Shown here: positions 1 to 34,931 of the stretch, in pieces | Position numbering within the stretch: the first letter of the stretch is position 1 | Layout of the letters: each line of letters begins with the position of its first letter | Source: Bacteroidota bacterium | Lineage (GTDB): Bacteria > Bacteroidota > Bacteroidia > Chitinophagales > Chitinophagaceae | Direction: 5' to 3' | Assembly (NCBI GenBank): GCA_018267585.1 | Contig: JAFDYE010000320.1 | Span: 1-34,931, forward strand | Length of the DNA: 34,931 nucleotides | Translations under genes and position numbers: made by a program | The notes under the pieces: generated by a model | The model's input: the letters and a program-made list of their open reading frames with translations, nothing else | Told to the model about the DNA's origin: nothing | Databases searched by the model: none

Positions 1-176
1 ATCGCCATTTCGTGGTCTTCGTTGTCCCGGTATATTTTCACCATTGCCCACGGGTCGTCCTCGTCTTCAAATGACACGTCGACGGCTTTTTGGGTGATCA
101 CCTCTTTTATGATCTGTTCTACCAGGAAGCCGGGGCGGGTCTTGACCCAATCTGCGTATTGTCGGTTGTTTGCCAT
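1..176 (-). CDS. Hypothetical protein, N-terminal part only
   Basis: This is an open frame that starts with ATG at 176 and runs off the left edge of the window after 58 codons. The visible protein begins MANNRQYADWVKTRPGFLV and is rich in acidic residues (VSFEDEDDPW). It shows no signal peptide or membrane segment, so a cytoplasmic protein is likely. I do not recognise a family. It lies 28 nt downstream of the alpha/beta hydrolase gene on the same strand, so the two could be cotranscribed. The reading frame is supported by its orientation and by continuous coding to the edge; no function can be given. Confidence 0.55.
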   Translation of the reverse strand, partial: MANNRQYADWVKTRPGFLVEQIIKEVITQKAVDVSFEDEDDPWAMVKIYRDNEDHEMA

Positions 177-204
177 AGATGGGGCAAAGGTACGGGAGTC
201 GGTG

Positions 205-1077
205 TTATTTTAGAAAGCTGTTCAGGTAATTCAATATGGTTGCGGTCTGCATCATGAGGCTGACGTGTCCCTGGTTGGGGACGATGGCGAGCTGTGATTT
301 TGGCATTGGCGCCATGTCGGCGGTGATCCCGCCACCCAACAGCCGGTAGGTCTTTGCGAGCTCGATCTTGTCGAGTCCGTCGTTGTCGCCGGATATGATC
401 ATGACGGGTGCGGAGATCTTTGCGATATTGGAGTCGCCGAAGTCGAACGGCTCTTTGGCGAAAGTAAACATCTGATCGAGGAAGCTCGTCCATTTCGTCT
501 TATCCGGCGCGACTGCGTCGTATGCAGTTTTCAAAGGGCTGTTCGCAAAGAATTCGGGCTTGAAAGACTTGAACGCATTGTTGACCTCGGGCAGCCATCC
601 GGTGCTTTTATAAGTAGAAGAGATGATCACGAGTCTTTTTAGTCTTTTGGGGCTTTGTATGGCGAATTTGTAAGCTACGGAGCCCCCCATGCTATATCCC
701 ACTATGTCGGCGCTATCGATTTTCAGGTAATCCATCAGCTTTTCGACATCAGAAGCGAGGGCGGCATGCGATAGTTGCCTTTCTGCGTACGGCGTGTGTC
801 CGTGTCCCTGAAATTCAAGGGCAATTACCTTTCTGGTCTTCATCAGCTCAGGGATCAGCTGGCCCCAGTTGTTGTCCAGTGTCATAAAGGCGCCGTGCAG
901 CAGGACGATGGGGCTGCCCTCGCCGAATACTTCATAGTAGACCTTTATGCCGTTGACGGGGGCGTAGCCGCTGGCGGAAGGTTTGAGCTGCTGGCCGTTC
1001 GACCGGAATGCTACGAAGATGGATGCGATCAGGAGCAATGATCCGGGAAAGTTCCGTGGGTTGAATACATTTTTCAT
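205..1077 (-). CDS. Secreted alpha/beta hydrolase
   Basis: This is a 290-residue alpha/beta-hydrolase-fold protein that probably hydrolyses an ester or similar bond; the substrate cannot be told from sequence. An N-terminal hydrophobic stretch (about residues 12-25, then SNGQ) looks like a signal peptide, so it is likely periplasmic. The oxyanion region is HGAF at 61-64. The nucleophile elbow GYSMGG places the catalytic serine at about 129. A candidate acid is Asp231 or Asp233 in GDNDGLD, and the catalytic histidine is His271 in NQGH. The length is normal for the family. The next upstream gene (SMR exporter) is 110 nt away, and a 10-bp inverted repeat lies just ahead of the start, so it probably has its own regulated promoter. 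Confidence 0.88.
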   Translation of the reverse strand: MKNVFNPRNFPGSLLLIASIFVAFRSNGQQLKPSASGYAPVNGIKVYYEVFGEGSPIVLLHGAFMTLDNNWGQLIPELMKTRKVIALEFQGHGHTPYAERQLSHAALASDVEKLMDYLKIDSADIVGYSMGGSVAYKFAIQSPKRLKRLVIISSTYKSTGWLPEVNNAFKSFKPEFFANSPLKTAYDAVAPDKTKWTSFLDQMFTFAKEPFDFGDSNIAKISAPVMIISGDNDGLDKIELAKTYRLLGGGITADMAPMPKSQLAIVPNQGHVSLMMQTATILNYLNSFLK

Positions 1078-1082
1078 GGTGC

Positions 1083-1115
1083 AGTTTTGTATTTTTTTCT
1101 TGGTTATACAAAACT
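1083..1115. promoter_or_regulatory. Inverted repeat and possible -7 element ahead of the hydrolase
   Basis: AGTTTTGTAT at 1083-1092 and ATACAAAACT at 1106-1115 form a perfect 10-bp inverted repeat with a 13-nt centre, 6 nt before the hydrolase start. On the minus strand TAGTTTTG (1116-1109) matches the Bacteroidota -7 consensus TAnnTTTG, with a poorer -33 match (TTTC) 18 bp upstream. The repeat would therefore overlap the core promoter, as expected for a repressor site. The regulator is unknown. A hairpin in the leader RNA is the alternative reading. Confidence 0.4.
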
Positions 1116-1187
1116 AGCTTTTACTTGAGGATCTGAAACGGTGTAAAAGCGACAGTTTAGGGGTGGATTCCGCCAAAAGCCGGTCGA

Positions 1188-1514
1188 TCAGTGGGACATG
1201 GATTTCAGGCCAACGATGGAGGCTATCAGCGTGAATATAAAGAATACTCTCCAGAAGCCCGCCGCTTCATTAAATACCAGTATGCCTACTAACGCGGTGC
1301 CAACAGCGCCGATGCCGGTCCATACTGCATAGGCTGTTCCCATGGGAAGAGTTTGGGTGGCTTTCATCAACAGGAGCATGCTCGCTACCAGCGAAAATAC
1401 GAATGCTGCGTACCATATATACATTTCCAGTCCTGTCGTTGTCTTTGCTTTTCCCAGGCTGGAGGTGAAAGCTACCTCGAACAGGCCTGCGATGATCAGA
1501 ATAATCCAGTTCAT
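1188..1514 (-). CDS. SMR-family exporter, SugE/Gdx type
   Basis: This 108-residue protein has four hydrophobic segments, the usual size and layout of small multidrug resistance transporters, which work as dual-topology dimers in the inner membrane and exchange cations for protons. The essential glutamate is Glu13 in GLFEV. The segment LPMGTAYAVWTGIGAVGT closely matches the SugE/Gdx subgroup, which exports guanidinium, rather than the EmrE multidrug subgroup; the exact substrate is inferred. It lies 74 nt downstream of a Crp/Fnr-type regulator gene on the same strand, with a perfect 16-bp palindrome between them. I see no guanidine riboswitch in that gap. Confidence 0.88.
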   Translation of the reverse strand: MNWIILIIAGLFEVAFTSSLGKAKTTTGLEMYIWYAAFVFSLVASMLLLMKATQTLPMGTAYAVWTGIGAVGTALVGILVFNEAAGFWRVFFIFTLIASIVGLKSMSH

Positions 1515-1562
1515 GTCTTGCTATTTTATGCCTGCAAGTTCGTTCGCCGGCGGGCGCAACAA

Positions 1563-1578
1563 CTTATCATATGATAAG
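1563..1578. promoter_or_regulatory. Perfect palindrome between crp-like gene and SMR exporter
   Basis: CTTATCATATGATAAG is a perfect 16-bp palindrome, 48 nt upstream of the exporter start and 10 nt beyond the stop of the Crp/Fnr-like gene. It has no loop, so a protein operator is more likely than a terminator. The arms TTATC and GATAA separated by four bases have the same geometry as Fnr-type sites (TTGAT-N4-ATCAA), which makes the adjacent Crp/Fnr-like protein a reasonable candidate ligand. That link is inference. Confidence 0.45.
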
Positions 1579-1588
1579 AAATGGGTGC

Positions 1589-2152
1589 TTATTTGAGCTC
1601 GGCCCTTATCCTGCTGAGGGATACAGGTGTTATTCCCAGGTAAGAAGCTATATGGGTGAGCTGGACTCTTTGCAGGAGATCGGGGTCTTTGTCCATTAGT
1701 TCTTTGTAGCGTTGCACTGCGGGCTGGCATTGTCGCGAGATAAATCGTTCTTCGATCTTCACGAGCTCCTGCTCCGCAAATTTTCTTCCCCAGTTGGCGA
1801 TCTGTATGTCCGTGTTGTACAGGGCTCTGAGCTCTTCGGTCCCTATTTCGTAGAGATCGCATGGTTCGAGCAATTCGATGGTCTCGTAGCCTTTTTGATC
1901 CCCGACGTAGTTCTTCATGGAGATGACGGCGTCTCCTTCTTTTCCGAACCAGAAAGTTATCTCTTCGTCATTCTGGCTGGCGTAGGCCCGCACTATTCCT
2001 TTCCTGATGAAATAGACCTTTTTCGAGATCCTGTTCATTTTAAATAAGATGGTTGCCTTCGGATAATTGATCTCGAAGATGTTTTGTTTTAACAGGGTTT
2101 TTGACCGCTGGGGCAGCGGGTATATATTGTCGATGATGGTATCGAGGTCCAT
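1589..2152 (-). CDS. Crp/Fnr-family transcriptional regulator
   Basis: This is a 187-residue protein with an N-terminal cyclic-nucleotide-binding-like beta-barrel (about residues 25-115, with the typical YFIRKGIVRAY strand pair) and a C-terminal helix-turn-helix (about 155-185, LTHIASYLGITPVSLSRIRAEL). Bacteroidota have many such short Crp-like proteins, and most lack the residues that bind cAMP, so the effector is unknown. The ATG lies only 4 nt after the stop of the upstream LacI gene, so it can be read through from the sugar operon. The SMR exporter follows 74 nt downstream, and its intergenic palindrome is a plausible target. Confidence 0.9.
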   Translation of the reverse strand: MDLDTIIDNIYPLPQRSKTLLKQNIFEINYPKATILFKMNRISKKVYFIRKGIVRAYASQNDEEITFWFGKEGDAVISMKNYVGDQKGYETIELLEPCDLYEIGTEELRALYNTDIQIANWGRKFAEQELVKIEERFISRQCQPAVQRYKELMDKDPDLLQRVQLTHIASYLGITPVSLSRIRAELK

Positions 2153-2156
2153 GGTG

Positions 2157-3176
2157 TTATTTTGATCCGCTGCTTTCGCGGACGATGAAGGTAGCGGGGA
2201 TGGTCATCATCCGGCTGTCGGCGGTGGAGCCCTGTATGCGATCGATGGCCATGCGGACGGCTTCTTTGCCGATGGCTTCGATAGGCTGGCGGATATAGGT
2301 GACAGGTGAATAGAACAGGTCGAAGGCTTCGCTTTCGTCGAAGGAAACGACGGCGACCTGGTCGGGGACTTTTATGCCGAGGGCGTTGAGGACCTTGAGG
2401 CCGGCGACGGCCAGGGTGTTGTTGGCGAAGAATATGGCGTCGATGCCGGCGGTACGGAGGAGCTGGCCGAGGCCGGTGGCGATGTCGTGGTCGAGTTTTT
2501 CGTAGGAGCCCTCGACGATCCATCCGGGGTTGAAGGGGATATCGTTCTGTGCGAGGGCGGCCTTGTAGCCTTCCCGGCGGTCGCGGAAGTGGAGGAGCTC
2601 CGTGCGGTAGGTGACCATTGCGATGCGGCGGCGGCCGTTGTTGATGAGGTGGAGGACTCCGGCGAGGGCGGCCTGGTAGTTCTCGACGCGGACGGAATCG
2701 ACTTTCAGGTTATCGAAGTACCGGTCGATGAGGACGACGGGTGTTTTCCTTTTGAGGATGTCTTTTATTTGTCGCTGTGAGCCGATGGCGGGGGTCATGA
2801 TGAGGGCGTCGACCTGCCGGTTGAGGAAGACGTCTTCGATGTGGCGGGATTTGGCTGCGTTCTCGTCGCAGCTGCCGATGATGAGGACGTAGCCGTGTTT
2901 TGTGGCTTCGTCCTCGATGACGCGGGCTATGGCGGAGAAGAAGGGGTTGGAGATGTCGGCGACGATGAGGCCGATGGTATGGCTTTTACCGCTCTTGAGG
3001 CCTTTGGCGACCAGGTTGGGCTGGTAGTTGAGTTTGGCGATGGCCTTGCGGATCTTCACCGTCATCTCGGGGGATACGCCTTTTTCTTTTTCCTGGCCGT
3101 TGAGGACATAGGAGACGAGGGCGATGGAGACGCCTACGTGCTGTGCCACATCTTTGAGGGATACCCTTTTGTTCAC
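2157..3176 (-). CDS. LacI-family transcriptional regulator (copy 1)
   Basis: This is a 339-residue LacI/GalR-type repressor. The N-terminal helix-turn-helix and hinge are about residues 4-58 (SLKDVAQHVGVSIALVSYVLN), followed by a periplasmic-binding-protein-like sugar-sensing domain (TIGLIVADISNPFFSAIARVIEDEA). I chose the GTG at 3176, which overlaps the TGA of the kinase gene (GTGA), because the helix-turn-helix begins a few residues later; longer readings in this frame run through the kinase gene. It is the last gene of the sugar PUL and is a close paralogue of the LacI gene at 9211-10242. In the recognition helix the usual TVSRVLN of the family reads LVSYVLN. Likely targets are the operators in front of susC. 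Confidence 0.93.
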   Translation of the reverse strand: MNKRVSLKDVAQHVGVSIALVSYVLNGQEKEKGVSPEMTVKIRKAIAKLNYQPNLVAKGLKSGKSHTIGLIVADISNPFFSAIARVIEDEATKHGYVLIIGSCDENAAKSRHIEDVFLNRQVDALIMTPAIGSQRQIKDILKRKTPVVLIDRYFDNLKVDSVRVENYQAALAGVLHLINNGRRRIAMVTYRTELLHFRDRREGYKAALAQNDIPFNPGWIVEGSYEKLDHDIATGLGQLLRTAGIDAIFFANNTLAVAGLKVLNALGIKVPDQVAVVSFDESEAFDLFYSPVTYIRQPIEAIGKEAVRMAIDRIQGSTADSRMMTIPATFIVRESSGSK

Positions 3177-4798
3177 GGGCCAAATATAACATCTTTTCGG
3201 GTTTGGGTTGCTGCCAGGGCCTTGTAGCGGGCGTATTGGCGTTGCAGGCGGCGGCTGCCGGCGGGGTTGGGTGAATAGGTGCGGTCGAATCCCTGGCCCA
3301 TTGTCGCCATGGCTGTTTCGACGGTCGGAAAGATCTTCGCGGCGGTGGCTGCGAACATGGCGGCGCCGAGGGCGACGGTCTGGTCCGAAGCGCTGACACG
3401 GATATCCATTTCCGTAATATCGGCCATGGTTTGCATGACGAAGGGGGATTTGCGGGATATGCCGCCTACGCCGATGAGGCCTTTTACGGGGATGTCGTTG
3501 TCGGTGAACCGTTGGATGATCGCTTTCGATCCGAAGCAGGCGGATTCGACGAGTGAACGGAAGATGGAGGGGGCGTCGCTGGCGAGGGTCAGCCCGGTGA
3601 TGGCGCCTTTTAGGGAGGGGTCGGCGTCGGGTGTACGTCTGCCGTTGAACCAGTCGATGCTGAGTTCGGCATCTTCTTTTACCGGGGTTGCCGCGGCCTG
3701 AGCGGCGAGTTCGGCCAGGAGGTCGTCTGCGGGTTGCTGTCTGTGCCAGGAGAGCAGGTTTTTGAACCAGGCGAAGATGTCGCCGAAGGCGGACTGTCCG
3801 GCTTCCATTCCGACCATGCCGGGGATAATGGAATCTTCTACGATGCCGCAGATGCCGGGTACGAATTTTCCCCGGAGCTCGGCCGGGGGTGCGACGAGCA
3901 TGTCGCAGGTAGAGGTGCCGATGACCTTGCTGAGGTAGTAGGGTTCGATCTGTCCTCCGACTGCGCCGATATGGGCGTCGAGGGCGCCGATGGCTACGAT
4001 GGTCCTGGTGCTCAGACCCAGTCTTTGGGCCCATTCTGGGCAGAGGGTGCCGGCGGGGGCGTCGGCGGGCCAGGTACGGTCGTACAGGGTGGAATAAACT
4101 GTCAGGAAGGGGTCGAGGGAGTAGAAGAATCCGGCTGGCGGCAGGCCGCCCCATTCGGGTGACCAGAGGGCTTTGTGGCCGGCGGCGCAGACGGAGCGCC
4201 TGATCTCTTCCGCGTTGGTGCCGCCGGTGAGGAGGAAGGGGATCCAGTCGCAGTGTTCGACCCAGGAATAGCAGGAGCGTCTTACCATTTCGTTGGTACG
4301 GATGACATATAGCAGTTTGCTCCAGAACCATTCGGAGGAGTAGATGCCGCCGGAGTATTTTAGATAGTCGACGGGGAATTTTTTTGCGTGGTCGTTGATG
4401 GCCTCCATCTGGCGGGCGGCGCTGTGGTCTTTCCAGAGGATGAACATGGCATCGGGGTCTTCGGCGAATTCGGGCGTGAGGGAAAGGGGGGTGCCGCTGT
4501 GGTCTACTGCGACGGGGGTAGAGCCGGTGGTGGCAATGCCGATGGCTCTTATGGCGGCTTTGACGCCGGGTCCTGCTTTTTCGAGGCATTCTTTTATCGT
4601 TGCTTCGAGGCCTTCGATATGGTCCAATGGATGCTGGCGGAAGCGGTGTTCGCGGGGGTTGCAGAAGGCGCCGGTCTTCCAGCGGGGGTATTCGAAGGTG
4701 GCTGCGGCTATCTCCCGGCCTGTGGCCGTATCGGCGATGATCGTGCGGACGGAGTCGGTGCCGAAGTCGACGCCGATGCAATAGGTATCGTTTGACAT
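3173..4798 (-). CDS. araB: Ribulokinase, AraB-type FGGY kinase
   Basis: This 541-residue cytoplasmic sugar kinase phosphorylates ribulose at O5 with ATP. It aligns along its length with the E. coli AraB family as I recall it: GVDFGTDSVR at 9-18, TTGSTP, LWKDHSA, GGIYSSEWFW, HKALW, GTSTCDM, EAGQSAFGD and SDQTVALGAA are all shared. AraB enzymes accept both L- and D-ribulose. No L-arabinose isomerase (AraA) or L-ribulose 5-phosphate epimerase (AraD) gene is present here, while an L-fucose/D-arabinose isomerase is, so D-ribulose is the likely substrate and D-ribulose 5-phosphate the product. The stop overlaps the start of LacI copy 1, and the symporter gene ends 16 nt upstream. Confidence 0.92.
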   Translation of the reverse strand: MSNDTYCIGVDFGTDSVRTIIADTATGREIAAATFEYPRWKTGAFCNPREHRFRQHPLDHIEGLEATIKECLEKAGPGVKAAIRAIGIATTGSTPVAVDHSGTPLSLTPEFAEDPDAMFILWKDHSAARQMEAINDHAKKFPVDYLKYSGGIYSSEWFWSKLLYVIRTNEMVRRSCYSWVEHCDWIPFLLTGGTNAEEIRRSVCAAGHKALWSPEWGGLPPAGFFYSLDPFLTVYSTLYDRTWPADAPAGTLCPEWAQRLGLSTRTIVAIGALDAHIGAVGGQIEPYYLSKVIGTSTCDMLVAPPAELRGKFVPGICGIVEDSIIPGMVGMEAGQSAFGDIFAWFKNLLSWHRQQPADDLLAELAAQAAATPVKEDAELSIDWFNGRRTPDADPSLKGAITGLTLASDAPSIFRSLVESACFGSKAIIQRFTDNDIPVKGLIGVGGISRKSPFVMQTMADITEMDIRVSASDQTVALGAAMFAATAAKIFPTVETAMATMGQGFDRTYSPNPAGSRRLQRQYARYKALAATQTRKDVIFGP

Positions 4799-4814
4799 AC
4801 GGGTGTGTTGAGTG

Positions 4815-6179
4815 TTAGTGTGGGTTGATGGCCATGGAGTTCATGGGGATCGGTTTTCTGCTTTCGGTAGCTGCGAACCAGGCGATGAATGCGAAGCAGC
4901 CAAGGGGAACGATGAAGGCTACCGACATGCCGGAATGATCGGCGATGACGCCCATGAGGGGAGGGCAGAAGGCTCCGCCTGCCACGGCCATCACGAGGAT
5001 GGATGCCGCGCGTTTTGTGAGCGGACCGAGATTGCGGAGGCCGAGGGCGAAGATCGTCGGGAACATCAGCGACATGAAGAAGTAGGTGGAGAACAGCGCG
5101 ATGACGCTGGGCCATCCGAGCCGGAGGATGACGAGCACCATCAGGACCGTGTTCACGGTGGCGTATAGGGTCAGCAGGCGGGGTGGGGAAACGAATTTCA
5201 TGATATATGCCGCCGAGAGGCGTCCGATCCAGAAGGAGCCCATGCCGCCGAGGGCGAGGATGAGGGAGGCGGCCTGTTCGGGATTGTGGGGCATGAATAT
5301 ATCGCCGAAGCGTCCGAGGTGCTGCATGGCGTGGGCGACGGTGGCCTGGACGCCGGCGGTGGTCTCGGTGACGTAGTTGATAAAAAAGGAGTTGACGCCT
5401 GTCTGTGCCGCGACGTAGAGGAACTGGGCGATGACGGCGAGGACGAAGCCGCGGTGTTTGAGGAGTTCGGCGATGGAGGCGTTCTCGGCTATGCCTTCCC
5501 GGTTGTCTTCGGGGATCACGGGCAGGCGGACGATGGTGAAGCTGCCGCATACGAGGAGGACGAGGACGCCGATCCAGAGATAGGGTGTGACGAGTTCGTT
5601 GGCGCCGAAGATCAGCATGCCGCCGATGAGGGGGCCGAGGATCCAGCCCATGCCATTGAAGGACTGGGCGATATTGATCCTTCGGGCGGCGCCGTCGGGC
5701 GGGCCGAGGGTGGTGGTGTAGGGGTTGGCGGCGGTCTCGATCGTCGAGAGGCCGCAGGCGAGGATGAACAGGGCGATCAGAAAGGGGATGTAGGCGCCCA
5801 GTCGTGCTGCCGGGTAGAAGAGGAAGGCGCCGGCGGCGAAGAGGAGGAGGCCGAGGATGATGCCTTTCTGGTAGCCGTACCGTTTCATGAAGGAGCCGGC
5901 GGGGCCGGCCATGACGAGGTAGCCGATGTAGAGGGAGAACTGCACCATGCCGGACTCCGCCTTGGAGACGTGGAGGGTGTTCTGGAAATGTTTGTCGAGG
6001 ACGTCGAGGAGTCCGTGGGCGAAGCCCCAGAGGAGGAAGAGGGATGTTACCATCGCAAAGGGGAGAAGAAAGCTCCCGCCGTCGGGTGAACGGAACAGGG
6101 AGCCGGGACCGCCTGTGGAAGGGGGCAGCGAGCCGGGACCGCCTGTTGGGCGGGACGGTGGAGTCATGATCTTTTTCAT
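4815..6179 (-). CDS. fucP: FucP-type sugar:proton symporter (MFS)
   Basis: This inner-membrane major facilitator protein has about 12 hydrophobic segments and 454 residues from the ATG at 6179, which lies 7 nt after the isomerase stop. A longer open frame to 6362 runs inside the isomerase gene and is not credible. It matches the L-fucose:H+ symporter family: LLDVLDKHFQ near 57-66 and IETAANP with Glu148 correspond to the aspartate and glutamate used for proton coupling in E. coli FucP. FucP-type carriers also take up D-arabinose. The first 37 residues are an odd Gly/Pro/Ser-rich extension with the unit TGGPGSL duplicated, encoded by a 17-bp exact repeat at 6100-6116 and 6130-6146. Confidence 0.9.
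   Translation of the reverse strand: MKKIMTPPSRPTGGPGSLPPSTGGPGSLFRSPDGGSFLLPFAMVTSLFLLWGFAHGLLDVLDKHFQNTLHVSKAESGMVQFSLYIGYLVMAGPAGSFMKRYGYQKGIILGLLLFAAGAFLFYPAARLGAYIPFLIALFILACGLSTIETAANPYTTTLGPPDGAARRINIAQSFNGMGWILGPLIGGMLIFGANELVTPYLWIGVLVLLVCGSFTIVRLPVIPEDNREGIAENASIAELLKHRGFVLAVIAQFLYVAAQTGVNSFFINYVTETTAGVQATVAHAMQHLGRFGDIFMPHNPEQAASLILALGGMGSFWIGRLSAAYIMKFVSPPRLLTLYATVNTVLMVLVILRLGWPSVIALFSTYFFMSLMFPTIFALGLRNLGPLTKRAASILVMAVAGGAFCPPLMGVIADHSGMSVAFIVPLGCFAFIAWFAATESRKPIPMNSMAINPH
6100..6146 (-). repeat. Direct repeat in the 5' end of fucP
   Basis: GAGCCGGGACCGCCTGT occurs exactly at 6100-6116 and again at 6130-6146, a 30-bp period, so one in-frame ten-residue unit is duplicated in the N-terminal cytoplasmic tail of the symporter. 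This looks like a recent slippage duplication. Confidence 0.8.
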
Positions 6180-6186
6180 GTTTGTG

Positions 6187-7953
6187 TTATTTGTAGAGCG
6201 GTCCGTAGGTGGTGCAGGCGCGGTAGTCGGATGATTCCGGTTCGGAGCCGAAGGCCTGCCAGGCGGAGGGCCGGAAGAGTTTGTTCTTAGGGACGTTGTG
6301 CATGCAGACGGGGATGCGCAGGATGGAGGCGAGGGTGATGAGGTCTGAGCCGATATGGCCATAGCTGATCGCTCCGTGGTTGGCGCCCCAGGCGGCCATC
6401 ACGTCGTATACGCTGGTGAAGGCGCCTTCGCCTGAGAGGCGGGGGACGAACCAGGTGGTGGGCCAGGTTCTGTCTGTGCGTTCGTCGAGGGTTTTGTGGA
6501 CGTTGGGCGGGAGGCTTATGGTTGTGCCTTCGGCGATCTGGAGGACGGGGCCGACGCCTTTGACGAGGTTGAGGCGGCACATGGTGACGGGCATGCCGCC
6601 TTCGGTGACGAATTTGCTGGAGTAGCCTCCGCCGCGGAAGTAGCCGGTGTTGGCGGGGTACCAGGTGGTGGCTTCGAGGCAGTCGGCGGCTTCTTCGGGG
6701 CTGATGTCCCAGAATGGTTTTAGGGCGGGTGTGTTGTTATGGCGTTGGCGGCCGGACCCGTCGAGGGTGGCGGAGCCGGAGTTGATGAGGTGGATGAAGC
6801 CGTCGGCTGCGGGTCCGTCGGGCTGCCAGCCGGTGACGCGTTGGACGGCTGACGGGCTCCAGAAGGTGCGGACGTCGGCGAAGATCTGCGCGGTGTTTGT
6901 CAGCAGATAGCCGAACAACATGGAGACGCCGTTGAGCGAGTCGTTCTCCGTGGCGACCAGGAAGGGGGCGCGGATGCCGTTCCAGTCGAAGGAAGAGTTG
7001 AGAATGGCCTCGGGGAAGTCTCCGTTGGGGAGGAAGTCGGTCCACTGGCGCTGGCCCTGGAAGCCGCTGACGAGAGCGTTGTGGCCGAGGGCTTCTTCGC
7101 CGAAGCCTTTTTTTGCGAGGGCGGGGTTGCCTGTCATGAGGTCGCGGATGATCATGGTCATTTTCACCACGTATTCCCAGTCCTTGTCCTTTTGTTCGCG
7201 GCTCAGCTGTTTTTCTTTCGGGTTGTGGTCTTCGCCTTCGGTGCAGTGCTGGCGGGTCCAGGCGATTGCCTTTTGGAACTCCTTTTCGTCGTAGATGTTC
7301 TTTTCTATTCTTCTGATCAGCTCGGTGGAGTCGATGTATTCGTTGCGCATGCCGAGGTATTCCTGGAAGAAGTCGGGGCCGACGATGGAGCCGGCGATGC
7401 CCATGGATACGGAGCCGATGGCGAGGTAGGACCTGCCGCGCATGATAGCTGCTGCGAGGCCGGCTCGGGCGAAGGCGAGTAGCTTGTCTTGGACGTCCTG
7501 CGGGATCGTTTCGTCGCCGAGGTCCTGAACGTCGTGGCCGTAGATGCCGAAGGCGGGGAGGCCGAGCTGGTTGTGGGCGGCGAGGGTTGCGGCGAGGTAG
7601 ACGGCGCCCGGTCTTTCCGTGCCGTTGAAGCCCCAGATGGCTTTGGGGAGGAGGGGATTGGTATCCATCGTTTCCGAGCCGTAGCACCAGCAAGGGGTAA
7701 CGGAGAGGGATACGCCTACGTCCTGTGTGCTGAATTTGGCGGCGCATGCGGCGGCCTCTGCGACCCCGCCGATGCAGGTGTCGGCGATGACGCACTGGAC
7801 CGGTGTGCCGTCGGGGTAGCGCAGGTTTTTTGCATAGAGTGCCGCGACGTTGCGGGCCATCTGCATGGTTGTGTTCTCGAGGGATTCTCTGACGCCGCCG
7901 AGGCGGCCGTCGATGACGGGTCTGATACCGATTTTTGGATAATTATTTTTCAT
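6187..7953 (-). CDS. fucI: L-fucose / D-arabinose isomerase
   Basis: This 588-residue cytoplasmic enzyme of the FucI family uses Mn2+ to convert L-fucose to L-fuculose and D-arabinose to D-ribulose. The match covers the whole length: GIRPVIDGR at the start, then ATENDSLNG and [54 protein letters not shown] and the C-terminal [13 protein letters not shown]. The Glu/Asp metal ligands and the catalytic His region (GANHG) known from E. coli FucI appear kept. It sits 7 nt upstream of fucP and 6 nt downstream of a lipoprotein gene. No fuculose kinase or fuculose-phosphate aldolase is nearby, which favours D-arabinose over L-fucose as the physiological substrate (inference). Confidence 0.95.
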
Positions 7954-7959
7954 GTTCTT

Positions 7960-9201
7960 CTATTTTGTAAAGGTCTCGGAGATGGTCGCGAGGGAGGCGC
8001 CCAGTATCTTTTTGGCTATCGCGTCGAGTGCCTGCGGGTCGCCGCTGAAATGAAATACGCTATGGGTGTGGGTGAGGGAGGTGTTTGGTTCCAGGAATGC
8101 CGCGGGGGATACGCTTTCGAGTTCGAAGAAGGGTCCCATCTGTGTGCCGTCGGCGAGGGGGCCGTCGTTGTAGGCGTTGACTGCGTCGCCGATGAAGGGA
8201 GGCTTCGACGTGTTCCATTCCTGGTTGAGGTATTTGGCGTTGTGGTCGGTGTCGAAGACGGTGATGGTCAGGATATGGTTCTTGTAGTCGTAGCTGCCGG
8301 CCGCGGGTCTGGATCTTGTGGAGCGGATGCCTAGTTTCCCCCTGCTATTGCCGTCGGCTTTCAGGAAGAGCGCGCTATCGGTGTGTTTAAGTCTGTCGGC
8401 TGGTATGGCTCCGAAGTAGTCGCTGGTCACGGTCTTTTGGAAATGGTCTCCGGGTAAGGAATCGAATGGGACGACGATGACGGTCTCGGGCGTGGGGTTG
8501 AACATATCGAGGAGCCAGATGCAGGGTGCGCCGGTATTCTCGGACCAGGCGGTATTGCCGGTGTTGGTGATCGTGTTGTGTGTTGTGTATCCGACAACGG
8601 CCAGGCCGGGGTCGGGGGTGAGCCCGAGTATCTTCGTGATGCCGTTGTTGTCGAGGATGGTGATGGAACGGCGGATCTGTGTTTTCAGCCGGGTGCCGGC
8701 ATAGTTGAGGAGGCTCATGTCTTTTTTAAGGACGATGGAGTCTGTGCTTTTGCTGAGGACGTCCCAGGGTTCGCTGTCGTATGCCGGCGGGGTCTTCCAG
8801 CTGGCGAATTCCATCTTGCTGCCCGGAGGGAAGAAGAGGGAGAATTTGCCGCCTTCGGGGCCGAGCCAGAGGCGGTTCTCGCCGCCGTAGGCGTTCATGT
8901 GTTCGTTGGGGGTGGCGTCGAAGGCTTTGTAATTCACCCAGCCGAAGCTGCGGCCGGAGTCGCCGGATGCGGTGGAGGTGAAGACTTTCGCCTGGTATTT
9001 CGGGGAGACGATGATCTTTGCGTTGCCTTGTTGTAGTACGACGATGCTGTCGTATCGGGAGAGGAACTGGTGGTCGTAGGCGAAGGTTCCTTTTGCGGGG
9101 GTGTTGGCCTTGTTTGTGGTGCCGGTCTTGTTGTCGGCGGGGCCCTGACAGGAATTTATTGTCATGATGATGATGAGTAATGGGATGAATGATCTTTTCA
9201 T
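7960..9201 (-). CDS. DUF6786-like lipoprotein of the sugar PUL
   Basis: This is a 413-residue predicted lipoprotein. The signal peptide ends at a lipobox (TINSC, cysteine near residue 18), then a Thr/Asn/Lys linker. The body is rich in beta strands and aromatic residues (GGENRLWLGPEGG, IRRSITILDNNG, NTGNTAWSENTGAPCIWLLDMF, QMGPFFELESVSPAAFL). This pattern resembles the DUF6786 proteins of Bacteroidota and, more distantly, the galactose-mutarotase-like beta-sandwich; I recall this rather than having tested it. In this operon an aldose mutarotase or sugar-binding role in the periplasm would make sense, because hydrolysis of arabinofuranosides releases sugar that must re-equilibrate between ring forms. 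Gaps are 6 nt to fucI and 9 nt to LacI copy 2. Confidence 0.7.
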   Translation of the reverse strand: MKRSFIPLLIIIMTINSCQGPADNKTGTTNKANTPAKGTFAYDHQFLSRYDSIVVLQQGNAKIIVSPKYQAKVFTSTASGDSGRSFGWVNYKAFDATPNEHMNAYGGENRLWLGPEGGKFSLFFPPGSKMEFASWKTPPAYDSEPWDVLSKSTDSIVLKKDMSLLNYAGTRLKTQIRRSITILDNNGITKILGLTPDPGLAVVGYTTHNTITNTGNTAWSENTGAPCIWLLDMFNPTPETVIVVPFDSLPGDHFQKTVTSDYFGAIPADRLKHTDSALFLKADGNSRGKLGIRSTRSRPAAGSYDYKNHILTITVFDTDHNAKYLNQEWNTSKPPFIGDAVNAYNDGPLADGTQMGPFFELESVSPAAFLEPNTSLTHTHSVFHFSGDPQALDAIAKKILGASLATISETFTK

Positions 9202-9210
9202 GAGTGGCGT

Positions 9211-10242
9211 TTATTTTGATCGTTTTCGAATGGAGCTTTCACGGATGACGAGTTTTGAGGCGATGACCAGCTGTTCCGGTTTCTTTTTCTTGTCCAGGAT
9301 ACGGGCCAGGGCGAGGTCGACGGCTCCTTTTCCGATGGCGTCGAGGGACTGGCTGACATAGGTGACGGGCGGATAGAACAGGTCGAACGCGTCGCTTTCG
9401 TCAAAGGATACGATGGCCAGGTCCTCGGGGATACGGATGCCCATCCGGGTGAGCGGCTTGAGCGATTCCACTGCGAGAGTGTTGGTGGCGAAGAAGAATC
9501 CGTCCACCTTGAGCCGTGGCCGGGTGAGGGCCTTTATATAGTCTTCGACCTGGTGGGCGACGTCCTTGTAGGATACGCGCGGAAGCCAGTTCTCCCGGAA
9601 TTCGATGCCGTTGTCCTTTAGCGCCTGGCGGTAGCCGCCGATGCGTTGCTGCATGTGTTCGAGATGTGTCTCGTAGGCCATCATGGCGATTCGCCGGCAG
9701 CCATTGCGGATCAGGTGTTCGACGGCGTTATAGGCGGAGTCGTGGTTGTTGATGATGACGTAGTCGGACCGGATATTTTTAAAATACCGGTCGATGAGGA
9801 CTACGGGGACCTGTTGTTTCTGCAGGCTCCTGATCTGTCGTTCGGCGTTCTCGGAGGGGGCGATGATAAAGGCGTCTACGCCGCGGTTGTTGAATACGTC
9901 TATCAGTCGCATGGATCTTTCCGGGTTCTCGTCGCTGCTGCCGAAGATGACGACGTAGCCCTGTCGCATCGCTTCGTCTTCGATGATGCGGGCGATGCTG
10001 GAGAAGAAAGGGTTCGAGATATCGGCGACGATCAGGCCGATGGTGTTGGTCTTGCCGCTCTGCAGGCTTTTGGCGATCAGGTTCGGCTGGTAGTTGAGAT
10101 CGGCCGCGGCCTTGCGGATCTTTTTGGCGATCTCGTCACCGACCCTTGCCTGTTTTTCCTTGTTGTTCAGCACATAGGATACGAGGGCGGTGGATACACC
10201 AACATATTCGGCCACGTCTTTTAGCAAAACCTTTTTCTTCAT
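9211..10242 (-). CDS. LacI-family transcriptional regulator (copy 2)
   Basis: This 343-residue LacI/GalR-type regulator has its helix-turn-helix at about 4-25 (LLKDVAEYVGVSTALVSYVLNN), the hinge to about 60, and a sugar-sensing domain after that (TIGLIVADISNPFFSSIARIIEDEA). It is strikingly similar to copy 1 at 2157-3176 through the DNA-binding domain and hinge (LNYQPNL, AK.L.SGK) and over the whole effector domain, so the two arose by duplication. The recognition helices differ at one position (SI versus ST), so both may bind the same operators in front of susC. The gene lies between GH172 (23 nt) and the lipoprotein gene (9 nt). Confidence 0.93.
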   Translation of the reverse strand: MKKKVLLKDVAEYVGVSTALVSYVLNNKEKQARVGDEIAKKIRKAAADLNYQPNLIAKSLQSGKTNTIGLIVADISNPFFSSIARIIEDEAMRQGYVVIFGSSDENPERSMRLIDVFNNRGVDAFIIAPSENAERQIRSLQKQQVPVVLIDRYFKNIRSDYVIINNHDSAYNAVEHLIRNGCRRIAMMAYETHLEHMQQRIGGYRQALKDNGIEFRENWLPRVSYKDVAHQVEDYIKALTRPRLKVDGFFFATNTLAVESLKPLTRMGIRIPEDLAIVSFDESDAFDLFYPPVTYVSQSLDAIGKGAVDLALARILDKKKKPEQLVIASKLVIRESSIRKRSK

Positions 10243-10265
10243 TTTAACCGACTGTGTGACTTGTT

Positions 10266-11444
10266 TTAGTTGACCTCGAGGGCGTCCTTGTTGGGGAGTG
10301 CGGGGAATTTGGCGTGTGGCTCGGCCTGGTACCAGAAGGCGGTGGAGGAGATATCGTCCTGGAGGGGGAGATACCTGCCGCCGCTGCGCCAGCCGAGGTC
10401 CTGGATGGTGACCTTGAGGTTCTTTTCGAAGCGGATCGGGTCTTTGATATGCCAGCGATAGAGGCCGAAGCGCTGTGAGACGCCATAGTGGCCGTCGCCG
10501 CGGATGACCTGCGGGAGGCCGGTGTAGGGTGTGCAGAATTCCGTGTAGGCGATCTGTTCTACGCCTGCGGCGTTCTTCTTTTTTGTATCGAAGTCATATG
10601 ATCCGCAGAAGTAGTCTTCGGTGCCTGTCCCGCAGATGGTGGGGTACTGGGTGTCGCCGTCCATATAGAATTTGATCTCGCCTTCGCCCCACCAGCCGTT
10701 GTTGTGTACGCCGATGGCGATATAGGTGCCGACGTACTGGCCTCTGCCCCGGACGCTGTCGAGGATGGTGTAGTCCGTCTTATAGGGCAGCGGGTTGGTG
10801 CGTCTGTACTGGGCGTGAAAATAGGCGGCGTCGGCCGGCACTTCGGTCAGGATATAGTCGACCTGGTAGTAGAGTGTCATGTCGTTGTCGTCGATGTTCT
10901 CCATGGTGATGCGGCATTTGTGGCGGAAGGGCATGGGCCAGTAGCAATTGAAGGCGCTGCCGGGGTTGACGCAGACGGCGAGCGATTGGAGGGGTGCGTA
11001 TTGATTCCAGCCCATGCAGAAGAAGTCGCCTACAGGCGCCTCGACGGAGGGGGTGGATTCGTCGTCCCAGTAAAAGCGGATAATGGAATTTCGCCAGACG
11101 CCGGTGGGTGTCATCCAGATGTGCTGGATGGAGCCGGGGCCGTCGATCTCGGCGATGGTGAAGGTGGACTTTGCTTTAATCACCACGCTGGGGCTGATCT
11201 TCCAGCCTTTGCCCAGGTCGCGGGCGGCGTGCTCGCCTGTTCCTTTTTCGGCCATGCCGCCGGCGCCTTTCGCGCCGTTGAAGTTCTCAGGGCTGATGGA
11301 CCGGGTCTTTGCGTCGGACAGGCGATAGATGTTGCTCATGTCGGCATCGATGCCGTTGAATTTTGTCTGGGCGTTGGCTGCGGTGAGGCCGAGTAGGGTG
11401 ATAAGGCTTAGCAGCGTGACGGAAGGAAACCAGCTTTTTTTCAT
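10266..11444 (-). CDS. DUF2961 / GH172-family glycoside hydrolase
   Basis: This 392-residue secreted protein has a clear signal peptide (residues 1-25, ending TAANA). It carries the DUF2961 core: EIDGPGSIQHIWMT near 99-112, RFYWDDESTPSVEAPVGDFF at 123-142, HNNGWWGEGEIKFYMDGD at 247-264 and CGTGTEDYFCGSYDF at 271-285. DUF2961 is now glycoside hydrolase family 172, whose characterised members cleave alpha-D-fructofuranosides and alpha-D-arabinofuranosides. The glutamates in GEGE (254, 256) and TEDY (276) are the likely catalytic pair. Together with the FucI, FucP and ribulokinase genes downstream, an exo-D-arabinofuranosidase acting in the periplasm is the best guess; a fructofuranosidase cannot be excluded. 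Confidence 0.88.
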   Translation of the reverse strand: MKKSWFPSVTLLSLITLLGLTAANAQTKFNGIDADMSNIYRLSDAKTRSISPENFNGAKGAGGMAEKGTGEHAARDLGKGWKISPSVVIKAKSTFTIAEIDGPGSIQHIWMTPTGVWRNSIIRFYWDDESTPSVEAPVGDFFCMGWNQYAPLQSLAVCVNPGSAFNCYWPMPFRHKCRITMENIDDNDMTLYYQVDYILTEVPADAAYFHAQYRRTNPLPYKTDYTILDSVRGRGQYVGTYIAIGVHNNGWWGEGEIKFYMDGDTQYPTICGTGTEDYFCGSYDFDTKKKNAAGVEQIAYTEFCTPYTGLPQVIRGDGHYGVSQRFGLYRWHIKDPIRFEKNLKVTIQDLGWRSGGRYLPLQDDISSTAFWYQAEPHAKFPALPNKDALEVN

Positions 11445-11451
11445 GTTGTAG

Positions 11452-13533
11452 TTATTTTAGGTTTTCAGCGAGCCATTGTTTTCCAAAATGGGTTTTTATG
11501 CGCAGATAGGCTTCTGCCGCTGCGCCGTTGCCCCAGTCGAAGATCGTGAATTCTCCGATGCCGATGCCGGCTGGGCTGGTTGTGCCTTCGTGTCCATAGT
11601 TCTCCATCATGAAGCCGTAGTCGTCTTTTCCGAAGAAATCCCATTTCCGCTGGTATTGCAGTTGTGTTTTGGGGTTCAGCGGGGAGTACATCATGGTGAA
11701 GGAGGCTTTCAGGGCGGCGAGGCCTCGTTGGGTGTATTCGGGTTCATGTAGTGTTTTGCCGTATTGGAGGATCAGCTCGGCGAACAGGCTTTGGCGCGAG
11801 TCGTTCCATTCGCCATCGGCGTTCATCACCCCGAATCCGCCGAGCACGTTGACGTACATATAGGGGGGCTGCCAGGTGGCCTGGTACATGAGCATTTCGT
11901 CGAGGGCGCGGCGGCCGAGGCGGAGGTAGTTCTGTTTGCCGGTGGACTGGTAGCAGGTGTACAGGGCTTCCGCGGTATAGTACATCGAGAGGGTGTTCTG
12001 TTTGTACATGTCGTTGCGGGGGACCTTGCGGCCGACGAGGGTGTCGGAGCCGTAGCGGCTGCAGGACCAGTAGGTCTCGAAGTCTTCCCATTGGCCCTGC
12101 ATGATGTTGTTGTCGATGACGGCTTGCATGGCGTTGTAGGCGGCTGTTGCGTATCGTTGGTCTCCGGTGAGACGGGACAGGGTCAGGAGGAAGGTAACCG
12201 ACATGGACGTCTCGGGCGACTGGTCGAGGCGGCCCATGGGCCGGAGGCTGTCGAGTGTAAGCCAGGCCGGGAAGAAGCCGTCGGGGCGCTGAATTTTTAA
12301 AAGTGCGCCTGCGTAATTTTTCGCGTATGTCAGCAGGCGCGGGTCTTTTTCGAGCTCGTCGTACCAGCGGAGCATGAGCAGGGCGGTGTAGCTCATGTCG
12401 AGGACGTGATAGGGCGATCTTTTGAGATCGTTGGTGAAGGGGTTGCGGTCGGAGTTGGCGAAATAGTAGTGGTCCCATCCGGTGGATCTTCGCAGGTGCT
12501 TGCTGTCTTTTGTGATCGTCTCCATGGGAGTGGCGATGACGGCGGGGAAGAAGCCGTTGTTTTGGGGGAATTGCAAAGCCAGCTCTTTTGTCTCGTTGGC
12601 ATAGCGGAGGAGGGTGGTGTCGTGTTGTTGGGTTGCGTAGCGATAGAGGCCTTCGGCGGAGCGTAGGGAGCTGAACCAGGCCTGGTTCCAGATGGAGCGT
12701 GTTTCGCGTTCGTTGATATCGCCTTTATAGTTGGGGCTTTGTGTGACGTTGACGATGAAGACGGGGGCGCCGACTTTTTTGCCGTTGAGCGTGAATTCCT
12801 GCCAGACGCTTTTTTTCCAGGTGTCAAATGCCCAGCGGTAAGTTTGTGCGACGTAACCGGGGATGTTGGCTGCGGGCAGCGGCTGGCCTTTGGCGTAGAG
12901 TGGGGCGCCCTGGTGCTGCCAGTAAAAGCTGAGCGGCGCCCGCCAGGGGTCGGAGAGCCGGGTGGGGTCGTTGCTCGTGAGGAGATAGAAGCCCAGGCTG
13001 TGTTTGCCTTTTGCGTAGCTGGCGCCGGGTTTTTTATAGTAGAGGACGTGCTCTTTTATGCGGGAGTTGCTGAGGCCGATAGAGAGGATGTTGGCGGGTG
13101 CGTTCATGTCGAGGTACCATGGAGTGGTTGCGTGTTTCAGGAGGTCGAGGTCGGGAAGGACGATAAGCTGGGTTGTCGCGGATTGGACGATCAGGGCCGG
13201 TGCGCGGAAGACGTGCCGGGCGATGATATTGCTGTCCGAGGGTGTCAGGTGGGGGGCCCAGTGGAAGGTCGGTGTGAAGGCCGGGCTGATGTTGACTTCG
13301 AGGTCGTCCTGTTGGACGGAGTCTTTGAGGTCCCAGGTGATGATGACGTGGGTGATGCCGGGCTGGGTCTGGTCGTAGCGGATGACGGGTGTGGTTTGGC
13401 CCAGGTATGGCGCGCTGATGGTTTTTAAGTATGGTTGAAGCTCAGCTGGTATCGTCGCCTGGCCTGCGGCGGGTTGTGCCGACAGGACCAGGGACGAGAT
13501 GCCAAAAATAAGGAAGAGTGTTCTGGTCATCAT
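11452..13533 (-). CDS. Secreted helical-toroid (glycosidase-like) protein, family unassigned
   Basis: This 693-residue protein has a signal peptide (about 1-24, cut near AAG-QA). Residues about 25-240 look like a beta-sandwich domain. Residues about 270-690 are built of repeated helical hairpins with aromatic and acidic loops (RPDGFFPAW, DQSPETSMSVTFLL, QWEDFETYWSCSRYG, WNDSRQSLFAELIL, ENYGHEGTTSPAG), typical of the (alpha/alpha)6-barrel folds shared by many glycosidases and lyases. I cannot assign a CAZy family. Its place between SusD (10 nt) and GH172 (7 nt) says it works on the same imported glycan, perhaps as the partner enzyme that opens the chain or removes a side group. Start could be either of two adjacent ATGs. 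Confidence 0.85.
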   Translation of the reverse strand: MMTRTLFLIFGISSLVLSAQPAAGQATIPAELQPYLKTISAPYLGQTTPVIRYDQTQPGITHVIITWDLKDSVQQDDLEVNISPAFTPTFHWAPHLTPSDSNIIARHVFRAPALIVQSATTQLIVLPDLDLLKHATTPWYLDMNAPANILSIGLSNSRIKEHVLYYKKPGASYAKGKHSLGFYLLTSNDPTRLSDPWRAPLSFYWQHQGAPLYAKGQPLPAANIPGYVAQTYRWAFDTWKKSVWQEFTLNGKKVGAPVFIVNVTQSPNYKGDINERETRSIWNQAWFSSLRSAEGLYRYATQQHDTTLLRYANETKELALQFPQNNGFFPAVIATPMETITKDSKHLRRSTGWDHYYFANSDRNPFTNDLKRSPYHVLDMSYTALLMLRWYDELEKDPRLLTYAKNYAGALLKIQRPDGFFPAWLTLDSLRPMGRLDQSPETSMSVTFLLTLSRLTGDQRYATAAYNAMQAVIDNNIMQGQWEDFETYWSCSRYGSDTLVGRKVPRNDMYKQNTLSMYYTAEALYTCYQSTGKQNYLRLGRRALDEMLMYQATWQPPYMYVNVLGGFGVMNADGEWNDSRQSLFAELILQYGKTLHEPEYTQRGLAALKASFTMMYSPLNPKTQLQYQRKWDFFGKDDYGFMMENYGHEGTTSPAGIGIGEFTIFDWGNGAAAEAYLRIKTHFGKQWLAENLK

Positions 13534-13543
13534 GTGTAATGGA

Positions 13544-14965
13544 TTAGTTATTATAACCGGGGTTTTGTTTTGCCAGGGTATTGGTCTGGAGTTCGGTATT
13601 GGGTATGGGCGCTACCAGGTTGTGGGCGTCGATGCTGATGTTGTTGCCCGGGAATTCGTGGGCGAGGTTGGTGTTCATGATCGATATCGCGGCGGCCTGG
13701 CCCATGCGTAGGAGGTCATGCCAGCGGTGGCATTCGAAGGCCAGTTCGACCTGGCGTTCGTGCATCAGCTTTGTTATGAATGTGCCCGGGGTGGCCGGGC
13801 TGATCGCGGTGAGGCCTGCGCGGGCGCGGACCGTGTTGATCAGGGAGTAGGCTTCGGGTGTTTCGCCGAGGGATTCGGCGAGGAGGAGCATGGCGTCGGC
13901 GTAGCGGATGACCGGGAAGTCGGTGTTGGCGTCGTTGCCGACGGCTACGCCAGGGTCTTTGAATTTTAAGATGTAGGGTTGGTTGTTGGCATCATAGCCG
14001 ATGGAGGCTGCGAGTCGCCGGTCACCTGGTTCGTAGGCATTGATGAGGTCCCGGGTGGGGGTGTTGGGCGAGGTGCTGCCGTTGGTCCCACCCGGGACGT
14101 TGAGGCTTGGGGGCGCGAAGAAGTTCCAGAAGGGGCAGCCGTTGAGGGGCGGCAGGAACTGGATCTCGAATATTGATTCGGGTGAGTTCTTTACGCCGGG
14201 TGTCCAGAGGCTTGCATAGTTGGGGAGGAGTGAATAGGGTGTTCCGGCGAAGACGACTTTTCTCAGGGCTGACTGGGCGCCGGCGGCGTCGCCTTTTTGC
14301 AGCAGCACTTTTCCGAGCAGGGCGTTGGCGGCGTATGACGTGGCGCGGCCGATGTTGGCGCCGGTGTAGCTGGGGGGGAGGTTGGTTGCGGCGGACTGGA
14401 GGTCGGCGATGATCTGGCCGTAAACGGAGTCGGTTGTGGCGCGGGTCAGGTTGTTGTCACCGCTGAGGGATTTGGTCTCGTGGATCCTTAGCGGGACGGG
14501 ACCATAGTCCTGGAGGAGCAGGAAGTAGACCTGGGCGCGGATGAACTGTGCTTCGCCGACGATGCCGGCTTTTTTTGTCGCGTCCATGGTGGCTCCGGTG
14601 GCGCGGTCGACGACGGCGTTGCAGAGGTTGATCACGTTGTAGGCGAGGGCCCACATGCCTGTGATGGAGGTATTGCCGGACTGGACGGTGAAGTTATCGA
14701 CGGCCTTGTGTTCTGCCTGGCGTCCGAAGTCCTGGTTGGTGTTGTCGGAGCGGGTCTCTTCGAGGTTGTACAGCGCGAGTTCGGAGCCGGTGTAGAGGTT
14801 TTCGTGGGCGGCGTAGACGCCGTAGATGGCGGCGGTCATGTCCGACTCGTTCTTAAAGAATTCTTCTTTTGGTATCCGGTCGACTGGGACGACGTCGAGG
14901 AAGTCCTTTTTGCAGGCCGGAAGAAGAGCTGTTGCGCATAGCAGGGATATGAATATATTTCGCAT
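13544..14965 (-). CDS. SusD/RagB-family glycan-binding lipoprotein
   Basis: This is a 473-residue surface lipoprotein that caps the SusC channel and binds the glycan. The signal peptide ends in a lipobox (LLPAC, cysteine at about 18, followed by KKDFLDVVP, the usual SusD start). The N-terminal TPR-like helices include FFKNESDMTAAIYGVYA and QFIRAQVYFLLLQDYGPVPL. The conserved end is RYADAMLLLAE, LINTVRARAG, LMHERQVELAFECHRWHDLLRMG and QNPGYNN. It lies 15 nt after susC in the same operon. The length is at the short end for the family. Confidence 0.95.
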   Translation of the reverse strand: MRNIFISLLCATALLPACKKDFLDVVPVDRIPKEEFFKNESDMTAAIYGVYAAHENLYTGSELALYNLEETRSDNTNQDFGRQAEHKAVDNFTVQSGNTSITGMWALAYNVINLCNAVVDRATGATMDATKKAGIVGEAQFIRAQVYFLLLQDYGPVPLRIHETKSLSGDNNLTRATTDSVYGQIIADLQSAATNLPPSYTGANIGRATSYAANALLGKVLLQKGDAAGAQSALRKVVFAGTPYSLLPNYASLWTPGVKNSPESIFEIQFLPPLNGCPFWNFFAPPSLNVPGGTNGSTSPNTPTRDLINAYEPGDRRLAASIGYDANNQPYILKFKDPGVAVGNDANTDFPVIRYADAMLLLAESLGETPEAYSLINTVRARAGLTAISPATPGTFITKLMHERQVELAFECHRWHDLLRMGQAAAISIMNTNLAHEFPGNNISIDAHNLVAPIPNTELQTNTLAKQNPGYNN

Positions 14966-14980
14966 GGTTCTTTTCGTTTA

Positions 14981-17900
14981 CTAGAATGAGAAATTGATAC
15001 CCAGAGTAAAGATCCTTGGGAGGGGTGCGGTGGCGACGGAGTTAAGACCCAGGGTCTTGTGGTCACCGAAGATCTGGGTGTCGAAGCCGTTGCGGACCGC
15101 CTGCGGGTTACCGCCGCGATATTGTTTGAAGGTGTAGAGGTTTTCGACGGAGACGTAGGCCCGCAGGTCGTTGACGAGGAGCTTGCGGCTGAGGTCGGTG
15201 GGGAAGGTATAGGACAGGTTGATATTCCGGATGCGAAGGTAGTCTGTCTTCTGCACTTCCCAGGAGGAGACGGCGCCGACGTCGTTGTATCCTGCCCGTG
15301 GCGTGTGGCCGTTGCCGGGGTTGGATTCGGAGATGTAGCGGCCATCGTAGAAGAAGTGGTCCATGTTGGTATTATAGGTATGCAGGCTCATGATCTGGTA
15401 GACGAAGTCGAGCATTTTGGCGCCCTGCTGGCCCTGGAGGAGGGCGGTGAGGCGGAAGTTCTTATAGCGGAGGCTGGTATTGATCCCGTAGAGCCAGCGA
15501 GGGTTGTTGTCGCCTACGAGTACGCCGTCGTTGCCGTTGAAAGCGTCGATGAAGCCGTCGTTGTTGGCGTCGAGGAATTTGTAGTCACCGGCCTTGTCGC
15601 CGACCGCCTTTTTGGCGACTTTGGGGTTGTTGATGTCGGCCTGGGAGAGGATGCCGGTCTGTTGAAGGGCGTGTTCCTGTTCGAGGGGGCCGCCGATCCT
15701 GGTCTCCAGCACCGCGAAGAACTGGTAGAGGGGTGCGCCTGTGGGACCTAATTTGAGGACCTTTTGTCTGAGGTGGGTGACGTTGAACCCGATGTCCCAG
15801 CCGAAGTCTTTCTTCTTAATGATGTTGGCGTTTGCGGAGAGTTCGAGACCCCATTTGCGCATGCTGCCGATGTTCTCGAGGTCGCCGCTGTAGCCGGTGG
15901 AGGTGGGTACGTTGACGTTCAGCAGGAGGCCGTCGCTGGTATTGCTGAAGTAGTCGAAGGTGGCGCTGACCCTGTTGCAGAGGCCCAGGTCGAGGCCGAG
16001 GTCGAGCTGTTTGGATTTTTCCCAGGAGAGGTTGGGGTTGCCGGGGTCGCCGTTGACGTAGCCGACGACGTTGTTGGCACCGAAGGAATGGTTGATGGAG
16101 ACGAGGCTCGATTTTGAAGTGAAGTCGCCGATGAAGTTGCTGCCGGAGATGCCGTAGCTGGCCCTGATCTTGGCGTGGTCGATGGCTCTGACGGAGGACA
16201 TGAAGTCTTCGTTGGAGAGGTTCCATGCGGCGGCGACGGAGGGGAATACGCCCCAGAGCTTGTTGGCGCCAAAGCGGGAGCTGCCGTCTCTTCTTATAGT
16301 GGCCGTGAGCAGGTAGCGGTCTTTATAAGAGTAGTTGGCGCGGGCGAGGTAGGAAAGGAGTGTGTTGCCGGTTGCGCCGGAATAGGCGCTCTGGTTGGCG
16401 CCGAATCCGATGGTCTGGGCCAGGTTGCTGGAGAAGGTATTGGCGTTTGCGCCGGTCTGTGTGAAGTCGACCTTTTGGACGGTATAGCCGGCGAGGAGCT
16501 CGAGCTTGTGGTCCTCTGCGAATGTCTTTTTATAATTGAGGGTGTTCTCATTGAGCCAGTTGAGGGTCCGGGTATTGCTGAGCTCGAGGGCTGTGACGGG
16601 GTAGAGTGCCTGTCCGTTGAGGCCCTGTGCCTGGAAGAGCCGGTAGTTGGCGTCGGTGAGGTCGGCGCCGATAGAGCTTTTGAAGGACAGTCCTTTCAGG
16701 ATATCCACCTGTACGTAGGCGTTGGACAGGAGATAGAAGTTCTTGTTGGACTGGTGGTAGTTGGCGGCGATGGTGAGGGGGTTGGCCATCGCTTTGTTGA
16801 GGATGCCAAAGCTGTTGGGGTCCGAAGGCGTGCCGTCCTTGTTGTATGCCGGGATGATGGGGGGAAGGAGGAGGGCGGCGCCGGCGAGTGCGGAGAAGTC
16901 GTCCTCCGGTGCGCTGAGTCGCTGGACGGTGAAGCTGGGTGCGAGGTTGATCCCGATGGTGATCTTTTTGGAGGCGTGGTAGTCCATTTTTATGCGGGCG
17001 GAATAGAGGTCATAGCCGGCGTTGAGGAGGATATCGTCCTGGTTGAGGAAGCCGCCGGAGAACATATAGCTGAGCTTGTCGCTGCCGCCGGAGACGGTGA
17101 GGTTGTAGTCGCGGAAGGGGGCGGTGCGATAGATGAGGTCCTGCCAGTTGGTGCTGGTGCCGTCCCAGTTGGTGATCCAGGAGGGGATGGGGTCGCCGTT
17201 GAACTGGGCTTTTTCTTTGTACCATTCGGTGTATTCGGCGCCGTTGAGTGTTTTATAGAAGTCGTGCTTGTTGGCTTTGGCGAAACCGGTCTTAAGGCTC
17301 ACGTCGACTTTGGAGAGGCCGGACTTGCCGGATTTGGTGGTGATGATCACGACGCCGTTGGCGCCTCTCGATCCGTAGATCGCGGTGGAGGAGGCGTCTT
17401 TGAGGACGTCGATGGACAGGATATTAGCCGGGTTTATGGCGGCGGCGTTGTTGGCGTCGGTTGGGAAGCCGTCGATGACGAAGAGGGGTTCGCGGTCGCC
17501 GGAGATGGTGCCGATGCCCCGGATAGTTATTTCGGAGATGTTGCCCGGTTTTGCGCTTCTTGGGGCGACGTCGATACCGGGGACGGTGCCGGCGAGGGCG
17601 TCTTCGTAGGAGCTGACGGGGCGTTGTTCGATCTGTGCTGCGGATACGGAGGCGATGGAGCCGGTGAGGTCTTTGCGTTGGCGGGTGCCGTAGCCGACGA
17701 CGACGACGTCGCTGAGCTTTTTGATATCGACGTCGAGGACGATGTCGAAGTGGGTGGTGTTTTTGGCGGAGACTTCCCGGGTGCCATAGCCGACTGCGCT
17801 GATGACGAGGGTGGGGTTCGGGCTGTTGTCGGGGAGGTCGATGGAGAATGCGCCTGTGGCGTCGGTGGTGACGGAGGTGGTGGTGCCTTTGATGTTGACT

Positions 17901-18043
17901 GTTGCGCCCGACAGGGGGGAGCCGTCTGAGTTGAACACCTTGCCGGTGATCTTTTTGAAGTAGTTGTTCCCTGGGTCCGCGTTGGCGTTTGCGGAGAGGA
18001 AGGACATGGCAAGGCTGAGGAGAATCGCCAGCAATCGTCTCAT
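14981..18043 (-). CDS. SusC/RagA-family TonB-dependent outer-membrane transporter
   Basis: This 1020-residue outer-membrane importer brings oligosaccharides into the periplasm using TonB energy. It has a signal peptide (1-22), a carboxypeptidase-D-regulatory-like domain (about 32-112, KKITGKVFNSDGSPLSGATVNIKG), a TonB box (VVVVGYGT), a plug (about 130-240, VPGIDVAPRSAKPGNISEITIRGIGT) and a beta-barrel ending in TLGINFSF with a C-terminal phenylalanine. There is no N-terminal STN signalling domain, in contrast with the SusC at 28419-32006, which agrees with control by LacI proteins instead of an anti-sigma factor. It is the first gene of the PUL; a promoter with three operators lies upstream. 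Confidence 0.96.
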   Translation of the reverse strand: MRRLLAILLSLAMSFLSANANADPGNNYFKKITGKVFNSDGSPLSGATVNIKGTTTSVTTDATGAFSIDLPDNSPNPTLVISAVGYGTREVSAKNTTHFDIVLDVDIKKLSDVVVVGYGTRQRKDLTGSIASVSAAQIEQRPVSSYEDALAGTVPGIDVAPRSAKPGNISEITIRGIGTISGDREPLFVIDGFPTDANNAAAINPANILSIDVLKDASSTAIYGSRGANGVVIITTKSGKSGLSKVDVSLKTGFAKANKHDFYKTLNGAEYTEWYKEKAQFNGDPIPSWITNWDGTSTNWQDLIYRTAPFRDYNLTVSGGSDKLSYMFSGGFLNQDDILLNAGYDLYSARIKMDYHASKKITIGINLAPSFTVQRLSAPEDDFSALAGAALLLPPIIPAYNKDGTPSDPNSFGILNKAMANPLTIAANYHQSNKNFYLLSNAYVQVDILKGLSFKSSIGADLTDANYRLFQAQGLNGQALYPVTALELSNTRTLNWLNENTLNYKKTFAEDHKLELLAGYTVQKVDFTQTGANANTFSSNLAQTIGFGANQSAYSGATGNTLLSYLARANYSYKDRYLLTATIRRDGSSRFGANKLWGVFPSVAAAWNLSNEDFMSSVRAIDHAKIRASYGISGSNFIGDFTSKSSLVSINHSFGANNVVGYVNGDPGNPNLSWEKSKQLDLGLDLGLCNRVSATFDYFSNTSDGLLLNVNVPTSTGYSGDLENIGSMRKWGLELSANANIIKKKDFGWDIGFNVTHLRQKVLKLGPTGAPLYQFFAVLETRIGGPLEQEHALQQTGILSQADINNPKVAKKAVGDKAGDYKFLDANNDGFIDAFNGNDGVLVGDNNPRWLYGINTSLRYKNFRLTALLQGQQGAKMLDFVYQIMSLHTYNTNMDHFFYDGRYISESNPGNGHTPRAGYNDVGAVSSWEVQKTDYLRIRNINLSYTFPTDLSRKLLVNDLRAYVSVENLYTFKQYRGGNPQAVRNGFDTQIFGDHKTLGLNSVATAPLPRIFTLGINFSF

Positions 18044-18074
18044 AAATTGTCTCGTTTGGTTTTTAGAATTAGTT

Positions 18075-18089
18075 AAACAATCGTTGTTT
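18075..18089. promoter_or_regulatory. Inverted repeat in the susC leader
   Basis: AAACAA and TTGTTT flank a 3-bp centre (TCG) 32 nt upstream of the susC start, inside the predicted leader RNA. It could be a weak operator half-related to the AAACG-type sites upstream, or a small RNA hairpin near the ribosome-binding region. The evidence is symmetry alone. Confidence 0.25.
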
Positions 18090-18113
18090 GTAAGGATATG
18101 GCTGGTGTTGCTG

Positions 18114-18127
18114 CTTAAACGTTTCAG
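18114..18127. promoter_or_regulatory. LacI-type operator A (leader)
   Basis: CTTAAACGTTTCAG is a 14-bp near-palindrome around a central CG with one mismatched pair. It shares the half-site CTTAAAC with operators B and C upstream. It lies about 55-60 bp downstream of the predicted transcription start, in the susC leader, where a bound repressor could block elongation or anchor a DNA loop. Confidence 0.6.
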
Positions 18128-18169
18128 ATTTTCTTACTTAGGTGTTTTACAGGACTTTAGTAACATAAC

Positions 18170-18183
18170 CTTAAACGATTAAG
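18170..18183. promoter_or_regulatory. LacI-type operator B (over the predicted start site)
   Basis: CTTAAACGATTAAG is a 14-bp palindrome around a central CG with one mismatched pair. Its centre is 25 bp from the centre of operator C and 56 bp from that of operator A. The predicted start of susC transcription (about 18178-18181) falls inside it. The half-site matches that of operator C. Confidence 0.65.
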
Positions 18184-18185
18184 CA

Positions 18186-18216
18186 CAAATATACCTTAAA
18201 CGTTTAAGGAAACAAA
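18186..18216 (-). promoter_or_regulatory. susC operon promoter (-33 TTTG, -7 TATATTTG)
   Basis: On the minus strand TTTG (18216-18213) and TATATTTG (18193-18186) are separated by exactly 19 bp, an excellent match to the Bacteroidota primary sigma promoter TTTG-N19-TAnnTTTG. Transcription would start near 18180, giving a leader of about 135 nt. The 19-bp spacer is almost entirely filled by the perfect palindrome at 18194-18209, so repressor and RNA polymerase cannot bind together. This promoter appears to serve all genes down to 2157 and possibly further, since no later gap exceeds 23 nt. Confidence 0.75.
18194..18209. promoter_or_regulatory. LacI-type operator C (perfect palindrome in promoter spacer)
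   Basis: CCTTAAACGTTTAAGG is a perfect 16-bp palindrome with the central CG typical of LacI/GalR operators. It lies between the -33 and -7 promoter elements of susC. The two LacI-type proteins encoded in the operon are the natural candidates to bind it. Confidence 0.8.
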
Positions 18217-18566
18217 TATTTTTTTTGGCCGATGTATCCCATTCGGATATAAGCATGACGGGAAGGCTGATTATCTGCTTGTTGTCATGCCCGGTCCTTA
18301 TTCTCCCGGGTCTGTATTCTAAAGAATAACGATGAAGGCCTATTGCGGATATTCATCTGGCTAAGAACGGGCGGGGGCTCGGCGGTTGGGAAGGAGTAGG
18401 TACGCCGGCGATTTGAAATTTCAAATATTTTCCATTTATATATGAATTTCCTGTTTAAAATCGAAAAATAGGCTGCTTGCTGACCTATGAAATTCAAAAT
18501 TGTCTATGATTGGCCATAAAATTTATCCTGTTATCCACAATTTTAATCACATTAAAATAAATTGTA
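18210..18566. other. Intergenic region between susC promoter and glnA promoter
   Basis: No convincing gene is seen here. The stretch contains a perfect 16-bp palindrome, ATTTGAAATTTCAAAT at 18411-18426, and a weaker pair of 7-bp arms, GCATGAC at 18253-18259 and GTCATGC at 18284-18290. A 70-codon open frame on the minus strand (18285-18497) has no recognisable domain, signal or neighbour logic and I do not call it. AT-rich sequence from 18420 to 18566 leads into the promoter of the glutamine synthetase gene. Confidence 0.5.
18411..18426. promoter_or_regulatory. Perfect palindrome upstream of glnA
   Basis: ATTTGAAATTTCAAAT is self-complementary over 16 bp. It lies about 140 bp upstream of the -33 element of the glutamine synthetase promoter and about 195 bp from the susC promoter, so it could serve either gene. 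No regulator is identified. Its AT-rich composition makes a chance origin more likely than for a mixed-sequence palindrome. Confidence 0.3.
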
Positions 18567-18597
18567 TTTGTCGTAAACGATGATCGCCGTATCTTCG
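18567..18597 (+). promoter_or_regulatory. glnA promoter (-33 TTTG, -7 TATCTTCG)
   Basis: TTTG at 18567-18570 and TATCTTCG at 18590-18597 are separated by 19 bp, the same spacing as in the susC promoter; the -7 block differs from TAnnTTTG at one base. Transcription would begin near 18604, leaving a leader of about 98 nt that holds the hairpins at 18623-18661. Confidence 0.65.
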
Positions 18598-18622
18598 TAA
18601 TGCTTGGAAAGTCACGATTAGG

Positions 18623-18661
18623 GTATTGCCGGCGGTATCCGCCGGATATTTCCGGCAATAC
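18623..18661 (+). promoter_or_regulatory. Competing hairpins in the glnA leader
   Basis: Two stems compete for the same bases. The inner one pairs CCGGCGG (18629-18635) with CCGCCGG (18639-18645) around a 3-nt loop. The outer one pairs GTATTGCCGG (18623-18632) with CCGGCAATAC (18652-18661). Because 18629-18632 belongs to both, only one can form at full length. A T-rich run (CTTTCTTTT) follows the outer stem. This could be an attenuator or an RNA switch for nitrogen control; it matches no riboswitch class I recognise. Confidence 0.45.
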
Positions 18662-18701
18662 TTTCTTTTAAATAATCAATCTACATTAAAACCAAACGTA
18701 T

Positions 18702-19748
18702 ATGGCAACTGCAAAACTTGAGTATATCTGGCTCGACGGATATCAGCCCATTCAAAGCCTGAGAAGCAAGACTAAGATCGAAAGGAAGTTTTCCGGCAAG
18801 CTGGAAGATTGTCCGATGTGGTGTTTTGACGGGTCATCTACCGAACAGGCGCCAGGCGGCTCGTCGGATTGTTTGCTGAAACCGGTGTATTTGGCGAAGG
18901 ATCCGCAGCGCCGGGATGGTTATCTTGTGATGTGCGAGGTGCTTAGTCCCGATGGAAGTCCGCATCCGAGCAATGGCCGGGCCCTGATTGAAGACGACGA
19001 CAATGATTTCTGGTTCGGGTTTGAGCAGGAATATTTCCTGTGGAATCCGGAAACCGATAAGCCGCTGGGTTTCCCGGAAGGGGGATATCCGAGGCCTCAG
19101 GGTCCTTACTACTGTTCGGTCGGCGCCCGTAACGCCTATGGCCGCGAGATGGTGGAGGAACACCTGGATGCCTGTCTGGACGCGGGCCTGAATATAGAAG
19201 GGATCAATTCTGAGGTGGCGACGGGTCAGTGGGAGTTCCAGGTCTTTGCGAAGGGGGCCAGGGAGGCAGGCGACCAGGTTTGGATCGCCCGTTATCTGCT
19301 GGAACGGATAGGTGAAAAATACGGTATCGCCATCAACTGGCATTGTAAGCCGCTGGGTAATCTTGACTGGAATGGCAGCGGCATGCACGCCAATTTCTCC
19401 AATACGCTGCTGAGGACTTGCGGTAGCAGCGATGTATATGTCAAGATCTGTGAAGCCTTCCGCCCGGTGGTGCAAGAGCACATCGAGGTGTATGGTCCGG
19501 ACAACCATCTCCGCCTGACGGGCAAGCACGAGACGGCGGCTATCAACGAATTCAAATTTGGCGTATCCGACCGTGGCGCCTCGATCCGGATCCCGATCGG
19601 TACGGTGGAAAGGGGCTGGAAGGGATGGCTGGAAGACCGCCGGCCCAATAGCGCTGCAGACCCGTACAAGGTTGCGGCCCGTATCGTAAAGACGGTAAAG
19701 TCTGCTGAAGTGCAGATGGCCGAGCTGGTAGAGGCTAATGTCGCGTAG
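18702..19748 (+). CDS. glnII: Glutamine synthetase type II (GlnII, beta-Grasp)
   Basis: This 348-residue cytoplasmic enzyme makes glutamine from glutamate, ammonia and ATP. Its length and motifs fit the short eukaryote-like type II class: YIWLDG near residue 9, WCFDGSST, the metal-binding GFEQEYFLW, INSEVATGQWEFQV, NWHCKPL with NGSGMHANFS, the glutamate/ammonia loop HETAAINEFKFGVSDRGAS, and PIGTVERGWKGWLEDRRPNSAADPY. Type II enzymes lack the adenylylation control of type I. The gene is monocistronic by layout: its own promoter at 18567, a structured leader, and a strong terminator at 19772. Bacteroidota usually rely on type I or III enzymes, so this is probably an additional copy (inference). 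Confidence 0.95.
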   Translation: MATAKLEYIWLDGYQPIQSLRSKTKIERKFSGKLEDCPMWCFDGSSTEQAPGGSSDCLLKPVYLAKDPQRRDGYLVMCEVLSPDGSPHPSNGRALIEDDDNDFWFGFEQEYFLWNPETDKPLGFPEGGYPRPQGPYYCSVGARNAYGREMVEEHLDACLDAGLNIEGINSEVATGQWEFQVFAKGAREAGDQVWIARYLLERIGEKYGIAINWHCKPLGNLDWNGSGMHANFSNTLLRTCGSSDVYVKICEAFRPVVQEHIEVYGPDNHLRLTGKHETAAINEFKFGVSDRGASIRIPIGTVERGWKGWLEDRRPNSAADPYKVAARIVKTVKSAEVQMAELVEANVA

Positions 19749-19771
19749 GCTTCAGGGCATGGAATAATTTT

Positions 19772-19810
19772 AGGGGAAGCGGGTTGTGCCTGCTTCCCCT
19801 TTTTCTTTTA
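19772..19810 (+). terminator. Intrinsic terminator of glnII
   Basis: AGGGGAAGC (19772-19780) pairs perfectly with GCTTCCCCT (19792-19800), and the stem can extend by three more pairs inward. A run TTTTTCTTTT follows directly. It lies 24 nt after the stop codon and also separates the gene from the convergent small gene at 19845. Confidence 0.9.
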
Positions 19811-19844
19811 GGTCCGGTTGTTTGTTATGGGTCCGGTTGTGCTA

Positions 19845-20042
19845 TCAATTGTTGGTTCGGGTAAGTCTATTCAGCTGGGCTTCGACCTTGTCGCGGTTTG
19901 GCCCGAATTTGTCTACCGCCTCTTTGACGGTCGCGTGGGAAAGCCAGGGGAATTTTTGATGGAGGTATTCCACTTCGTAGGATTCCCGTCCGTTGATCCT
20001 GACGCGGTCCTGTGTTCCTTTCAGTATTCGGTTGTCTGTCAT
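19845..20042 (-). CDS. Small DUF3606-like protein
   Basis: This is a 65-residue protein. The pattern D..RIN....YEV.Y...KFPWLSHATVKEAVDKFGPNRDKVEAQLNRL resembles the short DUF3606 family of small, probably cytoplasmic proteins whose function is unknown. There is no signal peptide or membrane segment. It is convergent with glnII and starts 59 nt after the permease gene ends on the same strand. The opposite-strand open frame at 19818-20066 has no family-like features, and I prefer the minus-strand reading. Confidence 0.7.
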   Translation of the reverse strand: MTDNRILKGTQDRVRINGRESYEVEYLHQKFPWLSHATVKEAVDKFGPNRDKVEAQLNRLTRTNN

Positions 20043-20101
20043 AAAGAAGGGTTTAAGCGTTGTTAAATAAATAACATAGGATGCAAAACCCGTTCCACGC
20101 C

Positions 20102-22513
20102 CTATTCGCTGCGCAGCGATTCGACGGGGTTGGCGGTCGCTGCCCTGAGGGACTGGAGGCCGACGGTCAGGATGGTGAGCAGCATCAAAGCGGCTCCGGC
20201 TATTACAAAGACGTCAGCGCCGATCGTGATCCTGTAAGCGTAGTCCTGCAGCCAGCGGTGGGTGAGCCACCAGCCTGCGGCCGAGGCGATGGTCAGCGCA
20301 AGAAGCACGAGCCGGATCGAATCCCGGCTCAATAGGAGGACTATATCCTTTGTGTCTGCTCCCATTACTTTGCGGATGCCGATCTCCCTTGTTCGTCGCT
20401 GGGTGGTGAAGAGGGTGAGCCCGAACAGGCCGATACAGCTGATGAGGAGGGTGAGGCCTGTGGCGATGTTCAGCAGCCATTGTATCGTCTGCTCGCGTTG
20501 GTAGAATCTTGCCAGCTCTTCGTCGAAGAAATCGTATTCGAAGGCTTTGTGGGGGTAGACGGATCTCCATTGGCGCTCTACCCTGGCGATGGTCGCCATG
20601 GCTTCGCTGGTGGACTTTCCTTTTGTCCCCAGGCGTATGGCGAGGTCGGTACAGGCCATGCCGACGATCATCAGGGGCCGGATCGGCTCTTTGTAGGAGT
20701 ATTTGTGAAAGTCCTTTACCACGCCGACGATCGAGACGTTGCGGTGCCAGGTGTTTAGCTGTTTGCCGATCGCCTCATCGGGGTTTTGGAAGCCCAGGAC
20801 TTTGGACAGGTTCTCGTTGATCACGACCTCTTTCATCGTGTCGCTGGGGAATAGGTTGCGGCCCGCCAGCAGGCTGATATCGTACAGGGGGATGTAGCGT
20901 TCGTCCGCCTGGATAGCTTCCACGCGGATGGGGTCGTCGCTTTTTGCCAGGTATCTTATGGTAAATATCCCTCGGTCCATGCCGGATGGCGGCATGTTCG
21001 AGCGGGAGACGTCGGCTACACCCGGTAGTTGGCGGATGGCCTTTTCGAGGACCTTGACCCTGGCGACGCTGTCCCGGCCTTCGCCCGTATTAAGAAGAAT
21101 GATGGCGTCCGAGCGGAAGCCGAGGTCCTTGTGCAGCATGAAGCTGATCTGGCGGCCTATCACGACGGTGCCGATGATGAAGACCAGTGAAACGGTGAAC
21201 TGGAATACGATCAGTCCTTTTCTCAGCAGCCATTTGCCGCTGGCTTTTGGGGCTCCGCTGCCTTTGAGGCTGGTTACGGGGGAATGCGTCGAAAGCATTT
21301 TTGCGGGATAGAGACCGGCCAGCAGGGTTACGGCGATGACGGTTGCCGCAAGGACAAGAAGGTTGGATGGTGCGTAGGGGATAAAGCTCAGCTGCCGCGG
21401 GACAAACTCATGGAAGGCTTTTAGCACGGGAGTTGCGGCCAGGAAGGCGATGAGTCCGGCGACGGAGGTAAGGAGCAGGGTCTCTGTCATGAACTGGAGG
21501 ATAAGATGGCCTTTGCCGCTGCCCATGACTTTGCGGATACCGATCTCTTTTTCTCTGGTGAGCGATTGTGCTGTGGCGAGGTTGACATAGTTGATGATGG
21601 CCAGTATTAAGATGAAGGCCGCGATGCTGAGCAGTGCGTATAGTGTCGATAGCTGGGCGGTGCTGATGCTGCCGTTGTCGAAGCCGGGAACCGCGAAGTG
21701 CACGTCGCCCAGTTGCTGGAGCTCTATGCGGGGATAGAGGCCTTTGTCGTCGTTGTTGCGGTGGTAGAGGGCTGAAAGGGAGGTTTGCGTTTTGGCGGGG
21801 TCGGCGGTAGGGGCGAGCCTGATGAGGGCCGATGCCGTTGCCGGGAATTTGCTCCCTGGTGTCAGTCCGAATGCTTCCTGCAGGAAGCTGTGGTCGATGG
21901 TAGAGAAGGATATGAAGTCGGTATAGGGGAAGTCGGTTCTACCCGGCCAGTCGCGGACGATGCCGCTGACGTTGACGCGCAGGCTGTCTTCATAGATGAT
22001 CTCTTTGCCGATGATGCCGGATAGCGCCGTGGTTCCGAAGTACCGTTGCGCGGTGCTTTCTGTGAGGACGACGCTGAAAGGACGGCTGAGGGCGGTATTG
22101 GGGTTGCCGGCCAGCCAGGTATAGCCCATGATCTTCAGGTATTCCGGGGTCGCGACGATCGATGCGGCGGGGTATTCGGAATGATCGACCATTGCGGTGT
22201 CTTTGTCGAGGATATGGTATGGGGCTACCGTTTGCACGCCCGGGATATCTTTTTGTACTGCATCGGGGATATCAGCCAGTACCGTTGGGACCATGTGCCC
22301 GGGTTCGTCCTTGAGGAGCTGTTCGTAGGAATTTATCCTGTAGATGCGTTGACCGTCGGGGTGGTTGCGGTCGAAGCTGAACTCATAGCGGATGATGGCC
22401 GTAATGACGAGGCAGGCGCATATGCCGAGGGCCAGGCCGAGGACATTGATCAGCGTATATACGCGGTTACGGATGAGCGTGCGCCAGGCGCTGGTCCAGT
22501 AGCTTTTGAACAT
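20102..22513 (-). CDS. MacB/FtsX-type ABC transporter permease
   Basis: This is an 803-residue inner-membrane protein. One N-terminal membrane helix (NVLGLALGICACLVITAII) is followed by a MacB-type periplasmic domain, three helices with the signature LTREKEIGIRKVMGSGKGHLILQFMTE, a second helix and periplasmic domain (KGLIVFQFTVSLVFIIG), and three final helices with TTQRRTREIGIRKVMGADTKDIVLLLS. This doubled FtsX layout is common in Bacteroidota and is associated with lipoprotein or peptide extrusion and stress. I take the ATG at 22513 (MFKSYWTSAWR), where the family normally begins, instead of the ATG 14 codons upstream. No ATPase gene is adjacent on this strand. Confidence 0.92.
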   Translation of the reverse strand: MFKSYWTSAWRTLIRNRVYTLINVLGLALGICACLVITAIIRYEFSFDRNHPDGQRIYRINSYEQLLKDEPGHMVPTVLADIPDAVQKDIPGVQTVAPYHILDKDTAMVDHSEYPAASIVATPEYLKIMGYTWLAGNPNTALSRPFSVVLTESTAQRYFGTTALSGIIGKEIIYEDSLRVNVSGIVRDWPGRTDFPYTDFISFSTIDHSFLQEAFGLTPGSKFPATASALIRLAPTADPAKTQTSLSALYHRNNDDKGLYPRIELQQLGDVHFAVPGFDNGSISTAQLSTLYALLSIAAFILILAIINYVNLATAQSLTREKEIGIRKVMGSGKGHLILQFMTETLLLTSVAGLIAFLAATPVLKAFHEFVPRQLSFIPYAPSNLLVLAATVIAVTLLAGLYPAKMLSTHSPVTSLKGSGAPKASGKWLLRKGLIVFQFTVSLVFIIGTVVIGRQISFMLHKDLGFRSDAIILLNTGEGRDSVARVKVLEKAIRQLPGVADVSRSNMPPSGMDRGIFTIRYLAKSDDPIRVEAIQADERYIPLYDISLLAGRNLFPSDTMKEVVINENLSKVLGFQNPDEAIGKQLNTWHRNVSIVGVVKDFHKYSYKEPIRPLMIVGMACTDLAIRLGTKGKSTSEAMATIARVERQWRSVYPHKAFEYDFFDEELARFYQREQTIQWLLNIATGLTLLISCIGLFGLTLFTTQRRTREIGIRKVMGADTKDIVLLLSRDSIRLVLLALTIASAAGWWLTHRWLQDYAYRITIGADVFVIAGAALMLLTILTVGLQSLRAATANPVESLRSE

Positions 22514-22741
22514 GTGGTTGGTTGATTTAGCTGGTGTTCGGGTTTTGGGGTGCATATTTGGTGCCGGTGTGGGAATCGATTAATTATCAGTGAAGTTTGT
22601 AGTGGAAGAGGGGTGGGGGTGTACGGTTGTGATACAGGGAGTGTACGTATTGTTGTGAGATGGTGATATTTGGTCGTGTGGATCTTTGTCTGAAGGGAAG
22701 AAAGAGTGATGCCGGAAAAAAGGAAAAAAAATGTTCGCTCA
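22514..22741. other. Divergent intergenic region, permease / protease
   Basis: No gene is seen. A direct repeat GTGTACG occurs at 22619-22625 and 22641-22647, each followed within a few bases by TTGTGA, which could be a binding site used on the same DNA face two turns apart. No convincing TAnnTTTG promoter for the permease is visible on the minus strand. Confidence 0.35.
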
Positions 22742-22772
22742 ATCACCCTTTTTGGGATGGTGGTTGCCTTTA
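22742..22772 (+). promoter_or_regulatory. Putative ECF-sigma promoter, copy 1 (protease operon)
   Basis: ATCACCC at 22742-22748 and TTGCCTTTA at 22764-22772 are separated by 15 bp with a T-rich start to the spacer. The same two blocks with the same 15-bp gap occur ahead of the anti-sigma gene (26907) and the ABC gene (34568). It ends 23 nt before the protease ATG at 22796. Block spacing and position fit a -35/-10 pair for an alternative sigma factor, and the ECF factor at 26338 is the nearest candidate. Confidence 0.65.
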
Positions 22773-22795
22773 GCCTTATTCGCAACCTAAAAAAA

Positions 22796-25033
22796 ATGAG
22801 AAAAATAGAAAGGCTGGCCCTTTTGGTGGCCCTCCTGTCCTGTGTGCAGGTTCAGGCAAATTCCATTGTATCTGTCCTTCTGTCTGCCGGATGGAAAAGC
22901 AAGCCGGCCGGTGATACTGTCCAGGCTGAGGAATGGCGGCAACAGGCCATCCGTTCGCTGACCGACAGGATAGAAACGGAACATTTTTCCCCTCGGAAGA
23001 TCGATGACACCTATAGCGAGGATGTGTGGAACAAGTTCATCAATGACCTGGATAAAAACAAAGAGCTATTTCTTGCCGATGACCTGCGTAGTCTCGCGCA
23101 GTATAAGACTTCCATCGATGATGAGATGCACATGCATTCCACCCGTTGTTTCGATGCGGTTATAAGTCTTTTCCATCAGCGGATCGGTGAAGTGATGGCA
23201 TTGTATCATTCGTATTTGGCGAAGCCGGTCCGATTTTCCGGCCACAAGACCTTGTTGGAGAGCCGGAAGGCTGCAGTCTGGCCGAAAGACGAGGGCGAAC
23301 GAAGAGCAGTCTGGGAAGACAGGCTTCGCCTGATGGTGTTGAAAAATATGGTCGAAGCGAAGGTTGTGAAGGATGACCGGAAGGCCATTGCCGCGGCCGC
23401 CGAAAGAGTGGGCAAATCATTGGATGTTGTGTATAAATTCAATTCTTCGCCGGAAGGGGACGATCAGCAGTTCAGTATCTACCTGAATGAAATGACAGGG
23501 TGCATGGATCCGCATAGCTCTTATTTTTCTCCTGTCGATGCAAGGACCATGAATGAGGAAATGAGCCATCTCTATTATGGCGTTGGTATGGAACTGACCG
23601 GCAAGGACGGAGATATCACTGTGAAGAAGCTGATGCCGGGGGGCAGCGCGTTGAAGAGCGGGCTGCTGCAGGCGGGGGATAAGATCATCAGCGTGAGCGA
23701 CAAGGATGACCAGCTGATACCTGTTGCCGGAATGCCGCTGGAGGTTGTGGTCAAGATGCTCCGTGGTGAAAAAGGGACGAGCGTCAGAATGCAGATATCG
23801 CGGCCGGGAGAAGCCAGCCGGGTGGTCACCCTGGTGAGGGCGGAGATGCAGAAGGCTGACGCTGGCGCAAGAGCCGCCATCATCGGGAGGGGCGGGCAAA
23901 AGACGGGCTATATCTATCTGCCGATGTTCTATGTCGACATGCAAAATCCGCAAGGTGTCCATTGCTGGCTTGACGTGAAAAAGCTGTTGATGCAGCTGAA
24001 AGATTCGGGTATCACTGACCTTGTGATCGACCTGAGGAATAATCCGGGCGGGTCGCTGGATGAGGTAGCGAATATGGCTGCGCTGTTCATCGATCATGGA
24101 CCGTTGGTCCAGCTGAAAGACAGATATAGTATCAACGGCATGGCCAAGAATCCGGGACAGGCGCCCCTCTACGACGGACCCATGACCGTACTGGTGAACG
24201 GAAGCAGCGCGTCTGCCTCTGAGATATTCGCCGCCGCCATGCAGGACTATCGTCGTGCGATCATCCTTGGCAGTCCGACCTTTGGGAAAGGTACCGCCCA
24301 GGAAAATGTGGCGATGGGGAAGGTAGCCGACAGGGTCCGCAACAAGCCGGCGGTGAGCTATGGCGCGATCAGGCTCTCTATCAAGAAATTCTACCGCATC
24401 AATGGTGGTTCGACGCAGCTGAAAGGTGTGGTGCCGGATGTGCTTTTGCCGGATGGCCGGGATTATATGACGGTGCGTGAAAAGGATATGCCCTTTGCGA
24501 TGCAATGGGATGAGATCGCACCCCTGGATTTTAAGCCTTATCCTTTATGGGATACCGCCTTATTGCGGCATGCGGTGGCGAGGGTCAACCGGGACGCTGC
24601 ATTTTCGATGATCCGGGACAATGTGAAATGGCTCGACGATCACCGCAATACTCCTTATACCCTTGCATTTAAAAAATTCCGTGCCGAAATGGATTCGCTG
24701 AACGATCATCTCGCGCAGATCGCGAAAGCGGCGAATATGGCGCCGGACAATGGGGTCAGTGTGCGCGAGCAGCGGGCTTCTCCCGGGAAGGGAGAGGAGA
24801 CCGGGAAGGGAGAGGAGACCGGGAAGGGAGAAGGGACCGGTAAGGGAGAGGGGATCGGGAAGCGAGAGGGGATCGGGAAGGTAGAGGGGACCGGTAAGGG
24901 AGAGGGAACCGGGAAGGGAGAGGGGGTCGGGAATGTGACGGGGGCCGGGGATAGCGAGTGGGCCGGTCAGCTGAAAAAGGATATCTATATCCGGGAAGCG
25001 ATGAATATTCTGAACGAAATGAATAAAAAATAA
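22796..25033 (+). CDS. prc: S41 tail-specific (Prc/Ctp) protease with PDZ domain
   Basis: This is a 745-residue periplasmic serine protease that degrades proteins with hydrophobic C-termini. I start it at ATG 22796, which gives a clean signal peptide (MRKIERLALLVALLSCVQVQA); the in-frame extension to 22706 reads through the putative promoter. After a helical N-terminal region, the PDZ domain is at about 261-345 (GVGMELTGKDGDITVKKLMP). The S41 core has GYIYLPMFY, DLVIDLRNNPGG and SASASEIF with catalytic Ser about 473, and TFGKGTAQ with Lys498, the normal 25-residue spacing. The C-terminal domain is followed by eight or nine copies of a six-residue GKGEGT-like repeat (about 664-717). The TlpA-like gene follows after 10 nt. 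Confidence 0.94.
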   Translation: MRKIERLALLVALLSCVQVQANSIVSVLLSAGWKSKPAGDTVQAEEWRQQAIRSLTDRIETEHFSPRKIDDTYSEDVWNKFINDLDKNKELFLADDLRSLAQYKTSIDDEMHMHSTRCFDAVISLFHQRIGEVMALYHSYLAKPVRFSGHKTLLESRKAAVWPKDEGERRAVWEDRLRLMVLKNMVEAKVVKDDRKAIAAAAERVGKSLDVVYKFNSSPEGDDQQFSIYLNEMTGCMDPHSSYFSPVDARTMNEEMSHLYYGVGMELTGKDGDITVKKLMPGGSALKSGLLQAGDKIISVSDKDDQLIPVAGMPLEVVVKMLRGEKGTSVRMQISRPGEASRVVTLVRAEMQKADAGARAAIIGRGGQKTGYIYLPMFYVDMQNPQGVHCWLDVKKLLMQLKDSGITDLVIDLRNNPGGSLDEVANMAALFIDHGPLVQLKDRYSINGMAKNPGQAPLYDGPMTVLVNGSSASASEIFAAAMQDYRRAIILGSPTFGKGTAQENVAMGKVADRVRNKPAVSYGAIRLSIKKFYRINGGSTQLKGVVPDVLLPDGRDYMTVREKDMPFAMQWDEIAPLDFKPYPLWDTALLRHAVARVNRDAAFSMIRDNVKWLDDHRNTPYTLAFKKFRAEMDSLNDHLAQIAKAANMAPDNGVSVREQRASPGKGEETGKGEETGKGEGTGKGEGIGKREGIGKVEGTGKGEGTGKGEGVGNVTGAGDSEWAGQLKKDIYIREAMNILNEMNKK
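24785..24946 (+). repeat. 18-bp tandem repeats encoding GKGE(E/G)T units
   Basis: Eight clear in-frame 18-bp units (24785-24928) plus one decayed unit encode GKGEET, GKGEET, GKGEGT, GKGEGI, GKREGI, GKVEGT, GKGEGT, GKGEGV and GNVTGA. They form a flexible, charged, glycine-rich linker near the C-terminus of the protease. The near-identity at DNA level suggests recent slippage, so copy number may vary between strains. Confidence 0.9.
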
Positions 25034-25043
25034 AATTACCAGT

Positions 25044-26138
25044 ATGAAGAAGATCTTTTTTGCAATAGCGTTGATGGCCGTATCGGTGGTACATGCCGAG
25101 GGTCGACTGAATCTGAGCGTGTCCATCGATGGGCTCCCCGACCATGAGATCGTGTTCCTGTACGGTATCACCTCGAAATTTATCGACTCCACTACCATTT
25201 CCAACCATGGCTTCACCTTCGATTCGAATATCAAGAAAGGCGACGTATTTGTCATCCAGGTGGGAAGGGGCGGGGACGTGCATAAGACGATGGTCTTGTT
25301 CCTTGAGCCGGGTAAAGTGTCGATGACCGGGCGGGGGCCTTATTTCGAGGGGATACAGTGTATCGGGCCAGGCTATCTCCAGGAGGGTAGGGAGGTAGAG
25401 AAGATGATGACAGACAGTGTCCGCTTCAAAGGGGCTCTTACGCTGGACCAGGATATTATGGAGGCCTATAAGGTCGGCGACAAGGAGAGAATGCTGGAGC
25501 TGGCGCTCACCAAGAGGGAATATGACAGTGTAAAGAAAGTAATGGGCGAGCAATGGATCATGGCTCACCGGAACTCGCCGGTCAGCGCTTCCGTTCTCAA
25601 TTATTTCGTCCAGCCACAGGTGTCGATAGACTCCCTGAGATGGTATCTTGCGCAGCTCGGGCCCGACGCAAGGAACAATTACCTGGTCGACAATCTTTCC
25701 ATGGTGACAAATTTTTCCGCTGCTACGGTGAATGGTAAACAAGCCATGGATTTTACAGCGCCTGATACGGCGGGTCGTTCTGTCACGCTATCGGGACTGA
25801 GGGGGAAGTACGTGCTGCTCGATTTCTGGGCCAGCTGGTGTAAGCCCTGCCGGGAGTTGACGCCCAAGCTGAAGGCCATGTACGAAAAGTTCAAGGATAG
25901 GAATTTTACGATCCTGAGCGTCTCGCTGGATACCGACAGGGAAAAATGGACCAAGGCCATTGCCGCGGACGGAATGGACTGGCCCCAGGTGTCGGATCTG
26001 AACAAGGAGAACAAGGCGGCCAAATTGTATGGCATCAACGCTATTCCCGCCAGCTTTCTTATCGATCCGCAGGGCAATATCATCGGGTATTCCCCGACCG
26101 AAGCCGCGCTGGAAAAAATATTGAACAAGGGAAATTGA
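25044..26138 (+). CDS. TlpA-like thiol-disulfide oxidoreductase (DUF4369-type N-terminus)
   Basis: This 364-residue periplasmic protein has a signal peptide MKKIFFAIALMAVSVVHA. Residues about 20-125 are a beta-rich domain of the DUF4369 type (FDSNIKKGDVFVIQV, LFLEPGKVSMTGRG), then a helical linker, and from about 228 a TlpA/AhpC-TSA thioredoxin domain (DFTAPDTAGRSVTLSGLRGKYVLLDFWASWCKPC) with the redox motif CKPC and the cis-proline segment INAIPASFLIDPQG. Such proteins reduce or isomerise disulfides in the periplasm. It lies 10 nt after the protease gene and is surely cotranscribed; a terminator follows at 26240. Confidence 0.93.
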   Translation: MKKIFFAIALMAVSVVHAEGRLNLSVSIDGLPDHEIVFLYGITSKFIDSTTISNHGFTFDSNIKKGDVFVIQVGRGGDVHKTMVLFLEPGKVSMTGRGPYFEGIQCIGPGYLQEGREVEKMMTDSVRFKGALTLDQDIMEAYKVGDKERMLELALTKREYDSVKKVMGEQWIMAHRNSPVSASVLNYFVQPQVSIDSLRWYLAQLGPDARNNYLVDNLSMVTNFSAATVNGKQAMDFTAPDTAGRSVTLSGLRGKYVLLDFWASWCKPCRELTPKLKAMYEKFKDRNFTILSVSLDTDREKWTKAIAADGMDWPQVSDLNKENKAAKLYGINAIPASFLIDPQGNIIGYSPTEAALEKILNKGN

Positions 26139-26239
26139 GGATATTCCCGATGAATGCGTTTTGCGCGCTGATGAAGCATAACTCTGACAAATGTGTTTCG
26201 CGCCCTTGACGTCTCATGTGATCAGTTGTTAGTGTTAAC

Positions 26240-26285
26240 AGAGGCCATCTGCCGGTGACAAAATACCGCAGGTGGTCTCTTTATT
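26240..26285 (+). terminator. Intrinsic terminator of the protease-thioredoxin operon
   Basis: A long imperfect stem joins AGAGGCCATCTGCCGGT (26240-26256) with ACCGCAGGTGGTCTCT (26265-26280), with one bulge and two G-T pairs. A T-rich tail (CTCTTTATTAT) follows. It lies about 100 nt after the thioredoxin stop and just ahead of the sigma factor gene. Confidence 0.75.
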
Positions 26286-26312
26286 ATGTGATTTTTTCTT
26301 CGATAAATCCTT

Positions 26313-26320
26313 TATATTTG
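26313..26320 (+). promoter_or_regulatory. Probable -7 element of the ECF sigma gene
   Basis: TATATTTG is an exact match to the Bacteroidota -7 consensus TAnnTTTG, 17 nt ahead of the sigma factor ATG. No good TTTG is seen 19 bp upstream (TGTG lies 22 bp away), so promoter strength is uncertain. It suggests the sigma gene is read by the housekeeping sigma factor, separately from the anti-sigma gene. Confidence 0.5.
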
Positions 26321-26337
26321 AAGGCACTGCTTGAGAA

Positions 26338-26889
26338 ATGGGGGTCAAAAAGATTCAAATAGCGAACCGTCAGGAATTGGAGGAGCTGTTCAAGAAGCAC
26401 TATCACTTTCTTTGTACGGCGGCCTATTATATTACCGGTGATGAATCGACCGCTAAGGACATCGTGCAGGATTTTTTTTATTACTGCTGGAAAAAGCGCG
26501 AAGAGATCATCATTGCCGGCGAGTTCAAGAGCTATGCGTCGCGGGCCATCCGAAATGCCTGTCTGAATTACCTCAAATCTTCGCGGCGAACCTCATTACT
26601 CTCCGAATTTGTTTACAGCAGCGAGCCTTTGGCCAACGAGTCTGTCCAGCCGGACGAAGAAGGGCTGGAAGAGCGAAATAAGGCTCTCTGGGCGTCTATC
26701 GACCGCCTGCCGGAGCAGCGGCGATTGATCTTTTTGCTGAGCAATAAGGAAGAGCTTAGCTATGCAGAGATCGCCCGGCGCCTGGGTATCTCGGTCAATA
26801 CGGTGAAGACGCAGATCCGTCTGGCGTATCAATATCTGCGTGAGGAATGCAGATGGCTTGTGTATTTCCTTATTTTGCTTTTTTTGTAA
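26338..26889 (+). CDS. ECF RNA polymerase sigma factor (FecI-like)
   Basis: This is a 183-residue sigma-70 factor of the extracytoplasmic function group. Region 2 spans about 10-80 (LFKKHYHFLCTAAYYITGDESTAKDIVQDFFYYCWKKRE, SYASRAIRNACLNYLKSSRR) and region 4 about 115-170 (IDRLPEQRRLIFLLSNKEELSYAEIARRLGISVNTVKTQIRLAYQYL). It ends in a hydrophobic tail (WLVYFLILLFL), common in Bacteroidota FecI-like factors. It is followed by a FecR-like anti-sigma gene and an STN-domain SusC, the standard trans-envelope signalling trio. It is the best candidate to recognise the two-block element found three times in this window, including directly after this gene. Confidence 0.95.
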   Translation: MGVKKIQIANRQELEELFKKHYHFLCTAAYYITGDESTAKDIVQDFFYYCWKKREEIIIAGEFKSYASRAIRNACLNYLKSSRRTSLLSEFVYSSEPLANESVQPDEEGLEERNKALWASIDRLPEQRRLIFLLSNKEELSYAEIARRLGISVNTVKTQIRLAYQYLREECRWLVYFLILLFL

Positions 26890-26906
26890 AAAAAATAACA
26901 AATGGA

Positions 26907-26937
26907 ATCACCCTATTTTGATGCCCGATTGCCTTTT
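26907..26937 (+). promoter_or_regulatory. Putative ECF-sigma promoter, copy 2 (anti-sigma / susC operon)
   Basis: ATCACCC at 26907-26913 and TTGCCTTTT at 26929-26937 are separated by 15 bp. It lies in the 73-nt gap between the sigma factor stop and the anti-sigma ATG, 25 nt before the latter, which would let the sigma factor drive fecR, susC, susD and the lipoprotein gene. See the copies at 22742 and 34568. Confidence 0.7.
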
Positions 26938-26962
26938 AATAGACACCTTATCTTAAGTGTAT

Positions 26963-28228
26963 ATGGACAAGCAGGAAAATAATATTCGCCTCTTTCTCAA
27001 ACGGCTCAGGGCGAGGCTTCGGCCGCTGGATCCGGCGGCGCGTTTCCCCATTGAGGAAGGCTGGCGGCAGTTGGAAAAGCGCATCGACGCCGGAGAGGAA
27101 GAGGGTACAGGTGATGAACGGTATGCCGGGGGTGATGTAAAAGTTCCCGGGGGTGAAGTGCAGGTTCCCGGGGCTGAGGTGGGAGATCCGGGTGATGAAG
27201 TGCTTGTTTCCGCGGGTGATGGGAGATATCGCGTGGGTGATGTCAATGGTGGGGCGCGGGTTTTCAGGATGAGATTTAGCTATGCGGCTGCGGTCGTGCT
27301 GATCCTGCTGGCGGGCGGCATCTACTGGTGGATGCGGGGAACGCGGGTACAGGGAGTAGCCAACGCCGGGATCGCCCATAGTCAGCCGGAGAAAGCGCAG
27401 AAGGCCATTTTGCCGCCTTCGAAAGGCGTTCAGCTTATTCTCTCCGATGGAAGGGCTGTCCCTGTCGGGCAGCGGCAGACCCTGGCGGAACAGGGGGGTG
27501 TGGCCATTCATACCGATAGCGGGAAGGTTGAATATCAGCCGAATCAGGGGGCGATGCCCAATACAACGCCGGGTGAAATGGCTTATAATACGCTGGAGGT
27601 ACCGCGAGGCAACAAGGCGAGGATGGTCCTGCCGGATGGCACGAAAGTCTGGATCAATGCCGCGTCCAAAATGAGGTATCCTACGGCATTCAGAGGGGCG
27701 CTCAGAGAAGTGGAACTGTCCGGAGAGGCCTATTTCGAGATTAACCAGGATGAAGAGCATCCCTTTATTGTGCATGCCGGGAAGATGGATATCCGGGTGC
27801 TTGGAACGGCGTTCAATGTGAATACTTTTGAACCTAGTTACTACACTACGCTGGTCAGGGGGAAGGTGAGCGTTAAAGGCAAGGCGGATGAAACGTTGCT
27901 ATTGCCAGGGGAGCAGGCGGCTTTGAACACTGTCAACGGGGACGTAAGGAAAATGACTGTCAACACGGCTGACTTTACCGCCTGGAAGGATGATCATTTG
28001 TTCATCGGGAATTGTTCATTCGATAAGATGGTTGAATTACTTGGCCGGGAATTCGACTATGATATTCTGCTGGCGGATCCGTCGCTGAAACAATTCCATT
28101 TTACGATCGATCTGCCGGCTCCCAAAAGCCTGCAGGAGGTGTTGGAGCATATCTGCAACACCAGGGAAGGGATCCAGTTCACCATTACGGGAAGGACTGT
28201 GATCATCAGCCGTACCGAAGGGCATTGA
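26963..28228 (+). CDS. FecR-family anti-sigma factor
   Basis: This 421-residue inner-membrane anti-sigma protein starts at ATG 26963 (MDKQENNIRLF); a GTG two codons earlier is possible but less likely. The N-terminal cytoplasmic part (1-100) binds the sigma factor. A single membrane helix is at about 104-123 (YAAAVVLILLAGGIYWW). The periplasmic FecR domain (about 200-320) contains LEVPRGNKARMVLPDGTKVWINAASKMRYP, VELSGEAYFEI and LGTAFNVNTF. The C-terminal DUF4974-type domain (FSFDKMVELLGREFDYDI, IQFTITGRTVIISR in outline) would touch the STN domain of the neighbouring SusC. Residues about 56-83 are four seven-residue repeats. Confidence 0.94.
   Translation: MDKQENNIRLFLKRLRARLRPLDPAARFPIEEGWRQLEKRIDAGEEEGTGDERYAGGDVKVPGGEVQVPGAEVGDPGDEVLVSAGDGRYRVGDVNGGARVFRMRFSYAAAVVLILLAGGIYWWMRGTRVQGVANAGIAHSQPEKAQKAILPPSKGVQLILSDGRAVPVGQRQTLAEQGGVAIHTDSGKVEYQPNQGAMPNTTPGEMAYNTLEVPRGNKARMVLPDGTKVWINAASKMRYPTAFRGALREVELSGEAYFEINQDEEHPFIVHAGKMDIRVLGTAFNVNTFEPSYYTTLVRGKVSVKGKADETLLLPGEQAALNTVNGDVRKMTVNTADFTAWKDDHLFIGNCSFDKMVELLGREFDYDILLADPSLKQFHFTIDLPAPKSLQEVLEHICNTREGIQFTITGRTVIISRTEGH
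27128..27211 (+). repeat. 21-bp repeats encoding GGDVKVP-like units in the anti-sigma gene
   Basis: Four consecutive 21-bp in-frame units encode GGDVKVP, GGEVQVP, GAEVGDP and GDEVLVS. The first two are close at the DNA level; the others have drifted. They form an acidic, glycine/proline-rich linker between the sigma-binding part and the membrane helix. Confidence 0.75.
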
Positions 28229-28241
28229 TCTCACACAATAC

Positions 28242-28313
28242 CGGATGACAAATGTCCGGGCGAATCGGATGACAAATGTCCGGGCGAATCGGATAACAAA
28301 TGTCCCGTCGAAC
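28242..28313 (+). repeat. Three 24-bp tandem repeats between anti-sigma gene and susC
   Basis: Units at 28242-28265 and 28266-28289 are identical; the third at 28290-28313 differs at four positions. Each contains the small inverted repeat GACA-AA-TGTC (GACA altered to AACA in unit three), flanked by CCGGA or CGGA and TCC. They lie 106-177 nt before the susC ATG. In one frame they read MTNVRANR, but no protein family begins this way, so I regard them as non-coding. Repeated protein-binding sites, small RNA hairpins or plain slippage products are all possible. Confidence 0.85.
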
Positions 28314-28418
28314 CCGGTGATTGAATACAACGCACGAGCTTTATCCGGAAGGTTACCTTATTCCCGGAGCGCCTATCCTATACCGGAATTTTATTACAAA
28401 ACCAACTACACAAGGCTT

Positions 28419-31400
28419 ATGAGATTTGATTTGCTGCCGCCCGTTGCCGGGCGTGTAAAAAGGGCTGCTATTTCCCCTGCAGCCTGGCTGCTGCTCTTTT
28501 TCCTTTCTGCCGGATCTTCCCTTCGGGCGCAAGAAACCCGTCCCCTGGACAAACGTGTCAATTTCTCGGCAAAGAATGTCTCTTTGCAGGATGCCCTCGG
28601 CACCCTGCGGATGATATCCGGCGCCGCGATCACTTTTAATTATGAAGAGGTCGACAAGCAACCCCGGATCACCCTGCATTTGACCAATGAGACCGTGCGT
28701 CGCATCCTTGAAAAGATATTGGTGCAGACGTCGCTGCAATATATCGAGGATGACAATGGCGGCGTCATCCTGAGTCCCCGGAAGAACAGGAGAGACCAGG
28801 TGAGAGGCAGTCTTGGATTCATCGTAGAAGGGCAGGTCGTGGATCGGAAAGGGTTTCCCCTTTCCAATGCGAGCGTCCAGGTGGTGGGTGAAAAATATGG
28901 CGCCACCACGGACGGCAACGGACTGTTCAGAACGGTGGTGACCGAAGGGATGGTGTTGCGCGTCAGCTACCTGGGCATGAAGACGGTCGACCATGCGATC
29001 AAGGGCAGGGACTTTGTGCGGATCATGATGGATACGGTCCCGGCAGTGATGAATGACTATGTGGTCACCGGTTATCAGAATATCGACAAGCGGATGCTGA
29101 CCAGCTCGGTGTATACCCTGACTCCCGACAAGTTCCTGGAATCGGGCGTTCCGTCTGTGAGCCAGATGTTGCAGGGCAAAGTGCCCGGCCTGGTCCTCAC
29201 CAATCCTTCCGGTAGTCCGTCCTCCACGCCGAAGATCAGGATAAGGGGTACCTCTACCATTCTTGGCAACGCTTCGCCGGTGTGGGTGGTCGATGGGATC
29301 ATCCGGGAAGACCCTGTCGATCTCAATCCGCTGCAGATCAATGCTGCATTGCAGGATGCCCAGAGTGCGAACTTCAGCATAGTAGGGAATGCCATCGCTG
29401 GCCTGAACCCTTATGATATTGAGAGCATTACATTTCTGAAGGACGCTTCCGCCACGGCCATTTACGGTATCAGGGCCGCGAACGGGGTCATCGTCGTAAA
29501 GACCAAAAGGGGCAAGCCCGGGCCCATAGCGCTTAGCTATACTACATCGGTAGGGTTTACGGGCCGGCCAAGTTATAGGAACATCGATGCTATGAACTCG
29601 AAAGAGCGGATCGATGTTTCCCGCGAAGCTGCTGAAAAGGGGACCTACTATGCCGATGTGCCGCTGCCTGCTTCCTACGAAGGGTTGCTGCAGCAGCTGT
29701 ATACGCGGAACATTACGCAGGACCAGTTCGACCGGCAGGTGGGGCAGCTGGAGACCATGAACACCGACTGGCTGAAGATACTGGCCCGGAATCAGTTCAA
29801 CCAGACTCATTCGATAGGCATTTCGGGCGGGGCGGGAAGAACGACATATTATGCTTCGCTGGGGTATACCGATATGAGCGGGGCCTTCCAGGGTGACAAT
29901 AACAAACTGTATTCTATGCTGGTCAACCTGGACGGGGCGATCAACAACAAGATCAACTTCAGCGTGCATGTGGATGGTTCCTACCGGACGTCGGATCAGT
30001 TCTACAAAGTGAATCCCAGTGACTATGCTTTAAAGACCAGTCGTGCGATATCGGCGGATTCGCCTTATGTCAAGAACTGGGCTCACCCGGTGTCGGGAGG
30101 AACGCAGCCGCTGCACTATTCCATCCTCAATGAACTGGCACAGACAGGCAACACGAACTCCACCCAGGGGTTCAATGCATCTGCCGTCCTCGCCTGGCAT
30201 ATCCTTCCGGGTCTGACCTATTCGGGTACATTCGGCGGGGCGCTGAACAGCGATCGCAGCTTTGTGTATGCCGCTGAACGGAGCTATTATATTACGACGC
30301 TTCGCGGTTACGACTATGGCGCCGCCGCCAACGGAAGTGCGCTGCAGCACTATTCCTTATTCCCGTTCGGCGGAATAGGTATACCCGGCAGTACGAGCGG
30401 GCTCACGTATACGGTCAGGAACCAGCTGGATTTCAATCATAATTTTTTTGGTGGAAGGGACCAGCTCACCGTCACGGCAATACAGGAGCTGCGTTCCACC
30501 AAGAGCCAGGGCTCGACCAGTCAGGAACTGGGGTATTACCCGGACAGGGGCCAGACGTATTATTCGTCCTATTATGCCACGCTCAATCCAAACCCGATGC
30601 TGAGGCATTATGTCCAGACCACCGACAGGGTCGACAATACGATGTCGTGGATCGGCAGTGCCAGCTACCGGCTTAGGAAACGATACACGGTCAATGCCAA
30701 TATCCGGACCGATGGCAACAACCGGTTTGGCCAGTACGCCAATCAAAAATTTCTTCCTACCTGGAGCGTTTCCGGAAGGTGGGACATCGGGGAGGAGCCC
30801 TGGTTGACCAAGAGCGATATTCTCAGCGGCTGGGAGATGCATCTGAGTTATGGAACGCAGGGGAATGTGGTCACTAATGTAGGACCCAACCTGATCGCCA
30901 ACTATCCGCAGAGCCCTGTGGATCCCAGCACGAATGAGTATATCCTGAGCCTGCAGAGTCTGCCCTATCCAGATCTTCGCTGGGAGAAGACTCACCAGTG
31001 GAATGGCGGTACTTCGCTGAACCTCTTCAACGGTCATGTCATGCTTGGCGTCGACGCCTATTATAAGAAGAGCAACGATCTCATCGTCACCAAGAATATA
31101 CCCGAGGAATATGGGATCCCTCAGATGTATATGAACTATGGGTCGATGGACAACTATGGGTTTGAGGGTAATTTGACCGTAACCCCTATTCGCCGGAAGG
31201 ATTTCACCTGGGACCAGACCTTTATCTATTCCCAGAATTACAATAAGGTGATCCAGTCCGACCTGAAATACACCTATGCTGATTTTCTCAGTGGGAATGC
31301 GATCGTGCCTGGTAAGCCCCTTGGCGCCCTGTATTCTTATGCCTATACGGGGCTCAGTCACCAGTATGGCATCCCGCAGTATGACCTGGGTCCGGCAAAA

Positions 31401-32006
31401 GGTTCCGACCCTACTTCCTTCCTGTCGTATACGGGGAGGCGTGATCCGCTGATCGATATGGGAACCGCCACCAGTATCCGGTATCATGCGCTGAGCCTGA
31501 TCGCGGACTTCCATGTGGTCTTCGGAAATCACAAGCGGCTGAACTCTATTTATAATGGAATGGCCGGATCGTGGGCGGGTCTTCCGGCCTCGGACCAGAA
31601 CCTGCCCAAGGAGCTGGTGGATCGCTGGCGGGCGCCGGGGGATGAAAAGCATACCAATATACCCGCTTTCACCAATTGGTACCAGCAGGCCGGCTATCTA
31701 CATATCCCGACGTTGAACGGATACACCGACTATGTATCGCCCTATACCATGTACGATCTGTCGACGGCGAGGGTCGTCAACGGAAGCTATGTCCGGTGCA
31801 AGTCACTTTCTTTAAGGTATACGCCGCCCGCGGCCTTAATGAAAGGAATGGGTATCAAGAGCAGTACTATTTCGGGTACCGTAAACAATCCATTCGTTAT
31901 TAAAAGCAAGGACATGCGCTGGCAGGATCCGGAGATCGACAATGCCGGCGGGACTGCGCTGCCGATAACGGCCTCTTATTATCTGACCGTGAACATAACC
32001 TTTTAA
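28419..32006 (+). CDS. SusC/RagA TonB-dependent transporter with STN signalling domain
   Basis: This 1195-residue outer-membrane importer is taken from ATG 28419; the in-frame extension upstream only reads through tandem repeats. After a signal peptide (ending SLRAQ, about residue 43) comes an STN domain (about 48-115, VNFSAKNVSLQDALGTLRMIS), which signals to the FecR-like protein. Then follow a carboxypeptidase-D-regulatory-like domain (FIVEGQVVDRKGFPLSNASVQVVG), a TonB box (YVVTGYQ), a plug (LQGKVPGLVLTNPSGSPSS, IRIRGTSTILG) and the barrel ending YYLTVNITF. Transducer SusC proteins of this type sense their own substrate. The substrate is unknown: no enzyme gene for a sugar is nearby, and the company of a protease suggests a peptide or glycopeptide as one possibility. 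Confidence 0.95.
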   Translation: MRFDLLPPVAGRVKRAAISPAAWLLLFFLSAGSSLRAQETRPLDKRVNFSAKNVSLQDALGTLRMISGAAITFNYEEVDKQPRITLHLTNETVRRILEKILVQTSLQYIEDDNGGVILSPRKNRRDQVRGSLGFIVEGQVVDRKGFPLSNASVQVVGEKYGATTDGNGLFRTVVTEGMVLRVSYLGMKTVDHAIKGRDFVRIMMDTVPAVMNDYVVTGYQNIDKRMLTSSVYTLTPDKFLESGVPSVSQMLQGKVPGLVLTNPSGSPSSTPKIRIRGTSTILGNASPVWVVDGIIREDPVDLNPLQINAALQDAQSANFSIVGNAIAGLNPYDIESITFLKDASATAIYGIRAANGVIVVKTKRGKPGPIALSYTTSVGFTGRPSYRNIDAMNSKERIDVSREAAEKGTYYADVPLPASYEGLLQQLYTRNITQDQFDRQVGQLETMNTDWLKILARNQFNQTHSIGISGGAGRTTYYASLGYTDMSGAFQGDNNKLYSMLVNLDGAINNKINFSVHVDGSYRTSDQFYKVNPSDYALKTSRAISADSPYVKNWAHPVSGGTQPLHYSILNELAQTGNTNSTQGFNASAVLAWHILPGLTYSGTFGGALNSDRSFVYAAERSYYITTLRGYDYGAAANGSALQHYSLFPFGGIGIPGSTSGLTYTVRNQLDFNHNFFGGRDQLTVTAIQELRSTKSQGSTSQELGYYPDRGQTYYSSYYATLNPNPMLRHYVQTTDRVDNTMSWIGSASYRLRKRYTVNANIRTDGNNRFGQYANQKFLPTWSVSGRWDIGEEPWLTKSDILSGWEMHLSYGTQGNVVTNVGPNLIANYPQSPVDPSTNEYILSLQSLPYPDLRWEKTHQWNGGTSLNLFNGHVMLGVDAYYKKSNDLIVTKNIPEEYGIPQMYMNYGSMDNYGFEGNLTVTPIRRKDFTWDQTFIYSQNYNKVIQSDLKYTYADFLSGNAIVPGKPLGALYSYAYTGLSHQYGIPQYDLGPAKGSDPTSFLSYTGRRDPLIDMGTATSIRYHALSLIADFHVVFGNHKRLNSIYNGMAGSWAGLPASDQNLPKELVDRWRAPGDEKHTNIPAFTNWYQQAGYLHIPTLNGYTDYVSPYTMYDLSTARVVNGSYVRCKSLSLRYTPPAALMKGMGIKSSTISGTVNNPFVIKSKDMRWQDPEIDNAGGTALPITASYYLTVNITF

Positions 32007-32015
32007 TATACTGTT

Positions 32016-33539
32016 ATGAGAAATTATTCAACATCCTTCCTGCTATTGCTGATCGTCCTGGGAGGCGTTTCCTGTAAAAAATTCCTGCAAGAGAGAGACC
32101 AGAGCGAGATGACGCCGGTGACAACGGAATCGTATAGCGAGCTCTTTTTCGGGACTGGCTATCCCCTGTCCTCGATCATATATCAACAGGCGACGAGCCT
32201 TATGGACGATGACATCCAGGTGTATATGGGACCCAATGGCGACCCCACCATCCCACCGCAGGTGTTGCCGGCTTTTTCCTGGCAGGCAGATTTTTTCCGG
32301 CAATTGATCGCCTCCAAGTTTGATGGTTCAGGGGGGACGATCGATGGCTACAAGAATTATTACCAGAGTCTTGTCGGCTGCAATATCGCCCTCCAGTATG
32401 TAGATGGTTCTGTCGGGACGCAGGCGGACAAGGATTTTCTGAAAGGACAGGCATTCGCCTTGCGCGCCTACTATTATCTTCAGCTGGTCAATCTTTATGG
32501 CCGGCCCTATAATGACTCGACCATCAGTCCGGACAAGAGTCCCGGCGTGCCGCTGATCCTGAGTTCAAACCTGTCTGCGGATCTCCCTGCCCGCAGCAGT
32601 GTTGCGAAAGTGTACGACCAGATCGTGCGAGACCTGGATAGCGCATCCGCCAGACTGGATGGAGCAAAGCGGACGGGAGATGTCTTCCGGCTTGACCATA
32701 TTTCCACGCATTTGCTGGCTTCCCGGGTGAGCCTGTATATGGGCCGGTGGGATGATGTGATCAACCATGCCAGCTATGTGCTGAAATACCATCCGCAGCT
32801 GATGGACCTTAATACCTGGGGATTGAATACCGGATGGGCTTATGGTCAGGGTACTTTTAAGACCATCATCGGGAACGGAAATCCCGAGACGCTCTGGGCC
32901 TTCGGTAATATAGGGGAGAATGCTCCGATGAACGACCTTATCTCCTGTGATGTATCGGAGGACCTGGCCAGGCAGTTCGACCCGATGGACCTGCGTAGCC
33001 AGATCTATTTTGGCGCTATCCCGCCTTTTTTGTCACAATGGATATCTCCGCTTTTTGTATCGCAGAAACGCGACCCGGCCAGTTCGGGCGGGATCGCCAA
33101 CGCAGTCATCGGGTGTTCGTTCCGCAGTTCGGAAGCCTATCTGAACCGTGCCGAGGCTTATGCGCAGAAATACCTGGCGACCGGAGATGCGAGCGCCGCG
33201 CAAAACGCCCTCAATGATCTCAATACGCTGCGGTCCAAGCGGTACGATCCGTCGGTATTCCAACCGCTGGGCGCCATGCCGGCGGACTCCTTGTTACGGT
33301 TCTGCCGCAATGAGCGCAGGAGGGAATTTTTCGGTGAGGGTCAACGCTGGTTTGATCTGCGCAGGTATGGCATGCCGTCGATCACCCATCTTTATTCCCC
33401 GGTGTCGGGCACGATCCAAAAGTATGTACTGAACGCGCATGATCCGCAGTATACCCTGCAGATACCGCCCACGGCGCTGCTCCTGAACCCTAACCTGGAG
33501 CAAAATCCTGCAGGGCCGACGAGGAATCCATCCAATTAA
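32016..33539 (+). CDS. SusD/RagB-family substrate-binding lipoprotein
   Basis: This is a 507-residue surface lipoprotein partner of the preceding SusC, 9 nt upstream. The signal peptide ends in a lipobox (LGGVSC, cysteine at about 21, then KKFLQERDQSEMTPV). SusD hallmarks include FLKGQAFALRAYYYLQLVNLYGRPYND, SSEAYLNRAEAYAQKYLATGD, LNDLNTLRSKRYD and FCRNERRREFFGEGQRWFDLRRYGMPSI. The C-terminal part is shorter than usual after that motif (ends RNPSN). It would bind the same unknown substrate. Confidence 0.95.
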   Translation: MRNYSTSFLLLLIVLGGVSCKKFLQERDQSEMTPVTTESYSELFFGTGYPLSSIIYQQATSLMDDDIQVYMGPNGDPTIPPQVLPAFSWQADFFRQLIASKFDGSGGTIDGYKNYYQSLVGCNIALQYVDGSVGTQADKDFLKGQAFALRAYYYLQLVNLYGRPYNDSTISPDKSPGVPLILSSNLSADLPARSSVAKVYDQIVRDLDSASARLDGAKRTGDVFRLDHISTHLLASRVSLYMGRWDDVINHASYVLKYHPQLMDLNTWGLNTGWAYGQGTFKTIIGNGNPETLWAFGNIGENAPMNDLISCDVSEDLARQFDPMDLRSQIYFGAIPPFLSQWISPLFVSQKRDPASSGGIANAVIGCSFRSSEAYLNRAEAYAQKYLATGDASAAQNALNDLNTLRSKRYDPSVFQPLGAMPADSLLRFCRNERRREFFGEGQRWFDLRRYGMPSITHLYSPVSGTIQKYVLNAHDPQYTLQIPPTALLLNPNLEQNPAGPTRNPSN

Positions 33540-33556
33540 ACTATAAATCCAGTAAT

Positions 33557-34432
33557 ATGGCTACACAATATAAACCCTTAATGTCCGGATACGTAAGTGT
33601 CTGCATTGTTTTCCCGGCGTTGCTGACTTTGCTGACTGTCGCCTGCCAGAAGGAGTCGGCTCTGACCCCCTCGCCGGCAAAGCCTTTGTATACGCTGCCG
33701 CAGGGCAATCATTCTTACGACCAGTCCATCCTACAGTTCTATCAGAATTACCATAGCCTTATTCTGTACCGTTATGACAGCATTGCTTACAATTATAATG
33801 TGACGGGCCCGTTGAACCCGGATTTGGCGATGACGGTGGCCGATACCAATTATATTTCCCCGGCGTTGGATTTTCTTCATGCCAACTGGCTGGACCTCTA
33901 TCCCAGCGCCTTTTTGCAGCAGACCCTGCCGTACAAGATACTGCTGTCGTCGCAGATCAGCGTCGCGAATATCTTTTTCGGCCAGGTCAGGGATTATAGC
34001 TATTACCCTGCGATGGGTGGCCTGAACTATGTCGCTTTTGGACTTGTGAACGATTCTCTGCAGACCCTGAGTGCCCGGCAGGTCGATTCGACGCGGGGAT
34101 TGCTGCAACAGGCCTTCTGGCAACAGGCGGTCCAGAATAAGATGATCGAGCGGCCTGGTGCCTTCGACTCGCTGACCAATTATGCCCAGGTGGATCAGAC
34201 CAACCTGCGTCAAAATGGGATGTTCTTTTATCACCCATATGGTAATAACGGCGTGGTGGATTTCCTGGACTATATCCGGGTGATCACCTCCACCGACTCA
34301 ACCACGATGAGCAATACCTGGCTGTCGCCCGCGGTCGATGTCAATGGGCTTTATGCTGCGAAGTACAATATGATCCTGGACTATTACATCCAGAATTATG
34401 GAGTGAATTTGCAGGCCATCGGGAACAAATAA
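33557..34432 (+). CDS. Lipoprotein resembling the SusCD-linked zinc metallohydrolase family, HExxH lost
   Basis: This is a 291-residue predicted lipoprotein with the lipobox LTVAC (Cys30). Its architecture and place after susC and susD recall the substrate-import-associated zinc metallohydrolase lipoproteins of Bacteroidota: an early segment with YRYDS, about 100 residues on a PYKILL strand, a helix where the family has the HExxH motif, and a final KYNMILDYYIQNYGVNLQAI helix. Where the family reads roughly IQHEFAH, this protein reads LQQAFWQ (QAFWQ at 185-189), so both zinc-binding histidines and the glutamate appear replaced. If the match is right it is a non-catalytic relative that may simply bind the substrate. 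The family link is from memory and needs a profile search. It is 17 nt after susD. Confidence 0.65.
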   Translation: MATQYKPLMSGYVSVCIVFPALLTLLTVACQKESALTPSPAKPLYTLPQGNHSYDQSILQFYQNYHSLILYRYDSIAYNYNVTGPLNPDLAMTVADTNYISPALDFLHANWLDLYPSAFLQQTLPYKILLSSQISVANIFFGQVRDYSYYPAMGGLNYVAFGLVNDSLQTLSARQVDSTRGLLQQAFWQQAVQNKMIERPGAFDSLTNYAQVDQTNLRQNGMFFYHPYGNNGVVDFLDYIRVITSTDSTTMSNTWLSPAVDVNGLYAAKYNMILDYYIQNYGVNLQAIGNK

Positions 34433-34457
34433 TTTGTTGGCAGTGCATTGAATTAAG

Positions 34458-34497
34458 ATCCGGGCTGCGGGGTAATACCTGCAGCCCGGATTCGTTT
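34458..34497 (+). terminator. Intrinsic terminator of the fecR-susCD operon
   Basis: ATCCGGGCTGC (34458-34468) pairs perfectly with GCAGCCCGGAT (34481-34491), and three further pairs can form inside. A moderately T-rich tail (TCGTTTT) follows. It lies 25 nt after the lipoprotein stop. Confidence 0.8.
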
Positions 34498-34567
34498 TGC
34501 GGAGTGGTTATGTGGTGGTGACGGGGGATATAATGTGTTGGACCATTTAAAAAAATAGGGGTGGCCG

Positions 34568-34598
34568 ATCACCCTTTTCTTAGGACGGGTTGCCTTTA
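34568..34598 (+). promoter_or_regulatory. Putative ECF-sigma promoter, copy 3 (ABC transporter gene)
   Basis: ATCACCC at 34568-34574 and TTGCCTTTA at 34590-34598 are separated by 15 bp, as in copies 1 and 2. It ends only 4 nt before the ABC ATG, so if it is a -10 block the message would be nearly leaderless. This is closer than in the other two copies (25 and 23 nt). Confidence 0.6.
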
Positions 34599-34602
34599 TT
34601 TT

Positions 34603-34931
34603 ATGAGCAGCATTTTAACCATCGAACGGCTGTCGCACAAGTACAGCAGTACCTGGGCCATCCGGGATATCAATATGGAAATCCACCAGAACGGGGTGGT
34701 AGGTCTCCTGGGATCGAATGGCGCGGGTAAATCCACGACCATGAATATTGTATGTGGTGTCCTTAATCAGACCGAAGGGAGGGTATTGATCAACGGAAGG
34801 GACCTTCGCGAAGAGACTGAAGCCGCCAAACGGGATATCGGCTTTTTGCCGCAGAACCCGCCCTTGTATACCGACCTGACCATTGACGAATATCTTGTCT
34901 ATTGTGCCGAACTGCGGATGATACCCAGGGA
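34603..34931 (+). CDS. ABC transporter ATP-binding protein, N-terminal part
   Basis: The first 109 codons of an ABC ATPase run off the right edge. The start MSSILTIERLSHKYSSTWAIRDINMEI is typical. Walker A is GSNGAGKST (about 38-46), followed by the usual GVLNQTEGRVLINGRDLREE stretch and the Q-loop GFLPQNPPLYTDLTIDEYL. It is similar in type to the CcmA/GldA-like exporter ATPases of Bacteroidota, but the transported substrate cannot be told without the rest of the operon. It is preceded by the third copy of the putative ECF promoter. Confidence 0.93.
   Translation, partial: MSSILTIERLSHKYSSTWAIRDINMEIHQNGVVGLLGSNGAGKSTTMNIVCGVLNQTEGRVLINGRDLREETEAAKRDIGFLPQNPPLYTDLTIDEYLVYCAELRMIPR

Follow-up and report, generated by a model that had tools for sequence, protein, structure and literature searches.

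A near-private two-block element, a predicted promoter of a FecI-like sigma factor, precedes importer, FecR and Prc-type protease genes in a Bacteroidota bacterium

The locus and its two-block element

All features described here lie on the plus strand of the window, that is, of the whole analysed stretch of 34,931 nucleotides. A gene for a Prc/Tsp-type periplasmic protease (22796..25033; TSP_NTD, PDZ, S41 and DUF3340 domains, with Ser473, Lys498 and Gln502 present) is followed by a gene whose product matches a TlpA-like thioredoxin with DUF4369 (25044..26138). The next gene encodes an ECF sigma factor (26338..26889) with Sigma70_r2 and r4_2, which matches TIGR02985, the Bacteroidota FecI-like family, with 137.4 bits at a cut-off of 126.4. 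The gene of a FecR-type anti-sigma factor or sigma regulator (26963..28228; PF04773 and FecR_C) starts 73 bases past the sigma stop. It is followed by the genes of a SusC/RagA TonB-dependent transducer with an STN domain (28245..32006; PF07660 at residues 134-178), a SusD-like surface lipoprotein recognized by a domain match (32016..33539) and a putative lipoprotein without a Pfam match (33557..34432). The start of SusC is uncertain, with repeats at 28242-28312. The lipoprotein label was taken from the original prediction, and this gene served as a marker for locating related loci. The gene of an ABC transporter ATPase with a GldA/DrrA-like N-terminus (34603..34931) is cut off by the contig end; the assembly consists of 929 contigs and is 95% complete. 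The locus thus holds the genes of a FecI/FecR-type cell-surface signalling system: an ECF sigma factor with regions 2 and 4, an adjoining FecR and an STN-bearing TonB-dependent receptor. The genome contains 52 FecR matches and hence many sigma-FecR pairs.

The original prediction had drawn attention to three copies of ATCACCC-N15-TTGCCTTT, each just upstream of a start codon and one of them between the sigma and anti-sigma genes. All three were found at the same spacing. Element 1 (22742..22771), the predicted ECF promoter of the protease-TlpA operon, ends 24 bases before the protease ATG at 22796. Element 2 (26907..26936), predicted to serve the FecR-SusC-SusD-lipoprotein operon, sits in the gap that follows the sigma stop (26889) and leaves 26 bases to the FecR ATG at 26963. 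Element 3 (34568..34597), a predicted ECF promoter upstream of the ABC ATPase gene, leaves 5 bases to the ATG at 34603. The copies have 19 of 30 positions in common: the 15 block positions and positions 8, 10, 11 and 21. A fourth copy had not been seen by eye, and it turned out that the whole genome (7,017,949 bases) contains exactly three exact copies, every one inside the window; the reversed-pattern control gave 0, and base composition expects 0.010 copies. Pairs of a 7-base and an 8-base word separated by 5 to 30 bases recurred three times in none of 60 dinucleotide-shuffled windows, and shorter 6+6 pairs did so in 10 of 10 shuffles. Other 7+8 pairs with at least three copies on this strand of the window were confined to an 18-bp tandem array within the protease gene. 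When up to two mismatches were allowed, 32 further genome matches appeared compared to 7 for the reversed control. Among the 27 inspected, 24 lie inside open frames of at least 200 codons; these include all six with an ORF of at least 100 codons whose ATG is within 100 nt. A one-mismatch match at C663 (L054) of the same genome was discarded, as it falls within an open frame.

An ECF-type promoter consists of two blocks shortly upstream of its target genes, at a constant distance of about 15-17 bp from each other, and its usual -10 block is of the CGTC/GTC type. Here ATCACCC would be the -35 block and TTGCCTTT the -10 block, with 15 bp between them; the TTGCC of the latter differs from the usual type. 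The Bacteroidota housekeeping -7 box, TAnnTTTG, occurs on the plus strand of the window just at 12839, 26313 and 27823, so that it is absent from all three elements on this strand, as had been claimed. The string at 26313..26320, TATATTTG, fits this box by eye only and is a possible separate promoter for the sigma gene.

The element at orthologous sigma loci and in whole genomes

Related loci were searched for with the window's own proteins as queries. At the orthologous loci, mostly of Chitinophaga, the sigma factor is 47-60% identical, and sites like TTCACCC-N15-TTGCCTTT stand upstream of FecR, TlpA and sometimes sigma, as well as upstream of the protease gene, whether this lies to one side of sigma or the other. 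In relatives, genes for the Prc-type protease and TlpA are found within or beside the sigma-FecR-SusCD operon, many of them with the element; C. niastensis (L143) and C. deserti (L146), both Chitinophaga, have it upstream of Prc, FecR and TlpA genes alike. In 13 orthologous loci (255 kb) we found 24 sites at spacer 15 with at most two mismatches, although the loci share descent, so that the site counts are not independent, and the search patterns were picked after the first sites were known. Each of the spacers 12-14 and 16-18 gave 2-3 sites in the same loci, and 20 shuffles gave a mean of 1.2 sites and a maximum of 5. The 13 loci thus show the two blocks at a fixed spacing that mark an ECF-type promoter. 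The enrichment near start codons that the original prediction had proposed to look for is strong here, 21 of the 24 sites lying no more than 100 nt from an ATG that opens an ORF of at least 100 codons. In 65 sigma loci that are more distantly related (1.16 Mb) the spacer-15 excess was absent, and no element site was found at L151.

Across the orthologous sites the spacer is constant in length and variable in sequence, and in L144 and L117 one site overlaps the 3' end of the sigma coding sequence. Both observations argue against a 5'-UTR or translation-level signal common to the three mRNAs, which would fit the position of the element 5-26 bases upstream of start codons in the window. The distance to the ATG also ranges from 5 to 116 bases among the Prc genes of the clade described below, and we consider such a signal very improbable.

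The predicted -10 block contains TTGCC in the window; other sigma-FecR gaps have TTGTC, GTGTC or GCGTC at roughly the same place. TCACCC is present in 34 of 54 such gaps, with 0.6 expected; TCACC[CT] is missing from the gaps of L148, L149 and L150. Sites within a locus are more alike than sites of different loci (mean distance 1.39 vs 2.48 after shuffling; 32 sites, 12 loci), and none of 20,000 shuffles reached so low a distance. A de novo two-block EM was also run on 57 sigma-FecR upstream regions, 38 from this genome and 19 from relatives, these being the regions with a sigma ORF among 70 FecR loci (50 of the 52 of this genome and 20 relative loci). It converged on the passage from GC-rich sigma ends to AT-rich gaps, not on the element, and was discarded as compositional signal despite a likelihood above that of 8 shuffles.

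The scan of relatives that had been suggested gave a similar picture in whole genomes. Eight Chitinophaga genomes contain 20 matches to the element, 19 of them at such sigma loci, with 1 match for the reversed control: 16 are at the sigma locus by which the genome was found, three at a second such locus, and one is a stray. G401 has two loci, each with a private element: N15-TYGCCTWW has three matches, all at L245, and N14-GTGTC has two, both at L147 (reversed control, 0). Thus the element covaries with the adjoining sigma paralogue inside one genome. This argues against a classical activator or repressor that binds the element while another sigma factor initiates, and so do the asymmetric, non-palindromic form of the element, its ECF-like block lengths and spacing, and its orientation with the downstream gene. 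In favor of such a factor is the closeness of element 3 to its ATG. Like element 3, the protease sites of L145 and L146 leave 5-6 bases to the ATG, so that these sites, if promoters, would give near-leaderless mRNAs. We regard a classical factor as improbable, though less so than a translation-level signal.

In five other genomes of the family, a degenerate form of the element gave six matches in four genomes and none for the reversed control; all six stand upstream of FecR, Prc or TlpA genes. This form gave no match in G177. In G102 the site in the FecR gap does not match the degenerate pattern, and two elements are unlinked to the sigma locus, one of them adjoining another sigma-FecR pair. 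It may be, then, that the elements are ECF promoters and that different sigma factors, or several of overlapping specificity, read the protease-TlpA and ABC genes; the many sigma-FecR pairs of the window's genome would supply candidates. Against this stand the identity of the three copies across the 15 block positions, their uniqueness in the genome, and the fact that elements vary locus by locus as sets. We find it unlikely, if slightly less so than a classical factor.

The uniqueness in the genome and the enrichment at orthologous loci support the original proposal that the sigma factor at 26338 reads the element. From these sequence comparisons, we put the probability that the element is a promoter recognized by the adjacent FecI-like sigma factor at about 0.85.

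The exact window form, ATCACCCT-N14-TTGCCTTT, was also scanned for in 394 genomes of the family, this one included, and gave six matches in six other genomes, so that it is not frequent elsewhere. These matches show no regulon, and none was seen at an orthologous sigma locus. In terms of same-strand frames, L081, L082 and L086 lie inside an open frame, no ORF of 80 codons begins within about 110 bases of L083 or L085, and L084 is upstream of a possible unrelated ORF. The exact form starts with A and nearly all orthologues with T, so the scan tests sigma-less genomes only imperfectly.

Promoters unlike TAnnTTTG have likewise been assigned to ECF-type sigma factors, or proposed to depend on them, in Flavobacterium psychrophilum (SM6) and Bacteroides thetaiotaomicron (PM2). 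SM6 differs from the present element by its CGT box and its type IX secretion genes (PMC9723704), and PM2, linked to SigW-1 and SigH-1 (PMC12596196), by its -10/-30 boxes (PMC7366714). TCACCC-N15-TTGCC was not found in the passages of these three papers that describe the two promoters. According to the 2020 map of B. thetaiotaomicron, its alternative ECFs were all still without a known motif at that time (PMC7366714); predicting ECF promoters was called "challenging" in a regulon study of 2013 (PMC3878776).

A Prc clade linked with the element

Judged by its domains and Ser-Lys dyad, the window protease is a complete Prc/Tsp, which the original prediction had overlooked. Its score for NCBIfam NF008388 (carboxy terminal-processing peptidase, PRK11186) is 414.5 bits, below the required 825. 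In a tree, the window Prc falls in a clade of Prc from sigma loci (the locus clade), apart from housekeeping Prc, although its highest identity is to a housekeeping-set Prc (38%, L309). All 18 clade members and all 55 other Prc retain the columns of Ser473, Lys498 and Gln502. With at most one mismatch, the element stands upstream of 12 of the 18 clade genes and none of the 55 others; with at most two, the counts are 14 and 2. The four clade genes without it (L140, L141, L149 and L150) all lie directly 3' of a lipoprotein gene. These data suggest that a separate Prc clade is probably under the control of the signalling system.

We also considered whether extra Prc copies of the family are generally linked to signalling. 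This was rejected: among 60 Prc regions, sigma and FecR matches occur together only at L285, L286 and L288, and the Prc of L285 and L288 are outside the locus clade. The Prc region L284 contains TlpA and SusC; it shares a contig with the sigma locus, at a distance of about 25 kb.

Since the protease is a full Prc/Tsp, its link to FecR gains a known mechanistic meaning. In the relevant passages of PMC9249621 and PMC11637429, Prc is reported as required for FecR, IutY and FoxR signalling, the requirement for FecR being cited there as unpublished. The present pairing of a Prc-type protease with a FecR-like regulator resembles the processing of Pseudomonas IutY and FoxR and E. coli FecR by Prc and RseP. 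The Prc of those systems is reportedly required in further cell processes as well (PMC11637429), whereas here a separate clade stands at the signalling locus. A similar pair of an ECF sigma factor and a carboxy-terminal peptidase, neighbors judging by their numbers, is represented in NCBIfam by GFO_1088 and GFO_1087; the window proteins are far under these cut-offs (90.8 of 130 and 40 of 455 bits). Among the titles and abstract openings covered in the literature, the 2021 ECF classification and the EcfO paper aside, we found no earlier report of the element or of a regulon-encoded Prc.

RagAB-type SusCD pairs can import peptides, and TlpA-like redoxins are frequent neighbors of the protease. 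It is about an even chance that the protease serves import, by trimming peptides or clearing misfolded proteins together with TlpA, with no signalling role, so that the promoter reading alone would be right. The full Prc with intact catalytic residues and the reported need for Prc in FecR-type signalling speak against this. The import role is compatible with the explanation given below apart from the Prc-FecR step.

Predicted regulon and proposed mechanism

The conservation of the element, a Prc of the FecR-processing type and its separate clade together point to what is probably a cell-surface signalling system with a dedicated Prc among the genes it controls. A substrate bound by SusC/SusD would cause the STN domain of SusC to signal to FecR, and FecR would free the sigma factor. 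We infer that the freed factor would bind the elements and transcribe the FecR-SusC-SusD-lipoprotein operon, the protease and TlpA genes and the ABC ATPase gene. Synthesis of FecR would damp the response. Relatives of the Prc degrade FecR-like proteins in their periplasmic part, and its synthesis would boost the response. In this Chitinophaga-like bacterium and its relatives, a near-private element most likely places an importer under the control of a single regulator, together with the inhibitor of that regulator and a protease of the inhibitor-degrading type. More tentatively, and with perhaps less confidence than in a purely import-related protease, we suggest that the Prc is dedicated to cutting FecR and evolves separately, so that brake and brake release would belong to one regulon and paralogous systems would be insulated by private promoters and private proteases. 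The cleavage of the window FecR by the window Prc and the inclusion of the ABC gene are the weakest steps of this explanation.

FecI-FecR-FecA and the sigma/anti-sigma SusCD systems of Bacteroidota likewise group an ECF sigma factor, FecR and an STN receptor, with the receptor operon as a target. In contrast to them, the predicted targets here add a Prc-type protease and a thioredoxin, and in this window the predicted sigma-dependent promoter stands ahead of FecR, not of sigma. Dozens of such sigma factors may be encoded in one Bacteroidota genome, and little is known of their promoters. A code specific to each locus, to be read by setting the sigma-FecR gap against neighboring genes, would make these regulons predictable. 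How the proteolysis of FoxR starts and is limited is described as unclear in part of PMC11637429, and the linked Prc clade offers a direct route to testing the start and limits of FecR proteolysis.

As for the gene set of the regulon originally proposed, the Prc-type protease and TlpA genes are linked with the element in relatives, whereas the ABC site is comparatively the weakest. An element upstream of the ABC gene was seen in this window only, and its rarity and the operon context in distant relatives suggest its inclusion. In these relatives (L122-L125), the sigma factors of which are just 25-37% identical, the ABC gene follows the lipoprotein gene.

The element in its own genome

The window comprises one whole contig (C245) of a 7.02 Mb genome in 929 contigs that is 95% complete. 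On its forward strand, genes for a protease and a TlpA protein (22796-26138) are followed by the ECF sigma gene (26338-26889), by the genes for FecR, SusC with an STN domain, SusD and a lipoprotein-like protein (26963-34432), and finally by an ABC ATPase gene that is truncated where the contig ends. The original prediction placed a two-block element ahead of three operons here. In the genome, ATCACCC-N15-TTGCCTTT was found exactly at 22742, 26907 and 34568 and nowhere else (0.010 copies expected; 0 in the reversed-pattern control). As had been claimed, each copy precedes a start codon, with the ATG 24, 26 and 5 bases downstream, respectively. When two mismatches were allowed, 32 further matches appeared, versus 7 in the reversed control. 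Of 27 examined, 24 fall inside open frames 200 or more codons long, and 6 of those 24 have the ATG of a 100-codon ORF within 100 nt. These matches do not indicate a larger regulon beyond the three sites. The 5-base distance at the third site and the protease sites of the orthologous loci L145 and L146, which lie 5 and 6 bases before the ATG, suggest very short mRNA leaders. In PMC9723704, a map of F. psychrophilum, leaderless mRNAs make up 5.5%.

Conservation at related sigma loci

A sigma alignment was scanned against 84,980 species genomes, and the best 80 of at least 408 confirmed loci were used. Among these 80, fifteen loci (L137-L151) have sigmas 47-60% identical. TTCACCC-N15-TTGCCTTT occurs exactly in the sigma-FecR gap of L140, L141 and L142. 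Similar elements precede Prc genes 5' of sigma, as in the window, in L142, L143, L145 and L146 (an N14 variant in L147), and Prc genes 3' of the lipoprotein gene in L144, L148 and L117. They also precede TlpA/redoxin/DUF4369-type genes in L140, L142, L143 and L146 (Pfam) and in L141 (tblastn only). At L140, L141 and L144 such an element lies 37-79 bases ahead of the sigma frame's first ATG. The element thus moves with the genes when their positions change.

Searching 294 family genomes with the lipoprotein yielded 34 matches in 21 of them, the window's genome included, and 20 regions of 20 kb were fetched. Two loci belong to both sets (L137 = L120, L139 = L118). The order FecR-SusC-SusD-lipoprotein is kept in all 20 regions. 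By tblastn a sigma match lies directly 5' of FecR in 16 (not in L129, L131, L135 and L136), and a profile search added an upstream sigma ORF for L131, L135 and L136. Prc and TlpA genes follow the lipoprotein gene in L117, and in L122-L125 an ABC gene follows it, 65-68% identical to the ABC fragment of the window. Among the closest orthologues in this set, the gap between sigma and FecR contains TTCACCC (TTCACTC in L117), followed 15 bases later by TTGCCTTA (L117), TTGTCTAT (L126), GTGTTATA (L118, L119) or GTGTTTAG (L120). The element pattern found no site in L137-L139 because the -10 block differs there.

The spacing was assessed in 13 loci (L140-L151 and L117; 255 kb) with two or fewer mismatches. 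Spacer 15 gave 24 sites, and the predicted enrichment near start codons was borne out: 21 lie within 100 nt of an ATG that opens an ORF with 100 codons or more. Spacers 12, 13, 14, 16, 17 and 18 gave 3, 3, 3, 2, 2 and 2 sites, and 20 shuffles averaged 1.2 sites (maximum 5), none before such an ATG. At 65 distant sigma loci, spacer 15 gave 10 sites versus 6-11 at other spacers. With patterns set after the first sites were seen, TTCACCC-N15-TYGCCTWW had 20 matches across the 56 Mb of eight whole Chitinophaga genomes (reversed control 1), and 19 of them lie at such sigma loci, in agreement with the original prediction: 16 at the loci used to select the genomes and 3 at a second locus of genome G401, with 1 stray. 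A degenerate form, likewise set afterwards, had 6 matches over four of five further family genomes (control 0) and none in the fifth, G177. Of these, two (G226, G002) sit in FecR gaps and one (G102) precedes a TlpA gene. The other three precede Prc genes, one of them in G018 and two in G102, and of the G102 pair one is some 0.5 Mb away from the sigma locus. In G102, the site in the FecR gap itself falls outside this pattern.

A Prc clade associated with the element

The window protease has the full Prc/Tsp domain order, TSP_NTD-PDZ-S41-DUF3340, and its best relatives among solved structures are chains named tail-specific protease (E 2e-92). Its Ser473 and Lys498 align with Ser452 and Lys477 of E. 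coli Prc, which we take to be the catalytic pair. Of 98 family genomes, 96 have Prc (PF17804), most of them as a single match. We fetched 60 Prc regions, those of the genomes with several copies and of 8 with only one; G092 was excluded, and second copies from the window's genome and from G018 were added separately. A quick tree was built from 73 of 77 Prc genes (at least 600 aa; L151, L305, L307 and L324 dropped). Fifteen Prc genes counted with the sigma loci (L247 included) and L284, L286 and L248 form an 18-row set (SH-aLRT 99). Another 33 genes, one per genome, form a separate set, which we read as the housekeeping Prc. The remaining 22 lie elsewhere, including L285 and L288 near sigma-FecR pairs. 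Because the window Prc sits on a long branch and is most similar pairwise, at 38% identity, to L309 of the housekeeping set, its placement is less certain than that support value says. In the same genome another, fragmentary Prc gene (L246) lies at the end of a 3-kb contig, C24, and is perhaps the housekeeping copy.

In the 160 bases upstream of Prc, NTCACCC-N14-16-KYGYCWWW with at most 1 mismatch was found in 12/18 clade genes versus 0/55 others. With at most 2 mismatches it was found in 14/18 versus 2/55 (Fisher 1e-9), in rows that are non-independent and with most clade sites, except L284 and L286, known beforehand. All four clade genes without the element lie directly 3' of a lipoprotein gene. 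The active-site Ser, Lys and Gln are kept in 18/18 clade and 55/55 other Prc proteins.

The shared element was correctly observed and is well supported by comparison with relatives, and its interpretation as a promoter and regulon is supported as far as sequence goes. According to the proposed mechanism, a substrate at SusC/SusD probably causes STN to signal to FecR, sigma is released and the three operons are turned on. The window sigma gene has no element of its own upstream and TATATTTG before it fits a housekeeping box; therefore, sigma may be constitutive. The FecR arm of the loop would be damping, and the Prc arm would be sustaining if Prc cuts FecR. PMC9249621 reports that Prc acts on FecR-like proteins ahead of RseP in Pseudomonas and E. 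coli, the E. coli result being cited there as unpublished; PMC11637429 assigns Prc, CtpA and RseP roles in other processes too. As a promoter, the element would be a new member of an already known kind; a dedicated Prc within the regulon would make it a new variant. A specialist would be surprised chiefly by this Prc and by the private codes of paralogous systems.

Locus-specific forms of the element and neighbouring features

In the L147 system of G401, TTCACCC-N14-GTGTC has 2 matches in 7.9 Mb, before its own Prc and its own FecR; with three N15 matches at the second locus, this genome has two such systems. Sites within a locus are more alike than sites between loci (12 loci that each have at least two sites; 0/20,000 shuffles gave a mean distance as low), a similarity somewhat inflated by kinship among loci. 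A FecR match follows sigma in 54 of the best 80 of at least 408 loci, counting L202 and L213 despite implausible gaps of more than 600 bases. TCACCC lies in the sigma tail or gap of 34 of these 54 (0.6 expected from mononucleotide shuffling), and TCACCT in two more. A KYGYY word 14 (2 loci), 15 (12) or 16 (7) bases past TCACC[CT] was found in 21 of these 36 loci; in the other 15 it was absent at 14-16 bases. Present in the sigma tail or gap at 34/54 loci, TCACCC looks common, though not universal, as the -35 block among FecI-like sigmas near the window sigma.

A separate Chitinophaga sigma set (L190, L192, L196, L197, L204 and L212; 40-43% identical) uniformly has GTCACCC-N16-TTGTCTTA between sigma and FecR. 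In G102, TTCACCC-N15-GTGCTTTA precedes the Prc gene of L248 (C2:83000-88000). Some 1.5 Mb off, it also stands before a TlpA gene close to a different sigma-FecR pair (L249, C2:1578000-1584000). A second sigma may have its regulon split between the two places.

Near the 3' end of the window Prc gene, an 18-bp unit in 8.4 copies (24783-24933) encodes Gly-Lys-Gly-Glu-Gly-Thr repeats, read by hand in the gene frame. Degenerate 21/42-bp repeats lie within the FecR gene (27126-27221). A 24-bp unit stands in three copies (28242-28312) where the SusC frame begins, with an ATG within each; copy number could alter the SusC N-terminus, and the true start may lie further downstream. The divergent cluster at 2157-14965 on the reverse strand, with two LacI-type regulators, an MFS permease, L-fucose isomerase, DUF6786, DUF2961 and SusD, is apparently a fucose-related utilisation locus. 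Its frame 2157-4781 probably starts later, since it opens about 540 codons ahead of its own LacI domain and overlaps the ORF 3173-4798.
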